Assembly (NCBI RefSeq): GCF_021608225.1
Contig: NZ_JAKIJS010000001.1
Location: 1,798,001-1,862,000, forward strand
Direction of reading: 5' to 3'
Length of the DNA stretch: 64,000 nt
Origin: Pseudalkalibacillus berkeleyi
GTDB lineage: Bacteria > Bacillota > Bacilli > Bacillales > Fictibacillaceae
Made by a program: the position numbers and the translations under genes. Shown piece by piece: positions 1 through 64,000 of this stretch. Below the pieces are notes generated by a model, which was not told the origin of the DNA, searched no databases, and worked only from the letters and a program-made list of their open reading frames with translations. The stretch's first letter is position 1. The number at the start of each line of letters is the position of its first letter.

Positions 1-7
1 ATTCACC

Positions 8-367
8 TCATACAATATATTCAATTAACGGTCCTGCAAATAGAAGGATACCTATTATAACAGCAATAACGCTGAAAATAAAGACAGAACCTGCTGCTAG
101 ATCTTTCGCTTGCTTCGCTAATGGATGGTAATCTTCAGTAATGAGATCAACCGTCCTTTCAACTGCCGAATTCATTAATTCTAAAGCAAGCATGATGCCA
201 ATTGTGAGGAGAAGTATGAACCACTTTGTTAAACTGAAGTTCAATAGGAATGCAAATGAAACCGTCAATATAGCGAAAACGATATGTATCTTAAAATTCC
301 GTTCGTTTCTTCCTCCATCTATGACCCCTTCTATCGCATAGAGGAAGCTTTTCAAGATACTGATCAT
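8..367 (-). CDS. dgkA: Undecaprenol/diacylglycerol kinase DgkA
   Basis: Small integral-membrane lipid kinase of the DgkA family, 119 residues. In Gram-positives this family mainly phosphorylates undecaprenol to recycle the carrier lipid of cell-wall synthesis. Three hydrophobic segments are visible (about residues 29-46, 49-66 and 94-115), and the family signature lies in the conserved stretch ALELMNSAVERTVDL near residue 61. It overlaps ybeY by 4 bases (ATGA), so the two are translationally coupled, as in B. subtilis. A GAGGTGA ribosome-binding site overlaps its stop codon at bases 3-9, so another gene (cdd in B. subtilis) follows just outside the window. Function by family; substrate preference not shown by sequence. 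Confidence 0.93.
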   Translation of the reverse strand: MISILKSFLYAIEGVIDGGRNERNFKIHIVFAILTVSFAFLLNFSLTKWFILLLTIGIMLALELMNSAVERTVDLITEDYHPLAKQAKDLAAGSVFIFSVIAVIIGILLFAGPLIEYIV

Positions 368-837
368 GACCGATTCAGACCATAGGATTCCAAAATGACA
401 TCTTGCCTTTCGAACATTACCTTTTCTTCTTTTTCATTCATATGATCATAACCTAATAAATGTAGGAAACCATGTACAGCTAGAAATCCTAACTCTCTGG
501 AAAAAGAATGGTCATATTCTTCTGCTTGTTCCTTCGCTTTTTCAACAGATATGATGATATCACCTAATAGAACAGGGTTCTCATCACTCAAGAGTACTTC
601 TTGCTCACCTTCTACTTCATCTTCTAAAGCAAAAGAAATGACATCTGTAGGTCGATCAATGTTTCTGTATTCTGCATTGATTTGTTGTATACGCTCATTC
701 GACACAAATGTTACGGAAAGCTCTGATGTCTTTTCAAGCGCTTCTTCCTTTGCCGCATGAATAAGAAGCTTCTTGACCTCCTCAATCATACCCATATCAA
801 GTTGTTCCGTTTCATCATGTACATCAATCGTTAACAT
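364..837 (-). CDS. ybeY: Endoribonuclease YbeY (rRNA maturation factor)
   Basis: Single-strand RNA endonuclease of the UPF0054 family, 157 residues, involved in 16S rRNA 3'-end maturation and ribosome quality control. The zinc site HxxxHxxxxxH is intact: H122, H126 and H132 in HGFLHLLGYDH. The start ATG overlaps the pgpH stop (TAATG), with AAGGTGAG as ribosome-binding site inside the end of pgpH. It is followed by dgkA with a 4-base overlap, the standard order pgpH-ybeY-dgkA. B. subtilis calls it YqfG. Confidence 0.96.
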   Translation of the reverse strand: MLTIDVHDETEQLDMGMIEEVKKLLIHAAKEEALEKTSELSVTFVSNERIQQINAEYRNIDRPTDVISFALEDEVEGEQEVLLSDENPVLLGDIIISVEKAKEQAEEYDHSFSRELGFLAVHGFLHLLGYDHMNEKEEKVMFERQDVILESYGLNRS

Positions 838-2987
838 TACGCTTGACTCACCTTCTTTTTGTGTATTTCCTCAGGGTACTCAATTCGAGAGTGGAACATC
901 CCATTTAACGTTTCACAAATACTAATTGTTACTGTTTCAAGTTCCTTCAGTGTAATCGAGCATTCATTAAATTGTCCATCTTCCAATCTGTCGGCAATAA
1001 TTTTTCGAACTAAGCTTTCAATCTTAGTTGGTGTCGGCTTTGGCATCGATCTTACCGCTGCCTCAACAGCATCAGAAATGCTAATAATCGCAATCTCTTT
1101 CGTTTGTGGTTTTGGTCCTGGGTAACGAAAATCTGATTCTTCAATTTGCTTATCAGATTGCTGCATCGCTTTATGATAGAAATACTTCAACAAGGTTGTA
1201 CCATGATGTTGTTCAGCGATATCAACAATCTCTGTTGGAAGGTTATAGTTCCTTAACAGTTCGGCACCATCATACGGATGTGCAATTATGATTGTTTTAC
1301 TTAACTGTGGCGATATTTTATCATGCGGATTTTCAATATTCATTTGATTCTCAATAAAAAAGTGAGGTCGCTTCGTTTTACCTAAGTCGTGATAATACGC
1401 CCCGACTCGAGCAAGCAAGCCATTTGCGCCAACCGCCTCACATGCTGATTCCGCTAAATTAGCCACAACAACACTATGATGGTATGTGCCAGGTGTTTCC
1501 ATTAACAATTTTCTTAATAGCGGATGATTTGGATTTGACAGTTCTATTAATTTCATTGAAGTTAATATACCAAAGCCAGCTTCTAGAAATGGTAATAACC
1601 CCAATGTCAAAACTGCTGAAATGAAACCAGAAAGAAGCGCAAATGAAACTTGCCAAATAATGCTCCACTTATCAAACTGTCCGTTTGTGAGCGCTAAAGT
1701 CAATAGAACAACCGCTGCATTTATGATTGAAACGTAAAGACCCGTCTTTAAAATATTGGATTTTACATTCCTTTTCCCAAGAAATACGATTCCAGCTAGT
1801 GAGCTAATTAAAATGTAAGTACCGTACGTGAAATTAAACGGACTTGTCGTATTCTCGTTAAAAATTAAACTCCCACAAATTGCAAAAACAATACTCGATA
1901 CAATGGCTGATTGTTCATCGATCAGCATTTTAATCATCATCGTACCTAACGCAACTGGCACGATGAAAGCGACACTTGGATAATAAATGCTTAACAAGCT
2001 GACAATTTTCATTAACACTAGCGTAAGCGAGAACATGAGTGTATAAATAATAATTTGAATGTTCTCCTTCTTCTTCTCACCGATCAAGTCTTTAAGGAAA
2101 TAGATCAAAAAGGCAGTTAACAAGATAATGAGCATGCTCAAACCAATGTAAGGGTATGGTGAAATATTTTCTTTCAATAACCCAACTCGTTCTAATTCAT
2201 AAAGGTCATCACTCGTAATGACAGAACCTTTTTCTACAATGATTTCGCCTTCTCTTATGAATACAGGCTCTACATTTTTAATTGCATCTTCACGTAATTG
2301 TTTAGTCGTTTCTGCATCAAACGTGTAGTTATACGTAATTGCACTGCTTGTGATATCAATGAGAGCTGGTTTAAGTCCCTCTGGTAAGGTAGACTGAACA
2401 ATTTCTGGACCAACATCGTCCTTCTTATCATTGATCTGATCAACCGTAATCGGCTGATTCATAATGTTTTTCACTGTATTACTTGCTAGTTCTTTAGCAA
2501 ATGCAATGTCAGAAGGCTCCGCCTTTATAATGGATTTAAGTGATTCATCTCTGATTTTGTTTGAGATTACATCAGGCAGACCTTCTTTTAATATCGAAAT
2601 TTGATTCTCAATTTGCTTTTGATCATCAGGTACATCTTCATTTGATGTTTCGACATTCATTTTTTCAATACTCGTAAACAATTGATCAATGATGACAACT
2701 TGGTTAAGACCTCTTTCTTTATCAAGATAATATTTATCTTCAATAGACGAAACAGCTTCTTCAACCTTCGCTTTCGTTTCTTTCTCATTTTCTACCGCGA
2801 ACGGCGCTTGTATGTCCTCTTCTGCAATTGCATTAAGCTCTAAGTCTATTTGCTCTGGAATGATATTACTGAGCATCGTAATGAACATGACGATCGAAAG
2901 GACGGCATAAAGAAGCATTCTGCTAATCTTACTATTTTCAATCCTATTCCATCTCGTCTTTATATCCTGAATGAGTTTTGGAGACAT
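837..2987 (-). CDS. pgpH: 7TM-HD cyclic-di-AMP phosphodiesterase PgpH (YqfF)
   Basis: Membrane protein of 716 residues in the 7TM-7TMR-HD family; characterised members hydrolyse c-di-AMP. Order: a first membrane helix at about residues 24-42, an extracellular domain (about 45-275), a bundle of hydrophobic helices (about 280-465), and a cytoplasmic HD domain with TPGTYHHS at 498-505 and the HD pair H533-D534 in YYHDLGKTKRP. c-di-AMP controls potassium and osmotic balance, which is worth noting beside the Mrp antiporter in this window. It has a hairpin terminator between it and phoH and its own extended -10 promoter. ATG preceded by AGGAG at 9 bases. Confidence 0.93.
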   Translation of the reverse strand: MSPKLIQDIKTRWNRIENSKISRMLLYAVLSIVMFITMLSNIIPEQIDLELNAIAEEDIQAPFAVENEKETKAKVEEAVSSIEDKYYLDKERGLNQVVIIDQLFTSIEKMNVETSNEDVPDDQKQIENQISILKEGLPDVISNKIRDESLKSIIKAEPSDIAFAKELASNTVKNIMNQPITVDQINDKKDDVGPEIVQSTLPEGLKPALIDITSSAITYNYTFDAETTKQLREDAIKNVEPVFIREGEIIVEKGSVITSDDLYELERVGLLKENISPYPYIGLSMLIILLTAFLIYFLKDLIGEKKKENIQIIIYTLMFSLTLVLMKIVSLLSIYYPSVAFIVPVALGTMMIKMLIDEQSAIVSSIVFAICGSLIFNENTTSPFNFTYGTYILISSLAGIVFLGKRNVKSNILKTGLYVSIINAAVVLLTLALTNGQFDKWSIIWQVSFALLSGFISAVLTLGLLPFLEAGFGILTSMKLIELSNPNHPLLRKLLMETPGTYHHSVVVANLAESACEAVGANGLLARVGAYYHDLGKTKRPHFFIENQMNIENPHDKISPQLSKTIIIAHPYDGAELLRNYNLPTEIVDIAEQHHGTTLLKYFYHKAMQQSDKQIEESDFRYPGPKPQTKEIAIISISDAVEAAVRSMPKPTPTKIESLVRKIIADRLEDGQFNECSITLKELETVTISICETLNGMFHSRIEYPEEIHKKKVSQA

Positions 2988-3022
2988 CCAACAACTCTCC
3001 TTCCGTTCTACACCATGCCCTT

Positions 3023-3031
3023 ATTCTATCA
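3023..3031 (-). promoter_or_regulatory. Extended -10 promoter of pgpH
   Basis: Minus-strand TGATAGAAT is an extended -10 (TGnTAGAAT) 36 bases before the pgpH ATG. No good -35 at 17 bases; TTGTCC is found at 20. It would restart transcription after the phoH terminator. Confidence 0.45.
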
Positions 3032-3145
3032 CGGAATGTTTAAAGTTGGGACAAGTAGAAAAGAAAATATTGTAAATGTTTTTGTGGGATTTTGTCGGAA
3101 TTCATCGGTTAGTTGATAAGACATTCTAAGTCGTAAGGATGATTA

Positions 3146-3220
3146 GAAAAAAGAAGAAATGACCTGAATATCCATTCCTCATTCCATTCGTCGAGGTTCC
3201 ATGAATTCCAGATCATTTCT
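3146..3220 (-). terminator. Terminator after phoH
   Basis: Long imperfect stem: minus-strand AGAAATGATCTGGAAT (3205-3220) pairs with ATTCAGGTCATTTCT (3155-3169), then a T-rich run at 3146-3154. It separates phoH from pgpH-ybeY-dgkA. Confidence 0.7.
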
Positions 3221-3223
3221 TTA

Positions 3224-4186
3224 TTAATCTTCTGTAATTTCATATGCATTAATAATTTTTTGTACGAGCGGGTGACGGACAACGTCGGATTGTTGCATGT
3301 ACATCATTCGCACACCTTGAATGCCCTTTAAAATCTTCTGTGCAACACGTAAGCCTGATTCTTTTCCACGAGGTAAATCTACTTGCGTAATGTCACCTGT
3401 TATAATCATTTTAGATCCAAATCCTAAGCGGGTCAGGAACATCTTCATCTGTTCTGGTGTCGTATTTTGAGCTTCGTCAAGCAACACGAATGCTTCATCT
3501 AAAGTACGACCTCTCATATAGGCTAATGGTGCAATTTCAATCGTCCCTCGTTCAATCAGTCTTTCGGTATGCTCCAATCCAAACAAGTCATGCAGGGCAT
3601 CGTATAAAGGACGTAAGTATGGATCTACTTTTTCCTTTAAATCTCCAGGAAGAAATCCAAGACTTTCACCAGCTTCTACAGCTGGACGAGTCAAGATGAT
3701 TTTCTTAACTTTCCCTTCTTTCATTGCCTTAACTGCCATCACAACAGCTAAATATGTTTTCCCAGTTCCTGCGGGACCTATGCCGAAAACAAGGTCATTC
3801 TTTTTTATCGCATTAATGTAATGACGTTGGCCTAGCGTTTTTGCACGTATAGGCTTCCCCTTTACATTAGTCGTAATCTCTTCTTCAAATAATTGATCCA
3901 GTTCATCGAGTATACCTTCATGAGCCAGCTGGATGGCGTATATGACATCTCGATCGGTAATATTAATCCCTTTACGAATCAAAGATAATAACGCATTTAA
4001 GACATCTTCTACGAGCTGAGCAGTTGTGTGATCACCCGTTACAGCAACTCCGCCTCCACGTGTAACGATGTCCACATCAAGCGTCTGCTCAATAGTAGTA
4101 AGATGAGAGTCATTCGGACCAAACAGAGCAATACCCTCAGCTGGATTTTCTATTGTTAAATTCTTTAGATTTAAGCGATCAGACAA
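3224..4186 (-). CDS. phoH: PhoH-like ATPase
   Basis: PhoH family P-loop ATPase, 320 residues (B. subtilis 319). An N-terminal KH-like region is followed by the ATPase domain with Walker A GPAGTGKT at 137-144 and a Walker B segment FVLLDEAQN near 235. The family is linked to RNA metabolism and ribosome maturation; the biochemical role is poorly defined. The start is TTG (4186), 6 bases after the yqfD stop; the ribosome-binding site GGAGGA lies inside the last codons of yqfD, 12 bases upstream, rather long spacing. Part of the yqfC-yqfD-phoH transcription unit. Confidence 0.93.
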   Translation of the reverse strand: MSDRLNLKNLTIENPAEGIALFGPNDSHLTTIEQTLDVDIVTRGGGVAVTGDHTTAQLVEDVLNALLSLIRKGINITDRDVIYAIQLAHEGILDELDQLFEEEITTNVKGKPIRAKTLGQRHYINAIKKNDLVFGIGPAGTGKTYLAVVMAVKAMKEGKVKKIILTRPAVEAGESLGFLPGDLKEKVDPYLRPLYDALHDLFGLEHTERLIERGTIEIAPLAYMRGRTLDEAFVLLDEAQNTTPEQMKMFLTRLGFGSKMIITGDITQVDLPRGKESGLRVAQKILKGIQGVRMMYMQQSDVVRHPLVQKIINAYEITED

Positions 4187-4192
4187 TATGGC

Positions 4193-5374
4193 TCAATCTC
4201 CTCCAATTATAGGTTGTTCTTCAACAATATTTTCTATCACCTTATAATACATTGATACATTTACTTTACCATTGTCGATTGTATGGTGCAAAATTTTTCC
4301 GCTTTTTATTGTGGCTTCTTCATCCAAATAACTTTCCATCTCTTCATCTGCCATTTGTTTCGCCATCGAAACCGCTTTCTCCGCCGTATATTCTCTAATT
4401 ACTCTTTCAGACTCTAGCACATCTTTCTTCACATAAGAGAGCGGGATCTCCCAATTAAACATTCGGAACGTATTCACATCTTCAATTTCTTCAAAGTGCT
4501 TGTATTCAATTTTTCCAAAGCCCCATATAGGTACATTCATTCCAAAAATTGATACGTAATGTCGTACTTTTTTATTTCCTGTATACGTTTCAAATGAAGA
4601 CTTTAATGGTACTGAAACGTCTGAGCGGTACCACGTTTCACCGAACACTTTACCTTTCGCTGCCACTGTGCGCATATGCTTATCTTTACCAATTTGTCCA
4701 GATACTAATAAATCTCCTTTGTGCACCAATTGATTTTTCTCAACCTTGATTTGTCCCTGCTCAACGTACGTCGTAGTAATGAATGCTCTTTTCTTTGCAA
4801 CTAAATTCCTTGGTTCTACCGTTTCGACTTCTTCAGGAAGTTCTTTTTGGACAACATTGAAGTGAAAAGTCGTCCCTTCAAGTGTTACACCGATCCAAGT
4901 AACCTCGTCCATTTTTTCGGTAGCCAAATATTGTATTTCTCTTGGGTCAGGTAACCGAAAAATGAGCTTGCCCTTTTGAATACCCATTTCATCAATTACC
5001 TTTTGAAGATGATGCTCCGTTTTCGGATCTGCTCCTCTTATTTCAATATTCCAAACGGTATTAGACATTAGGAAAACGATGATAAAAAAAATAAATAAAC
5101 CAATTACGAATCCACTTCTAGATATCATCTTTCGAACAAGAGAAGGCGCACCCTTACGATGAATGACTTTAAAGGTACAGCCCATATTACGAAGCGGCAC
5201 CCGAATTTTAAGTGCATCATCCGTATACATGTGTAATACTAAGTGATCGGTTCGGCTAACTTCCCAAATTTGTATATTATTTTTTAAACAATAGTTGAGA
5301 AAACGCTCGGAATCTTCTCCTTTTACTTTAATCCTAACGGTCCCCCGGAGATACTTTGTCCAAATTTTTGTCAT
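4193..5374 (-). CDS. yqfD: Sporulation protein YqfD
   Basis: 393-residue YqfD family protein, conserved only in endospore formers and expressed in the mother cell of B. subtilis. An N-terminal cytoplasmic part of about 85 residues precedes one strong membrane helix (about 90-106, VIGLFIFFIIVFLM), then a large extracytoplasmic region. Adjacent yqfC is its usual partner. GAGGGG ribosome-binding site 6 bases before ATG. Molecular activity unknown. Confidence 0.9.
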   Translation of the reverse strand: MTKIWTKYLRGTVRIKVKGEDSERFLNYCLKNNIQIWEVSRTDHLVLHMYTDDALKIRVPLRNMGCTFKVIHRKGAPSLVRKMISRSGFVIGLFIFFIIVFLMSNTVWNIEIRGADPKTEHHLQKVIDEMGIQKGKLIFRLPDPREIQYLATEKMDEVTWIGVTLEGTTFHFNVVQKELPEEVETVEPRNLVAKKRAFITTTYVEQGQIKVEKNQLVHKGDLLVSGQIGKDKHMRTVAAKGKVFGETWYRSDVSVPLKSSFETYTGNKKVRHYVSIFGMNVPIWGFGKIEYKHFEEIEDVNTFRMFNWEIPLSYVKKDVLESERVIREYTAEKAVSMAKQMADEEMESYLDEEATIKSGKILHHTIDNGKVNVSMYYKVIENIVEEQPIIGGD

Positions 5375-5396
5375 CGTTTCTCCCCTCCAAAAAAAT

Positions 5397-5681
5397 TCAC
5401 GAAATATTTATGTAACGCACATCTGAGATTGTTCCTTCAAGTAAAATTTCTTCAGGAAGAATAGTCTTCAACACAAAATGATTACCAGAAATCAATAGTT
5501 CACCTTGTTCGAGGTTCAACCTGAGTTCTTGATTGGAAAATGTTTTCACACCTCTATGATTTTCAATATATATGTGAAGGTGACCGATCATTGTGATTCT
5601 TGGTAGGTCCATTACGACATCTGCTGGTAGTTCTAATGAATGCGACATCCAACTTTTAATTTTTTGTCTCCACTGCGCCAT
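5397..5681 (-). CDS. yqfC: Sporulation protein YqfC
   Basis: YqfC family protein, 94 residues, paired with YqfD in spore formers. An upstream in-frame ATG would give 100 residues, but the ribosome-binding site GAGGGGG lies inside that extension and stands 7 bases before the ATG at 5681, so the shorter form is chosen. No membrane segment; a compact beta-rich sequence with regularly spaced hydrophobic residues. Mother-cell (sigma-E) expression is expected from B. subtilis, but I could not identify a convincing sigma-E promoter in the 190 bases upstream. Confidence 0.88.
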   Translation of the reverse strand: MAQWRQKIKSWMSHSLELPADVVMDLPRITMIGHLHIYIENHRGVKTFSNQELRLNLEQGELLISGNHFVLKTILPEEILLEGTISDVRYINIS

Positions 5682-5870
5682 AATCGAACCCCCTCTCATC
5701 TCATTTTTATGATGGAAATCGATAAAGTATCACTCAGGAATTCAATGTTCTAGCTTATGATGGGGAAGAAACTTTAAACACTACAAATTTTGGTGATGAT
5801 GCGATTTCTGTTGTTGGGTTCCAACTTCTCGACTCTTGTGTTTCACTTGTCGAATTCTCAGCATTGAACA

Positions 5871-5905
5871 AAAAAAGCTGTGCACAAATGTGCACAGCTT
5901 TTTTT
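5871..5905 (-). terminator. Terminator after the floA operon
   Basis: Perfect stem AAAAAAGCTGTGCAC / GTGCACAGCTTTTTT with loop AAAT, with A and T runs on both sides. It ends the yqeZ-floA-yqfB unit on the minus strand and isolates it from yqfC. Confidence 0.9.
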
Positions 5906-5909
5906 GATA

Positions 5910-6410
5910 TTATCTTTGATTCATTTTTGTAGAGTGTGGCTTTCTCGATCGAGGAGGACCGAGGATTTCTGCCCAAATGACCCCTTGGGCAACATTGTCT
6001 GGATTGGGTATGAGATCGCTTTTTGACGCTTTTAATTTTGGTTTAGATTTTGAACGCACTGGCCTAATCGTTCTTTGCATTCGGTCAGACCGATCTGTAG
6101 TTGACCGATCTGTAATCGACCGGTCAAATTCTTCGCGTTTTTCCATATACATTTCTTCAATGTTCGTTTGTACCTTTTTAGAGCGTTCAGAAGGCTGTCT
6201 AGCTGGGCGTGAAGAGCGAGAACGCTCTTCACGTGGCATTGACATTGTTTCCGCTTGATGAGGATTGTGTTGCCTCTGACGGTTCTTCCCAGGCTGTTGT
6301 TCTTCATTGTACTTCTCCATTTGACGTTTGAAGAAGCTGTAGATCCCACCAATGATCAAGATTACAAAAAAGAGGTTTGCCATCAGCAGTTCTATTAATT
6401 TTTCTAGCAC
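5910..6410 (-). CDS. YqfB-position membrane-anchored protein with DRS repeats
   Basis: 166-residue protein in the place that yqfB occupies in B. subtilis. It has one N-terminal membrane helix (about residues 8-25, NLFFVILIIGGIYSFF), then a long, highly charged, probably disordered linker rich in R, S, E and Q with serial DRS units (DRSITDRSTTDRSDR, near residues 95-109), and a conserved-looking C-terminal motif VIWAEILGPPRSRKP. The GTG start overlaps the floA TAG stop (TAGTG), with AGGGGG as ribosome-binding site. The linkage suggests a partner of the flotillin FloA at the membrane. Homology to YqfB itself is not certain; function unknown. Confidence 0.75.
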   Translation of the reverse strand: MLEKLIELLMANLFFVILIIGGIYSFFKRQMEKYNEEQQPGKNRQRQHNPHQAETMSMPREERSRSSRPARQPSERSKKVQTNIEEMYMEKREEFDRSITDRSTTDRSDRMQRTIRPVRSKSKPKLKASKSDLIPNPDNVAQGVIWAEILGPPRSRKPHSTKMNQR

Positions 6411-7417
6411 TAGTAAGTGCCCCCTCCAGAAGGATCATCTTCATCTTTCGGATCCGTTGCTTTACCGATTGACCCTCTCATGTCTGTGTCAGCTTTCACA
6501 TTATTGTAGTTCATGTAATCCATTACACCGATATTGCCTGAACGTAATGCCTCAGCCATCGCCATAGGTACTTCTGCTTCCGCTTCCACAACTTTTGCAC
6601 GCATTTCTTCAACACGAGCCTTCATCTCTTGCTCTTGGGCTACAGCCATTGCACGACGTTCTTCTGCCTTAGCTTGTGCAATATTCTTATCTGCTTCTGC
6701 TTGTTCTGTTTGCAATTCAGCTCCGATGTTCTTGCCGATATCAACATCAGCAATATCGATCGAGAGGATTTCAAACGCTGTACCTGCATCTAGTCCTTTT
6801 GTTAAGACTGTTTGCGAGATTAAATCTGGATTTTCTAACACTTTCTTATGGTTGTCAGAAGAACCTATCGTGGATACGATACCTTCACCTACACGAGCAA
6901 GTACTGTATCTTCTCCTGCACCACCGACTAGTCGTTCGATATTAGCACGTACTGTAATTCTTGCTTTCGCTTTAACTTCAATTCCATCCATTGCAACACC
7001 CGCAATAAATGGCGTTTCGATTACTTTCGGGTTTACACTCATTTGAACAGCTTCTAGTACGTCACGACCAGCTAAGTCAATCGCTGCACAACGCTCGAAA
7101 CTTAATTCGATATTTGCTCTGTGAGCTGCAATTAATGCGTTAACCACTCGGTCGACATTACCACCAGCTAAATAGTGAGACTCAAGCTGGTTCGTGCTTA
7201 GTTCAAGTCCAGCTTTTACCGCTTTGATCAACGGATTAATAACACGGGACGGTATAACTCGTCTTAAGCGCATTCCGATTAGTGTGAAAATACTAACTCG
7301 GACACCCGCAGCTAGTGCAGAAATCCATAACGCGACAGGTACGAACGTAAATAATACAGCAAGAGCGATGACGATTGCCCCGATTAAAATGACCATAAAT
7401 AATACATTTTGATCCAT
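6410..7417 (-). CDS. floA: Flotillin-like protein FloA
   Basis: FloA (YqfA), 335 residues, a SPFH-type scaffold of membrane microdomains. An N-terminal hydrophobic hairpin (about 5-48) is followed by the SPFH-like domain (about 60-230) and a coiled-coil region rich in EA/EQ repeats (about 235-290), ending in an acidic, glycine-rich tail. It lies between yqeZ (NfeD family) and the yqfB-position gene, the typical NfeD-flotillin pairing. Transcribed from the sigma-W-type promoter ahead of yqeZ, so induction by envelope stress is expected. Confidence 0.96.
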
Positions 7418-7433
7418 TTGAATATTTTCCCCC

Positions 7434-8774
7434 TTAGTTTTCTACTTCATTAATTTCTCTAACGACGATACGAGAACCTTCTGTTTTGACGATTTTTATG
7501 GGACGATTTTGCCCGATGTAATTCCCTTCGGTGACAACATCGTACCTTTCATCATCGATTACCGCAGTTCCTGAGGGACGAAGTGGTGTCATTGTTGTTC
7601 CAGTTAATCCAATCAGCTCACTTTTCGTCACACTCGAAATATATCCCTTTTCGCTGGTTGTTGAATCGAACAAGATGATTTTCTTGAGCGGACCATTGTA
7701 TCCAAAATATTTTAAGAAGACTATCGAAACGACGATGGTCGCAACCATTGCAATTAAGATCGATAACAGAATATTACCGAGGGATCCTCCAGCCAGTACA
7801 ATACCAATTAATACGGCTAGGATACCTCCAACTCCTAGTATTCCACCAGGTACAAAGACTTCAGCGATAATAAGCCCTATACCTAGTATGAATAATATTA
7901 AGGATTCCCAACCTGCTAGACCGGCAATCATATGACCGAAGAAAAAGAGTAGCAATGATCCTAATCCTAACATCCCTGGAATTCCGAAACCTGGTGAATA
8001 AAGTTCTAGAACTAGACCGATACTCCCGATTGAAAGTAGGATCGGAACGACCACTGGATGCGTCACATATCTTGCAATCGTTTCTGCAAATGATACTTCG
8101 ACATCTCTAATTTCAGCATCAGGAATTTCTAAATAACTGAGTAAGTCGTTGCGACTGTTGACAATAGCCTCCGCATACCCAACTTTCTTCGCCTGAGCAG
8201 CATCAAGTGTTAAGAGTTCGCCTTTCTTGACGCCTAAGTCTTCAAGTACAATATCCTCATCTGCCATTGCCAAGGCATACTTCGGGTCTCGGTTATGTAA
8301 TTCAGCCGAGGCTCTCATATCAGCTAACCAAGCTGATTCAGCTTTTTTTCCAGCTGTGTTCCCTTGAGAATCAATAACTGCCGCAGCCCCCATTGTTGTT
8401 GAAGGCTTCATGACGATTTGGTCAGCATTCAATGCGATATATGCACCCGCTGATAAGGCATGCTTTGTCACGTAAGCAATAATCGGCACTTCTGACTCTC
8501 TCATGATTTTAGCAATATTATTGGCAGCTTGCACTAGCCCACCTGGTGTATTGATTTCAAGCACTAAATAATCTGCTCCTTGTTCTTCTGCCTCTTGAAT
8601 GGAACGCTCCAGAAATTTCTCTAAGCCTCTTTCTACGGCATCTTCGACAGGTGCAAAGTATACCACACCTTTTCCTTCGGCTGCATTCGAAGGATTAATC
8701 TGTACAACTAATATAGGAACTAGTATTAATAGCATATAGAAAGTAACTTTCATCATTTTAAACATGTTTTTCAT
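7434..8774 (-). CDS. yqeZ: NfeD-family membrane serine protease YqeZ
   Basis: Long NfeD protein, 446 residues from the chosen ATG. Signal peptide about 1-30, then a ClpP-like domain with the serine motif [11 protein letters not shown] (S about 108) and ITMG-like STTMGAAAV, four to five membrane helices (about 230-350) and a C-terminal NfeD OB-fold domain (about 375-446). NfeD proteins partner with flotillins; the substrate here is unknown. A GTG 9 bases further upstream is also in frame, but GGGGTGA stands 5 bases before the ATG at 8774 and overlaps that GTG, so ATG is preferred. Translation is probably coupled to floA (16-base gap). Confidence 0.93.
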
Positions 8775-8805
8775 TTCACTCACCCCCGTTTCAGTTACTA
8801 CCCTT

Positions 8806-8832
8806 TACGTTCAACTATACAGGTAGGTTTCA
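8806..8832 (-). promoter_or_regulatory. Sigma-W-type promoter of yqeZ-floA
   Basis: Minus-strand TGAAAC (8827-8832), 17 bases, CGTA (8806-8809): a full match to the ECF sigma-W consensus. The B. subtilis yqeZ-floA-yqfB operon is a known sigma-W target, so both sequence and context agree. Confidence 0.85.
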
Positions 8833-9024
8833 CTATTTTGAAGATAAATTATTCCTCTGGAAGGATTAATGAAATAAATATCAGATTCACCATAAAAATT
8901 CGTTTGAAAGCGATGCTGATTCTAGAAGCATCAACGTACGTTCTTAATTCGGAGAACTTTCCTCACGACTTGTGGAACTCAGCACTATTTTACTATACTG
9001 CTCTCGTCACATTTAACCCATCAA

Positions 9025-9056
9025 AAAAACGCCTTGCATGATAGCAAGACGTTTTT
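9025..9056 (-). terminator. Terminator after rpsU-yqeY
   Basis: Stem AAAAACGCCTTGC / GCAAGACGTTTTT with a short loop and T run on the minus strand. The 190 bases between this and the sigma-W promoter hold nothing I recognise. Confidence 0.85.
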
Positions 9057-9065
9057 ATAGATTAT

Positions 9066-9509
9066 TTACGATAAGTTCTGTTGAACTAGACGGTTCACAA
9101 GACCACCATCAGCTTTACCTTTTACTTTAGGCATGATGGCTCCCATGACTTTACCCATATCTTGTTTGGAAGTTGCACCAACTTGTTCAATTGTTTCTTT
9201 AACGAGTTGATCGACTTCTTCTTCAGATAGTTGTTGGGGAAGATACTCACCGAGTACTTCAATCTCTTTACGTAAGTTTTCGACTAGATCATCACGACCA
9301 GCTTTCTCGAATTCCTGGAGGGAGTCTTTCCGCTGTTTAACTTCACGTGAAAGAACCGTTAATTCCTCTTCTTCGTTCAACTCGTGTCCTAGCTTAATCG
9401 ACTCGTTCTGAAGAGAGGCCTTCACCATACGTATGACCGTTAATCTTTGCTTGTCTTTGTTTCTCATTGCTTGTTTCATATCTTCATTCAAACGGTCAAG
9501 AAGACTCAA
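9066..9509 (-). CDS. yqeY: GatB/YqeY domain protein
   Basis: 147-residue YqeY protein: the tRNA-binding helical domain also found at the C-terminus of GatB, as a stand-alone protein. It starts [15 protein letters not shown] and ends with the conserved [17 protein letters not shown] start at 9509 with GAGGGTG 7 bases upstream. Co-transcribed with rpsU, as throughout the Bacillales; proposed to act on tRNA or amidotransferase complexes, not proven. Confidence 0.94.
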
Positions 9510-9525
9510 TTAAGAACACCCTCTC

Positions 9526-9702
9526 TTAAAACTTACGCTTACGAGCAGCTTCGGACTTCTTCTTACGCTTAACGCTAGGCTTTTCGTAATGCTTACGCTT
9601 TTTAACCTCAGCCAATGTTCCCTCTTTAGAAACGTTGCGCTTAAAACGACGAAGTGCATCTTCTATAGATTCGTTCTTACGAACACTTGTTCTAATAGAC
9701 AT
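9526..9702 (-). CDS. rpsU: 30S ribosomal protein S21
   Basis: S21, 58 residues, very basic, ending [12 protein letters not shown]. The ATG at 9702 ([11 protein letters not shown]) is preceded by GGAGGGAAATAT; the longer in-frame reading would include the ribosome-binding site. S21 binds near the anti-Shine-Dalgarno region of 16S rRNA and influences initiation. First gene of the rpsU-yqeY operon. Confidence 0.98.
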
Positions 9703-9720
9703 ATATTTCCCTCCCTCCAA

Positions 9721-9750
9721 GCTCCTTCAGAAAAAAATTAGTAAAGGAGC
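9721..9750 (-). promoter_or_regulatory. Stem-loop in rpsU 5' leader
   Basis: GCTCCTT (9721-9727) and AAGGAGC (9744-9750) form a 7-bp stem with a T-rich loop, just upstream of the S21 ribosome-binding site. The arm AAGGAGC is itself Shine-Dalgarno-like, so it could compete for or mask translation signals. Function is inference. Confidence 0.4.
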
Positions 9751-9769
9751 GAAAACCATATCTTAAAAC

Positions 9770-9799
9770 ATTATAATATATGTGAGTTTTTTTCGTCAA
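9770..9799 (-). promoter_or_regulatory. Sigma-A promoter of rpsU-yqeY
   Basis: Minus strand TTGACG (9794-9799), 18 bases, TATAAT (9770-9775). Strong housekeeping-type promoter with a transcript start near 9763. Confidence 0.8.
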
Positions 9800-9870
9800 C
9801 TTTATTCGCATAATTTATTTCGTCATGTCCTAAACATCTCGTCCATAAAATAGATTAGGTGGTGATAACA

Positions 9871-10803
9871 TTGACGCACATAATCTCTTTGTTTGCAGTG
9901 TTTTTAACGATTTTTATATACGGAATGACCGTCATGCGTTTAGGACTCAATTCCGCTTCGCATCAAAAATTAAAAAAGTGGTTGTTACATTATACCGACC
10001 ATACTTGGAAAAGCTTTCTGCTTGGCATTTTTATAACAGCACTGATGCAAAGTAGTTCAGCTGTCATGGTGATGGTGATTGGTTTAGTTGCAGCTGGTGT
10101 TATGGGATTCAAGCAATCCATCGGTATCATATTAGGGGCTAACATAGGCACCACAATCACGACAGAGATCATTACATTTCAAATGGATCAATATATTTTA
10201 CCTTTTATATTGATCGGTGTACTGTTAATCTTTCTAAATCGAAATTGGTCATTTTCAATTGGATCCACACTGTTTGGTCTAGGGTGTATGTTTATCGCGA
10301 TGAATGGGTTTGAAATGCTTTCTGAACCTTTAACTGAGCTTAACGTGGTACAGCACTTTCTTCAGCTAACCGATCATCACCTTTTTATTAGTCTGGCACT
10401 TGGAACAACGATGACTGCTATCATACAGTCTAGTACAGCCACAACGGCAATCATCATGCCGTTGATGAATGAAAATTTATTAGAATTGACATCAGGAATT
10501 GCAATCTTATTAGGGGCAAATGTCGGCACTTGTGTTACTGCCCTTATCGCTTCTCTCGGTACTAAAAAAGAAGCGAAGCTAGTCGCTTTCGCTCACGTAT
10601 GGATTAATCTTATTGGAGTTGTGCTGTTTCTGCCATTCTTAAAAGTCTTTGCCGAATTGGTTACCTTTTTAACAATCCTACCAGATGTACAAATTGCCCA
10701 TGCAAGTGTGTTATTCAATGTAATTTCTTCGTTATTGCTACTCCCGTGTGCAGGACTCTTAGCTACTTTAATCACTAAGATCCACCATTCCCGTCCTATT
10801 TAA
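9871..10803 (+). CDS. yqeW: Na/Pi-cotransporter family protein (YqeW-like)
   Basis: 310-residue membrane protein of the Na+/phosphate cotransporter II family with its inverted duplication: QSSSAVMVMVIGLVAAG near residue 60 and QSSTATTAIIMPLM near 190, each followed by LGANIGTT / LGANVGTC. About eight hydrophobic segments. The TTG at 9871 is chosen because AGGTGGTGA sits 6 bases before it; a GTG at 9859 lies within that site. Lies divergently from rpsU, as yqeW does in B. subtilis. The transported ion is inferred from the family. Confidence 0.87.
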   Translation: MTHIISLFAVFLTIFIYGMTVMRLGLNSASHQKLKKWLLHYTDHTWKSFLLGIFITALMQSSSAVMVMVIGLVAAGVMGFKQSIGIILGANIGTTITTEIITFQMDQYILPFILIGVLLIFLNRNWSFSIGSTLFGLGCMFIAMNGFEMLSEPLTELNVVQHFLQLTDHHLFISLALGTTMTAIIQSSTATTAIIMPLMNENLLELTSGIAILLGANVGTCVTALIASLGTKKEAKLVAFAHVWINLIGVVLFLPFLKVFAELVTFLTILPDVQIAHASVLFNVISSLLLLPCAGLLATLITKIHHSRPI

Positions 10804-10818
10804 GCATACAAAACAAAA

Positions 10819-11098
10819 GAGGCTGTCTGATAAGTTCCTAAAATCAAACAAGGCAATGAAAATACGAAACACTACCCTCATCAAACATGTTGTTGATTTC
10901 AACGAAATTCACGAGACTCCTGCGGGAATAGCGAGCCAGGCGAGACCCCACAGCAAACTTTAACTACTGGAATCTGCGGTGAGCGAGGAGGCTCGCGGTT
11001 CGCCCGCGGAAAGCGAGTGAATTTCGAAGAAATCAATATCTTTATTTAACAAAGGGCTGTCAGAAGATCAGTTTTCACTGACTTTCTAGACAGCCCCT
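10819..11098. repeat. Palindromic Bacillaceae-type dispersed repeat element
   Basis: About 280 bases bounded by inverted ends GAGGCTGTCT (10819-10828) and AGACAGCCCCTC (11088-11099). Inside, TTGATTTC-aa-CGAAATTCAC-gag (10893-10913) pairs with CGAGTGAATTTCG-aag-AAATCAA (11014-11036). The core, starting GAGACTCCTGCGGGAATAGC and including GAGGAGGCTCGCGG and CCGCGGAAAGCGAG, is much more GC-rich than its surroundings and resembles a repeat I recall from many Bacillus-group genomes. No ORF. It fills the whole gap between the convergent yqeW and deoC and supplies the deoC terminator. Confidence 0.7.
11054..11096 (-). terminator. Terminator after deoC
   Basis: Minus-strand GGGCTGTCTAGAAAGTCAG pairs with CTGATCTTCTGACAGCCC, loop TGAAAA, followed by TTTGTT. 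It is one end of the repeat element. Confidence 0.6.
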
Positions 11099-11110
11099 CC
11101 ATGCAGAAAT

Positions 11111-11776
11111 TTAATAGTCAGATTGTGATGTTTCGCCTTTCACAATTGAAATGCCTGAGCTTGCGCCAATACGTGTAGCTCCAGCATCAATCATCGCCTT
11201 CGCAGATTCTGGACCACGAACGCCTCCACTAGCTTTTACACCAATTTCAGGTCCGACAACCTTGCGCATTAAAGCTACATCTTCAGGAGTTGCTCCACCA
11301 GTTGAAAATCCAGTAGAAGTCTTCACAAAGTCAGCACCAGCTTTTACAGAAAGTTCACAAGCTTGTTTCTTCTCATCGTCTGTTAGAAGACAAGTTTCGA
11401 TGATTACTTTCGTTAATGCTTTTCCTTTTGCTGCATCTACAACAGCTTTGATGTCTTTTTCAACTAGGTCATAGTCTTTGCTCTTCAAAGCACTAATGTT
11501 GATAACCATGTCCACTTCTGTTGCACCATTCTCAATTGCATTCGTTGTTTCAAATGCTTTTGTTTCAGGTGTTGATGCGCCTAAAGGGAATCCAATTACT
11601 GTACAAACTTTTACGTCTGTATCTTTTAAAATTTCATATGAAGTCGACACCCATGTTGGGTTTACGCAAACAGAAGCAAAGTTGTATTCTTTCGCCTCGT
11701 TAGCAAGTTTAACGATATCTTCCTTGTTTAATTCCGGTTTTAAAGCTGTGTGATCAATCATTTTTGCAATGTTCAT
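11111..11776 (-). CDS. deoC: Deoxyribose-phosphate aldolase
   Basis: DeoC, 221 residues. Cleaves 2-deoxyribose-5-phosphate to glyceraldehyde-3-phosphate and acetaldehyde in deoxynucleoside catabolism. The Schiff-base lysine K152 lies in [11 protein letters not shown], the second active-site lysine K181 in GVKASGG and the proton-relay Asp89 in TEVDMVIN. It follows mtaB by 51 bases on the same strand, away from the dra-nupC-pdp operon arrangement of B. subtilis. Full length. Confidence 0.97.
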
Positions 11777-11827
11777 ACTAGCATCTCCTCTGTTGTTATA
11801 TGATTGTTTGTTTAAATGATGTATGAA

Positions 11828-13174
11828 TTAAGCCGTGGCGGATGTTTCAGATTGCTCAACATCCATTATTCTGACAAATCGTCCTTCGTTAAAAGGGTAT
11901 CCCGCTTTTGTAATCTTTACTCGAACGAGTTTACCGATTAAATCTTCTGTACCTTCGATTCGGACTTTCATATAATTCGCAGTATATCCGATTACCCTAT
12001 TAGAATTTTCCTTGTCAAGTTCCTCAGGAATGATTTCAAGAACTTCACCTTCATAATTGGAGGCGTATTCCTTCGCTAACTGATTCGATAATTCGATCAG
12101 TCGATGAACTCGATTATTTTTCACATCTTCAGGTACTTGGTCTTCCATATTTGCCGCAGGCGTACCTGTTCTTCTACTGAATGGGAACACATGCAACTCA
12201 GAAAATTTATGCTCTTTAATGAAATTGTAAGTTTCCATAAATTCTTCTTCAGTTTCGCCAGGAAAACCGACGATTACATCAGAAGTGATCGCAAGTCCTG
12301 GAAGTGCTTTCTTGAGCTTGTTCAAGCGATCTGCAAACATCTCCATGCTATACTTTCTTCTCATACGCTTTAACACAGTATTCGAACCTGATTGAAGTGG
12401 TATATGGAGATGAGGGACGACTTTATCAGATCGATCGAGAACCTCAATTACTTCGTCTGTCACTTGACTAGCTTCAATAGACGAAATTCTTAGTCGTTTA
12501 ATGCCATCCACTTGATCATCTAAATCCGATAGCAGTTGTGCGAAATTGTAATCTTTCATATCCTCACCATATCCAGCTGTGTGGATACCAGTCAATACGA
12601 TTTCTTGGTACCCTGCGTGAACAAGCTGTTGGGCTTGTTCAATGACATGCTCAGGCTTTCGAGAGCGTAACAACCCTCTTGCCCATGGGATAATACAGAA
12701 AGTACAGAAATTGTTACATCCTTCTTGAATCTTTAATGAAGCACGTGTTCGATCAGTAAAAGCCGGAACTTCTAATTCTTCATAGACACGAGCTTTCATG
12801 ATGTTACCTACGCCATTTATCGGCTGGCGTTCACGTTTGTATTGTTCAATGTAATCAAGCATTTTTACACGATCTTGAGTTCCTACAACTACGTCAACAC
12901 CTGGGATTGCCATTACTTCTGCTGGAGAGGTTTGTGCATAACAACCTGTAACACAAATCACAGCATTTGGATTCTTTCGAATGGCACGACGAATGACCTG
13001 GCGACTTTTCTTATCCCCAGTATTCGTAACTGTACACGTATTGATCACATAGACATCAGAACGCTTTTCAAAATCTGTTCGTTCATAACCATTACTTTCA
13101 AACAATTGCCAAATGGCTTCAGTCTCATAATGGTTTACTTTACAGCCTAACGTATGAAACGCTACAGAAGGCAT
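11828..13174 (-). CDS. mtaB: tRNA t6A37 methylthiotransferase MtaB
   Basis: Radical-SAM methylthiotransferase, 448 residues, converting t6A37 to ms2t6A37 in ANN-decoding tRNAs. The N-terminal UPF0004 domain carries cluster cysteines C11, C47 and C78; the radical-SAM motif is C153-x3-C157-x2-C160 in EGCNNFCTFC; a TRAM domain lies at about 375-440. Subfamily assignment (MtaB rather than MiaB) rests on order after rsmE (yqeV position) and the N-terminal SVAFHTLGCKVN. ATG with GAGGTGA. The last gene of the hrcA operon in this arrangement. Confidence 0.95.
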   Translation of the reverse strand: MPSVAFHTLGCKVNHYETEAIWQLFESNGYERTDFEKRSDVYVINTCTVTNTGDKKSRQVIRRAIRKNPNAVICVTGCYAQTSPAEVMAIPGVDVVVGTQDRVKMLDYIEQYKRERQPINGVGNIMKARVYEELEVPAFTDRTRASLKIQEGCNNFCTFCIIPWARGLLRSRKPEHVIEQAQQLVHAGYQEIVLTGIHTAGYGEDMKDYNFAQLLSDLDDQVDGIKRLRISSIEASQVTDEVIEVLDRSDKVVPHLHIPLQSGSNTVLKRMRRKYSMEMFADRLNKLKKALPGLAITSDVIVGFPGETEEEFMETYNFIKEHKFSELHVFPFSRRTGTPAANMEDQVPEDVKNNRVHRLIELSNQLAKEYASNYEGEVLEIIPEELDKENSNRVIGYTANYMKVRIEGTEDLIGKLVRVKITKAGYPFNEGRFVRIMDVEQSETSATA

Positions 13175-13180
13175 AATTGG

Positions 13181-13936
13181 TCACCTCAATAACTCTAATT
13201 GATAGGATACAGCAGCCAAAACGTATAATGGAGCTGTTTCAGTCCGAAGAATACGGGGACCCAGTCCACACGTAACAAAGCCAGCCTTTTTCAACTCATC
13301 GACCTCTTCTGGTGTTAGACCACCTTCTGGTCCAACGACAACAAGCAACCGATCCTTATTTGGATCAATCTGTTGAAAAAGTTCAGCTAACTTCGCACTT
13401 TCGCTTTGTTTCGCATCTTCTTCGTAAGCAACGACTTTTATCGTATACGTATTACTCTGTGAAATCAGTTCATTGAACGTAATAGGTTCCTCACATACAG
13501 GCATGCGATTTCGATGTGATTGTTCAGCCGCCTCTTTGATAATTTTCTGGAGACGTTCTGTTTTTTTCTTCGATTTCTTTGCATCCCATTTTACAATCGA
13601 TCGAGAAGCTTGAAAAGGCAAGAATACATTCGCACCTAGCTCAGTTCCCTTTTGAACAATCATCTCTAGTTTATCAGATTTGGGCAGGCCTTGTGCAATC
13701 GTAACAGGAATTGGCAATTCTGTATGACGGTCCAACCACTCTATAACTGAAAGCTCAACTCGAGAATCATCGAAATCGATAATTTCACATTTGGCAACAC
13801 GGTCGTGGTTATTACTACAGATTACTTCATCACCGGTTGTCATCCGCATCACTTTAGCGATATGTTTAACATCATCTCCCCGTATCGTGACCGTCGAATC
13901 TGTCATTTGATCGGGTGAAACGAAGTAACGCTGCAT
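13181..13936 (-). CDS. rsmE: 16S rRNA m3U1498 methyltransferase RsmE
   Basis: SPOUT-class methyltransferase, 251 residues: N-terminal PUA-like RNA-binding domain (about 1-70) and a C-terminal trefoil-knot domain with VVGPEGGLTPEEV near 205 and LGPRILRTETAPL near 228, which form the SAM pocket. Start ATG overlaps the prmA stop by one base (TAATG). B. subtilis YqeU. Confidence 0.95.
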   Translation of the reverse strand: MQRYFVSPDQMTDSTVTIRGDDVKHIAKVMRMTTGDEVICSNNHDRVAKCEIIDFDDSRVELSVIEWLDRHTELPIPVTIAQGLPKSDKLEMIVQKGTELGANVFLPFQASRSIVKWDAKKSKKKTERLQKIIKEAAEQSHRNRMPVCEEPITFNELISQSNTYTIKVVAYEEDAKQSESAKLAELFQQIDPNKDRLLVVVGPEGGLTPEEVDELKKAGFVTCGLGPRILRTETAPLYVLAAVSYQLELLR

Positions 13937-14892
13937 TATGACATCACCTGTTTCGCAGGTTTTCTAGCAATAAATGCGACCCAATCTTCCATTAGTAACG
14001 TTTCATCAATCAAAAAGCCATTCTGTATGAGTGATTGCTTCACTTCTTCCTTTTTCCCTTTAATGATTCCAGAAACAACAAACTTCCCGCCTGGGTTCAG
14101 CAGTTCAAATGCTTGTTGGTCAAAACGTAAAATAATTTCTGCAAGTATGTTTGCGACAATGAGGTCTACTTGTCCTTCGACTTGGTCCAATAAATTATTT
14201 TGTCGAACTTGAATTCGGTCGTGGCATTTGTTCAGCTTAATATTCAAACGTGCACTTTTCACTGCAACCTCATCCAAGTCAAGTGCATATACAGACTTAG
14301 CACCAAGCTTAGCTGCAGCAATACTTAATACACCTGAACCAGTTCCGACATCAATCACATCGTCACCTTCAGACATCGATTTCTCAAGGGCTTGAATACA
14401 CATTACAGTAGTGGGATGAGTCCCGGTACCGAATGCCATTCCTGGGTCAAGTTCCACAATCAATTCATCTGTGCTCACTTTTTCATATTCTTCCCATGTT
14501 GGAATAATCGTAATTCTCTCTGAAATTTTGACAGGCTTATAATATTTCTTCCAAGCCGTTGCCCATTCTTCCTCATGTACTTCACTAATCGTAATTTTGT
14601 TATGCCCTAAATCAATGTCATAAAGAAGCAAACCGTTAATCGCTTCTTTAATTTCATCAACCGTTTCTCCTAAAAAGCTATTTACGGGTAGATAGGCTTT
14701 GACTATAACACCTTCATCAGGGTAATCATCAGGATTAAGTTGGTAGATCTCTCCAAGAGATGTGTCCCATACTTTCACTAGGTCTTGTGGATCTTCAATA
14801 ACGACACCACTCGCTCCAGACTCGTGCAAAATATTAGAAATAGGTTCTACAGCTTCCTGAGTTGTATGAATACTAATTTCAGACCACTTCAT
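13936..14892 (-). CDS. prmA: Ribosomal protein L11 methyltransferase
   Basis: PrmA, 318 residues. An N-terminal substrate-recognition domain (about 1-110) precedes a class I SAM methyltransferase with motif [14 protein letters not shown] near 182, the acidic LDLDEVA after it and NILAEII near 248. Methylates lysines of L11. Lies 53 bases after dnaJ in the heat-shock operon, the usual Bacillus order dnaJ-prmA-rsmE-mtaB. Confidence 0.96.
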
Positions 14893-14945
14893 GAGATCTA
14901 CCCACTACCTTTCCTTTTTTCAACCTTAAGTTGGTCATTCAAAGA

Positions 14946-16058
14946 TTATTCACCTTTAAAAGCTCTCTTCACCTTACTAAAAAGGTTACCGTGTTGCTCA
15001 TCTACAGATTCTCCGCTTAGTTCAGCGAATTCACGTAATAAAGACTTTTGACGTTCCGATAAATTTTTCGGTGTGACAACCTTCACTCTTACGTGTTGAT
15101 CCCCTTGACCATAACCTCTGACGTTTTGAACACCTTTACCACGTAATCGGAAATTTGTGCCTGATTGAGTACCAGCAGGGATTTTTAGTTTCACGTTTCC
15201 GTGTAATGTAGGCACCTCAATTTCGTCACCAAGAGATACTTGCGTAAAGGTTAATGGCATATCTACATGAATATCATCGCCTTCACGACTATAAAATTCA
15301 TGTTGAGCTACGCGGACAACAACATAAAGGTCTCCCGGAGGTCCTCCATTTTCGCCAGCTTCGCCTTTTCCAGCCACACGAATTTGTTGGCCATGATCAA
15401 TTCCAGCCGGAATGTTGACATGAATTTTCTTTTGTTTTCTCACTTTTCCTTTACCACTACACGTATTACATTTATCTTTGATGAACTTTCCAGTTCCGTT
15501 ACAGTGGTGACAAACTCTTCGATTGACTACTCGACCGAATGGCGTGTTTTGCTCAACGTTTAATTGTCCAGCACCACCACAATGTGAACATGTTTCTGGC
15601 TTAGTCCCTGGTTTTGCACCAGATCCAAAACATGTGTCACATTCTTCTTCTTTAGGAATTTGTATATCTGTTTCTTTACCGAAAACTGCTTCTTCAAACT
15701 TAAGTGTCATCGTATATTGTAAATCTGCTCCTTGACGAGGGGCATTCGGATTACGACGACCTCCTCCGCCTCCAAAGAACATATCAAAGATATCACCGAA
15801 TCCACCGAAGTCTCCGCCACCAGCACCAAACCCTTGGTTTGGATCAGAATGACCGAATTGGTCATAGTGAGCTTTCTTCTGAGAATCCCCTAAGACATCA
15901 TAAGCTTCTTTTACTTCTTTAAATTTCTCTTCAGCATCCGACTCTTTATTGACGTCCGGATGGTATTTTCTCGCGAGTTTTCGATAAGCTTTTTTAACCT
16001 CATCTGTCGAAGCGTTCTTGTCAACGCCTAAGACTTCATAATAATCTCGCTTACTCAA
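14946..16058 (-). CDS. dnaJ: Chaperone DnaJ
   Basis: Type I Hsp40, 370 residues: J domain with the HPD motif (YHPDVNK, about 34-40), G/F-rich linker (about 75-105), four CxxCxGxG zinc repeats ([32 protein letters not shown], about 145-205) and the C-terminal substrate-binding domain. TTG at 16058 ([11 protein letters not shown]) is chosen because GGGAG stands 8 bases upstream and the family starts there; two in-frame GTGs are a few codons further up. Its own promoter lies upstream in addition to read-through from dnaK. Confidence 0.97.
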
Positions 16059-16091
16059 CACACTCACTCCCGATTCTTTTACATAACGATT

Positions 16092-16121
16092 ATCATATCA
16101 CTATATTCTAGTATTCTGCAA
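16092..16121 (-). promoter_or_regulatory. Internal sigma-A promoter of dnaJ
   Basis: Minus strand TTGCAG (16116-16121), 18 bases, TATGAT (16092-16097), 34 bases before the dnaJ start. There is no CIRCE element here, so dnaJ-prmA-rsmE-mtaB can be expressed independently of HrcA. Confidence 0.6.
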
Positions 16122-16330
16122 CTTGTTAGGCAGATTTTTCACATTGTACAAACGTACGGAAAACTCGGCTGGGCCAAGCTTTCCTAGTTTGGACATTATG
16201 ATGATTGAAGGGAAATCCAACCCGATTTTCAGGCACGAACAGTATGTTGTTCGAGAAAGGGCAAAATTCACTTTTTAAACTTCCTCTCCAAGTAATAACG
16301 GTTTGTAACAAAGTAAAGTTCTAAACCCGA
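16122..16330. other. Non-coding gap between dnaK and dnaJ
   Basis: Part of a 320-base gap that is long for this operon. A 61-codon minus-strand reading frame covers most of it but has no ribosome-binding site and an atypical composition. I see no further signal besides the dnaK terminator and dnaJ promoter that flank it. Confidence 0.5.
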
Positions 16331-16367
16331 AAAAAGTCAAAGTCTAGAAGACTGACTTTGACTTTTT
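16331..16367 (-). terminator. Terminator after dnaK
   Basis: 14-bp perfect stem AAAAAGTCAAAGTC / GACTTTGACTTTTT with a 9-base loop and T run. It lies 10 bases past the dnaK stop and probably makes dnaK the main end of the CIRCE transcript. Confidence 0.85.
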
Positions 16368-16377
16368 CGTATTACCA

Positions 16378-18222
<1,845 letters not shown>

Positions 18223-18259
18223 CTATATTAAATATGTAGCCCTTTCGATAGGACATTAC

Positions 18260-18817
18260 TTATTTTGAATTCACTTTAACCATTGCTGGTCGAATGACAC
18301 GATCTTTTAAGACGTAGCCTTTTTGTAAGACTTCAACTACTGTGTTGTCTTCATGATCGTCTTCTTGTACTTGCATGACTGCTTGATGTAAATGCGGATC
18401 GAATTCAGCTCCAACTGCATCTACTTCCTCAACACCTTCATTTTTCAAGGCTTCAATTAACTGGTTATACACCATTTTCATACCTTGAAGAAGTGATTCA
18501 TTTTGTTCTTCAGCCGCCTCCATACTAAGTGCGCGCTCGAAGTTATCAATGACAGGCAATAAACCTTCTACGATGCTTTGCGCTCTATACTTTGCAGCAG
18601 CTTCCTTTTCTTCGCGAGTACGACGACGGAAATTATCGTAATCGGCCTGCGTACGAAGAAGGCGATTTTTTATTTCATCGAGTTCCTGTTCTATTTCAGT
18701 ACCTCGGTTCATTTCATCATTTTCAACAGTCGAATCTTCTTCCATTGATGCCTCAGCTTCTTCAACTGCCTCTTCGTTTTCTTGAACAGCTTCATCTTTT
18801 TGTTTATTCTCTTCCAC
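18260..18817 (-). CDS. grpE: Nucleotide exchange factor GrpE
   Basis: GrpE, 185 residues. A very acidic N-terminus, a long coiled coil (about 40-95), then the beta domain ending [15 protein letters not shown] at 18817 is preferred: GGGAGGTG stands 6 bases before it, whereas the GTG three codons upstream overlaps this site. Promotes ADP release from DnaK. Located 49 bases before dnaK. Confidence 0.97.
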
Positions 18818-18964
18818 TTCATTCACCTCCCTGTAAGGATCAAATATATATTTTTTTACATAAAAACAACATGAAAACTTAACTCATAATTGTGTTCATA
18901 TCACTACTTATAAGCAAGAAAATAATGGGAGAGGCGTTCTCCCACTCTAAATGTATTACCATTA

Positions 18965-19999
18965 TCAGTTTGAATAATACCGTTGAGTAAGGACCTTCGT
19001 CAAATCTTTTGAAAGTAAATCAAGAAGTCCGATAACACGGTGGTATTCCATCCTCGTGGGACCAAGAATCGCAAGCGTTCCCATGTGTTGCCCACCGATT
19101 GAATAATTTGCAGTAATTAAGCTACAATTCTTCATTTCTTGAATCGTGTTTTCGGCACCTATTTTTACATTAATACCAGAAGAACCATCCTGATAAAGTA
19201 ATTGTTGAATGAGATCTTGCTGTTCAATGGCATTATACAAAGCCTTCACCTTGTTTACATCTTGAAATTCTGGTTGATTCAAGATGTTCGTCTTACCACC
19301 ATAATAGACTTTATCCGACTTCTCAGTTTGAAACAACTGCGCTAAGAAATCAAGGGATTGCTCATAATTCTCAATATGTGCCTTTAACAACCCTTGAACC
19401 TCTTGTTGAAGTTTCACCTTTAAGTGTGAAAAAGGGACACCTTTCAAACGGTCGTTCAAAATGTTAACGGTGCGCTCTAAGTCTGATGCATTCATTTCAG
19501 GTGGTAAATCTACAGTATACTTTTCAACATGTCCAGTATCAGTGATTAAAACAAAGATGGCCGTACCTTTAGAAATCGGTACAATTTGAAGATGTTTCAA
19601 CTTCGTTTCATACACTTCTGGACCAAGTATAATAGATGTATAATTCGTAATTTCTGAAAGTAAGTTAGCTGAATGCTCAATTAACAGTTCTTGTTCATAC
19701 ATTCTATTTTGAAAGAGCGAGTGCACCTTCGCTAGATCATGATGCTGTAATTGAACAGGAGACAGCAAGTGATCGACATAGAAACGATACCCTTTCTCTG
19801 ATGGAATTCGCCCGGATGAACTATGGGTCTTTTCAATAAACCCCATATCTTCAAGATCTGCGAGTTCATTACGAATCGTTGCAGAACTGAATGTAATATC
19901 CTGTCGTTTAGAAATACTACGAGATCCTAAAGGCTCTGCATTTTGAATATATTCGTCTATAAGTATTTGGAGAATTAACAGCTGACGATCTGTTAACAT
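18965..19999 (-). CDS. hrcA: Heat-inducible transcription repressor HrcA
   Basis: 344 residues. N-terminal winged helix (MLTDRQLLILQILIDEY start; recognition region SSATIRNELADLEDMG near 40-56), then GAF-like and dimerisation domains. Binds CIRCE, found directly in front of it, and represses its own operon; GroEL normally keeps it active. A TTG one codon upstream of the ATG could also serve. First gene of the operon. Confidence 0.98.
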   Translation of the reverse strand: MLTDRQLLILQILIDEYIQNAEPLGSRSISKRQDITFSSATIRNELADLEDMGFIEKTHSSSGRIPSEKGYRFYVDHLLSPVQLQHHDLAKVHSLFQNRMYEQELLIEHSANLLSEITNYTSIILGPEVYETKLKHLQIVPISKGTAIFVLITDTGHVEKYTVDLPPEMNASDLERTVNILNDRLKGVPFSHLKVKLQQEVQGLLKAHIENYEQSLDFLAQLFQTEKSDKVYYGGKTNILNQPEFQDVNKVKALYNAIEQQDLIQQLLYQDGSSGINVKIGAENTIQEMKNCSLITANYSIGGQHMGTLAILGPTRMEYHRVIGLLDLLSKDLTKVLTQRYYSN

Positions 20000-20017
20000 C
20001 AAGTCTCATCCCCTTTG

Positions 20018-20044
20018 TTAGCACTCTGTATGTTTGAGTGCTAA
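20018..20044 (-). promoter_or_regulatory. CIRCE operator
   Basis: Perfect inverted repeat TTAGCACTC - 9 bases - GAGTGCTAA, the canonical CIRCE. It lies between the promoter and the hrcA start, within the 5' leader, as in B. subtilis. Confidence 0.99.
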
Positions 20045-20055
20045 TTCTACTTAAT

Positions 20056-20085
20056 AAATTACCAAATCAGAAATTACTTTGTCAA
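20056..20085 (-). promoter_or_regulatory. Sigma-A promoter of hrcA operon
   Basis: Minus strand TTGACA (20080-20085), 18 bases, TAATTT (20056-20061), immediately upstream of CIRCE so that the operator covers the start of transcription. Confidence 0.75.
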
Positions 20086-20156
20086 TCATTAAATGATTAA
20101 CTCTTGTTAGAGAATGCTTTTGATTACTTGTTGAAAAGTTGATGAAGAGAACATGA

Positions 20157-21299
20157 TTAAATAACACCAACGAACTCTTGAAAGACCTCATTCCCTAGAA
20201 ATAACCCTTTTTGCGTTAAACGAATATGTCCTTCATCATTAATGAGTAATTCTTCTTTAACTAGCTTATTAATCTGATCATGGAAAATTTGTTCGATTTG
20301 AATACCGTATTTTTGATGAAAAACGGATTTATTCACACCTTCCATTTTCCGGAGGCCTAAATATACCTCCTCTTCCATTTGTTCGCTTCTTGTCAGTTCA
20401 TTAACGAGTCGTTGAGGCAAATCACCCTCATTGACTTTCTTTATATAGTGTGGCAACGGCTTATTATTTTCATACCGCTGATTATTGATGTAACCGTGTG
20501 CGCCGGCACCAATGCCGTAGTACTCTTCGTTTTTCCAGTACACTAAATTATGGCGACTTTCATAGCCCTTTTTGCCAAAATTACTAATTTCATATTGAGA
20601 AAACCCATTGGATTTAAGTGTATCGATTAAATACTCGAACATTTCCGATTCATGGTCCTCACCTGGGAGGCTTAGTTGCCCTTTCTTGTCTTTAATATAA
20701 AAGACCGTCTGTTTCTCAACTTGTAAGGAGTATGCGGAAATGTGTGGAACTTGCAGTTGGAGAGCATGTTGAACAGATTGCTTAAACATCTCAAGCGTCT
20801 GTCCAGGTAATCCAAACATAAGATCAATTGAGATATTTTCAAAACCGGCTGATTTGGCTTGCTCAATCATTTTCCAAACATCTTTTTGTCTGTGATTCCT
20901 ATTAAGGGCTACTAGCAAATCATCTTGAAAGGCTTGTACACCTATACTTAAGCGATTTACTCCAGCATTTTTTAGAATATCAAGTTTCTTTCGATCTGTT
21001 ACAGAAGGATTCGCTTCAACTGTAAACTCTACATCAGGATGAATGGGCGCTAAGTTCTCTTTCACACTATCTAGCATTTTCTTTAATTGCTCACCGTTCA
21101 AAGCAGTAGGTGTACCGCCACCAATGTAAATGGTTTCTATCGGTTCAGGCGCTTTCTGGTGAACAAGTCGTTTCATTTCAAGATCCATCGCCTCTAAGTA
21201 ATCGTCGACAGGCTGACCTTCTAGTAGAAATTTATTAAAGTCACAATAGTGGCAGATTTGCTCACAAAATGGAATATGGACGTAAGCGGCTTTTACCAT
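20157..21299 (-). CDS. hemW: HemW heme chaperone (radical SAM, HemN-like)
   Basis: 380 residues. Radical-SAM cysteines C12, C16 and C19 in HIPFCEQICHYCDF, followed by the GGGTPT motif near 64-69 and a C-terminal winged-helix-like domain. Members of this group bind heme and lack the CPO-specific residues, so despite old 'HemN' labels it is unlikely to be a coproporphyrinogen dehydrogenase. ATG at 21299 matches the family start; a GTG three codons upstream is in frame. Between lepA and hrcA as in B. subtilis. Confidence 0.93.
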   Translation of the reverse strand: MVKAAYVHIPFCEQICHYCDFNKFLLEGQPVDDYLEAMDLEMKRLVHQKAPEPIETIYIGGGTPTALNGEQLKKMLDSVKENLAPIHPDVEFTVEANPSVTDRKKLDILKNAGVNRLSIGVQAFQDDLLVALNRNHRQKDVWKMIEQAKSAGFENISIDLMFGLPGQTLEMFKQSVQHALQLQVPHISAYSLQVEKQTVFYIKDKKGQLSLPGEDHESEMFEYLIDTLKSNGFSQYEISNFGKKGYESRHNLVYWKNEEYYGIGAGAHGYINNQRYENNKPLPHYIKKVNEGDLPQRLVNELTRSEQMEEEVYLGLRKMEGVNKSVFHQKYGIQIEQIFHDQINKLVKEELLINDEGHIRLTQKGLFLGNEVFQEFVGVI

Positions 21300-21354
21300 G
21301 TTGATCACACTTTCAATGTATTGGTTTGAAAAGAAGCAAAATACTCCTAATCGT

Positions 21355-21391
21355 AAAAAAGAAGACTGGCTCTGTAAAGAACGCCAGTCTT
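21355..21391 (-). terminator. Terminator after lepA
   Basis: Stem AAGACTGGC / GCCAGTCTT (21362-21370, 21383-21391) followed by T run on the minus strand, between lepA and hemW. Confidence 0.75.
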
Positions 21392-21402
21392 AGCTCGTTT
21401 GA

Positions 21403-23229
21403 TTAATCGTCTGTATCCATTCTAAGAACGGACATGAAGGCTTCCTGAGGAACTTCAACATTTCCAACAGTCTTCATACGTTTCTTACCTTCTTTTTGTT
21501 TCTCGAGTAGCTTACGTTTACGAGAGATGTCTCCTCCGTAACATTTCGCTAGTACATTTTTTCGCAATGCACGGATATTAGACCTTGCAACAATCTTCTG
21601 TCCAATCGCAGCTTGAACTGGAATTTCAAATTGATGACGTGGAATTAATTCCCGTAATTTGTCAACGACGGCTTTTCCTCGGTCATATGCGAATTCTCTG
21701 TGGACGATTACAGAAAGAGCATCAATCTTCTCCCCATTTAAGAGAATATCCATTTTCACTAGGCTAGATGTTCGATATCCAATTAATTCATAATCAAGTG
21801 ACGCATACCCTTTCGTACTCGATTTCAATTGGTCGAAGAAATCATATACGATTTCTGATAATGGAATCTCATATATGACATTGACTCGAATATCATCCAT
21901 GTATTCCATCGTAATGAAGTTTCCACGCTTTTTCTGACAAATCTCCATAATAGGTCCAACATAGTCGTTCGGCGTCATAATCGATGCCTTCACATAAGGT
22001 TCCTCAACAGAATCAATCGATTGTGGATCTGGCATATTAGCAGGATTGTCAACGGTCAATTTATCGCCATTAGTGAGATGCACATTGTAAATTACACTTG
22101 GTGCAGTTGTAATTAACCCAATGCCAAATTCTCTTTCAATTCGTTCTTGTATAATTTCCATATGCAACAGACCAAGGAAACCGCAACGGAATCCGAAACC
22201 TAAAGCTTGAGATGTTTCTGGCTCATATTGTAAGGATGAATCATTCAATTCCAACCGTTCTAACGCTTCACGTAAATCGTTATAATCGTTTGAATCAACA
22301 GGATACAAACCACAGAATACCATTGGGTTCATACGGCGGTAACCAGGTAATGCTTCAGTAGCACCATTCTTAGCCGAGGTGATCGTATCACCAACACGTG
22401 AATCCCCTACATTTTTAATCGATCCTGTTAAGAATCCAACGTCACCAACCGTCAGTTCATCTTTCATAACAGGTTTTGGTGTGAATACTCCAAGCTCATT
22501 CACTTCGAATTCTTTCCCTGTAGCCATCATCTTAATTCTTTGGCCCTTTTTCACAGTTCCTTCTTTAATCTGAATGTAAGCGACTACCCCGCGGTAACTA
22601 TCGTATAAAGAGTCGAAAATCAAAGCCTGTAAAGGTCCATCAGGATCCCCTTGCGGTGCAGGTACTTTCTCAACGATCTGTTCAAGGATATCTTCAATCC
22701 CAATTCCACTCTTGGCAGAAGCTAAGACAGCCTCCGATGCATCAAGACCGATCACGTCCTCTATCTCTTTTCTCACACGTTCAGGTTCTGCACTTGGTAA
22801 ATCAATTTTATTAATTACAGGTAATATTTCTAGATCATTCTCTAGCGCTAAGTACACATTGGCAAGTGTTTGTGCTTCAATCCCTTGCGCTGCATCGACG
22901 ATGAGTAAGGCACCCTCACAAGCTGCAAGACTACGTGACACTTCGTATGAGAAATCGACGTGTCCAGGTGTATCAATCAAGTGAAAGATATACTCTTCTC
23001 CGTCTTTTGCTTTGTATGTTAACTGTACTGCGTTCAATTTAATTGTAATGCCACGCTCACGTTCTAAATCCATGGCATCTAACATCTGCTCTTTCATTTC
23101 ACGATGTGTCAGAGCACTCGTTACTTCTAGAATCCGGTCAGCTAAAGTAGATTTCCCATGGTCAATATGGGCAATAATCGAAAAGTTCCGGATTCTCTTT
23201 TGACGTTCTAATCTGTCGTTTTTACTCAT
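21403..23229 (-). CDS. lepA: Elongation factor 4 (LepA)
   Basis: 608-residue translational GTPase. G1 HIDHGKST at 21-28, G3 DTPGHVDF near 85, G4 NKIDLP near 139; EF-G-like domains II, III and V and the LepA-specific C-terminal domain ending near [21 protein letters not shown] at 23229 follows TAGGAGTG by 6 bases; an in-frame GTG lies inside that site. Acts on ribosome back-translocation or assembly. Confidence 0.98.
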
Positions 23230-23312
23230 TCTCTTCACTCCTAAGGTCGTACAACTAAGCTAGCATTGATTATAGCAATAGCCAACGCTTTATTCAATTC
23301 TTTCTCTATGTA

Positions 23313-23352
23313 CAAAAAAAGAACTGACCCAAAAGATCAGATCAATTCTTCA
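23313..23352 (-). terminator. Probable terminator after yqxA
   Basis: Minus strand AAGAATTGATCTGA / TCAGTTCTT stem with a bulge, then a seven-base T run (23314-23320). It overlaps the yqxA end and separates it from lepA. Confidence 0.55.
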
Positions 23353-23353
23353 A

Positions 23354-23710
23354 TTATGAAAATAAAAAGTATAGGATTTTATTTAAAATAGTGCCGATGA
23401 TTTCCATAAACAAGGTCAGTATATCACTGATTAACGAAGAAATCATTGCGCCTAATTTCGAAAATAAATTGAATGCTTCAACATTTTCTAATTGTTTCTG
23501 TTTTTCCTGTAAATCATGACTCGTAATATTCTGACCAAGAACCTCTGCTTCGACAGCCCCATTCTCCTCTACATTCCATTCTAACGCTCTGTTTTCACTT
23601 TCAGAGCCCTTCATTTTATCCATTTGAAAGCCTACTTGTTGCATACCAATTAATATGCCAAACAAGAGAACTGATATTAATACAGAACTTTTCAAGAAGA
23701 ACCGAATCAT
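23354..23710 (-). CDS. yqxA: YqxA family protein (DUF3679)
   Basis: 118 residues with an N-terminal signal-anchor helix (about 5-25, FFLKSSVLISVLLFGILIG), the family-like segment QQVGFQMDKMKGSE, and a second hydrophobic region at the C-terminus (about 85-117). In B. subtilis yqxA sits between spoIIP and lepA. Here the same position is kept, but spoIIP is absent and gpr follows directly upstream at 78 bases. Function unknown; sporulation link is by position. Confidence 0.78.
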   Translation of the reverse strand: MIRFFLKSSVLISVLLFGILIGMQQVGFQMDKMKGSESENRALEWNVEENGAVEAEVLGQNITSHDLQEKQKQLENVEAFNLFSKLGAMISSLISDILTLFMEIIGTILNKILYFLFS

Positions 23711-23788
23711 GCGACAGCCTCCTTTATTATAAGAAACGCATGCGATCGTGTTGGTACAAGCCTATGCGTATTGCCTGAACGTTAGAAC

Positions 23789-24892
23789 CTAATGTGTATA
23801 GGAGCCACTGTTCTGTTGGTCAACCTGCCCGTGTAATGCAGCATTTAAGCCGCCAGCAATCACATTTGCCATATCTTCAATGAATATATCGACCTCTTTT
23901 GGTGTCACCATTAAATTATGCCCTAGTGGAGCGAGAACTTCTTTAATGAGTTGACGCTTTTGTTGGTCTTCTAATGTTCCAATCATACCTAAAAACGCTT
24001 TACGATTTTCTTCATCGGGTAAATCTTCATCTTTTAGTTCGCGACGCTCTCCAAATGTCATACCTGCTGGCGTAAGCGCTTTGGATGGATCATCTTTCTC
24101 ATTCATCTCACGACCGAAGTGTTTCAAAATATAATCGATCGTATCACTCGTAATCGTCACTGCGTCTACAACTGTAGGCACTCCAATTGCAATAACAGGG
24201 ATCCCTAATGAGTCCTTACTTAATTCCTTCCGTTTATTCCCTACACCAGAGCCGGGGTGTATGCCAGTATCGGATATTTGAATCGTCGTATTGACTCTCT
24301 CAACCGCTCTCGACGCTAAAGCATCAACAGCTATTACGAAATCTGGCTTTGACTTTTCAATAACACCTACAATAATGTCACTCGTCTCAATCCCTGTAGT
24401 TCCCATCACTCCAGGCGCAATTGCACTGACTGGACGAAATCCTTCTTCTACATTTTCTGGAGCCAAATCGAACAAATGTTTCGTGATCAAGAGATTTTCC
24501 GTGGTGATCGGGCCCAAAGCATCAGGTGTAATATTGATATTACCTAAGCCTACAATGAGGCAACTTGCTTCCTTTGGGATATTTAATTCGGTCAAGAAGT
24601 TATTAAGCTCATGTGAGAAAACGTCCTGGACCCGTTGTTGGAGAGCCGTGTCTTGTTGGCGAATACCTTGCATCTCCATTGTTAAATAGATACCCGGTTT
24701 CTTTCCTGTCGCTTTTGCACCAGCTTCCTCAATTTCAACCCTCGTCAACTTGATTCCATCCATTTCTCTTTCTTTAACAATCACGCCATCTATCGTACTT
24801 TTCGACTTCTCTTCTTGCTCTTTTGTAATCATTTCATTCGCTTCAATTGCTAAATCCGTTCTCACATTGAACTCTTCTAGCTCTTTATTCAT
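23789..24892 (-). CDS. gpr: Germination protease GPR
   Basis: Spore protease that degrades small acid-soluble proteins at germination, 367 residues. The N-terminal [13 protein letters not shown] corresponds to the autoprocessed propeptide region of the family, and VGLGN...TPDALGP and [10 protein letters not shown] are conserved active-site region segments of peptidase family A25. ATG at 24892 is chosen since GAGGTGG lies 9 bases before it; a longer GTG reading includes it. Made in the forespore in relatives. Followed by yqxA instead of spoIIP. Confidence 0.96.
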
Positions 24893-25068
24893 GCTCGCGT
24901 CCCACCTCACGTTAAAATTATCGCATTTGTCTTATGATGACCGACCTATTCTTTTTTCATTCTTGGACGATTTGAAATGGATTATACTTAGGTGCTTAGA
25001 ATACGTAGGAGAGCCTTATAAGCTGTGTGGAAAAAAGTACTTCAGTCCCTTAGGAGTGTAAAAATAGA

Positions 25069-25097
25069 TTGCATTTATACGTTCTGTTTGATAGAAT
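25069..25097 (+). promoter_or_regulatory. Sigma-A promoter of rpsT
   Basis: TTGCAT (25069-25074), 17 bases, TAGAAT (25092-25097) with a TGn extension. It predicts a short leader of about 48 bases. Confidence 0.75.
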
Positions 25098-25151
25098 ACT
25101 TTGTGTTGTATTTCCCGCAATTTCGGTTGCATTTCAAGGAGGTGAACGGAA

Positions 25152-25418
25152 TTGGCTAATATTAAATCCGCTATTAAACGAGTAAAAACAAACGATAAGC
25201 GTCGCGCTGTTAATGCATCTTACAAATCAGCAATGCGTACTTCAATCAAGAACTTTGAAACAAAAGTAGCTAACAACGATGTTGAAGGTGCTAAAGAAGC
25301 ATTTGTAGTAGCAACTAAAAAGCTTGATAAAGCAGCAGGTAAAGGTATCCTTCACAAGAATGCTGCAGCAAGAAAGAAATCAAGTCTTGCAAAGCAACTT
25401 AACGGGCTTAGCGCTTAA
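25152..25418 (+). CDS. rpsT: 30S ribosomal protein S20
   Basis: S20, 88 residues, basic and helical, starting [14 protein letters not shown]. The initiation codon is TTG, with a near-perfect AAGGAGGTG 6 bases upstream. Monocistronic, divergent from gpr, with promoter and terminator of its own. The rare start codon could allow tight or autogenous translational control, as described for E. coli S20, which also uses UUG. Confidence 0.98.
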
Positions 25419-25435
25419 TTGATATGAACGTATTA

Positions 25436-25457
25436 AACGACCTGACAATAGGTCGTT
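25436..25457 (+). terminator. Terminator after rpsT
   Basis: Stem AACGACCT / AGGTCGTT with six-base loop and TTTATTTTT tail. Confidence 0.85.
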
Positions 25458-25585
25458 TTTATTTTTGTCAAAAATAGCAAGAGAATGCTCATTTTGTGAT
25501 GTATGGTGCGCTTGCGGGTACTGAAAACTGCTCCCGTTCGTTTTCAAGGTGCGAGCAGATTTCCACACCACACTAAATGAAGTCA

Positions 25586-25613
25586 AAAAAATAAACAGCC
25601 TCGGAGGACTGTT
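25586..25613 (-). terminator. Terminator after holA
   Basis: Minus-strand AACAGTCCTC / GAGGCTGTT stem with one bulge and a TTTATTTTTTT tail, directly after the holA stop. Confidence 0.7.
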
Positions 25614-25617
25614 CATC

Positions 25618-26652
25618 TCAATTCACTTGTTTTTCTCTTACGACACTCGTTAGGAAAAGTTCAAGTGTCAACTGTTTATCCCTTTGTCCTGTTTTCATTT
25701 CAAAGTCTGCATCAGCTGCTTGAATTAACAGCTTCTTCAACTCTTTCTCGGAAAAGGATCGCCCTTGTTTCGCTGCAATTTTCACAGCATATGGATGAAG
25801 TGATAATAAGGATGCCATCTTTTTCTCAGTAAATCCTTGTGTACCAAGTTGTTTCACTTGTAAAATAATACGGATTTGCCTAGCCAGAAGTGCCATCAGT
25901 TTTATCGGCTCTTCATTTTGTTTCAATAAATCGTAACAAATTCTGAGCGCTGCATCGATCCGCCTATTTGCAACATGCTCAACCATCGTAAATACATTAC
26001 TTTCTAATGACCTCGAAATGAGTTCATCGACAGTCTCTGGTTCAATGACCCCATTAACCCCTACATTCAATGCCATTTTATTCACTTCACTAATAAGCAT
26101 AGCTAAGTTTTCACCTTGCAATTGAATAAGTCTCTCTGCTGCCTCATTCGTAATATGCACGTTCGCCTCTTTAGCAGCATGGTTTACCCATTCCTTTTGC
26201 AATTGGATATTCATTTTCTCAGCTTGTATAACATCCCCATGCTTTTTCAGGGCTTTCACAACTTTCTTACGTTCATCAAGCTTTTCATATGGGGCTACAA
26301 AGATTACAATTGCATGATCAGTCGGGTTGGATAAATAACTCTCCAGTCTCTTTAAATCATGTTCAACTTTTTGCTTCGCTTTTGTCCCCGTCAAAAAATA
26401 CGGATTCTGAATGATGACGACTCTGTAGTCACCCATGAATGGAAGTGTTTCAGCATCATCTAATGCGGATTGTATTGTATATTCTTCCATGTCATATGAA
26501 GATAGATTAAAGTCAGCTGTACCTTCATCCAGCACAGCTTGGACAATCATTTTTTGAGTATGTTCTAATATGTATTTTTCTTTTCCATATAATAAATAAA
26601 GTGAAGAATAGGATTCACTCTTCAGCTTTTTCGTTAGCTCTTTAATGGACAA
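25618..26652 (-). CDS. holA: DNA polymerase III delta subunit HolA
   Basis: Clamp-loader delta subunit, 344 residues. N-terminal AAA-like domain starting LYLLYGKEKYILEH, with SLESNVFTMVEHV near 225 preceding the C-terminal collar domain, as usual in Gram-positive HolA. No functional P-loop, as expected. TTG at 26652 is preferred because GAGGTG stands 6 bases before it; GTG and ATG codons further up overlap that site. B. subtilis YqeN, same position. Confidence 0.94.
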   Translation of the reverse strand: MSIKELTKKLKSESYSSLYLLYGKEKYILEHTQKMIVQAVLDEGTADFNLSSYDMEEYTIQSALDDAETLPFMGDYRVVIIQNPYFLTGTKAKQKVEHDLKRLESYLSNPTDHAIVIFVAPYEKLDERKKVVKALKKHGDVIQAEKMNIQLQKEWVNHAAKEANVHITNEAAERLIQLQGENLAMLISEVNKMALNVGVNGVIEPETVDELISRSLESNVFTMVEHVANRRIDAALRICYDLLKQNEEPIKLMALLARQIRIILQVKQLGTQGFTEKKMASLLSLHPYAVKIAAKQGRSFSEKELKKLLIQAADADFEMKTGQRDKQLTLELFLTSVVREKQVN

Positions 26653-27001
26653 CTTCATCACCTCGCTCTATACTATCTTAAGCATAAATGATAAAATTGC
26701 AAAGGTATAGGGGTAAAGGAGGCCTAACCCTTATAGGTAAGCCTCCATTTATATGAACGCTGACGTTTAAGACCCGGGATTCTTAATTGTCAACGATTAT
26801 ACTGTCTTCCCCGTAAGCTTAATGTTATGTTATCCTATGCAGTGTGAAACTATAGGTGTCAACTCTTAACAATATGAACAACATTTTAGTCATTTTGGAA
26901 ATGACATCTTCGTATAAGTTTCACTTAATCGTAAAAAATAGAGTTATGGATTTTTTGGTTTGAATACCGTATACTTGAGTTGAAACAGGAGGGTTGCGGA
27001 A
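26653..27001. other. Divergent holA / yqzM intergenic region
   Basis: 349 bases. A probable holA promoter on the minus strand is TTGCAA-16-TAAGAT at about 26674-26701. A GC-rich hairpin, GGAGGC...GCCTCC (26718-26746), lies between the divergent genes without a T run. A good ribosome-binding site CAGGAGGG precedes yqzM. No further ORF seen. Confidence 0.5.
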
Positions 27002-27136
27002 ATGAATGAATTTGAAAAAGATGTACAAGCGAAGTCCAATGATGCAATTGAATCCGGTCTTGGTTTCGTATATTCGTTCTTGTTCTTTACAATCATTTTC
27101 TTTATCGGTGTGATTATTAAAGCAGTTGCGTTGTAA
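27002..27136 (+). CDS. yqzM: YqzM family small membrane protein
   Basis: 44-residue protein starting MNEFEKDVQAKSNDAIESG, with one membrane helix at about residues 24-42 (FVYSFLFFTIIFFIGVII). Excellent ribosome-binding site AGGAGG 8 bases upstream. B. subtilis YqzM has the same size, N-terminus and position between holA and comEC on the opposite strand. It is below the usual ORF-size cut-off and easily missed. Function unknown. Confidence 0.88.
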   Translation: MNEFEKDVQAKSNDAIESGLGFVYSFLFFTIIFFIGVIIKAVAL

Positions 27137-27197
27137 AACGTAATGAACACTTTAAAAACAAACCCGAAGTCCGTTGGATGGGTACATATACGGAGGT

Positions 27198-27228
27198 AAA
27201 AAGCGAAGGGAGAACCTTCGCTTTTTTT
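27198..27228. terminator. Bidirectional terminator yqzM / comEC
   Basis: Stem AAAAAGCGAAGG / CCTTCGCTTTTT, loop GAGAA, with T run on both strands, between the convergent yqzM and comEC. Confidence 0.88.
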
Positions 27229-27246
27229 CTATTTATGAAACATTTC

Positions 27247-29541
27247 TCATTCTCGTACCGTTTTAATCATGTACATATCCGATGAAACCACAACAAGGAC
27301 AGCACCTGATTCAGCTGTTATATAAGTTCTGATTCCTTTTTCATTTAGCCGCTTTACCACGTCTTCTGATGGGTGATGATACCGATTGTTTTTCCCAACG
27401 GATATAATCGCTGCTGAGGGTGTCACATGATCCAAAAAGTCTTCAGAAGTTGAAGTCTTACTACCATGATGAGCAACCTTTAATATATCAATATTTAAAG
27501 TAGGATAATGCTGTATCAAGGACAACTCTCTTTCTTCCTCAACATCACCTGTAAACAGAAACCCTTGATCATACACGTTCATATAAAGGACAAGAGAGCG
27601 ATTATTACTCTCTTGATCGACATTCATGGGAGAGATTAGATGTAAATAAACATGTTTGAATTGCCACTTCATATCTTGTTCAATGTAAGTAATTGGAATT
27701 GATCGACTGCCAATTTCATTAATTAATTGTACTTCCCCTTGCTTCCTTGCAGTAGATTGTACATAAACGACACTCTCGACTGCAATTTCATCGATTAACC
27801 CTAACGTTCCACCAATATGATCCTGATCACCATGTGTAAGAAATAGTGCATCTATTTGATGGATACCTCTCGCTTTCAAGTATGCTGCCACTATATCTTT
27901 TCCTGTATTGAAATCACTTTTCCTTTTCTGCCAACTTTCTTTATCAAACGATAATCGACCACCAGTGTCGATGACATAAACCGCTTTTCTGTATGGTAAT
28001 TCAATGACAACTGCATCCCCTTGTCCAACATCAAGAAAACTTACATACGCCTTCTTATCCAGTTGAGGATATATGTTCATAAAGCAGATGACCACAAATA
28101 GACTTATTATCCCCCATTTCATATACCTTTTCTTTTCCAAAGATAATAAGAATAATAACGAGACAATGATGAGTATGATGATGAAGACGACAGTAGGTCT
28201 TCCTATAATCAATTTACCAATTGGTACCTTCTCAATGCTTTCCATACATACATGAATGAACGCAAAACACTTCTCCAAAATGTAACTCATCCACTTCCAT
28301 AATGGAAGTGATGGGAATATCAGAAATGCGCCATACGTCATTAACACGAAAGGCAAGATCAAAATAGTCATCGCAGGAATGTAGATTATGTTGAGAGGTA
28401 AAGACCATAAGGAAAAGGTGTGAAAATTCCAGAGGACGATTGGAAGAGATGCTACTTGTGCTACAAATGACCCTAAGATTAATTGTTGGATCGAGGATTT
28501 ATTTTTCAAAAGGTATGCATTGGATAAGACAATTGCTACGGTAATGACAAATGAAAGTTGAAATCCGATGTGAAATACATAAAATGGTTTGTACACCAAG
28601 AGTCCTAATGCGATGTAACTTAACTGATCGATGACAGGTACCTTCAGCTTCAACAAGGTCAAAATACAGATTAAAGCCGCCATCGCGCCAGCTCTAATAA
28701 CGGATGGAGCACCTCCTGTAACGATGATCATAACCGGTACCATCAGTAATATTACAATTAGCCCCCTCTCTTTCGTCATACCAAGTCTGATCAATAATAA
28801 ATATAACATCCCTAAAATGGTGCCTACATGTAGCCCAGATACGACTAGTAAATGAATTAATCCTAATCTTTGGTATTGATCGATTAAATCATCATTTAGA
28901 TCAGATTTATCCCCAAATATTAAGGTGTTCATAATGGGTGCCAATTGCGATGAGAACGCATCCTTGATTCGTATCATTTGCCCTTGTCTAAAGTGATGGA
29001 GTTGATTCAGTACATTTACGTGATCTCTACAGGTAAGCAATTTGTTTGATTTGAATATCCATTCAATGTGATACGTGTGTTTTAAATAGGCCTTGTAATC
29101 GAATGAATAGAAATTTCTTGTTTCCATCGGCTGTTCGAACGTACCGTTCAGTTGACAAATGTCCCCGTATGATAAGTTAGTTTGTAAAGCAACTTTCTCA
29201 GATTTAGTTGAAATAGAATGATGAACGAGAATGTTATCATCAGTGGAAGTGTTGAAGCGGAAGGACACGAGATCCCCATTTATTTCTGGTATCGACGTAA
29301 TTTGTCCTGTCAGTTCAGTGGTATTTTCAAGCTCAAGCGTTGAGACATGTAGGTGTGAATAAAGGAGCGTATATCCGATGGATGCTAAATACACGATTAA
29401 TAGTAATAAAGTACTCGAATGTACGATTTTTTGTTTTCTAACTGCTAAAATAACAACTAAAATGAAAAATAACCACCAACGATCAGAAGATGTGAAAATT
29501 CCGATGATGGCGGCTATAACGATCATATGTATAGGTATCAT
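27247..29541 (-). CDS. comEC: DNA uptake channel ComEC
   Basis: Competence DNA translocation channel, 764 residues (B. subtilis 776). N-terminal hydrophobic region, OB-fold (about 75-165), the Competence multi-spanning domain (about 205-480), and a C-terminal metallo-beta-lactamase-like domain with THGDQDHIGG at about 569-578 and AHHGSKTS near 690. ATG lies 2 bases after the comEB stop with a weak ribosome-binding site, so translation is probably coupled. Full length with no frameshift. Confidence 0.96.
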   Translation of the reverse strand: MIPIHMIVIAAIIGIFTSSDRWWLFFILVVILAVRKQKIVHSSTLLLLIVYLASIGYTLLYSHLHVSTLELENTTELTGQITSIPEINGDLVSFRFNTSTDDNILVHHSISTKSEKVALQTNLSYGDICQLNGTFEQPMETRNFYSFDYKAYLKHTYHIEWIFKSNKLLTCRDHVNVLNQLHHFRQGQMIRIKDAFSSQLAPIMNTLIFGDKSDLNDDLIDQYQRLGLIHLLVVSGLHVGTILGMLYLLLIRLGMTKERGLIVILLMVPVMIIVTGGAPSVIRAGAMAALICILTLLKLKVPVIDQLSYIALGLLVYKPFYVFHIGFQLSFVITVAIVLSNAYLLKNKSSIQQLILGSFVAQVASLPIVLWNFHTFSLWSLPLNIIYIPAMTILILPFVLMTYGAFLIFPSLPLWKWMSYILEKCFAFIHVCMESIEKVPIGKLIIGRPTVVFIIILIIVSLLFLLSLEKKRYMKWGIISLFVVICFMNIYPQLDKKAYVSFLDVGQGDAVVIELPYRKAVYVIDTGGRLSFDKESWQKRKSDFNTGKDIVAAYLKARGIHQIDALFLTHGDQDHIGGTLGLIDEIAVESVVYVQSTARKQGEVQLINEIGSRSIPITYIEQDMKWQFKHVYLHLISPMNVDQESNNRSLVLYMNVYDQGFLFTGDVEEERELSLIQHYPTLNIDILKVAHHGSKTSTSEDFLDHVTPSAAIISVGKNNRYHHPSEDVVKRLNEKGIRTYITAESGAVLVVVSSDMYMIKTVRE

Positions 29542-29543
29542 TT

Positions 29544-30119
29544 CTATAAATGATATTTCTCAGGTTCAAATAGGTGATTGAATTGATTCGTTAACTTTCT
29601 AATCGTAGCTTGATCTGCATTTGCTTTTACTAATTCTTCTAACAATTCTTCAGCTAATTCTCTTTTGGAACGGGAGATTAGATCATACTGCTCCTCAAGT
29701 GGTACCAATTCTGTATCTACCCCTGATTGTTCGAAGAGCTCTATTGCATAAGGATGATTTTTGTAGTCTTCTGCATAATAAACTTTTTTCATACCACTTT
29801 GTATGATGGCCTTACAGCATTGTAGACAAGGAAAGTGGGTTACGTAAATTTCTGCACCAGTTGTAGGTACACCAAACTTTGCACATTGCAATAAAGCATT
29901 CATCTCAGCGTGTATCGTTCGTACGCAATGACCATCAATGACATAACACCCCTCATCACGACAATGTACGCCACCAGAAATCGATCCGTTGTAGCCTCCT
30001 GCGATGATTCTCTTATCCCTTACGATTGTAGCGCCGACAGATAATCGCTCACATGTACTTCTCAGTGCTAGTAATGAGCTTTGTGCCATAAAATATTGGT
30101 TCCAAGTAATCCGACTCAA
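29544..30119 (-). CDS. comEB: dCMP deaminase family protein ComEB
   Basis: 191 residues, zinc-dependent deaminase fold: H70-A-E72 and P-C98-x2-C101 ligands, plus an inserted cluster C23, H52, C53, C58, H64, C65 typical of dCMP deaminases. Not required for transformation in B. subtilis despite its operon. The C-terminal 60 residues extend past the deaminase core and are charged. Confidence 0.94.
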   Translation of the reverse strand: MSRITWNQYFMAQSSLLALRSTCERLSVGATIVRDKRIIAGGYNGSISGGVHCRDEGCYVIDGHCVRTIHAEMNALLQCAKFGVPTTGAEIYVTHFPCLQCCKAIIQSGMKKVYYAEDYKNHPYAIELFEQSGVDTELVPLEEQYDLISRSKRELAEELLEELVKANADQATIRKLTNQFNHLFEPEKYHL

Positions 30120-30182
30120 CGAGCAAATCTCCCTTCAATGGTTCTTTTTTTAGTTTATATGTAGTTTTTACTCTATGCAATG

Positions 30183-30812
30183 TTAATTCGAAACCGTAAT
30201 GTATTCCTTAAGTTGTTCTACTGTCTTCGCCCCAATACCCGGTACATTCGTCAGCTCATTCACATCCGAAAATGGACCATTTTCCTCTCGATAGTCGATG
30301 ATCGCTTTCGCTTTTGAAGGACCAATGCCTGGTATTGTTTCTAGCTGTACAGATGTTCCGTTGTTCACATTCACTTTCCCGTCCTCTACTTCATCTTTTT
30401 GAATATCTGGTTCTTTCTCACCAACTCGAGGCACATAAATGACCATCTCATCTTTCAGTATTTGTGCAAGGTTTACTCTGCTAGTATCTGCCCCCACTGA
30501 AAAACCACCCGCACGGATAATTGCATCATTTACTCGATTACCAGGTTTCATTTCATATACACCAGATGTTTTTACCGCCCCTTTCACATCAACGATCAAA
30601 CTTGAACTTTTTTGTTCATCAGAAGGTTTGTTCTTTGAATTTGTTTTTGGGATTGCCGTGTTTACAGCTTCGAATCCATCAGGTATTTTCGGTTCACTTT
30701 TTTTATCAAATGAATCTTTTCCAATCCAAATCAGTAGTCCTAATAAGACAACCACCACTACAGATAATATTCTTTCGTTTTTAGTCATTTGGTTCCAATT
30801 CAGACTCATCAC
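30183..30812 (-). CDS. comEA: DNA receptor ComEA
   Basis: 209 residues. One membrane anchor (about 15-28), a linker, an SLBB-like domain (about 72-130, IVDVKGAVKTSGVYEM) and the C-terminal double helix-hairpin-helix domain (about 145-205, IPGIGPSKAKAIIDYRE and VPGIGAKTVEQLK) that binds dsDNA. The start is uncertain: GAGAGGTG overlaps the first two codons; a CTG at codon 4 has ideal spacing, and ATG at codon 9 is another choice. First gene of comEA-comEB-comEC; promoter not identified. Confidence 0.94.
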   Translation of the reverse strand: MMSLNWNQMTKNERILSVVVVVLLGLLIWIGKDSFDKKSEPKIPDGFEAVNTAIPKTNSKNKPSDEQKSSSLIVDVKGAVKTSGVYEMKPGNRVNDAIIRAGGFSVGADTSRVNLAQILKDEMVIYVPRVGEKEPDIQKDEVEDGKVNVNNGTSVQLETIPGIGPSKAKAIIDYREENGPFSDVNELTNVPGIGAKTVEQLKEYITVSN

Positions 30813-30903
30813 CTCTCATATGTGTTCACGACTGTTTCATACATAATTGATTAAACCTACTCATACATTTGAAGATAGAAGACGGTCAAAAGGAGGGTTA
30901 TAT

Positions 30904-31731
30904 ATGAAAGTAGGTATTATAGGCACAGGGAACATGGGGACGATCTTAATCTCTGCTTTTATCGATTCGTTAGCCGTAAGGCCGTCCGAATTAATGATTA
31001 TCAATCGTACAGCCAAAAAAGCTGAAGGACTGCAAAGAAAATACCCTGACCTAAAGGTAGGAAAATCAAATAGTGAGGTAGCGGCATTCTCAGATATTTT
31101 GTTTATCTGCGTCAAACCACTTGAGTATTACGCATTAATTGAAAGTATTTCTCCTTACTTAAACAGTGAAAAGTTGATTGTATCGATTACAAGTCCGATT
31201 TCAGTTGAGCAGCTTGAAGAGTTGACAACATGCTCTGTCGCAAGAGCGATACCAAGTATAACAAACCGCGCTCTATCAGGTGCATCCTTATTGACATACG
31301 GAAAAAGGTGCTCACCAGAACAAAAGAGAAATCTAAATCGCCTAATGGGTTCGATTTCTACACCCGTACAGATTGATCAATCGATTACGAGGGTTGCTTC
31401 TGACCTCTCAAGCTGCGGGCCAGCATTTTTCAGTTATCTCTTACAAGCTTATATAGATAGTGCTGTAGAAGAAACCAACATATCAAAGGAGCAAGCAACT
31501 TATTTAGTTAGTGAAATGGTCATTGGAATGGGGAAGCTTCTTGAGAAGGAAGTCTATACACTACCAACATTATTACAAAAAGTTTGTGTAAAGGGCGGAG
31601 TCACAGGAGAAGCATTGAAAGTATTCGATGCGGAGTTAGGCCCTCTCTTCAATCATGTCATCAAGAGGACTCATGCAAAATATGATGAAGATTGCGAATT
31701 AGTAGATCAACAATTTACAAAACAATATTAA
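30904..31731 (+). CDS. comER: ComER, pyrroline-5-carboxylate reductase-like protein
   Basis: 275 residues in the ProC family. Rossmann motif VGIIGTGNMGTIL at residues 3-15 and the C-terminal dimerisation domain with ACGPAFF-like SSCGPAFFSYLLQAYIDSA near 175. Divergent from comEA as in B. subtilis, where it affects sporulation rather than competence. ATG at 30904 follows GGAGG by 8 bases; a longer in-frame ATG at 30847 lacks a site. Catalytic role in proline synthesis not established. Confidence 0.9.
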   Translation: MKVGIIGTGNMGTILISAFIDSLAVRPSELMIINRTAKKAEGLQRKYPDLKVGKSNSEVAAFSDILFICVKPLEYYALIESISPYLNSEKLIVSITSPISVEQLEELTTCSVARAIPSITNRALSGASLLTYGKRCSPEQKRNLNRLMGSISTPVQIDQSITRVASDLSSCGPAFFSYLLQAYIDSAVEETNISKEQATYLVSEMVIGMGKLLEKEVYTLPTLLQKVCVKGGVTGEALKVFDAELGPLFNHVIKRTHAKYDEDCELVDQQFTKQY

Positions 31732-31825
31732 TTCTTCAATTCCCATATTCTCTATATGAATCTAAATTCCTTTAATTATATTTTCGTATTGTGTTAATGA
31801 GACACATGGCCTCTAAAAAAAACAA

Positions 31826-31886
31826 AGGGTAGACCGAACGTGTACTGACTCTGTTCACCTAAAAGTCAGTATGTTAGGTCTACCCT
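31826..31886. terminator. Bidirectional terminator comER / yqeM
   Basis: Nested stems AGGGTAGACC / GGTCTACCCT outside and TACTGACT / AGTCAGTA inside, with A/T runs on both sides. It serves the convergent comER and yqeM. Confidence 0.8.
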
Positions 31887-31891
31887 ATTTT

Positions 31892-32653
31892 TCAAGCGTT
31901 TTTTCTAGCAATAAAGAACAATCTCTCTGACGTATCGCTCGGTTTTCGTGAGGAAAAATCAGAGGTCACTTCAAGTAATTCGAAACCAGCTATATTCAAG
32001 AGTTCCTTATATTTTTCTCTCGAATACGTCACTTGATAATGCGTCTCATCATACCGTTTATATACGGAATCACCTATATGGACAAAGAATGTCAGATCAT
32101 GTTCAACACTACCCTCTTCAATACCAGGGTGGCATTCCCAGATATAGCTGATCTCTTCTCCATTCATTGTGAATGATTCATCTTTAAAGATCTCTTCCAT
32201 TTTATATAACGTATGTACGTCAAAAAGAAGCAGCCCACCGTCTTTGAGTGTGGCAGACACACGCTCAAATGTTGATCTTACATCTTCTTCTGTTCGTAAA
32301 TAATTGAGAGAATCACAAAAGATCAAGGCAGCATCTACTTCAGAAAATCCTTCTAACTCTCTCATATCTTGTTGGAAGAATGGGATTTGAAGGCCTTGAA
32401 TGTCGGCTTTCTCTCGAGCAATTGAAAGCATTTCATCGGATAGGTCAATCCCTTGAACGGCAAACCCTTCATGGGCAAGACGAGTAGAAATTTCCCCGGT
32501 ACCACAGCCGATATCTAAAACGGATGTGGAATCCTTAATGCCATATTGATCAATAGCATTCCTAAAGAAACTCACCCACATATCATAAGGCGCATCTTCC
32601 ATGAGCTGATCATATAATCTTGCAAATTGCTGATAAGTCATGTTTTCATTCAT
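31892..32653 (-). CDS. yqeM: SAM-dependent methyltransferase YqeM
   Basis: 253-residue class I methyltransferase with motif I VLDIGCGTGEIS near 44-55, the acidic IDLSDEMLS after it and DAALIFCDSLNYL near 110. Substrate unknown. Last gene of the yqeG-to-yqeM unit; its ATG is 1 base past the rsfS stop. Same position as in B. subtilis. Confidence 0.9.
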   Translation of the reverse strand: MNENMTYQQFARLYDQLMEDAPYDMWVSFFRNAIDQYGIKDSTSVLDIGCGTGEISTRLAHEGFAVQGIDLSDEMLSIAREKADIQGLQIPFFQQDMRELEGFSEVDAALIFCDSLNYLRTEEDVRSTFERVSATLKDGGLLLFDVHTLYKMEEIFKDESFTMNGEEISYIWECHPGIEEGSVEHDLTFFVHIGDSVYKRYDETHYQVTYSREKYKELLNIAGFELLEVTSDFSSRKPSDTSERLFFIARKNA

Positions 32654-32654
32654 C

Positions 32655-33008
32655 TTAGGCTAACATCGATGCTACATTCAATGTCGGGGCATCTCCCCAC
32701 AATTTTTCTAAGTTATAATATGAACGTTCATCTCTATGGAATACGTGAACGATGATATCACCTAAATCAATTAATACCCATCTTGACTTGTCAAGACCTT
32801 CTAATCGGTTAATTTCTATTCCATTTTCCTGAGCTTGCGCCTTCAGTTCCCTTGCAATCGCTTCTACTTGCTTTTCTGAATTACCGTGACAAATCATAAA
32901 ATAATCAGCTACTAGTGAAATACCTTTAACATCTAAAACAACAATATCTTCTGCTCTTTTATCATCAGCAGCCTTTACAGACACTTGTACCAATTCATTT
33001 GTATTCAT
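32655..33008 (-). CDS. rsfS: Ribosomal silencing factor RsfS
   Basis: 117 residues, Iojap/RsfS family (YqeL). Binds L14 and prevents subunit joining in starved cells. Conserved segments VLDVKGISLVADYFMICHG and GLDKSRWVLIDLGDIIVHVF. Start overlaps the yqeK stop by 4 bases. Confidence 0.96.
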   Translation of the reverse strand: MNTNELVQVSVKAADDKRAEDIVVLDVKGISLVADYFMICHGNSEKQVEAIARELKAQAQENGIEINRLEGLDKSRWVLIDLGDIIVHVFHRDERSYYNLEKLWGDAPTLNVASMLA

Positions 33009-33580
33009 GCGTTATTTCCTCCTTGTTGATGAACAATATCGTTATAGGTGTGTATTGTGCCAGGGTAAACTAATTGGTTACGTCTCATTAAGAAAGTAAT
33101 TGTATTAATGATCGATTGTTTAACTGCATCGTCAAGATTTTCTTTTGCCAGTTCTCTCACTTCTTCCACACCGGGAAAATGTCTCCCTGGCTCGATATAA
33201 TCAGCCAGAAAAATGACTTTTTCAAGTACTGACATACCCTTACGTCCAGTTGTATGACTTCTAATCGCTTGTAAGATTTCCTCATCGTTTATGAATGCTT
33301 CCTTCTGGATCAAATACGCTCCAACCGGCGCATGCCATAGCTCTGTTCCATAATGAATCAAGTCATCACCTAGGTTTTGGTCTAAAATAATTGACTTCAT
33401 TTCAGCTTTTGGCCAAAATTTAGCATAATCATGGAAGATTGCAGCTAAACGAGCTTTTTCTACGTTTGCTCCAAATCTTTCCGCTAACTCTACCGCTGTA
33501 TCCATCACACCAATTGTGTGCTGATATCGATGTTCAGTCAATTGTTCTTTAACAATCTTCAATGCTTGTTCCATCTTCAT
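33005..33580 (-). CDS. yqeK: HD-domain Ap4A hydrolase YqeK
   Basis: 191-residue HD phosphohydrolase; the YqeK family cleaves diadenosine tetraphosphate symmetrically. The metal motif is H...HD...D: RYQHTIGVMDTA (H22), AIFHDYAKFW (H48-D49) and IRSHTTG. Overlaps the end of nadD by 32 bases in another frame, with GAGGTG 10 bases before the ATG. The pairing with NadD is conserved across Firmicutes. Confidence 0.94.
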   Translation of the reverse strand: MKMEQALKIVKEQLTEHRYQHTIGVMDTAVELAERFGANVEKARLAAIFHDYAKFWPKAEMKSIILDQNLGDDLIHYGTELWHAPVGAYLIQKEAFINDEEILQAIRSHTTGRKGMSVLEKVIFLADYIEPGRHFPGVEEVRELAKENLDDAVKQSIINTITFLMRRNQLVYPGTIHTYNDIVHQQGGNNA

Positions 33581-34148
33581 AAAGACGATTCACCTCTATA
33601 TACTTCCCAACTCGTTTTGTAACATAATATTGCGTATTCTTCCCTGATTTAAATCGTTCTCGCAGCATCGTAGAAGATAAATCGATCAATGGTGTATCTA
33701 TGGATTGGATCTGCTGAATAAACGGGGTTTGAAACTTATACCCCGGACGTTTGACACCAACAAACGTAACTAAATTCAACAATGTTTCAATCCGTTCCCA
33801 AGTGTGTAACGAATCCACCATATCTCCACCTATGATGAAATAAAATTGAACATTTGGATGCTCATCCTTCAACTGCAAAATGGTGTCGACAGTAAAGGAG
33901 GGACCAGGACGATCAAATTCAATCGTTGACACTTCGAAATCTTCACGATCCACGATCATTTCCTCCACCATTGCAACCCGGTGTTTACCCGATGATACTT
34001 GCCTGCTTTTATGTGGTGGTGTTGCGCTAGGCATAAACCAAACCTGATCTAAATCACATTGTTCTTTCGCTTCAGATGCAATAATTAAATGACCTAGGTG
34101 TGGTGGATCAAATGTTCCACCTAAAATACCAATTTTCCTAGTAGTCAT
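33549..34148 (-). CDS. nadD: Nicotinate-nucleotide adenylyltransferase
   Basis: NadD, 199 residues, NaMN + ATP to NaAD in NAD synthesis. Nucleotidyltransferase motif GGTFDPPHLGH at 10-20 and the C-terminal LSSTMLRERF near 172 (ISSTxIR motif). Between yqeI and yqeK. Confidence 0.97.
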   Translation of the reverse strand: MTTRKIGILGGTFDPPHLGHLIIASEAKEQCDLDQVWFMPSATPPHKSRQVSSGKHRVAMVEEMIVDREDFEVSTIEFDRPGPSFTVDTILQLKDEHPNVQFYFIIGGDMVDSLHTWERIETLLNLVTFVGVKRPGYKFQTPFIQQIQSIDTPLIDLSSTMLRERFKSGKNTQYYVTKRVGKYIEVNRLYEDGTSIEDC

Positions 34149-34153
34149 AGGAT

Positions 34154-34447
34154 TTAAGAAGGTAACTCTATCGTCTTTTTTTCTTTAGATTCCTTATAAA
34201 GAACAATTGTATTTCCGATCACTTGAACGAGCTCAGCACCTGATCGTTTAGAAAGGTTTTCAGCAACTGTGTCTTTATCTTCTTCACAGTTTTGCAATAC
34301 GCTTACTTTAATCAATTCTCTTGCTTCTAGTGCGTCTCTAATTTGACCATACATATTCTCATTCGTACCACCTTTACCCACTTGAAAAATCGGGTCTAGG
34401 TGATGCGCTTTTGAACGTAAGAAACGTTTTTGTTTTCCAGTTAACAT
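34154..34447 (-). CDS. yqeI: YhbY-type RNA-binding protein (YqeI)
   Basis: 97 residues, CRM/YhbY domain: LTGKQKRFLRSKAHHLDP start, GKGGTNENMYGQI (the GxxG-like RNA loop) and GAELVQVIGNTIVLYKES. Associated with pre-50S particles. Overlaps aroE by 7 bases. Confidence 0.95.
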   Translation of the reverse strand: MLTGKQKRFLRSKAHHLDPIFQVGKGGTNENMYGQIRDALEARELIKVSVLQNCEEDKDTVAENLSKRSGAELVQVIGNTIVLYKESKEKKTIELPS

Positions 34448-35292
34448 GTTGTATTCCCTCCAAGTTTTTGTTTTACGATTTGCTCCATTAATAATAAATC
34501 CGGCTTCTCACCAGTCCACAATTCGAAAGCCAAAGCTGCTTGATGAATGAACATAGGTACCCCATTCTGTACTGTACACCCTTTTCGAATCCCAAGTTTC
34601 AAGAATTCTGTCGTTAATGGATTATATATGATATCAACTAAAGTTGTCTTCTGATCCAATAAGGTCGTATCAATTGGCGAGGCGGCTGGATTTGGAAACA
34701 TCCCGATCGGTGTCGTATTAATTACAATGTCGTATTCCCCTAATTGCCCTTCAGCTTCTTTAGGAGTAAGTACTTCCCCGTTGCTACCCTTCATTAATTC
34801 TATTGCTTTCTCCATTGTACGATTGGCGACAGACACTTGATGAACATCATTAAGGAGAAAAGTCTTTACTATAGCTCTTGCAGCGCCACCAGCTCCTAGA
34901 ACTAGAATGTTTGCCTTCTTAAGATCCTCTTGGTAGTCCAGGATCAGTGATTGATAAAATCCAGGACCATCTGTATTAAATCCTTTCATCCTGCCGTTTT
35001 GTATTAAAACCGTGTTGACTGCGCCTATTGCTTCAGCGTAAGGATCGATTTCATCAAGGTATTTCATGATAGATAACTTATGAGGTATCGTTACATTAAA
35101 TCCAAGACACCCAGTTTGTATCATTTGTTCTACAGCTGTACCTAGTTGCTCAGCAGGCACATGAATCGCTTTGTAAGTCGCTTGTATATGCAGCTTTTGT
35201 AAACAAGCATTATGAATATCAGGTGACATTGATTGTGAGATCGGATCTCCAATTACGGCATAATAAGCTTGGACATTGTTAAATAAGTCCAT
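34441..35292 (-). CDS. aroE: Shikimate dehydrogenase
   Basis: 283 residues. N-terminal shikimate-binding domain with SQSMSPDIHNA near 19 and catalytic lysine in NVTIPHK near 65-71; NADP Rossmann motif VLGAGGAARAI near 130. The ATG lies inside the end of yqeH (14-base overlap). Confidence 0.96.
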   Translation of the reverse strand: MDLFNNVQAYYAVIGDPISQSMSPDIHNACLQKLHIQATYKAIHVPAEQLGTAVEQMIQTGCLGFNVTIPHKLSIMKYLDEIDPYAEAIGAVNTVLIQNGRMKGFNTDGPGFYQSLILDYQEDLKKANILVLGAGGAARAIVKTFLLNDVHQVSVANRTMEKAIELMKGSNGEVLTPKEAEGQLGEYDIVINTTPIGMFPNPAASPIDTTLLDQKTTLVDIIYNPLTTEFLKLGIRKGCTVQNGVPMFIHQAALAFELWTGEKPDLLLMEQIVKQKLGGNTTC

Positions 35293-36388
35293 TTCGAATA
35301 TATACTCCTACTCCCTTTGGTGCATAAGCCGATACGTTCGTTCCAGCTTCCGCTACGGTTACCCAACCTAATCCTGAATAAACGATATCCGTTTTATCTT
35401 CCTTAATAGAGAACTCATGCTTTACTAAAGGTGGCAATTGTTCAATATCATTACGGTCTGGAGGGCTCAATAATTCACCTTTCTGATTCTCGTATAGATC
35501 AGATGCTTTCTCAAGCTTTGTCCGATGTATAGGAAGTTCGTTGGAGAGATAACAAGTAAACGACTGTCTGTCTCCATGAACGAAATCAAAACGAGCTAAC
35601 CCACCAAAGAATAAGGTTTGTCCTTCATTTAATTGATATACCTTTGGCTTAACTTCTTTCTTTGGCGTAACTTTCTTAAGGTCTTTCTTATTAATATAAT
35701 GTGCAAGTTGATGATGATTGATGATACCTGGTGTATCAAATAAGGACTGCTGTTCATCAAGTGGTATTTCAATAAGGTCAAGTGTCGTACCTGGGTAATG
35801 AGAGGTCGTAATTAATGAAGCCGTCTCCCCACCAAATTCTTTAATAAGCTGATTGATGAAAGTAGACTTCCCGACGTTCGTTGCTCCAACGATATATACG
35901 TCACGATTTCCACGATATTTTTCAATCGCTTCAGCCACTTCCGTAATATTAGACCGCTTTTCAGCACTCATAAGTTCCACATCAATAGGTTTTACACCTT
36001 GTTGACTTGCCTCATATTTCATCCAATGTTTGATTTTATTTGGCTTTACTGACTTTGGAAGAAGATCCAACTTGTTTCCTACTAATAAGATTGGATTCTT
36101 CCCTACAAATCGATGAATACCTGGCAACCAACTTCCACTAAAATCAAAAATGTCTACAATCTTCACAATAAGTGCATCTTGTGAACCGATTCCAGACAAA
36201 ATTTTTCGATAATCGTCATCCGTTAGCGAGACATCTTGGACCTCGTTGTAGTGTTTAAGTCGGAAACAACGCTGACAAATAACTTGCTCTCGTTCTAATG
36301 CAGAAGGGGGAGCATAACCTAGGCTACCTTTTTCTTCTGTTTGTATAGGTACTCCACAGCCTTCACAATGTATTTCATAATTACTCAA
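35279..36388 (-). CDS. yqeH: Circularly permuted ribosome-assembly GTPase YqeH
   Basis: 369 residues. N-terminal zinc finger (C9-x2-C12 ... C38-x2-C41 pattern CEGCG and CQRC), then permuted GTPase motifs in order G4 GNKLDLLP, G5 SAEKRSN, G1 VGATNVGKSTFIN, G2 TTSHYPGTT, G3 FDTPGI, followed by a C-terminal RNA-binding domain. Needed for 30S biogenesis. TTG start with GGGAGG 8 bases upstream. Confidence 0.97.
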   Translation of the reverse strand: MSNYEIHCEGCGVPIQTEEKGSLGYAPPSALEREQVICQRCFRLKHYNEVQDVSLTDDDYRKILSGIGSQDALIVKIVDIFDFSGSWLPGIHRFVGKNPILLVGNKLDLLPKSVKPNKIKHWMKYEASQQGVKPIDVELMSAEKRSNITEVAEAIEKYRGNRDVYIVGATNVGKSTFINQLIKEFGGETASLITTSHYPGTTLDLIEIPLDEQQSLFDTPGIINHHQLAHYINKKDLKKVTPKKEVKPKVYQLNEGQTLFFGGLARFDFVHGDRQSFTCYLSNELPIHRTKLEKASDLYENQKGELLSPPDRNDIEQLPPLVKHEFSIKEDKTDIVYSGLGWVTVAEAGTNVSAYAPKGVGVYIRNGLI

Positions 36389-36391
36389 AAA

Positions 36392-36916
36392 TCATTCCTC
36401 CCAGTTAATTAGACCCTTTCGTTTAAACCATTCTAATACATGTCTTTCCATGTAACGATTTAATTTAGTTGCTAGTCCATCATTTTTCGCCACAGGGACG
36501 ACTAGTATGGTATACAACCCTAGACGATTTCCACCTAAGACATCAGTGAAAATCTGATCACCAACAACTACAACTTCTTCATTGTTAAGATTCATATTTT
36601 TCGCAGCTCGTTTAAAGGCATTTGTCATCGGTTTTCGAGCACGAAAGATAAATGGGATATTAAGCGGATATGAAAAGCTTCTCACCCGTTCCTCATTATT
36701 ATTGGACACGATCGTCACTTGTAGTCCCTTCTCTTTCAGCATTGCAAACCATTTTATAAGTTCTGGAGTCGCCTCAGGACGATCCCATTCGACAAGTGTG
36801 TTGTCCAAATCTGTGATAATACCTTTAATTCCTCTATCCAACAATTCATTCGCATCTATATCATAAATTGATGGGACATGTTCATTTGGTAATAAACGTT
36901 TTAACAACCAAAACAC
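36392..36916 (-). CDS. yqeG: HAD-superfamily phosphatase YqeG
   Basis: 174 residues, HAD subfamily IIIA. Motif I DLDNTLVEWD near 36-45, motif II VTIVSNN near 73 and motif III/IV VGDQIFTDVLGGNRLG near 117. Substrate unknown. First gene of the yqeG-yqeH-aroE-yqeI-nadD-yqeK-rsfS-yqeM unit, all with tight spacing or overlaps. Confidence 0.93.
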   Translation of the reverse strand: MFWLLKRLLPNEHVPSIYDIDANELLDRGIKGIITDLDNTLVEWDRPEATPELIKWFAMLKEKGLQVTIVSNNNEERVRSFSYPLNIPFIFRARKPMTNAFKRAAKNMNLNNEEVVVVGDQIFTDVLGGNRLGLYTILVVPVAKNDGLATKLNRYMERHVLEWFKRKGLINWEE

Positions 36917-36949
36917 CTCGTTATACTTTCTCTTCAGTCCAACCTTTAT

Positions 36950-36977
36950 TGTACCAATAAATATTATGGGAACAATA
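36950..36977 (-). promoter_or_regulatory. Promoter of the yqeG operon
   Basis: Minus strand TTGTTC (36972-36977), 16 bases, TACAAT (36950-36955) with a TGn extension. Confidence 0.65.
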
Positions 36978-37088
36978 GAAAAAAAGAGTTGGATGATGAT
37001 TTTTTAGAAAGAAATTAAATTTCTTGAATCATTTGTTTAGATGAGTAGAACCAAAAAACTTTTCGACACCTTTCGACCCTTTGCAAAA

Positions 37089-37187
37089 TGTGGATAACTT
37101 TACTCACATTTTACACATTGAAAAATAACCAATTATTTACTTTATAAACAGTTTACCCACAAGTTATCCACTTCTTTTTGTGGATAA
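37089..37187. promoter_or_regulatory. DnaA-box cluster upstream of sda
   Basis: Two perfect boxes on the minus strand (TGTGGATAA at 37089-37097 and 37179-37187), one 8/9 match TTATCCACT at 37164-37172 and a weaker TTACCCACA at 37153-37161. The 504-base yqeG-sda gap contains nothing else I recognise apart from the yqeG promoter. In B. subtilis DnaA binds at this locus and stimulates sda transcription. Confidence 0.85.
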
Positions 37188-37420
37188 GAGAACGATTGTT
37201 CCTCATTTGGATTCGTGGTAAGCTAAGTTTACATCATAACATAACAGCTTATGAGCCCTACCACATAGATATTCTTAAAGATTTAATTTAACCTCAAAGA
37301 TCCTCTTTTGCTTAACATACGATCAAACCTATTCAATTGCACTTTTCTTATTTTATCGATTTTCAACTTAAACATTTCTTATTATGTCTGGAGGTGCGAA
37401 GGCCACTTTTGGCTAATTTT

Positions 37421-37564
37421 ATGGAAAATTTATCAGACGAGCTTCTCATTGAATCCTATCATAAGGCGCGAGAGTTAAAGCTGAGCAACGATTTCATTAC
37501 TCTCATTAAGCAAGAAATTGACCGTCGTCATCTTTCCCCAAAATTAATAACGACTTATTTGTAA
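37421..37564 (+). CDS. sda: Sporulation checkpoint inhibitor Sda
   Basis: Sda, 47 residues, a helical-hairpin inhibitor of KinA that blocks sporulation when replication is perturbed. The core [20 protein letters not shown] is nearly identical to B. subtilis Sda. The ATG at 37421 is 24 bases from the nearest GGAGGTG; an in-frame TTG at 37409 (adding four residues) has better spacing, so the true start may be there. Divergent from yqeG, with DnaA boxes upstream. Confidence 0.93.
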
Positions 37565-37598
37565 CGAGCTAACCTCAGTTAGTTCGTTTTTTTTTTTT
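37563..37598 (+). terminator. Terminator after sda
   Basis: AACGAGCTAAC / GTTAGTTCGTT stem with loop CTCA and an uninterrupted T run. Confidence 0.9.
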
Positions 37599-37718
37599 GC
37601 TTATTTCAATGAATCCTGCGTTGTTTGATCTTTTTCCCTGTTAAAGTAGTGATTATAGGCGATAATAACAATAACGATTCTTCATTATTTTGTAACACCC
37701 TGTAAATTTTAAGGTCTT

Positions 37719-37763
37719 TTGACGTTAAAAAAGTTGATAATACAATCTTTTTTTGATTACAAT
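37719..37763 (+). promoter_or_regulatory. Tandem promoters of the mrp operon
   Basis: Two overlapping sigma-A-like promoters: TTGACG-16-TACAAT (37719-37746) and TTGATA-18-TACAAT (37734-37763). The mrpA ATG is at 37820 after GATAGGAGG. Confidence 0.6.
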
Positions 37764-37819
37764 GATAATGGTCTACTTACATAATCGGTCCGGAAAACTC
37801 GATAGGAGGATTTTTTATC

Positions 37820-40156
37820 ATGTTACAGTTTGCAGTTCTTGCTCCTTTTCTGACGGCATTATTCGTGCCGTTTTTCTTTCGATACATAAGAACAGTCCAC
37901 ACTGGCTGGTTTGTTTTACCCATCCCATTTGTTCTGTTTATTTACTTCCTCTCTCAGATGGGATCTGTATCAAAAGGAATAAATATTTCATCTGTAGTTG
38001 AGTGGGTACCTTCCCTTGAAATGAATTTCAGTTTCTACTTAGATGGTTTAAGTCTACTGTTCTCATTATTAATTAGTGGAATTGGTGCGCTTGTTACTTT
38101 GTATTCCATCTTTTATCTGAATAAAAACGAGAAATTAAACAATTTCTATGTATTTCTCTTCATTTTCATGGGTGCGATGCTTGGTGTCGTCCTCTCAGAT
38201 AACGTTTATGGGTTATACCTATTTTGGGAACTGACGAGTATTTCTTCTTTTCTCTTAATTGGTTATTGGTATGACCGGGAAGCTTCGAGATACGGTGCAC
38301 TAAAATCTATGGTGATTACTGTTCTTGGTGGTCTATCCATGCTTGGTGGTTTCATTTTACTTTCTTATGTTACCGGAACAACCAGTATCCGTGAAATGAT
38401 TGCAGCAAGTGATCAAGTAATTGACAGTCCTTACTTTACAGGTATTTTGTTACTCATTCTTCTAGGGGCATTCACCAAGTCTGCACAGTTTCCATTCCAC
38501 ATTTGGTTACCTGATGCAATGGAAGCACCGACTCCTGTTAGTGCATTTTTGCATTCTGCCACGATGGTTAAGGCAGGCATTTATTTAACCGCGAGACTGT
38601 TTCCCATTTTCGGAGGGACGGATTTATTCTTTATTCTCGTCACTGGTTTCGGACTTTTAACGTTGTGTTGGGGATCCTATATGGCGGTAAGACAAACGGA
38701 TTTGAAAGCGATTCTCGCATTTTCAACGATTAGTCAATTGGGCATGATCATGTCTATGCTAGGTTTTGGAACAAAGGCTGCAATCTTTGCAGCGATCTTC
38801 CATATTTTTAACCATGCTACATTTAAAGGAAGCCTGTTCATGGTTGCTGGTATTATTGATCATGAGACAGGGACCAGGGACATTCGCAAGCTAGGCGGAT
38901 TAATGACACTAATGCCAATTTCAGCTACACTCGCATTCTTCGGCACCTTTTCCATGGCCGGTGTTCCGTTACCATTCTTTAATGGTTTTCTAAGTAAAGA
39001 GATGTTTTTCGAAACCTCTTTACACATAACATCTACATCTGATCTTGTTACGGCCATTGCACCGATCATTCCAGTATTAGCTGTTCTAGGAAGTATTTTC
39101 ACATTCGTTTACTCGATGTACTTCTTCTTCTATACCTTTACTGGAAATAAGAAGGATGAGTTACCGGTTAAGCCGCACGAAGCTCCCATAGGTATGTTAT
39201 TATCGCCGATTGTACTTGTCGTGTTTGTAATTGTTGTTGGACTGCTACCGAACTTAATTAATGAACCTATTTTAACGCCTGCAGCAATCGCTGTTTTCGG
39301 ATCGGCACCTGGTAAACATATAGCATTTTGGCATGGATTTGCACCGCAATTATACATGTCACTCACAGTCGTTGCTCTAGGTACGGTATTGTTCTTGACC
39401 TTGAAGTATTGGAGAAAGATTTACAACTGGTTACCAGGTCCATTGAGCGCGAATAAAGTTTATGATTTTGTTAATGAAGGTCAATATAAATTGGCAGAAC
39501 GAACGACCAACTCATACATGACTGGGTCATTGCGACACTATGTTCTTTATATTCTCGTGTTCCTTGTTGGCGCAACTGGTATAACGTTGTTCGTTACTGA
39601 AGGTTTTGTCATAGAGACGGATGATCTTGCACCTATTTCATGGCCTGAGATCGCAGTTGGTATGGTTATGGCCATCGCAGCATTTGCAACGATCGTTATG
39701 AAAAACCGGATTGCAGCGATACTCGTACTCGGAATTGTAGGTTATGGACTCTCGTTATTATTCGTATTCTTCAGAGCGCCTGACCTTGCTTTGACACAAC
39801 TTATCGTCGAGACGGTTACAGTTGCTTTATTCTTACTATGCTTCTATCACTTACCGAAGCTTGATACGAAAAAACAGCCTGTTGGTTCTAGAATTGTAAA
39901 CATGGCGATTTCAATTTCGGTCGGTGTATTAGTTACGATGGTTGCTATTGCGTCACACAGCTCGAAGAAATTTGAAACCATCGCTCATTATTTCATTAAA
40001 GAGTCACACCACCTAGGTGGCGGAGATAATGTAGTAAACGTCATCCTTGTTGATATGCGAGGGTTAGATACGCTGTTTGAAATCACTGTGCTAGGAATAG
40101 CCGCATTAGGTATTTATGCAATGATTCGACTCCGTAAAGAGGAGGAAACTGATTAA
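37820..40156 (+). CDS. mrpA: Mrp Na+/H+ antiporter subunit A
   Basis: 778-residue NuoL-like subunit of the multisubunit cation/proton antiporter. The antiporter core carries E137 (FWELTS), K220 (GAFTKSAQFPFHIW), H245 and K251 (FLHSATMVKAGIYL), the residues of the proton path. The C-terminal part (about 600-778) holds the MbhD/MbhE-like region ending VILVDMRGLDTLFEITVLG, as in full-length stand-alone MrpA; it is not the A-B fusion of group 2 operons. The next gene starts 1 base after its stop and is mrpC, so mrpB is missing. Role: Na+ extrusion and pH homeostasis. Confidence 0.96.
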   Translation: MLQFAVLAPFLTALFVPFFFRYIRTVHTGWFVLPIPFVLFIYFLSQMGSVSKGINISSVVEWVPSLEMNFSFYLDGLSLLFSLLISGIGALVTLYSIFYLNKNEKLNNFYVFLFIFMGAMLGVVLSDNVYGLYLFWELTSISSFLLIGYWYDREASRYGALKSMVITVLGGLSMLGGFILLSYVTGTTSIREMIAASDQVIDSPYFTGILLLILLGAFTKSAQFPFHIWLPDAMEAPTPVSAFLHSATMVKAGIYLTARLFPIFGGTDLFFILVTGFGLLTLCWGSYMAVRQTDLKAILAFSTISQLGMIMSMLGFGTKAAIFAAIFHIFNHATFKGSLFMVAGIIDHETGTRDIRKLGGLMTLMPISATLAFFGTFSMAGVPLPFFNGFLSKEMFFETSLHITSTSDLVTAIAPIIPVLAVLGSIFTFVYSMYFFFYTFTGNKKDELPVKPHEAPIGMLLSPIVLVVFVIVVGLLPNLINEPILTPAAIAVFGSAPGKHIAFWHGFAPQLYMSLTVVALGTVLFLTLKYWRKIYNWLPGPLSANKVYDFVNEGQYKLAERTTNSYMTGSLRHYVLYILVFLVGATGITLFVTEGFVIETDDLAPISWPEIAVGMVMAIAAFATIVMKNRIAAILVLGIVGYGLSLLFVFFRAPDLALTQLIVETVTVALFLLCFYHLPKLDTKKQPVGSRIVNMAISISVGVLVTMVAIASHSSKKFETIAHYFIKESHHLGGGDNVVNVILVDMRGLDTLFEITVLGIAALGIYAMIRLRKEEETD

Positions 40157-40157
40157 T

Positions 40158-40496
40158 ATGGAAATTCTTATGTCTATTCTAGCTGGTCTACTTTTTACCG
40201 CTGGAATATATCTTTTACTGCAAAGACAACTATTGAAAATCATATTCGGAACTGCTCTACTCTCACACGGTGCTCATCTTTTAATTTTGACGATGGGGAA
40301 GCTTAATAGAGGGGATCCGCCTATATTGACAGAAGGTATTGATCAATATACGGATCCGCTTCCTCAAGCACTGATTTTGACTTCAATTGTTATCAGTTTT
40401 GGTGTGACTTCATTCTTGCTTGTGTTAGCATACCGAGCATATAAAACGAACAAGACTGACAACTTGGAGCAATTGAGGGGATCCGACAATGACTAA
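40158..40496 (+). CDS. mrpC: Mrp antiporter subunit C
   Basis: 112 residues, NuoK-like, three membrane helices. Conserved IFGTALLSHGAHLLILTMG and DPLPQALILTSIVI. In the standard operon mrpB lies between A and C; here the ATG follows the mrpA stop after one base, with AGAGGAGG in the mrpA tail as ribosome-binding site. Overlaps mrpD by 8 bases. Confidence 0.95.
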   Translation: MEILMSILAGLLFTAGIYLLLQRQLLKIIFGTALLSHGAHLLILTMGKLNRGDPPILTEGIDQYTDPLPQALILTSIVISFGVTSFLLVLAYRAYKTNKTDNLEQLRGSDND

Positions 40497-41967
40497 TTTA
40501 ATCATATTACCTATTTTACTACCACTCATCGCAGGCACATTGTTTGTTTTTTGGCGAAAACGGCTACCTTTTGTAAGAACGGGAGCTCAAATCGTATCTA
40601 TTATGAATTTGCTTCTTACCACTTTCATTATGTATAAGGTTATACAAGATGGTACGATTATTTTAGAAACTGGGGGTTGGATTGCCCCTTACGGCATTAT
40701 TCTTGTAGGAGATTTATTATCGGTTTCCTTATTAGTTGCAACGAACATCATTGCAGTTGCAGCTGCTTTTTACGCCCCTTATACACTTGATCAAGGGCGG
40801 GAGGAACATTATTTTTATACGTTCTTCTTGATGTTGATTGCGGGTGTTAGCGGAGCGTTCTTAACAGGGGACATTTTCAATCTCTTCGTATTCTTTGAAG
40901 TGTTGTTAATGGCATCTTATGGAATGATCGTGTTAGGCGGAACGCGACAGCAGTTGCGAGAGTCCATTAAATACGTGTTGCTCAACTTATTCTCATCAAT
41001 CTTGTTTGTTACGACTGTCAGTTTTCTCTACTCAGTTACAGGAACTGTCAACATGGCCCAACTTTCTGAACGTGTCGGTCAAGTCAACCAAGATGGAATA
41101 TTGACAACAATCGCGATTTTGTTCTTTGTTGTATTTGCTACAAAAGGCGCACTATTTCCGTTGTATTTTTGGATGCCACATGCGTATGCAAAACCACCAG
41201 CTGTTATTTCAGCCTTATTCGGTGCATTGCTTACCAAAGTAGGTATTTATTCGATATTACGCGTATTCACCTTGATCTTTAATGGGAATGTAGACTATAC
41301 CCATACCTTTTTCATTATACTCGCTGGATTTACGTTAATTTTTGGCGTAGTTGGAGCAATGTCTACAAACAATATCAAATTAATTATTGCTTATAACATT
41401 ATTCCAGCAATCGGATTTATGATTATGGGAGTTGGTATATTTACTGAAGGATCTTTAGCTGGATCCGTTTATTATTTACTTCATGACATGATCATTAAAG
41501 GTGCCTTGTTCATGCTCGTTGGAGCAGTGGCAATTGTTGCCGGTACTTCTGATTTACGAAAGATCAGTGGTCTTATTAAACAGTATCCATTATTAGGCTG
41601 GCTCTTTTTCATAGCTACTCTGACGCTCGCAGGTTTACCACCTTTCAGTGGCTTTATTGGTAAACTATTGTTATTGAAAGGAGCATTTGAAAATGGACAT
41701 TATGTGATTGGTGCTGTTGGGTTGATTACGAGCTTATTGATTTTAGTATCTGTTATGCGTATTTTCTTGAATGGATTTTGGGGAGAAAGCATGACATTAC
41801 CAACTAAAACACGATCGATCAGACCACTCTACTTTCCGATTACATTCTTACTCATCTTTTCTGTTGTACTTGGTATCGGGGCAGAATGGTTCTTACCACA
41901 CATCCAACAAATTGGTGTTGATCTGATGGATCCATCCATTTATGTTGACACAATCTTAAAGGAGTAG
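40489..41967 (+). CDS. mrpD: Mrp antiporter subunit D
   Basis: 492-residue NuoM/N-like antiporter subunit with about 14 helices. E137 in LFVFFEVLLMASYG, lysine of ATKGALFPLYFW near 222 and AKPPAVISALFGALLTKVGIYS after it. With MrpA it forms the proton-pumping-type pair of the complex. Confidence 0.96.
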   Translation: MTNLIILPILLPLIAGTLFVFWRKRLPFVRTGAQIVSIMNLLLTTFIMYKVIQDGTIILETGGWIAPYGIILVGDLLSVSLLVATNIIAVAAAFYAPYTLDQGREEHYFYTFFLMLIAGVSGAFLTGDIFNLFVFFEVLLMASYGMIVLGGTRQQLRESIKYVLLNLFSSILFVTTVSFLYSVTGTVNMAQLSERVGQVNQDGILTTIAILFFVVFATKGALFPLYFWMPHAYAKPPAVISALFGALLTKVGIYSILRVFTLIFNGNVDYTHTFFIILAGFTLIFGVVGAMSTNNIKLIIAYNIIPAIGFMIMGVGIFTEGSLAGSVYYLLHDMIIKGALFMLVGAVAIVAGTSDLRKISGLIKQYPLLGWLFFIATLTLAGLPPFSGFIGKLLLLKGAFENGHYVIGAVGLITSLLILVSVMRIFLNGFWGESMTLPTKTRSIRPLYFPITFLLIFSVVLGIGAEWFLPHIQQIGVDLMDPSIYVDTILKE

Positions 41968-41973
41968 TTCGAT

Positions 41974-42450
41974 ATGGCTTTTCAACTTTTGATCAACCTC
42001 GCAATCGGTCTCATATGGATGTTTTTGACAGAGTCGTATGAGTTTGTCACATTTTTGATTGGTTTCATTATCGGGGTTTTCTTATTATTTCTGTTAAATC
42101 GATTCATACCTGATACCTTTTATTTCAAGTATGTCCTTGCAATTTGGAAGTTGATTCTCCTCTTTGCTAAAGAATTATTAATCGCTAACATTGATGTTCT
42201 TAAAATGGTTTATAGACCGAAAATTGACATGCAACCTGGTATTGTTGCTTTGCCAACCGACTTAAGATCGAACTGGGAAATCACTTTATTAGCTAATTTG
42301 ATTACATTAACGCCAGGTACTTTATCCGTTGATGTATCAGCAGATAACAATTTCATTTATATCCATGCAATGGATTTGCCTGATGTCGATGAGACCATTA
42401 ATCAAATTAAAGGGACATTCGAGAGTGCGATAAAGGATGTGACACGATGA
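41974..42450 (+). CDS. mrpE: Mrp antiporter subunit E
   Basis: 158 residues. Two to three N-terminal helices (about 1-75) and a cytoplasmic C-terminal domain with LANLITLTPGTLSVDVS, the hallmark of MrpE. Overlaps mrpF by 4 bases (ATGA). Confidence 0.95.
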   Translation: MAFQLLINLAIGLIWMFLTESYEFVTFLIGFIIGVFLLFLLNRFIPDTFYFKYVLAIWKLILLFAKELLIANIDVLKMVYRPKIDMQPGIVALPTDLRSNWEITLLANLITLTPGTLSVDVSADNNFIYIHAMDLPDVDETINQIKGTFESAIKDVTR

Positions 42451-42737
42451 GCATTTTGTTACACAACGTCATTTGGTTTTGTATGATCGTCAATGCGATA
42501 TCCATTATCATGTTACTTTATCGCGCGATTAAAGGACCTTCGAATCCAGACCGTGCAGTAGCCATTGATACAATTGGAATTAATTTGATATCTATGACAG
42601 GATTGGTCGCTATCCAACTTAACACGACTATGTTAAATGACGTCATTTTATTGATTGGTATCTTAACGTTTATCGCAACGGTTGCAATAGCGAAATTCTT
42701 AGAAAAGGGTGTTATCATTGACCGAAGTCGTGATTAG
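42447..42737 (+). CDS. mrpF: Mrp antiporter subunit F
   Basis: 96 residues, three helices, with YRAIKGPSNPDRAVAIDTIG characteristic of MrpF. Overlaps mrpG by about 20 bases. Confidence 0.95.
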   Translation: MSILLHNVIWFCMIVNAISIIMLLYRAIKGPSNPDRAVAIDTIGINLISMTGLVAIQLNTTMLNDVILLIGILTFIATVAIAKFLEKGVIIDRSRD

Positions 42738-43071
42738 TGTCCTATTGCTGATGGGAACATTCTTCGTATTTTCAGGCTCACTTGGAATAATTAGATTTCC
42801 AGATGTATATTCTCGTCTACATGCTGCTACGAAGAGTGCTACTCTAGGCGTATCCGGCGTGATGCTTGCTGCTTTCTTATTCTTCTTATTTAAAGAAAAC
42901 ATAGTCAGCGGAAAGCTCATTTTAGGCATTCTATTCGTCTTATTAACCGCACCTGTAAGTGGACATATGATATCGCGTTCGGCATATCGTACAGGTGTAC
43001 CGCTTTCTGATCGGACCATTAAGGATGAATTACAAACCAATTATGAGGATCAATCTTCTTCATCAAAATAA
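42718..43071 (+). CDS. mrpG: Mrp antiporter subunit G
   Basis: 117 residues, three helices, with GIIRFPDVYSRLHAATKSAT typical of MrpG. TTG at 42718 is preferred, since AAAAGGGTG precedes it by 6 bases; an in-frame GTG at 42709 overlaps that site. Last gene of the operon. Confidence 0.94.
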   Translation: MTEVVISVLLLMGTFFVFSGSLGIIRFPDVYSRLHAATKSATLGVSGVMLAAFLFFLFKENIVSGKLILGILFVLLTAPVSGHMISRSAYRTGVPLSDRTIKDELQTNYEDQSSSSK

Positions 43072-43074
43072 AAG

Positions 43075-43117
43075 AGAAAGGACAAAACGGGATGAACCGT
43101 TGTCCTTTCTTTTTTTA
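43075..43117 (+). terminator. Terminator of the mrp operon
   Basis: AGAAAGGACAA / TTGTCCTTTCT stem followed by TTTTTTATTT, directly after mrpG. Confidence 0.9.
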
Positions 43118-43197
43118 TTTGGCTATTTGATCAAGATAGTTGCTGTTGAAATCACGCAGAGACTGAATAAGCAGATGTGGAACGTAATAGGAGTTAC

Positions 43198-43549
43198 CCT
43201 CAAATCGTGAAAAGTTCACTTTTGGGAGAGGATAGACTCTCTATCTTAACCTCAAATTGAGAAAAGTTCACTTTTGGGAGAGGATAGACCCTCTATCTTA
43301 ACCTCAATTTGAGAAAAGTTCACTTTTGGGAGAGGATAGACTCTCTATCTTAACCTCAAATTGAGAAAAGTTCACTTTTGGGAGAGGATAGACCCTCTAT
43401 CTTAACCTCAAATTGAGAAAAGTTCATTTTTGGGAGAGGATAGACTCTCTATCTTAACCTCAAATTGAGAAAAGTTCATTTTTGGGAGAGGATAGACTCT
43501 CTATCTTAACCTCAAATTGAGAAAAGTTCATTTTTGGGAGAGGATAGAC
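43198..43549. repeat. 52-bp tandem repeat array, 6.8 copies
   Basis: Units start at 43198, 43250, 43302, 43354, 43406, 43458 and 43510 (last one 40 bases). Period is exactly 52. Each copy begins CCTCAAATTGAGAAAAGTTC and contains three short palindromes: TCAAATTGA, AAAAGTTCACTTTT and GATAGACTCTCTATC. Variation is confined to a few sites (ACTTTT or ATTTTT, CTC or CCC in the last loop, CAATTT or CAAATT). No spacers, no ORF. It lies between mrpG and pssA. Confidence 0.97.
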
Positions 43550-43813
43550 AATTTAGCACACCCCTATTTGTTTGAGGATAACAAAGTTCTTTTTATTTAA
43601 TAATAGGGACAATTTCTGGAAGATGGAGAACGGCTAAAGGGATTATCGGGTTAATTATCCCTAAATTGTAGTTTTAACGTCCCTGCGCACTTTTGTTTGC
43701 AAGAAAATTGTAAAGGGTTCTTCCTTAATTTACAAAAGTGGCATATAATAGTTTTAATCAACTCAGTTGAAATTGGATTTTCTCATAGAAAACCAATAAG
43801 GAGTGACACAACT
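43550..43813 (+). promoter_or_regulatory. pssA upstream region and promoter
   Basis: TTCCTT-17-TATAAT (43721-43749) is the best promoter, with a perfect -10 but weak -35. Upstream, AGGGAT...ATCCCT (43638-43664) can form a small hairpin. Nothing else recognised. Confidence 0.45.
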
Positions 43814-44353
43814 ATGTATTTTCTAGAACGGGTTGATCACACAGTCAAACGTATGAAGAGTCAAGCCGCCAATGTACTGACATTACTGAATTTAACACTT
43901 GGGGCTATCGCAATTGTGTGCATACTAAATGGACAACTCGAACTCAGCTTCTGGTTCATATTCTTATGTGCGCTGTTCGATCGGTTTGATGGAATGATTG
44001 CAAGAAAGCTACAAATAGAGTCAGAGTTTGGAAAGCAACTGGATTCCTTATGTGATTTAATCTCATTTGGAGTAGCACCAGCCTTTCTCATTTATGAAGC
44101 TGTTTTGTTTGAATTCGGTCTCCCTGGTATCGTGTTTATTCTCATTTATATTATTTGTGGCGCGATCCGACTTGCCCGGTTTAACATCACAGAATTTGAA
44201 GGGCACTTTACTGGTCTACCTATTACATTAGCAGGATGCTTTGTAGCTTTATCTTATTTGACTGTCGACTTATTACCCCATTATTTATTCATGTTTCTCG
44301 TCCTTATTCTTTCATTCTTTATGCTTAGTAATGTCTCAATTCAAAAGCGTTAA
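43814..44353 (+). CDS. pssA: CDP-diacylglycerol-serine O-phosphatidyltransferase
   Basis: 179-residue membrane CDP-alcohol phosphatidyltransferase making phosphatidylserine, the precursor of phosphatidylethanolamine. The motif DG-x2-AR-x8-G-x3-D-x3-D is complete, starting DGMIARKLQ near residue 57. About six helices. ATG at 43814 follows AAGGAGTG; an upstream in-frame start would run into the promoter. No psd partner follows; pepF is convergent. Confidence 0.92.
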   Translation: MYFLERVDHTVKRMKSQAANVLTLLNLTLGAIAIVCILNGQLELSFWFIFLCALFDRFDGMIARKLQIESEFGKQLDSLCDLISFGVAPAFLIYEAVLFEFGLPGIVFILIYIICGAIRLARFNITEFEGHFTGLPITLAGCFVALSYLTVDLLPHYLFMFLVLILSFFMLSNVSIQKR

Positions 44354-44370
44354 TTTTTTTAAAAAAACAA

Positions 44371-44402
44371 CCCCGAGCGGATGGATTCACATTCGCTCGG
44401 GG
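44371..44402. terminator. Bidirectional terminator pssA / pepF
   Basis: GC-rich stem CCCCGAGCG / CGCTCGGGG with A run on one side and TTTGTGTTTT on the other, between convergent genes. Confidence 0.9.
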
Positions 44403-44410
44403 TTTGTGTT

Positions 44411-46192
44411 TTATTTAGTGAGTTTCAGGAACTCTTCCACGTCTTCAACAGCAAGCTGTATAGCTCGAGTCCAAAATTGTGGCTTGGTTAAATCCTCGCC
44501 AAGATGTTTTTCAGCTAATTCTTCTACGGTCATTCTACCCGTATCTTGTAACAATGCGATGTACTTGTCTTCAAACGCATCTCCCTGTTCTTTCGCAATT
44601 GCATAAATACCAGCACTAAACAAATACCCGAATGTGTATGGGAAGTTATAGAAAGGCACGTCTGTAATATAGAAATGTAGCTTTGAAGCCCAGAAGTGTG
44701 GGTGATATTCACCAAGCGCATCACAATATGCTTCTTTTTGTGCTTCCTCCATTAACTCATTCAATCTAGATACTGATACAAGACCTTTTGACCGCTCCTC
44801 ATAAAAGCGTGTTTCAAATAAGAAACGTGCATGGATATTCATAAAGAAAGCTACAGACCGTTGAATTTTATCTTCTAACAATACAAGACGCTCTTCTTCA
44901 GTTTTCGCCGTTTCTACCGCTGCATCTGAAACAAGCATTTCAGCATACGTCGAAGCTGTCTCTGCTACGTTCATTGCGTAATTTTGGTTCAAGTATGGAA
45001 GTTCATCCATTACATGCTGGTGATAGGCGTGACCGAGCTCATGTGCAAGCGTAGATACATTGCTAGGTGTACCTGAAAACGTCATGAAGATACGTGTTTC
45101 TTTTGCGTTTGGGAAGCTTGTGCAAAATCCTCCAGGTCTCTTTCCTGTTCGGTCCTCTGCTTCAATCCAAGATTTCTCAAACGCTTGACGCGAAAACTCA
45201 CTCATTTTAGGGTTGTATTGTTTGAATTGGTCAATGATAAAGTTTGCTGCTTCGTCATAGGATACTTTTGTTTCTGTCTTACCGATGGGTGCGTCTACAT
45301 CCGTCCAACCTAGTTGCTCGAGACCAAGCATTTCAGCTTTGCGATCTAGATATTTCACGAAGGTGTTCTTATGTTGTTCTATGACCTTCCACATCGTATC
45401 AAGTGTCGCCTGAGACATTCTGTTAATTTGAAGCGGTTCTTTCAATACAGAGTCCCATTTGCGATGATCATATGTGCTTAAACGGAAGCCTGCTAAATGA
45501 TTGAGTGCTTCTGAACAAAAGTCTTCTTGCTCTTCCCAAGCTTTGGAGTAACTTTCGAATGCACGTTGGCGTGTCTCTTTACTTTGGCTAGATAGTTTAT
45601 TATCAAGTTGTCCGACTGATAGCTCTTTCTGTTCACCATCTTCTTCAAATGGGATACTCATTTTACCAACGACAAGGTCGTACAAGTTAGACCAAGCATG
45701 GTAGCCATCCACTGCTAAATCGTTAATGAGTGATTCTTGACTAAAGCTCAGTTTTTCCACTGCATGTTGTCTACGTTCATTCAAAACAAAGGAGTATGGA
45801 TACAAACCATCATATTGTAATAACGTCTTCCATTCATTATCTGATACTTGAGTCAATTTCTCTTCAAATTGTGTCCATAGTGAGTGGTATTTCGCACCAA
45901 TTGCATCGAGCTTTCCTCTAATAGCTACAGCTTCCTTATCTTTTACATCTTGTGCCACTAAACACCCTACATAAGCGCTACTTTCGTGCAGACGTGATGA
46001 AAGACGGCTCATTTCTTCAACCACTTCTGCTAATTCCTGATGATTGCTTGGATTACAGCTGTCGATCTTGCTTTTGAGCTCAACGATATGAGTTTCAATT
46101 GATTGAATATATGTGCTCAATTGCTCTGAAGTACTTCCGCCAGCAAAGATGTTTTCTAAGTTCCATTGCTGTGATAATTGTGTAAGTTTCAT
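44411..46192 (-). CDS. Oligoendopeptidase F family M3 peptidase
   Basis: 593-residue cytoplasmic zinc metallopeptidase of family M3. Zinc site H384-E385-x2-H388 (LAHELGHAYHQH) with third ligand E411 in NVAETASTYAE. Length and the absence of a signal peptide fit the M3 subfamily 3 oligoendopeptidases that trim 6-20-residue peptides. Monocistronic. Whether it corresponds to PepF or its paralogue cannot be told. Confidence 0.93.
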   Translation of the reverse strand: MKLTQLSQQWNLENIFAGGSTSEQLSTYIQSIETHIVELKSKIDSCNPSNHQELAEVVEEMSRLSSRLHESSAYVGCLVAQDVKDKEAVAIRGKLDAIGAKYHSLWTQFEEKLTQVSDNEWKTLLQYDGLYPYSFVLNERRQHAVEKLSFSQESLINDLAVDGYHAWSNLYDLVVGKMSIPFEEDGEQKELSVGQLDNKLSSQSKETRQRAFESYSKAWEEQEDFCSEALNHLAGFRLSTYDHRKWDSVLKEPLQINRMSQATLDTMWKVIEQHKNTFVKYLDRKAEMLGLEQLGWTDVDAPIGKTETKVSYDEAANFIIDQFKQYNPKMSEFSRQAFEKSWIEAEDRTGKRPGGFCTSFPNAKETRIFMTFSGTPSNVSTLAHELGHAYHQHVMDELPYLNQNYAMNVAETASTYAEMLVSDAAVETAKTEEERLVLLEDKIQRSVAFFMNIHARFLFETRFYEERSKGLVSVSRLNELMEEAQKEAYCDALGEYHPHFWASKLHFYITDVPFYNFPYTFGYLFSAGIYAIAKEQGDAFEDKYIALLQDTGRMTVEELAEKHLGEDLTKPQFWTRAIQLAVEDVEEFLKLTK

Positions 46193-46328
46193 ATTTATCC
46201 CCCTAGTTCATATGTAATACCTTTATTATAAGGAAAATTCAAACATTTAAAAAGAGAAGTCCCTTATTTATTTTGTTCCCCTTTTCCTGGTGAGGATTTA
46301 TTAAGCTAAGGAAGGTCTTTAATTATAA

Positions 46329-46372
46329 AAATGATCCAAGAACGTCCTTCCTAGGATATCCTTGGATCATTT
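46329..46372 (-). terminator. Terminator after the 24-codon gene
   Basis: 12-bp perfect stem AAATGATCCAAG / CTTGGATCATTT with a 20-base loop and TTTTTATAATT tail on the minus strand. Confidence 0.8.
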
Positions 46373-46377
46373 GATCT

Positions 46378-46452
46378 TTAGTCATATGCGCATGCATACA
46401 TGAAATAAACGAGAAGAGCTATAAGGGATACATTAAAAATGATGTCAGACAT
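46378..46452 (-). CDS. 24-residue hydrophobic peptide
   Basis: Tiny ORF: MSDIIFNVSLIALLVYFMYA then CAYD. Almost the whole peptide is one membrane helix. GAGGTG lies 10 bases upstream, and a strong terminator begins 6 bases after the stop, giving a compact unit of its own. A possible promoter is TTGTGG-18-TAAAAT on the minus strand around 46485-46514. It occupies the otherwise empty 415-base gap between pepF and the HAD gene. No homologue recognised; it could be a regulatory membrane peptide or a type I toxin-like peptide. Confidence 0.5.
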   Translation of the reverse strand: MSDIIFNVSLIALLVYFMYACAYD

Positions 46453-46607
46453 AATGAATTGTCACCTCGTTCCATTTTAATTCCTACTTCTATATTTCCA
46501 CAATTTCGATACGATTAACCTATTTTCCTGTATTCAATCACTTTTCAATAGAGATTGTTCTTTCATAATGACAATATCAACTAGATTTCTATACATGTAA
46601 ACATTTG

Positions 46608-47180
46608 TTAAAGCTTTTTGGTAAGGATTTCATATAGTTCCGTATAGGAGTCTACGTAATAATCCATACCTGCTACATGTTCATTTTGAAAGCTACATGT
46701 CGGTATCCCTAATTCTTTTGCTGGTAACAAGTCCAACTCTCGATCACCAACAACAAGGTCTATTGCGTACGTTTCAAGTACATGCTTGTAAGCTGTTGCA
46801 TCAGGCTTTCTTGGAAAGCGGTCTTCCCAGCCAATCACTTTCGTAAAATACTGATCAAGCCTATGGTGCTGAATGACGTTTTTGACGACTTCTCGTGAGT
46901 TGTGTGTAACAATAAAGTTGTGTTCAGCAAGTTGGAGAACACTCTGTAACCCTTCAAATAATTCAAAATCCGATGGAAGAAGCTCTGCCTCTAACGCTTG
47001 AAATTCCTTCTTACGCTCATCAGTAAATTGGTAATATTGGAATGCATGAGTAAATGAAACTTTCATTTTACTGTAGATTTCTTCTTCTGAAGTGTCATCT
47101 CCTAACACCTTTTTAAAAAGCTTCACAAAAAGCCTGTAACTATCAACAAGCGTACCATCGAAATCCCATAAAATATTCAT
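46608..47180 (-). CDS. HAD-superfamily hydrolase (phosphoglycolate phosphatase-like)
   Basis: 190 residues, HAD subfamily I with a helical cap. Nucleophile motif D6-F-D8-GTLVD, motif II IVTHNSRE near 93, motif III lysine in PRKPDAT near 126 and motif IV VVGDRELDLLPAKELG near 145. Substrate unknown. Precedes the CDF gene in gene order on the minus strand by 17 bases upstream, so the two may be co-transcribed. Confidence 0.88.
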   Translation of the reverse strand: MNILWDFDGTLVDSYRLFVKLFKKVLGDDTSEEEIYSKMKVSFTHAFQYYQFTDERKKEFQALEAELLPSDFELFEGLQSVLQLAEHNFIVTHNSREVVKNVIQHHRLDQYFTKVIGWEDRFPRKPDATAYKHVLETYAIDLVVGDRELDLLPAKELGIPTCSFQNEHVAGMDYYVDSYTELYEILTKKL

Positions 47181-47197
47181 AAGTTCCTCCTATATTA

Positions 47198-48097
47198 TTA
47201 ATTATGTATATCACTTTCTTCTAAGTTATAGTGTTCTTCTTCAATCTGAAATGTTGTATGAGTAATTCCGAATTCCTGCTTCATTAAAGCATTTGCATCA
47301 TTCAAAATGTCTTCGTGAGACATATTTTGTTCAACGAGTAAATGACAGCTTAACGACGGATAGTTTGACGTGATGGTCCACACATGTAAATCGTGCGTTT
47401 CTATTACGCCAGAAATTCCTTCTAATTGCTGTTTCACTTTCTCTACATCAATATGACTTGGCGAGCCTTCCATCAACACATGTACTGACTCTTTAGTCAC
47501 TCTCACCGCACTAATGAGTATCAAAATGGCCACAATTACGCTAGCAATTGGATCGGCAATATTCCAACCAAATTGTATGATCAACAGAGCTGCAATAATA
47601 GCACCAATAGAACCGAGCATATCCCCTAGAACATGCAAAAATGCACTTCGAAGATTAAGGTTTCCTTTTGTATCTCCTCTCATAAGGACCCATGCAGCCA
47701 CGATATTCACTACTAAACCAAGAATACCGATGATCATCATTCCACTTCCTACAACAGAAGGTGGTTCTTGAAACCGATGAAAAGCCTCATAGAAAATGTA
47801 AATCGAGACAACGATTAATGTCACCCCATTAAATAAGGCGGCCAATATTTCAAACCGTTTAAATCCAAATGTTTTCGCTTTCGTTGCAGCCTTTTCTCCT
47901 ACGACTAGCGCTAGCAGGCTTAAACCTAACGAGACTGCATCACTCAGCATATGTCCGGCATCAGATAATAAGGCCAGGCTATTTGTAATCAAGCCACCAA
48001 TAACTTCAGCGACCATAAATAATGTAGTAATTAGAAAAGCAAATAATAGTGCTTTTTTATTCGAACCGTGTGAATGGTTATGACTATGACTTTCCAT
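47198..48097 (-). CDS. Cation diffusion facilitator (CzcD-like)
   Basis: 299-residue CDF transporter. His-rich N-terminus (HSHNHSHG), six membrane helices with metal-site motifs LLSDAGHMLSD near 44 (D-x3-D type in helix II) and HVLGDMLGS near 152 (helix V), and a C-terminal cytoplasmic domain (about 210-290). Probably exports Zn2+ or Co2+/Cd2+ in exchange for protons. ATG at 48097 chosen since GGAGG lies 8 bases before it. No metalloregulator beside it. Confidence 0.93.
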   Translation of the reverse strand: MESHSHNHSHGSNKKALLFAFLITTLFMVAEVIGGLITNSLALLSDAGHMLSDAVSLGLSLLALVVGEKAATKAKTFGFKRFEILAALFNGVTLIVVSIYIFYEAFHRFQEPPSVVGSGMMIIGILGLVVNIVAAWVLMRGDTKGNLNLRSAFLHVLGDMLGSIGAIIAALLIIQFGWNIADPIASVIVAILILISAVRVTKESVHVLMEGSPSHIDVEKVKQQLEGISGVIETHDLHVWTITSNYPSLSCHLLVEQNMSHEDILNDANALMKQEFGITHTTFQIEEEHYNLEESDIHN

Positions 48098-48250
48098 GTT
48101 CATTTCCTCCTGAAGCGCTCAATGATTCTTTCACCTAGAGTACCCTACTTGGTGAATATTGTACCAGTTTTTATTAGAGGTTGTTATCATTGAGTATTGA
48201 AAGCTTTATGCAACCCATAAGACTTTATCTCTAAATAAAACACATAAAAA

Positions 48251-48281
48251 AACAGCTCAAGCGTATATCACTTGAGCTGTT
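48251..48281 (-). terminator. Terminator after sigK
   Basis: AACAGCTCAAG / CTTGAGCTGTT stem, 9-base loop, T run on both sides. It overlaps the approach to the sigK stop. Confidence 0.85.
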
Positions 48282-48284
48282 TTT

Positions 48285-48998
48285 TCATCCTTTTTCCTTG
48301 TCATTCCTCTGTCTATAAAACTCGTGGAACAATTTCATTAGTGCGCGTTTTTCAATACGAGAGACATAGCTTCTCGAGATACCCAGGTCTTTCGCAATCT
48401 CTCGCTGTGTCCGTTCTTTTTCCATGTCGAGTCCGAATCGTCCAACGATCACTTCTTTTTCACGATCATCGAGAATATGAATGTGCTCATAAATCTGTTT
48501 TTTCTCCATCTTCAGCTGAATCGTATCGACAATATCGTCAAGATCAGCTTTCAGTACATCAATGAGTGTAATCTCATTCCCCTCTTTATCCGTACCAATC
48601 GGGTCATGTAATGAGACATCTTTCTTCGTCTTTTTAATTGCACGGAGATGCATGAGAATTTCATTTTCAATACATCTCGCTGCATACGTCGCCAGTTTCG
48701 TTCCTTTTCCTCTGGAGTAGCTTTCGATTGCTTTAATCAGCCCGATTGTACCGATTGAGATGAGATCCTCCGTGTCTTCTCCGGTATTTTCGAACTTTTT
48801 ACAAATATGGGCAACTAAACGCAAGTTATGTTCGATTAAGCGATTCCGTGCTTCTTCATTACCCTCGGCCATTTCTTTCAGATACTTGGCTTCATCATCA
48901 GATGACAATGGCTGTGGGAACGCGTTGTTCTTGACATAGGAGACGAAGAACATGACTTCTTTAAAGAAATAAGCCAGTGCTGCAATAATGCTGGACAC
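48285..48998 (-). CDS. sigK: RNA polymerase sigma-K factor (pro-sigma-K)
   Basis: 237 residues from GTG at 48998, which follows GGAGGTG by 5 bases; a longer in-frame GTG reading is rejected. The 20-residue hydrophobic prosequence ([20 protein letters not shown]) is followed by [12 protein letters not shown], where B. subtilis pro-sigma-K is cut. Regions 2 ([19 protein letters not shown]-type) and 4 ([20 protein letters not shown]) are complete. The gene is continuous, not split by a skin-type element. Late mother-cell sigma factor. Confidence 0.96.
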
Positions 48999-49230
48999 AA
49001 CCTCACCTCCATAGGCAACTATCACATATACTTATACCTATGACGGTGTGGGCTTGGTTGTGTCTGTACTAATATATAATTCAACAATTGTATCTACATA
49101 AATTTAAGAACTGTTTGCATTCTTTAAGGAAAGTTTCAGAATCGCTACAACAAGAAAATGTTGATACCATAGGGGGATACCCGTTTATCCATCAGTTATG
49201 TATCCTGCATTCATTTACAACTAAATCGGA

Positions 49231-49836
49231 TTATTTAAACCAACCTTTTTCTTTGAATCGTGAGATAGCTTCTATTCGATTACTCACATTCAGTTTATCA
49301 AGAATGACTGAAACGTAATTGCGGACAGTTCCAGTGGTGAGAGATAGCTCATTTGCAATATCTTTCGTCGTTTTCCCTTCAGAAATTAGTTTAATGACCT
49401 GTTTTTCACGTGCAGTAAGTGGATTTCCATTACTACTCTCATATGCAATATCAACTAATTCTGGTGAATATACTTGACGACCATCCATTATGACACGGAT
49501 TGAGTTCGCTAATTCCTCACTTGGACTATCCTTTAATAAATACCCGTTTACCTCCGCTTTACGAGCACGTTCGAAATACCCCGCTCGAGCGAAAGTAGTT
49601 AAAATAATGACTTTGCAAGAATCGCCCTTCAATTCCTCTGCTGCATCTAGTCCACTCTTTAAAGGCATTTCTATGTCCATAATGCAAATGTCAGGCTTTT
49701 GTTTCTTAACCAAAGCTATTGCTTCTTCTCCGTCTTTAGCCTTACCTACGACTTCCATATCTTCTTCCAAATTTAGCAGAGACCCTAGAGCTCCAAGCAA
49801 CATCTGTTGATCTTCAGCAATAACTATTCGTATCAC
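49231..49836 (-). CDS. desR: Response regulator DesR
   Basis: 201 residues, NarL/FixJ family. Receiver domain with phospho-acceptor D54 (CIMDIEMP) and C-terminal LuxR-type HTH (LTAREKQVIKLISEGKTTKD). The N-terminus AEDQQMLLGALGSLLNLE is almost identical to B. subtilis DesR. GTG start with AGGAGA 7 bases upstream. Activates des at low temperature when phosphorylated by DesK. Confidence 0.95.
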   Translation of the reverse strand: MIRIVIAEDQQMLLGALGSLLNLEEDMEVVGKAKDGEEAIALVKKQKPDICIMDIEMPLKSGLDAAEELKGDSCKVIILTTFARAGYFERARKAEVNGYLLKDSPSEELANSIRVIMDGRQVYSPELVDIAYESSNGNPLTAREKQVIKLISEGKTTKDIANELSLTTGTVRNYVSVILDKLNVSNRIEAISRFKEKGWFK

Positions 49837-49861
49837 ATCAATCTCTCCTAATACGTTATAT

Positions 49862-50968
49862 TTATAAATTTGGCACCCGAGTAGTTAGTGTCGTTCCATT
49901 CGATGAGTTTATCTCCAAACTACCATTAACAAATTCAAGTCGTTCTCTCATCCCTTGGAGTCCATGACCTGATAAAGTGGACACTTTATCAGAGATGCCA
50001 ATTCCATTATCTTGAACGCTTAACAACACTTCATGAGGTGATTGTTTGATAAGAACATTACAAGAAGTAGCTTGGCTATGCTTGACCACATTGGTTACAG
50101 CTTCTTTCAAACACATGCTTAACACATTTTCAACCAATAGTGGTGTATTGGTTAGTTCAGGGTCACCTTCAATATTTAAATCCATTTCAGCCGCTTCTAC
50201 CATTTGTTGGATGTGAATGATTTCGTCTTTTAATTTTACTCTCCTCATATCTGAAACCATCTCTCGCACTTCTTTTAATGCAGTTCTTGCTGTTTTGTGA
50301 ATATCATCGATTTCTATTTTCGCTGAATTGAGGTTCTTATACATTAATTTACCTGCCAAGTCACTTTTCAGTCCAATAAGGGAGAGTTTTTGTCCTAAAG
50401 TATCATGTAGGTCTCTAGCTATCCGTTGACGTTCTTCAAAGACCATTAACTGAGAAATTCTTTTATTTGCATCTTCTAATTGACCTTCTAATCTTTCCTG
50501 CTTGATTTTGTTAAACATTGTGAAAGGCAACAAAATGACACCAATTAAACAAATAATAATGAAAGGAAATTGAGAAAAAAACATTTCATTTTGTCTGAAA
50601 ACGACTATGCTAACAGCTACAATCGTAGAAAGAAGGTGAATGATATATAACGTTAGAAACCCGACTTTCTTCTGTATGTTGCCAATAAAAAAAGCTAAGA
50701 AAAGTGCAAAATAAACATACCCAAAAAGTATTGTCATCACAACACTTATAGCCATTTCTATACTTACCCAAACGTAGACAGACCACCCCTTAGAAATAAA
50801 GGATAATCTGTAGGATGTAAAAAACATCAGAAATGCTAATACACCGATAATAATTTCCATTGTGGAAGAAGATCTGAAAATGAAATAGAGTGGAAGTATA
50901 CAAAATACAATCCATACATAGGAGCTAAGCCCCGTATTTTTCGGAATAACATGATACCAATTACGCAT
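49862..50968 (-). CDS. desK: Membrane thermosensor kinase DesK
   Basis: 368-residue histidine kinase with four to five N-terminal helices (about 15-150) that sense membrane thickness/fluidity, a coiled-coil linker, H188 in ARDLHDTLGQKLS (same number as in B. subtilis) and an HATPase_c domain (about 270-366, LKEAVTNVVKHSQA, GHGLQGMRERL). 25 bases before desR. Confidence 0.95.
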   Translation of the reverse strand: MRNWYHVIPKNTGLSSYVWIVFCILPLYFIFRSSSTMEIIIGVLAFLMFFTSYRLSFISKGWSVYVWVSIEMAISVVMTILFGYVYFALFLAFFIGNIQKKVGFLTLYIIHLLSTIVAVSIVVFRQNEMFFSQFPFIIICLIGVILLPFTMFNKIKQERLEGQLEDANKRISQLMVFEERQRIARDLHDTLGQKLSLIGLKSDLAGKLMYKNLNSAKIEIDDIHKTARTALKEVREMVSDMRRVKLKDEIIHIQQMVEAAEMDLNIEGDPELTNTPLLVENVLSMCLKEAVTNVVKHSQATSCNVLIKQSPHEVLLSVQDNGIGISDKVSTLSGHGLQGMRERLEFVNGSLEINSSNGTTLTTRVPNL

Positions 50969-51058
50969 GGGGGTCCCCTTTTTAAATTTTATTTACAAGT
51001 CGATCCAAAATACAACAATTACATTAAGTATAACAAAAAACAAAAAACGATTTACTAG

Positions 51059-51089
51059 AAAACCCTTCTCTACATGACGGAAGGGTTTT
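51059..51089 (-). terminator. Hairpin between des and desK
   Basis: AAAACCCTTC / GAAGGGTTTT stem on the minus strand, short T stretch only. Likely a partial terminator giving more des than desKR transcript. Confidence 0.55.
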
Positions 51090-51101
51090 AATCAGTCGTA
51101 T

Positions 51102-52154
51102 TTATTTTTGTTGTAGACTTGGTCTTATTGTGTTCAGCTGTCCGCTTGTTTTTAATTTCTTCTTTAAGTGTTTGAGGTCATTAAAGCCTACAAACGTCTT
51201 GTTTTTCTCATCAAACAATCTGAAACGAATAGATTTCAAACTTGATGCCAAGGTTATGGTCGTCGCGTTTTGTAACGGTGGTGTTGATTCGTGTGCTTTT
51301 TCTAGATGATAATTGGGTACCCTTGGGCTTAAGTGATGTACATGATGGAATCCAATATTACCTGTTAACCATTGCATTAACTTCGGGAGTTTGTAATAGG
51401 AACTACCATCCACGGCAGCTTTTACATAGTCCCACTCATCTTCTGATTCAAAATAAGAATCTTCAAATTGATGTTGAACATAAAATAACCAAATACCGAG
51501 CGAACCAGATACTAAAAGGATAGGGATTTGTATAATCATAAAAGCTTGCCAACCGATTGCGAATATCATAAGCCCATAAATGGTAGCGATTGAAAGGTTG
51601 ATGAAGTATGTGTTCAATCGTTCCTTTCGTCTCGCTCCTTTTCGATTAACACGATTCGAAATGAAGTAAAGATAAATTGGACCGAATCCAAACATAATAA
51701 TCGGATTCCGGTAAAGACGGTATGACAATCTGGTCCAAAAAGAGGCAGCAAAATACTCATCAACGGTCATCACCCAAACATCTCCAGTTCCACGCTTATC
51801 TAAGTTACCACTGGTTGCGTGATGGATCGTGTGACTACGTTTCCATTTTTCAAAAGGAAAATGAGTAATGATTCCAGTAATCGTACCTAGTACTCGATTG
51901 GCTCTTTTGCTTTTGAAGAAAGATTGGTGAGTGCAATCATGAAAAATAATGAAAGTCCGCACAACAAATCCTGCTGTCACAACTGCCAATGCCAAGGTCA
52001 ACCATATAGAAACAGACAAACTTTGGTATGCAAGGAACCAAAGCAAGAAGAATGGTGGAATGGTATTGATCAGCTGATATACACTTGATTTAGTATCGGA
52101 TTGTTCGAAAGAAGTAATATTTTTTCTGAGTTCTCTTTGTTTATTTATGCTCAT
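51102..52154 (-). CDS. des: Membrane acyl-lipid desaturase Des
   Basis: 350-residue fatty-acid desaturase. Three histidine boxes: HDCTH at 72-76, HTIHH at 108-112 and HHVHH at 270-274. Four membrane helices in two pairs. B. subtilis Des makes delta-5 unsaturated phospholipid acyl chains after cold shock. First gene of des-desK-desR, with a DesR-type operator upstream. Confidence 0.95.
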   Translation of the reverse strand: MSINKQRELRKNITSFEQSDTKSSVYQLINTIPPFFLLWFLAYQSLSVSIWLTLALAVVTAGFVVRTFIIFHDCTHQSFFKSKRANRVLGTITGIITHFPFEKWKRSHTIHHATSGNLDKRGTGDVWVMTVDEYFAASFWTRLSYRLYRNPIIMFGFGPIYLYFISNRVNRKGARRKERLNTYFINLSIATIYGLMIFAIGWQAFMIIQIPILLVSGSLGIWLFYVQHQFEDSYFESEDEWDYVKAAVDGSSYYKLPKLMQWLTGNIGFHHVHHLSPRVPNYHLEKAHESTPPLQNATTITLASSLKSIRFRLFDEKNKTFVGFNDLKHLKKKLKTSGQLNTIRPSLQQK

Positions 52155-52211
52155 ATGTCCTCCTCAAGTCTAATACTCTCAATTCTTTATTTGGATATTT
52201 CATCTACTTCT

Positions 52212-52276
52212 ATAATAAAGAACAGAAATAAACAGGAGAATTCATAATCGTCATGAATGTATATGACAAGTGTCAT
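52212..52276 (-). promoter_or_regulatory. des promoter with DesR operator
   Basis: Minus-strand promoter with poor -35 TTCTCC (52235-52240), 17 bases, TATTAT (52212-52217). Just upstream are two overlapping dyads: GTCAT-8-ATGAC (52250-52267) and the perfect ATGACA-AG-TGTCAT (52263-52276). A weak -35 with adjoining dyads is what an activator-dependent promoter needs. Confidence 0.75.
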
Positions 52277-52388
52277 GTTTTTTAGTATTTGTCACAAAAT
52301 CGAAACATTTAAATGGGAAAATAATCTAATTTGTTGATACCACAACCTCAATACCAATCATAGGTCTAAGTTCAATAGGGTGTGATTC

Positions 52389-54071
52389 TTATCTGAAAAA
52401 CACCAAGCCTTCAAATGGTCTTAATGTTAATGTTTCTGCTAGGACAACCTCTTGGTAGTTTTGCACAATAACCCTGTACTGCTTCAGATCCTCGATGAGC
52501 AACGGATCTCTCAAAGATAGGTCCTTCTCGGAGAAATTACATAGTACGATTAATTCCTCTGTATCACTTTTTCTTCGGTATGCAAACAGGTTTGGATCTT
52601 CTTCGTAAAGTAAGGTGAAATTACCGCCTGTGATGACATCATATTTCTTTCTCAAAGCAATTAGGTGCTGATAATGATAGAAAATAGAATGATCATCAAA
52701 TAAAGCTGCCTCAACGTTAATTTCTTTATATCGTGGATTTGCTTCTATCCATGGTTCTCCTTCTGTAAAGCCCCCATGCTTTGAGTCATCCCATTGCATT
52801 GGTGTCCTTGCATTGTCTCGTCCTTTTACATATATGGAATTCATAATTTGGTTAACTGGAACACCTTGCGATTGTTTTTCCTTGAACATATTTAGTGTTT
52901 CCAAATCTTTATACTGTTCGATAGAAGGAAATTTAACATTTGTCATACCGATTTCTTCACCTTGATAAATGTAAGGCGTGCCTTGTAGCATGTGTAAGCA
53001 AGTCGCAAGCATTTTGGCAGATTCTATCCGGAATGCTTCGTCATTTCCAAAACGTGAAACGATTCTCGGTTGGTCATGGTTATTCCAATAAAGACTATTC
53101 CATCCGATATTGTGTAGTTTTGTTTGCCACTTCTCAAAGTTTTTCTTTAAGTCTACTAAATGTAAAGGTTGATAATCCCACTTGTCGGAACGACTATCGA
53201 GTTCCATGTGTTCAAACGTAAAGACCATGTTCAACTCATTATTGGATGGGTCCGTGTATAAAATAGCATCGTCTGTACTAGCGCCTGGCATCTCCCCAAC
53301 CGTTAACGTGTCATACTTTGATAACACTTCACTATTCATTTCCTTCAAGAATTCATGTATTCTTGGACCATTCATAAAATAGAGAGAACCGTCACCATAT
53401 ATCATACCTTCTCGGACAATTCCATCTGGTAAATTTGGAACCTTTGAGATGAAATTGATGACATCCATACGAAATCCATCTACACCTTTATTAAGCCAGA
53501 ATGCCATCATCCTATAAATTTCATCCCGTACATTTTTGTTTTCCCAATTTAGATCAGGTTGTTTTCTAGAAAAGATATGGAGGTAATACTCATCAGTCTG
53601 TTCATCATATTCCCAAGCTGGACCGCCGAAGACTGAACCCCAATTGTTAGGTTCCTTGTCGTTTTCTCCGCTTCTCCAAATATAGTAATCTCGATAATGT
53701 TGATCCTTACTTTTCTTTGATTCCAGAAACCATTTATGTTCGTCAGAAGTATGATTGACAACAAGATCCATGATTATTTTCATCCCACGAGTATGCGCTT
53801 CTTCTAGTAAATATTCAAAGTCATCCATCGTCCCGAATTCTTGCATGATTTCATGGTAATCACGGATATCGTATCCATTATCGTCATTAGGAGAATCATA
53901 AATGGGGCTTAACCAAATAACATCAATACCAAGTTTATGTAAGTAGTCTAGTTTACTTACAATTCCTTGGAGGTCACCAATTCCATCTCCATCTGAATCC
54001 AAAAAACTTCTCGGATAAATTTGATAGACGACACTCCTTTTCCACCACTCTTCACATTGTTTAGTACTCAT
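52389..54071 (-). CDS. malL: Oligo-1,6-glucosidase (GH13_31)
   Basis: 560-residue cytoplasmic alpha-glucosidase. GH13 catalytic triad: D203 (GFRMDVINF), E260 (TVGEMPG), D333 (NNHDQPR). The residue after the nucleophile is V204, which in characterised GH13_31 enzymes goes with alpha-1,6 (isomaltose) preference. Last gene of the cluster, separated from the second glucosidase by a hairpin. Trehalose-6-phosphate hydrolase is a less likely alternative. ATG at 54071 chosen over an adjacent GTG. Confidence 0.88.
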   Translation of the reverse strand: MSTKQCEEWWKRSVVYQIYPRSFLDSDGDGIGDLQGIVSKLDYLHKLGIDVIWLSPIYDSPNDDNGYDIRDYHEIMQEFGTMDDFEYLLEEAHTRGMKIIMDLVVNHTSDEHKWFLESKKSKDQHYRDYYIWRSGENDKEPNNWGSVFGGPAWEYDEQTDEYYLHIFSRKQPDLNWENKNVRDEIYRMMAFWLNKGVDGFRMDVINFISKVPNLPDGIVREGMIYGDGSLYFMNGPRIHEFLKEMNSEVLSKYDTLTVGEMPGASTDDAILYTDPSNNELNMVFTFEHMELDSRSDKWDYQPLHLVDLKKNFEKWQTKLHNIGWNSLYWNNHDQPRIVSRFGNDEAFRIESAKMLATCLHMLQGTPYIYQGEEIGMTNVKFPSIEQYKDLETLNMFKEKQSQGVPVNQIMNSIYVKGRDNARTPMQWDDSKHGGFTEGEPWIEANPRYKEINVEAALFDDHSIFYHYQHLIALRKKYDVITGGNFTLLYEEDPNLFAYRRKSDTEELIVLCNFSEKDLSLRDPLLIEDLKQYRVIVQNYQEVVLAETLTLRPFEGLVFFR

Positions 54072-54099
54072 CACAGATTCTCCTTTTAATTTAATTTTT

Positions 54100-54137
54100 C
54101 TTACTCAAAAATGAGGCCCCTGTTTAGGACCCCATTT
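54100..54137 (-). terminator. Hairpin between the two glucosidase genes
   Basis: Minus-strand AAAATGGGGTCC / GGGGCCTCATTTTT stem that includes the stop codon of the upstream gene. Partial terminator or mRNA-stability hairpin. Confidence 0.55.
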
Positions 54138-55785
54138 TATATACTCGAGCCTCATAAGGCTTTAACGTTATGGTGTATGTAGGATCATGCTCATGTACCT
54201 CATAATTATTAAGAAGAAGTTGATCGCGAACTAATAAGTGATCCGTTTCAAGTTCAGCTGGTGTTTCAGATAAATTAGTGATGATCATCACATGCTCATG
54301 TTTAAGCGTTCTTGTATACGCGTATACCTGTGGATGATCTTCCAAAATTAAATCGTATACCCCATAAGTGAATATATGGTTCTCTTTCTTTAACTGAATC
54401 ATTTTCCTATAAAAGTGAAGAATGGAGTTTGGGTCTGACAGCTGTTCTTCTACATTAATGTATGCATAATTAGGATTCACACCTAACCAAGGCGTTTCCT
54501 TAGTAAAACCACCATTAGATGCACTTGACCATTGCATCGGAGTACGTGAATTGTCACGACTCGTTTTCCAAATCATCTCCATGATTGTCTTTTCTGGGAT
54601 GCCTTCTTCTTTTTTGATATGGTATAAATTCTTGGTTGCAACATCATTGTATTCCTCGATCGTATCGAATTGGACATTTGTCATGCCAATTTCTTGTCCT
54701 TGGTAAATAAATGGAGTGCCTTGCATGAAGAAATACATAGCCCCTAAGGCAGTAGCGCTTTCATACCAAAATTCATTATCGTTTCCCCAGGTAGATACGA
54801 CTCTTGCTTTATCATGATTTTCGATAAATAGTGCATTCCATCCTTTGTTCTCCAAGCCTTTCTGCCAACTTGTAAACACTCTTTTTAACTCTGCAAGATC
54901 CATCTCATTTTTCTCAGGATCCCATAGCCCTAAATGTTCAAATTGAAATACCATGTTAAACTTTCCTGAATCTTTTCCTACCCATAGCTCAGCATCTTGT
55001 ACATTTACACCGTTTGCTTCACCAACCGTCATAATGTCATATTTAGCAAATGTCTCATCTCTTAATTCCTCTAATAAAGGATGTATGCCTTTGACATTCA
55101 TATGCAGGTCAAAGGATGGTACATACTTTAACCCGTTTGGATTAGGTAGATCGGGAAGACCTTCTTCTTTTTTAATATGGCTTATGGCATCGACTCGAAA
55201 TCCATCGACTCCTTTATCCAACCACCCATTCACCATTTTATATAGCGCTTCTCTCACTTCTTCATTTTCCCAGTTCAAATCTGGTTGTTTTCTAGAAAAG
55301 ATGTGCAAGAAGTATTGTCCGGTTTGTTCATCATATTCCCAAGCAGAACCACCAAAAATACTTTCCCAATTATTCGGCTCTCTTCCATCCTTACCATCGG
55401 ACCATATGTACCAATCACGTTTTGGACTGTCCCTCGATTCTCGTGAGTCTATAAACCATGGGTGTTCATCACTTGTATGATTAATCACTAAATCAATAAT
55501 TAGCTTCATTCCACGTTTATGTACTTCTGATAACAGTTGATCAAAATCTGCCATCGTTCCGAATTCAGGCAGGATGTCTTCATAATCGCTAATATCATAC
55601 CCGTTATCATCATTTGGGGATTGATAAAATGGACAGATCCAAATGACGTCAATTCCTAAATCTTTTAAATAGTCTAGCTTTAAAATAACACCTTGTAAGT
55701 CGCCAATACCATCATGATTAGAGTCCATAAAACTTCTCGGATATATTTGATAGGCGACCGCTTCTTTCCACCAAACTTTTGTCAT
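54124..55785 (-). CDS. Alpha-glucosidase (GH13_31), second copy
   Basis: 553-residue paralogue of its neighbour. Catalytic D199 (GFRVDAISH), E256 (TVGEANGV), D325 (ENHDKAR). The residue after the nucleophile is A200; an alanine here is found in enzymes that accept alpha-1,4 linkages such as maltose. A 13-residue insertion-like stretch PDLPNPNGLKYVP follows. ATG at 55785 preceded by GAGAGGAT; a longer in-frame ATG reading is not supported. Together the two enzymes should degrade mixed-linkage maltooligosaccharides. Confidence 0.87.
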   Translation of the reverse strand: MTKVWWKEAVAYQIYPRSFMDSNHDGIGDLQGVILKLDYLKDLGIDVIWICPFYQSPNDDNGYDISDYEDILPEFGTMADFDQLLSEVHKRGMKLIIDLVINHTSDEHPWFIDSRESRDSPKRDWYIWSDGKDGREPNNWESIFGGSAWEYDEQTGQYFLHIFSRKQPDLNWENEEVREALYKMVNGWLDKGVDGFRVDAISHIKKEEGLPDLPNPNGLKYVPSFDLHMNVKGIHPLLEELRDETFAKYDIMTVGEANGVNVQDAELWVGKDSGKFNMVFQFEHLGLWDPEKNEMDLAELKRVFTSWQKGLENKGWNALFIENHDKARVVSTWGNDNEFWYESATALGAMYFFMQGTPFIYQGQEIGMTNVQFDTIEEYNDVATKNLYHIKKEEGIPEKTIMEMIWKTSRDNSRTPMQWSSASNGGFTKETPWLGVNPNYAYINVEEQLSDPNSILHFYRKMIQLKKENHIFTYGVYDLILEDHPQVYAYTRTLKHEHVMIITNLSETPAELETDHLLVRDQLLLNNYEVHEHDPTYTITLKPYEARVYKMGS

Positions 55786-55838
55786 ATCTATCCTCTCTTT
55801 TCTTAACCATTCATGCACCCAGACTCTTTGTGATTTTC

Positions 55839-56861
55839 CTACTTAATTTTTTTGACTGATTTCCGTTCAATCATCTTGGAAGGAATGGTAATGCGTCTTG
55901 GAAGTACATCTGGGTTTTTAATTTTTTCAACTAAACAACTCGCTGCTTCAAAGCCCAATTGAAATATATTAATATCAACAGTAGTTAATGCAGGCTTTGT
56001 ATATTCAGCAAGTAAGATATTGTTAAAGCTAATCATGGAAATATTTTCAGGAATACTAAGATTCAGCGCTTCTGTATAGCTTAATAATTCAATAGCCAAA
56101 ATATCATCTGCGACCACGATTGCTGTGAGAGGAGCAGTGTCTTCAAGGAATTTAAGTATCCCTTCTTTTCCCTCTTTTTTGATTTGAGCGTCATCAATGA
56201 TATATTTTTCATCAAATGGAATCCCAGCATCACTTAAGGCTTGTTTGTAACCTTCCATTCTATCTATAGTAAATACGAAATCCATATTTGTTCCGATATA
56301 GGCTATATGTTCATGTCCATTCTGTATTAAGTGCTCAGTTATTCGTTTTGTAATATGGATATTGTCATTATCTACATACGTCATATGTTCCGCATTCTTG
56401 TAGGGTCGACCTATAACCGTGAACGGGAATTGTTCAGCAAGTAAGTATTGCATCAATCGGTCATCTGTACGTGAGTATAATAATATGATGCCATCTACCC
56501 TACGTCCTTGTACCATAGCTACAACCTGCTCATAGGTTTCTTCCTCGGTTTTACCTGTTGTTAAATAAACACCATACATATTCTCACAAGCTTTTAAGCT
56601 TATACCTCTAATAACCTCTGGGAAGAAGGGGTTTTGAAGTGCTTGTGTAGCTGAATTGGGCATTACAATACCGATTGTTTGTGTGCTCTTACCGACAAGA
56701 CTTCTCGCTTGTAAATTAGGGTGATAGCCCAATTCTTTCATCGCTTTACGTACACGTTTTTTTGTATTTTCACTTATACCTGGATGGTTACTTATTACTC
56801 GAGAAACAGTCGAAGGTGAAACATTTGCTTCCCTTGCTACTTCTTTAATCGTTACTGCCAT
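55839..56861 (-). CDS. LacI-family transcriptional regulator
   Basis: 340 residues. N-terminal HTH TIKEVAREANVSPSTVSRVI with hinge helix (LQARSLVGKSTQ, about 50-62), then a periplasmic-binding-protein-like effector domain. It lies inside the sugar cluster between the permease genes and the glucosidases and most likely controls it through the two operators at 60.0-60.2 kb. Effector probably maltose or a related disaccharide (inference). Confidence 0.92.
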   Translation of the reverse strand: MAVTIKEVAREANVSPSTVSRVISNHPGISENTKKRVRKAMKELGYHPNLQARSLVGKSTQTIGIVMPNSATQALQNPFFPEVIRGISLKACENMYGVYLTTGKTEEETYEQVVAMVQGRRVDGIILLYSRTDDRLMQYLLAEQFPFTVIGRPYKNAEHMTYVDNDNIHITKRITEHLIQNGHEHIAYIGTNMDFVFTIDRMEGYKQALSDAGIPFDEKYIIDDAQIKKEGKEGILKFLEDTAPLTAIVVADDILAIELLSYTEALNLSIPENISMISFNNILLAEYTKPALTTVDINIFQLGFEAASCLVEKIKNPDVLPRRITIPSKMIERKSVKKIK

Positions 56862-56938
56862 CGGTTGTCTCTCCTCTATACCGAAAAATAATAAACATTT
56901 TCTTTTACTGTCGTACTTTTCTTTCCTAAGTATATCAT

Positions 56939-57754
56939 CTACTTTACAGAGCCTTCTGCGATCCCTTTAATAATATGTTTTTGTAAGAAGAAGTAAACGA
57001 TGATCACTGGAATAATCGCAATTGCTAGTCCTGCTAATGCTAAATGCCATTGTTTTGTATACTCTCCAAAGAAGAAGAACATTTTTAAAGGAATCGTCTC
57101 ATTACCGGTCTTATTAATAACTAAAGATGGGAGAAGGTAGTCATTCCAAATCCATATGATATTTAATATGGCTACGGTTACCGTAATCGGTTTCAACATC
57201 GGGAATATAATATACCAAAATACTTGAAATCTACTTGCACCATCAATTGTTGCAGCTTCGTCTAGTGATTTCGAAATACCACTCAAAGCCCCGTGATAAA
57301 GGAAAATGGACAAACTGGCTCCAAAACCTAAATACATGAAAATTAAACCGGCTTTGTTCAACATGTCTACCTTTCCGAAAATCGCAATTAATGGAATCAT
57401 AACGGATTGGAAAGGAATAAGCATGGCAGCGACGAATAGGAAAAAGATGAAAATACTCATTTTTCCGCCTTTACGTGACAATGCATAAGCCGCCATAGAT
57501 GAAAAAATGATGATGATGACGACTGCTAATGTTGTTATTAGTACAGAGTTAAATAACGTTCTCAGAAAATCTAATTCTATAAAGGCTTCTTTATAGTTAT
57601 CAAATGTAAAAATATCAGGAAGCTTCAATGTATCGGTAAATATTTCTTTTTTTGTTTTAAAGGAATTGACGAACATTAGATAAAACGGGGCAAGCCAAAG
57701 AATTGCTAGAGTCAGCCCGAGTATAGGTATTAAGAATTTCGAATTTCTTCTCAT
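56939..57754 (-). CDS. Sugar ABC transporter permease (MalG type)
   Basis: 271 residues, six helices, EAA loop EAATIDGASRFQVFWYIIFP near 165, the CUT1 signature that docks the ATPase. The ATG overlaps the stop of the MalF-type gene (TAATG) with GGGAGGTTG upstream. Confidence 0.93.
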   Translation of the reverse strand: MRRNSKFLIPILGLTLAILWLAPFYLMFVNSFKTKKEIFTDTLKLPDIFTFDNYKEAFIELDFLRTLFNSVLITTLAVVIIIIFSSMAAYALSRKGGKMSIFIFFLFVAAMLIPFQSVMIPLIAIFGKVDMLNKAGLIFMYLGFGASLSIFLYHGALSGISKSLDEAATIDGASRFQVFWYIIFPMLKPITVTVAILNIIWIWNDYLLPSLVINKTGNETIPLKMFFFFGEYTKQWHLALAGLAIAIIPVIIVYFFLQKHIIKGIAEGSVK

Positions 57755-58614
57755 TACAATTCAACCTCCCGTTTCTTGTTTATGTAAACTTGTGTCAGTG
57801 AGATAGTAGCTACGATCAGGAAGAATATAACCGCTTTTGCCTGTGCAAATGCCATAGCATTTTCTACAAAGGCTGTATTGTAAATTTCCATCGCAACCAT
57901 CTGAGTGGAATTATATGGTCCTCCACCTGTTAAGGATAGGTTTTGATCATACAGTTTAAATGAGTTTGATAGAGTTAAAAATAGACTAACTGTAAATGCT
58001 GGCATAACTAGAGGTAATGTAACGTGAAAGAAACGTTGGAATGAATTAGCACCATCTATTTGCGCCGATTCTAATAATTCTCTTGGTACACCTTCTAAGA
58101 AAGATATATAGATGACCATAACATAACCTGCTAATTGCCAACTCATCAGAATTGCCAGCGCCCAAAACCCTGTCTCTTCTGTTGCCAACCATACCTTGAG
58201 CCCTTCAACCCCTAAAATGTCTCCAATGCTTGAAAACACTTTAATAAAGATAAATTGCCAAATGAATCCTAAAATAAGCCCACCGATCAAGTTCGGCATA
58301 AAAAATATCGTTCTTAATACATGATTACCTTTAAACTTCTGCGTAACGAGTAGAGCTAATGATAATCCAAAGAAATTGATCAGGAATACAGACACAACTG
58401 TAAATTTCGTTGTAAACCATAATGAGTTTCTAAATTCTTCATCACCTATTAATGCTTTATAATGATCAAGGCCAACAAAGCTAGTGGTATAAATACCATT
58501 CCAGTCAGTAAAAGAATAATAAATCCCATACATCAATGGAAGAATGACAACAGCCACTAATGCAATTAGTACTGGAGCCAAGAACACCCAATACCACAAA
58601 TTTCCTTTCCGCAT
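57754..58614 (-). CDS. Sugar ABC transporter permease (MalF type)
   Basis: 286 residues, six helices, EAA loop ESAQIDGANSFQRFFHVTLP near 180. CUT1 family. No large periplasmic P2 loop, as is usual in Gram-positive MalF proteins. Pairs with the MalG-type gene. No ATP-binding subunit is encoded in the cluster. Confidence 0.93.
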   Translation of the reverse strand: MRKGNLWYWVFLAPVLIALVAVVILPLMYGIYYSFTDWNGIYTTSFVGLDHYKALIGDEEFRNSLWFTTKFTVVSVFLINFFGLSLALLVTQKFKGNHVLRTIFFMPNLIGGLILGFIWQFIFIKVFSSIGDILGVEGLKVWLATEETGFWALAILMSWQLAGYVMVIYISFLEGVPRELLESAQIDGANSFQRFFHVTLPLVMPAFTVSLFLTLSNSFKLYDQNLSLTGGGPYNSTQMVAMEIYNTAFVENAMAFAQAKAVIFFLIVATISLTQVYINKKREVEL

Positions 58615-58643
58615 CTGAAATCCTCCTTAGGTGGTGTTACATT

Positions 58644-58680
58644 TAAAAAAAGAGAGGAAACAAAGTCTTCACTTTGTTCC
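58644..58680 (-). terminator. Attenuating hairpin after binding-protein gene
   Basis: GGAACAAAG / CTTTGTTTCC stem (58656-58680) then TCTCTTTTTTT on the minus strand, between binding-protein and permease genes. It should give excess binding protein over permease. Confidence 0.7.
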
Positions 58681-58694
58681 CCATTTGTCTATCA

Positions 58695-59987
58695 TTATTT
58701 TCTAGCTTTTTCCCAAGCTTCTTGAGATTCGCTAACTAACTCTTTCCAGCTCATTTTGTCACTTAAATATTTTTGAATGTTTATACCTAGCTCTTGTTGG
58801 CCCCATCCGGTCGGATAGCCCATGAATGTCCACGATAAGGTTTTACCATTCTGAGCGTACTCATAAATATCTTTTGCTAAGGGATCCGAAATTTTGGATG
58901 TGTCGTAACCCTCATATGCAGGGATGAATTTGAAGTCTTCTAATACAGTTGTTTTACCAGTTTCAGAAGTATATAACCAATCTAAGAACGCTTTTGCTGC
59001 TTCAATTTCTTTAGCATCCTTGTTGCTGTTTACAGCCCAGTACATCGGAACTCCAACTGGCATAGAATCTTCTTTATAACCTTCAACTGGGATAGGAAGC
59101 ATACCAATACCTGAGTTTGCTAACTCTTCATCAATTCCCGCAATTGAGCCATATGCCCAGTTACCTTGCTGAATCATCGCTACTTTACCAGTAGAGAATA
59201 ATTCTTCTACTTGTTGAGAATAGTCAAGGTTCACAGTAGGTTGAGCAGAATACTCGTTTTGTAAATCTAGTACTTTTTTAAATGCATCACTATGAGTGAA
59301 TTCAACTTTGTTAGAATCAAATGCATTTAATACATTTTGATCAAATTCTGGAGCTAAGAATACGTTAGAGAGGTGTAGTCCAGTCACCCATGTTTCCTTT
59401 GCTGGGAGTGCAAATACTGCTTTAAGGCCCAAATCGTCTTTCTTTTTATCTAAAGTTTGAACTGCACCTTCTAATGCTGCATAGCTAGTAATACTTGCTG
59501 GATCAATTCCTGCTTCTTTTAATACATTTTTGTTATAAATGAATCCGTAACCTTCTTGGTTGTAAGGTAATCCTAATACTTTATCGTCTTTTGTTACCCC
59601 TTCGAGCGTTCCTTTTAGAGCAAGTTCTGCTGCTTTTGTATCAGAAAGATCTGCAAGCTTGTCTGCCCAATCTTTAACATCTTGTGGTCCACCAACGTTG
59701 TAAATAGTTGGCTCGTTACCAGATGCAAATTTTGATTTAAGCGCAGCACCGTAATCCTCACCGCCACCGACCGTAGTGATGTTGATGTTTACGTCTTTAT
59801 TTTCTTTTTCATAAGCTTTAACTACTTCTTCAAATTGTTTTTTGAATTCTACCTTGAATTGAAAAATATCCACTGTTACCTTGTCCTTGTTTGAATCATC
59901 GCCTTCGGATGAGGAACAGCCAACTAAAGCTACACTAATTAATAAACCAAATGAAAGAAGTAATAGACCAATCTTTTTTGCTTTCAC
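58695..59987 (-). CDS. Sugar ABC transporter substrate-binding lipoprotein
   Basis: 430-residue solute-binding protein of the CUT1 (MalE/MsmE) type. Signal peptide with lipobox LVGC, lipidated Cys near residue 24, then SSSEGDDSNKDK linker. The central TGKVAMIQQGNWAYGSI motif is typical of this family. GTG start with GGAGG 8 bases upstream. First gene of the alpha-glucoside operon. Confidence 0.94.
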   Translation of the reverse strand: MKAKKIGLLLLSFGLLISVALVGCSSSEGDDSNKDKVTVDIFQFKVEFKKQFEEVVKAYEKENKDVNINITTVGGGEDYGAALKSKFASGNEPTIYNVGGPQDVKDWADKLADLSDTKAAELALKGTLEGVTKDDKVLGLPYNQEGYGFIYNKNVLKEAGIDPASITSYAALEGAVQTLDKKKDDLGLKAVFALPAKETWVTGLHLSNVFLAPEFDQNVLNAFDSNKVEFTHSDAFKKVLDLQNEYSAQPTVNLDYSQQVEELFSTGKVAMIQQGNWAYGSIAGIDEELANSGIGMLPIPVEGYKEDSMPVGVPMYWAVNSNKDAKEIEAAKAFLDWLYTSETGKTTVLEDFKFIPAYEGYDTSKISDPLAKDIYEYAQNGKTLSWTFMGYPTGWGQQELGINIQKYLSDKMSWKELVSESQEAWEKARK

Positions 59988-60036
59988 GAATGAAACCTCC
60001 CTATTTAATATGTTTTAATACTCCAACCACTCGTTA

Positions 60037-60052
60037 ATGAAAACGTTTGCAT
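60037..60052 (-). promoter_or_regulatory. LacI/cre-type operator O1
   Basis: ATGAAAACGTTTGCAT, a LacI/GalR-type palindrome with the central CG, also a good match to the CcpA cre consensus. It lies 50 bases before the binding-protein start in the leader, where bound repressor would block transcription. Confidence 0.75.
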
Positions 60053-60189
60053 TAATTTCAATAAAATAATTTCAGAAAACACTCTTCTGAAATTGTATGA
60101 GTCGCTTACAATGATGATAAATATTAGTAAAGCACTTATAATATGTAGGTTTTAATTAAGCAACATTTTTAAAATTTCAACAAAAATTG

Positions 60190-60205
60190 ATGCAAACATT
60201 TGCAT
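60190..60205 (-). promoter_or_regulatory. LacI-type operator O2
   Basis: ATGCAAACATTTGCAT: 7-base arms ATGCAAA/TTTGCAT around CA. Same layout as O1 and exactly 153 bases upstream, so a single LacI-family protein could loop the promoter between them. The 340-base gap holds no ORF; a promoter candidate is TTTATC-18-TACAAT. Confidence 0.65.
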
Positions 60206-60292
60206 TGAAGGAGTTGAATTAATCTTAGCACAGTAACTTTTTTCTGACAATTAAAATATTTACCTTTTGCAGAAATTAAATAAAATGAAAAA

Positions 60293-60321
60293 AAGCAAGC
60301 GGTGGCGTCCCCCGCTTGCTT
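60293..60321 (-). terminator. Terminator of the small-peptide array
   Basis: AAGCAAGCGG / CCGCTTGCTT stem followed by TTTTTTTC on the minus strand, 7 bases beyond the last small ORF. Confidence 0.88.
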
Positions 60322-60327
60322 CATAGA

Positions 60328-60471
60328 TTACATCATATTCATAAAGTTTGCGGATTTGTTATGGGCTTCATCCATCATGGACTGTACACGTGTTTGGTGT
60401 TCCAGTGTACTTGGGTCGACTTTCCGCACTCGTTTCATAATCGCCAAAATAAACAATTGAAATGGCATCAT
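60328..60471 (-). CDS. YrzI-family small protein, copy 2
   Basis: 47 residues: MMPFQLFILAIMKRVRKVDP start and a methionine-rich end (FMNMM). An N-terminal hydrophobic stretch is followed by a basic, amphipathic region. GGAGTG 7 bases upstream. Clearly a paralogue of the 49-residue ORF at 60585: both have MMPxxLFxLxIxxxVxK. Resembles the Bacillus tandem small-protein family (YrzI). Function unknown. Confidence 0.75.
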   Translation of the reverse strand: MMPFQLFILAIMKRVRKVDPSTLEHQTRVQSMMDEAHNKSANFMNMM

Positions 60472-60503
60472 ATTGAATCACTCCTTCTCTTTTCATTTTC
60501 CTT

Positions 60504-60560
60504 TCAGGTCGTATCTTTCTCCGTTATCATCCAATCAAGAAACACTTTTCCTCTTATCAT
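60504..60560 (-). CDS. 18-residue peptide in YrzI array
   Basis: MIRGKVFLDWMITEKDTT, with AAAGGAGG 9 bases before the ATG. Lies between the two YrzI-like genes and has proper spacing to both. Coding status is inferred only from the ribosome-binding site. Confidence 0.35.
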   Translation of the reverse strand: MIRGKVFLDWMITEKDTT

Positions 60561-60584
60561 TTTCTTCATCCTCCTTTATATTTT

Positions 60585-60734
60585 CTACATGTTGATCATG
60601 TATTGAATGGCTTTGTCACGGTTTCGATTGTAAAGCTTTTCAACTTGTTGACGTTTGTTGATGTCTTCAAATGTTGTTTCAGTTTTTAATACTTTTTGTA
60701 CTATGGTTAAGACAAATAAATGCATCGGCATCAT
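60585..60734 (-). CDS. YrzI-family small protein, copy 1
   Basis: 49 residues: MMPMHLFVLTIVQKVLKTET start, then charged NKRQQVEKLYNRNRDKAIQY and end MINM. GGAGGG 7 bases before the ATG. The hydrophobic start and the V-E-K-x-Y-x-x-N pattern fit YrzI-like small proteins, which occur as tandem copies in the Bacillus group. Confidence 0.78.
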   Translation of the reverse strand: MMPMHLFVLTIVQKVLKTETTFEDINKRQQVEKLYNRNRDKAIQYMINM

Positions 60735-60761
60735 AGTGGATCCCTCCTTTCTATGATTGAG

Positions 60762-60821
60762 CTATTCAGGGTTATACCCCACTTGAGCCAAATACGGTCT
60801 TTCTTGATTTTCTTTCCACAT
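60762..60821 (-). CDS. 19-residue peptide in YrzI array
   Basis: MWKENQERPYLAQVGYNPE, with AAAGGAGG 7 bases upstream. An ATG four bases earlier opens another 17-codon frame but is only 3 bases from GGAGG. No homologue recognised. Coding status inferred from the strong site. Confidence 0.4.
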   Translation of the reverse strand: MWKENQERPYLAQVGYNPE

Positions 60822-60854
60822 GCATAATCCTCCTTTCGTTTTTATATATAAAAA

Positions 60855-60880
60855 CGCCACAAGGATCACTCCCTGTGGCG
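60855..60880 (-). terminator. Hairpin T2 in small-peptide array
   Basis: Minus-strand CGCCACAGGG / CCTTGTGGCG stem plus TTTTTATATAT. Near-copy of hairpin T1 located 66 bases upstream in the transcript. Confidence 0.75.
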
Positions 60881-60923
60881 CATAATAGACAATTAGACAG
60901 AATGAACCGTCTAAAAGGCATAT

Positions 60924-60952
60924 AAAAACCACAGGCAGTTGTTGACCTGTGG
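60924..60952 (-). terminator. Hairpin T1 in small-peptide array
   Basis: Minus-strand CCACAGG / CCTGTGG stem, 10-base loop, then TTTTTATA. Lies after the 27-residue ORF; shares GCCACAGG with T2. Confidence 0.75.
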
Positions 60953-60974
60953 CGATTTTAACAAGATTCAATGT

Positions 60975-61058
60975 TTAAAAATCGTTCGTTTCACTGGTCG
61001 AACTACTTTTGTTAAATTGTATTTGTTTAGCTGCATACCATTTTTGGTTGATCATCAT
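60975..61058 (-). CDS. 27-residue peptide, first gene of small-peptide array
   Basis: MMINQKWYAAKQIQFNKSSS plus STSETNDF. AAAGGAGG stands 9 bases before the ATG and a consensus promoter just ahead of that. Hydrophilic, basic first half, serine-rich second half. No homologue recognised. It ends 23 bases before hairpin T1, so it forms a complete expression unit. Confidence 0.5.
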   Translation of the reverse strand: MMINQKWYAAKQIQFNKSSSTSETNDF

Positions 61059-61098
61059 TTCATTCGACCTCCTTTAGTAATTTTATCCTGCAAAGTGA

Positions 61099-61127
61099 AT
61101 TATACCCATACACATTATATATGTAAA
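61099..61127 (-). promoter_or_regulatory. Promoter of the small-peptide array
   Basis: Minus-strand TTTACA (61122-61127), 17 bases, TATAAT (61099-61104): a nearly perfect sigma-A promoter, transcript start near 61092, 34 bases before the first small ORF. Confidence 0.85.
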
Positions 61128-61142
61128 CCCCAAATATTAAAA

Positions 61143-61808
61143 TTATTGACTTTTTTCTAAAAATGGGTTTTTCCATTCCATTAATACACCATAATTTGCT
61201 GATTCAGGATCATCTAAATAATTTGGTAGCAGTTTGACTGGAGTGCGCCCTGTTTTCATTAGAAACGAAACAACAGGGTCCTTATATGATCCAGTGATGA
61301 TTTCTGCCAAGTACTTTTCTGGCGTCATGTGATCTTTCACCTTCTCGTATCCTGGCATACGCGACCCACCTAATACTGCTTCTAATTTCAATTCAACAAC
61401 TAAATGAAACAGCGATTGCATCAAAAGTCTACCCACCCCTGTTCCCCTAAATTTAGGACGAACACTAATATCTACTACATAAAGTACATTGCCGAAGGTT
61501 TGATGTGTTCCGATTGATCCATTGTCAGTGATCTCATTCCAAGTGTGATCTTCACCATTGTAATCGACGATGAGTGTTGTAATCGAACCAGCAAGAATTC
61601 CATCCACTTCAGCACAAATTGCTCCCTTTGGAAAATGACGAAGATGAGAGGCTAACTGGTCCTTTGTCCACCATAAATCAGAAGGAAATGGGGGGGGGAA
61701 GCATTCTTTTTGTATGGCGATCAACTGGTCAAAGTCATTATTCGTATAGTTTCGAATTGTCGTTTTGAACGGCAGATCTTTATAAAATAAGTACTGAGAG
61801 AATTGCAT
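61143..61808 (-). CDS. GNAT family N-acetyltransferase
   Basis: 221 residues from the ATG at 61808, preceded by AAGGAG at 10 bases; a longer in-frame reading has no site. Acetyl-CoA motif ISVRPKFRGTGVGRLLMQSL near 122-141, preceded by the beta-4 strand VLYVVD. The C-terminal GGSRMPGY and DPVVSFLMKTGR resemble the GNAT part of the nitrilase fusion proteins such as YhcX. A run of nine C residues encodes the PPP of CFPPPFPSD near residue 37. Substrate unknown. Confidence 0.87.
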   Translation of the reverse strand: MQFSQYLFYKDLPFKTTIRNYTNNDFDQLIAIQKECFPPPFPSDLWWTKDQLASHLRHFPKGAICAEVDGILAGSITTLIVDYNGEDHTWNEITDNGSIGTHQTFGNVLYVVDISVRPKFRGTGVGRLLMQSLFHLVVELKLEAVLGGSRMPGYEKVKDHMTPEKYLAEIITGSYKDPVVSFLMKTGRTPVKLLPNYLDDPESANYGVLMEWKNPFLEKSQ

Positions 61809-61880
61809 AGAGTCGTTTCTCCTTGTCCACTTTGTCGTACGTATATATTTTGCTATGTAAACAGAGACTCCTGCATGCAA

Positions 61881-61911
61881 CAAAAAAAGAAAGGACCTTT
61901 GCCCTTCCTTT
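61881..61911 (-). terminator. Terminator after yrhC
   Basis: Short AAAGGA / TCCTTT stem with CTTTTTTTG tail on the minus strand. Confidence 0.6.
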
Positions 61912-61917
61912 AATAAT

Positions 61918-62154
61918 CTATTGATTTGTATTTAGTTTCTTCTTCCATACCGATATTTTCCGATAAAAGACTAAAGCTACTCCGATTGATGTATAGCTTG
62001 CACTTAATAATATAAGTTGGTCAGCTGTCTCTTTTCCTTCAAAAGGGACGATACTGCCAATATAAAGAAAAGCACTCAATGATAGTAGTACAAAGCTAAA
62101 CCGTTTGAAGTCAGCAATCTTATCTTTGATGTTTCGTACCATTTCCTTAGACAA
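61918..62154 (-). CDS. yrhC: YrhC-like membrane protein
   Basis: 78-residue protein with two membrane helices (about 20-38 and 48-65): DFKRFSFVLLSLSAFLYIG is close to the corresponding segment of B. subtilis YrhC, which also follows mccB. TTG at 62154 is chosen (AAGGGGTG 6 bases upstream); a GTG three codons earlier overlaps that site. Function unknown. Confidence 0.8.
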   Translation of the reverse strand: MSKEMVRNIKDKIADFKRFSFVLLSLSAFLYIGSIVPFEGKETADQLILLSASYTSIGVALVFYRKISVWKKKLNTNQ

Positions 62155-62328
62155 TTTCCCCACCCCTTACTAAACCTATCCTAACATGATTTTTGTAAGA
62201 AATATGGGAAATTCAGAAAATTCCTCAAGTTACCAATGTAACATATGGAAGACTCTAATAGTAAAAGATATTCTCTGTACTACATCTGGGATATTCTGTT
62301 TTCTTCTTTTCAAAGACAATTCAACCAA

Positions 62329-62363
62329 CAAAAAAGAGCACGGTTGCCCATGCTCTTTTTTTA
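62329..62363 (-). terminator. Terminator after mccB
   Basis: AAAAAGAGCA / TGCTCTTTTT stem, 10-base loop and T run, 6 bases past mccB. Confidence 0.88.
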
Positions 62364-62368
62364 AGATA

Positions 62369-63505
62369 TTATCCCTCTAATGCTTGTTTCAAGTCTTCGA
62401 TCAAGTCCTCTGCATCTTCAATTCCTACTGAGATTCGTAGTAAGCCGTCTGTGATGCCGAGTTCGTCACGACGGTCCTTTGGGATCGATGCGTGTGTCAT
62501 ACGTGCAGGAGCTGAGATTAAACTTTCAACTGCACCTAAACTTTCAGCCAAAGTGAAGTAACGGACTTTACTTAATACTTGATCCGCTCGCTCTTCACTC
62601 CCTACATCGAAAGAGATCATTCCGCCAAACCCACCTGCTTGACGCTTAGAAAGCTCGTGACCTGGGTGAGACTTAAGTCCAGGATAGTAAATTTTCGTTA
62701 CAGCTGGATGCCCATCTAGGAACTCTGCAATTTGTTTCGTATTACTTTCCGTCGCTTCCATTCTTAATCCAAGCGTCTTAATACCACGGATCAATAACCA
62801 AGAATCCTGTGGTCCGAGGACAGCGCCTGCTGAGTTTTGGATGAAGTGTAACTCTTCAGCTAGTTTCTTCGAATTCACAACGGCTAACCCTGCTACAACA
62901 TCACTGTGGCCACCGATATATTTCGTCGCACTATGCAACACGATATCTGCACCGTGTGTTATTGGTGTTTGCCAATATGGCGTGTTGAACGTATTATCAA
63001 CAATCAACAACACATCATTAGCTTTTGCGATTTTAGAAGCCCCATCAATATCAGTAACTTTCAAAAGTGGATTCGTAGGCGTTTCTACATAGATTGCACG
63101 TGTATTGTCTTGGATTGCATTTTCAATGTTCTCCAAGTTACTCGTATCAACGAATGTGGACTCCAGTCCTAGACGGTTCAAAACTTTTGAGACGAGGCGA
63201 TATGTTCCACCGTACACATCATCAGTAAATACAACATGATCTCCAGTGTTGAACATCATCATGATCGAGTTGATCGCTGCCATACCCGATCCGAAAGCAA
63301 ATCCTGCTTCCCCTTCTTCCAAGTCCTTGATTAACTCTTCTAAAGCATGACGAGTCGGGTTGCCAGTCCGTGAATACTCATATCCTTTAAAATTGCCGAC
63401 GCTTTCTTGTTTATACGTACTCACCTGATAGATTGGAGTAGAAACTGCACCTGTTTGCTCATCACCAACAATACCAGCATGAATCATTTTAGTCTTTGGC
63501 TTCAT
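62369..63505 (-). CDS. mccB: Cystathionine gamma-lyase / homocysteine gamma-lyase MccB
   Basis: 378-residue PLP enzyme of the Cys/Met metabolism family. PLP lysine in LHSATKYIGGHSDVVAG near 197, YSRTGNPTR near 45-53, and DNTFNTPYWQTP near 170. Position directly after the CysK-type gene marks it as MccB, converting cystathionine to cysteine in reverse transsulfuration, rather than MetI/MetC. ATG is 2 bases past the mccA stop. Confidence 0.92.
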   Translation of the reverse strand: MKPKTKMIHAGIVGDEQTGAVSTPIYQVSTYKQESVGNFKGYEYSRTGNPTRHALEELIKDLEEGEAGFAFGSGMAAINSIMMMFNTGDHVVFTDDVYGGTYRLVSKVLNRLGLESTFVDTSNLENIENAIQDNTRAIYVETPTNPLLKVTDIDGASKIAKANDVLLIVDNTFNTPYWQTPITHGADIVLHSATKYIGGHSDVVAGLAVVNSKKLAEELHFIQNSAGAVLGPQDSWLLIRGIKTLGLRMEATESNTKQIAEFLDGHPAVTKIYYPGLKSHPGHELSKRQAGGFGGMISFDVGSEERADQVLSKVRYFTLAESLGAVESLISAPARMTHASIPKDRRDELGITDGLLRISVGIEDAEDLIEDLKQALEG

Positions 63506-63506
63506 C

Positions 63507-64000
63507 TTACATGCCTCCTTGATAGATCTTTTTACTTAAGTAGCGCTCACTGCTGTCTGCAAAGATCGTTACGATATGGCTACCTGGTTCTGCCTTTTCC
63601 GCTTCGATTAAAGCAGCATGTAAGGCTGCACCAGAGGAACTTCCGACGAGTAGTCCTTCTTTTTGAGCAAGCTCTTTTACACGTTGAAATGCATCTACAT
63701 CATCAACGGTATGAATCGCATCAAAATAAGAAGTGTCCATATATGCTGGTAAGAACTCCATACCAATACCCTCTGTTTTGTGCGGGCCTGGTTCTGCACC
63801 ATTTAGGATTGATCCTTCTGGTTCAACAATGACCGTCTTGATTTCTTGATTTTGCTCTTTCAAATAACGAGCCGTTCCCATGAACGTTCCACCAGTACCT
63901 GCACCTGCTAGGAAAATATCTACCTTACCGTCAAGCGCATCATAAATTTCTGGTGCCAGGGATTTATAATACGTGTTCGGATTTGCAGGATTTGCAAATT
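63507..64000 (-). CDS. mccA: Cystathionine beta-synthase MccA (partial, 5' end outside)
   Basis: C-terminal 164 residues of a CysK/CBS-family PLP enzyme; reading continues without a stop to the window end. Visible parts: FANPANPNTYYKS, the PLP phosphate-binding loop GAGTGGTFMGTARYLKE, VEPEGS, and the late GLLVGSSSGAALHAA. In B. subtilis mccA (yrhA) precedes mccB and makes cystathionine from O-acetylserine and homocysteine. An internal ATG gives an apparent shorter ORF, but this is not the real start. Alternative: plain O-acetylserine sulfhydrylase. Confidence 0.9.
   Translation of the reverse strand, partial: FANPANPNTYYKSLAPEIYDALDGKVDIFLAGAGTGGTFMGTARYLKEQNQEIKTVIVEPEGSILNGAEPGPHKTEGIGMEFLPAYMDTSYFDAIHTVDDVDAFQRVKELAQKEGLLVGSSSGAALHAALIEAEKAEPGSHIVTIFADSSERYLSKKIYQGGM

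Follow-up and report, generated by a model that had tools for sequence, protein, structure and literature searches.

A yrzI-type small-peptide operon of Pseudalkalibacillus berkeleyi with a structured leader and a predicted Rae1 site

S1025, a mini-ORF of 17 codons, is cut by the endoribonuclease Rae1 between codons 13 and 14, and bmrX, said to have been described by Deves in 2023, is reportedly a second, cryptic ORF of the bmrBCD operon that is likewise cut by Rae1. S1025 is named as the first characterized Rae1 substrate (PMC11780869), and seven Rae1 candidates given elsewhere include S1025, S1024, S1026 and yrzI (PMC10632193). The peptides of the yrzI mRNA are described as being of unknown function in a study in which tRNA-maturase depletion raised the yrzI and bmrCD mRNAs (PMC10100781). 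Similarly, both mRNAs are up in a whiA mutant (PMC10714963), and a leader ORF that is translated, together with a terminator, controls bmrCD (PMC4191407).

Here we analyse an array of five short ORFs on the minus strand of a 64-kb stretch of P. berkeleyi DNA (the window). The initial annotation had seen in it a small-protein or peptide system of unknown role. The operon with its own promoter stands, but it is not without known relatives: the array is homologous to the small-peptide yrzI operon of B. subtilis (S1024-S1027, yrzI) and is its counterpart in this species, a likeness seen via the close relative B. spizizenii, B. subtilis itself not being among the compared loci. YrzI, the leader and an adjoining S1025-type mini-ORF with the residues EKD near its end are common to both.

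Gene content and conservation of the array

All elements were found where they had been annotated, namely a promoter (TTTACA-17-TATAAT, 61127-61099) that matches 11 of 12 consensus positions, five ORFs of 27, 19, 49, 18 and 47 codons, each with a GGAGG or GGAGTG site 7-9 nt upstream, and a closing intrinsic terminator (AGCAAGCGG..CCGCTTGCT TTTTTT, 60285..60320), which was read directly from the sequence and is absent from the list of our hairpin scan (restricted to loops of 3-8). The number of promoter matches is by itself within chance (8 found, 8.6 expected); in seven aligned leaders of the genus, TTTAC occurs in 7/7 and TATAAT in 6/7 (TATACT in L024). The density of ribosome-binding sites does exceed chance, as had been claimed: under a rule demanding an ATG, a GGAGG-type Shine-Dalgarno (SD) sequence and 17-60 codons, the region holds five mini-ORFs. 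Dinucleotide shuffles of it averaged 0.0285, and none of the 2000 contained more than 2. The same rule yields three further sites across the entire window. The proposed comparison of synteny in relatives gave an identical five-ORF order in 8/8 genus genomes examined. Coding constraint differs along the array, with dN/dS of 0.10-0.17 for ORFs 3-5 (ORF3 ~0.17, ORF5 ~0.14) versus ~0.67 for ORF1 and ~0.61 for ORF2.

ORF3 (YrzI-A, 49 aa, start 60734; 60585..60734) and ORF5 (YrzI-B, 47 aa, start 60471; 60328..60471) had been called paralogues of YrzI type, to be checked against PF09501 and TIGR02413; the call is supported. ORF3 is a member of PF09501 (30.0 bits, curated cut-off 23) but falls under the TIGR02413 cut-off (22.4 vs 47.05 bits), and its N-terminus reads MMPMHLFxLTI where the family has MTxxLxFxTxTI. 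ORF5, at 13.9 bits, does not reach the 23 bits that PF09501 demands and is 28% identical to ORF3; its place in the order, its alignment and its low dN/dS nevertheless support the reading of a coding, diverged YrzI copy. ORF2 (19 codons, start 60821; 60762..60821) retains its SD sequence and length in 8/8 genus genomes with a variable peptide, and its position is taken by an EKD mini-ORF in L018 (genus g4); judged from these sequences, it is not conserved as a peptide.

Upstream of the array lie a YrhC homologue (61918..62163, minus strand; PF14143, 75.9 bits), a GNAT gene and two PLP enzymes that are by family of the MccB/MccA kind. YrhC is also found upstream at two further yrzI loci (L052, L038), whereas the B. 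subtilis-group-like L037 has a formate/nitrite transporter instead. Besides this difference in neighbours, the array departs from the B. subtilis operon in that its EKD ORF is flanked by two YrzI-type proteins and encodes a peptide of the DWxxTEKDTT form, and in having an additional mini-ORF, the variable ORF2.

The leader and its tandem terminators

The leader extends over ~250 nt in the window from just past the promoter to the end of its second hairpin. The R arm (GGTCGAA, 61063..61069) overlaps and extends past the SD sequence of ORF1 (AAAGGAGGTCGAA), and in the minimum free energy fold it is paired with the r arm (TTCGACC, an anti-SD sequence; 60996..61002), which lies within the 27-codon ORF1 (MMINQKWYAAKQIQFNKSSSTSETNDF, 60975..61058). 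The hairpin scan confirmed the annotated twin hairpins, each followed by a U-tract: H1 (GCCACAGG..CCTGTGGT, 60928..60953) and H2 (GCGCCACAGG..CCTTGTGGCGT, 60854..60881).

For comparison we used 106 yrzI loci, among which there is some redundancy: the window itself is L001, L048 and L065 overlap in one genome, and several loci resemble the species of named records; 101 are distinct around yrzI. Lineages were grouped by hand. Leaders were taken by a strict R pattern, in which GGAGG is followed by two pyrimidines, one purine and the ATG; being set beforehand, it limits the pair types that can be observed. It yielded 94 leaders (88 distinct) and excluded 12 of the 106 loci, although visual inspection reveals a variant leader in at least L044, L059 and L063. 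Across the 94 leaders, 634/658 cells of R:r pair, with compensatory types present, in a count for which the r arm was picked for best pairing with R; the shuffled-arm control gave 16.3 vs 9.2. A permutation of r against R (0/500) is biased in favour of pairing because of the same choice, and is not counted as evidence. A further count rests on a sequence alignment of 24 leaders, a chosen set from 30 in which L056, L074, L078, L082, L085 and L101 were omitted to keep columns short: here seven pairs of R:r and H1 had both partners altered, where shuffles gave 1.3, and slid-position controls paired at 30-47% vs 97%. U-tailed hairpins number at least one in 89/94 leaders and at least two in 65/94, compared with 36% and 2.8% in shuffles that were computed with the L053 leader wrongly positioned. 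The twin hairpins are thus conserved tandem terminators of the leader.

ORF1 was rejected as a conserved peptide. Apart from its high dN/dS, its variable sites are spread evenly over the codon positions (24, 22, 21), and TTCGACC is read in differing frames within the genus (SSSTS vs VRPVK). What is kept is an open frame through the r arm: in the 89 of 94 leaders that entered this count, the ORF1 stop falls between r and H1 in 83 and before r in none, while the other two frames close before r in 70 and 57. ORF1 is a leader ORF within a conserved, attenuator-like RNA structure. The bmrBCD operon of B. subtilis likewise has a translated leader ORF and a terminator (PMC4191407); its target is a drug pump, whereas the array encodes small YrzI proteins, and here the two tandem terminators lie outside the ORF and a helix sequesters the SD sequence.

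Support for an anti-terminator role of r, by pairing with H1, depends on the lineage. As a universal feature this pairing was dropped, as it is missing in several lineages; it is moderately supported by permutation, with fractions of 0.002-0.006 when one leader per lineage was taken (58 of 103 leaders, i.e. the 94 plus nine added, from 21 lineages grouped by hand) and 19/500 in a smaller set that excluded 17 of the 94 leaders in which no H1 was recognised. Masking ORF1 initiation collapses the predicted probability of H1 in two of seven folded genus leaders (0.90 to 0.003; 0.97 to 0.20). In the window's own leader r:H1 is just 4 bp and the probability stays high under masking (0.92 to 0.98), so that folding lends no support there to the anti-termination that we infer.

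The leader was present in 34/34 family genomes examined. Against Rfam 15, no family exceeded its gathering threshold in window positions 50000-64000 and ten related loci, and sub-threshold matches (window, L074), which include bacterial sRNA models, are all far under their cut-offs. It is hence a covarying RNA element without an Rfam 15 match, and its features, an SD helix and an ORF frame that closes shortly ahead of the tandem terminators, make translation sensing directly testable in B. subtilis. In genome scans, some leaders of Bacillus type escape our RNA model R1: G047 and G101 had no match at E 0.01, and since L052 and L040 do show the leader, absence of an R1 match is weak evidence; conversely, genome-scan matches near E 0.01 may be chance. 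R1 gave two further weak matches in the window's own genome (E 0.77, 0.91). In a sister genus, leader-like elements precede a GNAT gene and an ABC-transporter gene.

Alternatively, the leader could primarily be a stand-alone, trans-acting sRNA ended by the tandem terminators, with the peptide operon as its read-through. Its length would suit such a role, and the B. subtilis RNA ncr2184/ncr60, which is Hfq-enriched (PMC3574147), fits the leader in its 234 nt and its place between yrzI and yrhG, so that it may well be the leader. In B. amyloliquefaciens, moreover, the yrzI-yrhG region is reported to give a small-protein transcript formerly identified as an sRNA (PMC4634765). A pure sRNA would, however, have no need of the SD sequence of ORF1, of its spacing, or of a frame that stays open through r and closes before H1, and yrzI of B. 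licheniformis is listed with a 5'UTR of 301 nt (PMC3871023). We regard the sRNA reading as somewhat unlikely and prefer that of an attenuator-like leader.

ORF4 and the predicted Rae1 site

ORF4 (18 codons, MIRGKVFLDWMITEKDTT, start 60560; 60504..60560) had been said to match nothing known, which proved wrong: it is of S1025 type and matches a 17-codon ORF adjoining yrzI in B. spizizenii, with the C-terminus ..TEKDTT against ..TMEKDQV. The codons GAG-AAA-GAT (E14-K15-D16; 60513..60521) form the predicted Rae1 site, and the window's genome encodes a Rae1/YacP homologue (PF05991, 193.9 bits). ORF4 is probably an S1025-type Rae1-target mini-ORF.

A mini-ORF led by an SD sequence and ending in E[KR][DG]x0-4 occurs on the sense strand of 73/106 yrzI loci, a count that includes four FERG matches (L072-L075) which are not EKD sites, in loci that also hold true sites, and on the antisense strand of 1/106; counted by mini-ORF, the ending is found in 79/277 sense and 1/40 antisense frames, the control being the smaller sample. 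Exceptions exist. In an Anoxybacillus-type group of five loci (L038, L053, L064, L111, L113) the mini-ORF ends in GDST without EK, and G002 carries EMD. A longer core, W-x-x-T-E-K-D, was rejected: its DNA pattern occurs in 9/398 class genomes and lies in a mini-ORF only in the window's own genome and G010, the matches in the other seven resembling chance frames. The W is lineage-specific, and therefore EKD alone is the core.

The Glu codon is GAG at every one of the 47 distinct E[KR]D sites, despite the GAA-rich background of 101 distinct YrzI frames from those loci (429 GAA vs 114 GAG), in which EK pairs likewise use GAA 22 times and GAG 13 times. Selection at the EKD site therefore acts on the RNA, and the fixed GAG provides a direct rule for locating more Rae1-type sites. 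One might suppose that the mini-ORF is kept for its peptide, which might for instance stall during its synthesis or have a function as a micropeptide, rather than for Rae1 cutting. Indeed, the amino acids of ORF4 are strongly conserved (KVFLDWxxTEKDTT in 7/8 genus genomes, dN/dS ~0.10), but its synonymous changes are few as well (pS of 0.30 vs 0.56-0.67 for the remaining array ORFs), which together with the invariant GAG points to RNA, and the residues preceding EKD vary widely among lineages. We consider a peptide function unlikely and retain the Rae1 site as the preferred reading.

Proposed regulation of the operon

Taken together, we find it likely that the yrzI operon is controlled at two points where translation is read, an attenuator in the leader and a Rae1 site in the body. 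In this model, in which Rae1 cutting, an inducing signal and an action of YrzI are presumed, the structured leader would be made first, with the strong SD sequence of ORF1 sequestered in the R:r helix, followed by H1 and H2. The behaviour of ribosomes on ORF1 would then set how much transcription passes H1/H2, comparable to the ribosome-mediated attenuator of bmrBCD, and the read-through mRNA would yield two YrzI-type small proteins with the 18-codon S1025-type ORF in between. Translation of ORF4 would allow Rae1, acting at the A site, to cut at the GAG-AAA-GAT codons; translation would thereby destroy the mRNA and hold YrzI at a low level as long as neither Rae1 action nor translation is disturbed.

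The yrzI mRNA carries the first characterized Rae1 substrate, S1025 (PMC11780869), and the design is conserved over many genera of Bacilli. More tentatively, on a near-even balance that tips slightly towards doubt, the yrzI leader may represent an undescribed RNA class widespread in Bacilli, in which an SD-sequestered leader ORF and tandem terminators translate ribosome state into read-through, and which, combined with the codon-fixed Rae1 site, would make these operons doubly translation-gated stress reporters. If so, the leader-like elements of the GNAT and ABC-transporter genes in the sister genus would be more members of this class.

Two other readings concern the array as a whole. It could be a toxin-antitoxin or bacteriocin-like module in which YrzI is toxic and either the leader or decay of the mRNA restrains it, as the short proteins, their hydrophobic N-termini, the tight mRNA control and the tandem yrzI copies of some genomes (L049, L109) might suggest; the Rfam scans of both strands, however, showed no known antitoxin RNA, and the ORF order fixed throughout the genus speaks against a mobile module, which makes this quite improbable. 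Finally, that the array consists of chance or decaying intergenic ORFs deserves practically no credence, as the weak amino-acid constraint on ORF1 and ORF2 is set against shuffles that never reproduced the array, its presence in every one of the eight genus genomes, and dN/dS values that refute this reading for ORFs 3-5.

The window array as a yrzI operon

All elements named by the initial annotation are present on the minus strand at 61127-60285. A TTTACA-17-TATAAT promoter at the 5' end is followed by five ORFs (ORF1 to ORF5; 27, 19, 49, 18 and 47 codons), each preceded by GGAGG or GGAGTG; two U-tailed GC hairpins separate ORF1 from ORF2, and a terminator, read by eye, closes the array at the 3' end. 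The density of Shine-Dalgarno (SD) sites likewise proved to be above chance: 2000 dinucleotide shuffles averaged 0.0285 SD-led ATG ORFs of 17-60 codons and never held more than 2, compared with the five ORFs here; by the same rule, the rest of the window contains three more. The array has known relatives: it is a yrzI operon. Of the two YrzI-type paralogues suggested, ORF3 (YrzI-A) scores 30.0 bits against PF09501 (cut-off 23), while ORF5 (YrzI-B) aligns with it at 28% but falls below the PF09501 cut-off with 13.9 bits.

Upstream of the array lie a GNAT gene, a YrhC gene and two PLP enzymes that belong, by their Pfam families, to the MccB and MccA kind. At the yrzI loci L052 and L038, too, YrhC lies upstream, and this shared neighbour supports orthology by position with these two loci. 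In B. subtilis, yrhG encodes a formate/nitrite transporter. Such a transporter replaces YrhC at L037, a locus similar to those of the B. subtilis group, in agreement with the B. subtilis pair yrzI-yrhG named in PMC3574147. The likeness to the B. subtilis operon was read via B. spizizenii TU-B-10 (L074), B. subtilis itself being outside the locus set; there the order is leader - YrzI - MLRMELLMHYTMEKDQV (17 codons). A YrzI alignment, scanned against named genomes, gave 67 loci (Bacillus, Metabacillus, Rossellomorea, Neobacillus, Anoxybacillus and others), and PF09501 was over its cut-off in 27 of 250 sampled genomes of the class.

The GNAT acetyltransferase occupies 61143-61808 of the window, between yrhC and the leader, and inspection by eye places one likewise in L007; L006 is without this gene, and a YrhC-like frame ends only ~190 nt upstream of ORF1. 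Similar hydrophobic ORFs of 25-28 aa (MFAIVMGIVITVSIALIISAEVSVEAK type) were seen by eye 3' of yrzI in L111, L113, L124, L053, L064 and L049, and another mini-ORF type (MPLHILLLSLIFKSNKKES type) in L043, L094, L096, L097 and L128.

Within the genus, the order ORF1, ORF2, YrzI-A, EKD ORF (ORF4), YrzI-B is kept in 8/8 genomes examined. One of these (G002, locus L165) carries EMD instead of EKD, so that the predicted Rae1 site occurs there in a naturally varied form, and was for this reason missed by the EKD pattern search; a Pfam search of this genome gave a weak, unrelated match only. Among the other seven, dN/dS is ~0.67 for ORF1 and ~0.61 for ORF2, as against ~0.17, ~0.10 and ~0.14 for ORFs 3, 4 and 5. 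These values mark ORFs 3-5 as protein-coding and under purifying selection; in ORF1 and ORF2 start sites and approximate sizes are kept, but not the peptides. Synonymous change is low in ORF4 (pS 0.30 vs 0.56-0.67 in the other ORFs), which points to constraint at the level of the RNA.

ORF4 and the predicted Rae1 site

ORF4 had been thought to match nothing known; judged by its sequence, it is an EKD mini-ORF of S1025 type, with counterparts beside yrzI in many loci. S1025, the B. subtilis mini-ORF substrate of the A-site endoribonuclease Rae1, reportedly has 17 codons and is cut between Glu13 and Lys14. E13-K14 is present in the 17-codon ORF of B. spizizenii, and the window's genome encodes a Rae1/YacP homologue (PF05991, 193.9 bits). 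When SD-led mini-ORFs of 12-30 codons were searched within 450 nt of yrzI, 73/106 loci had one ending in E[KR][DG]x0-4 on the sense strand vs 1/106 in the antisense control (79/277 vs 1/40 mini-ORFs).

The glutamate codon of E[KR]D is GAG in 47/47 distinct peptide/codon combinations (72 sites), against a background of 429 GAA and 114 GAG in 101 distinct YrzI frames of yrzI loci, where EK pairs begin with GAA in 22 cases and GAG in 13. The lysine codon is AAG in 37 and AAA in 9, plus one AGA (arginine), the background being AAG 123 and AAA 336; as the sequences are related, the Fisher p-values are too small to be taken literally. GAG is fixed in every one of eight motif-bearing lineage groups (made by hand). 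Exceptions to the motif are QKD, KKD or LKD in some Metabacillus and Rossellomorea group loci, a GDST end in five loci of the Anoxybacillus-type group, and EKG or EEG ends in others.

What is already known from B. subtilis is the operon type, the family to which YrzI belongs and the action of Rae1 on S1025. The accessible yrzI literature yielded no description of the leader structure, the fixed GAG or the spread of EKD ORFs, the original Rae1/S1025 papers being outside this search; the leader RNA class is for this reason probably undescribed. Conservation of S1025 may be treated in Leroy 2017, Condon 2018 and Deves 2023.

The leader and its likely mode of action

In 94/106 yrzI loci, a strict GGAGGYYR..ATG pattern precedes the matched yrzI by 213-804 nt. 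The GGYYGAN bases of this SD site (arm R) pair with an arm inside ORF1 (r), the distance from the first base of GGAGG to the beginning of this arm being 56-91 nt. Pairing holds in 634/658 cells of the 94 leaders and includes compensatory types (by position TA/TG/CG, CG/TA/TG, GC/AT/GT, AT/GT/TA and AT/GT/TA/GC/CG), the register having been picked for best pairing (score 16.3 vs 9.2 with shuffled arms). In a 24-sequence alignment, R:r and H1, the first of two tandem terminator hairpins, comprise 97.0% standard pairs (shuffles 93.4%, slid controls 30-47%), and seven pairs, two in R:r and five in H1, changed on both sides (1.3 in shuffles). Distant leaders matched by the RNA model R1 keep the helix with other letters (GGTCGTTT/AAACGACC, GGTCGGTA/TACCGGCC, GGTCGTCC/GGACGACC). 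R1 matches to the leader were obtained in 34/34 family genomes examined and, at E 0.01, in 22/151 genomes of the class, where the weakest may be chance. U-tailed hairpins, many with CCRCAGG/CCTGYGG arms, follow 3' of the helix, at least one in 89/94 leaders and at least two in 65/94 (shuffles 36% and 2.8%). No Rfam 15 family matched the leader at thresholds in the window and ten related loci, and all matches from permissive searching of the window and of L074 scored far below their cut-offs.

ORF1 crosses r and ends before H1 in 83/89 leaders and stops before r in 0/89, while the other two frames do so in 70/89 and 57/89; its SD-ATG spacing is 9 in 82/89. From these counts, ORF1 appears to be selected for translation over r and an end before the terminator, with a free peptide sequence. 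Just 5' of r (alignment consensus ~60-66), a CAAcTtcATAT-like motif was noticed by eye, which is read in different frames across genera.

The leader is likely a ribosome-mediated attenuator. In a candidate anti-terminator switch, a ribosome on R would free r to pair with the loop of H1 or its 5' side. Support for this r:H1 pairing is modest (permutation with one leader per lineage, 0.002-0.006 for 21 lineages and 19/500 for 16), and folds computed with ORF1 masked by a ribosome gave mixed results across lineages. Under such masking, P(H1) fell from 0.90 to 0.003 in L007, from 0.97 to 0.20 in L024 and partially, from 0.74 to 0.49, in the Bacillus group; it did not fall in the window leader (0.92 to 0.98), nor in the other four genus leaders, nor in several other lineages. 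A rival reading, in which the leader acts mainly as an sRNA, can draw on the Hfq-enriched, 234 nt ncr2184/ncr60 located between yrzI and yrhG in B. subtilis (PMC3574147). For attenuation speaks the anatomy, a leader ORF ahead of a terminator, which fits a bmrBCD-like attenuator; bmrBCD also has a Rae1-cut ORF. Inducible terminator read-through in bmrBCD needs leader-ORF translation (PMC4191407), and yrzI and bmrCD mRNAs both rise upon tRNA-maturase depletion (PMC10100781) and in a whiA mutant (PMC10714963).

Weaker R1 matches occur in a sister genus (L193, L194, L195, L197, L200, L205), with GGAGGCGTTGGAC or a similar SD, a GTCCA arm, U-tailed hairpins and, in most, a 9-16-codon ORF (MIQFRKSR.. 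type); the protein encoded next is a GNAT whose C-terminal part is long (Pfam for L200, the rest by eye). In L199, L202 and L203 of the same genus, a leader-like element with one terminator and a 9-codon ORF, which reads MWISIIQSN in L199 and L202, immediately precedes an ABC-transporter ATPase gene (assigned by Pfam for L199).
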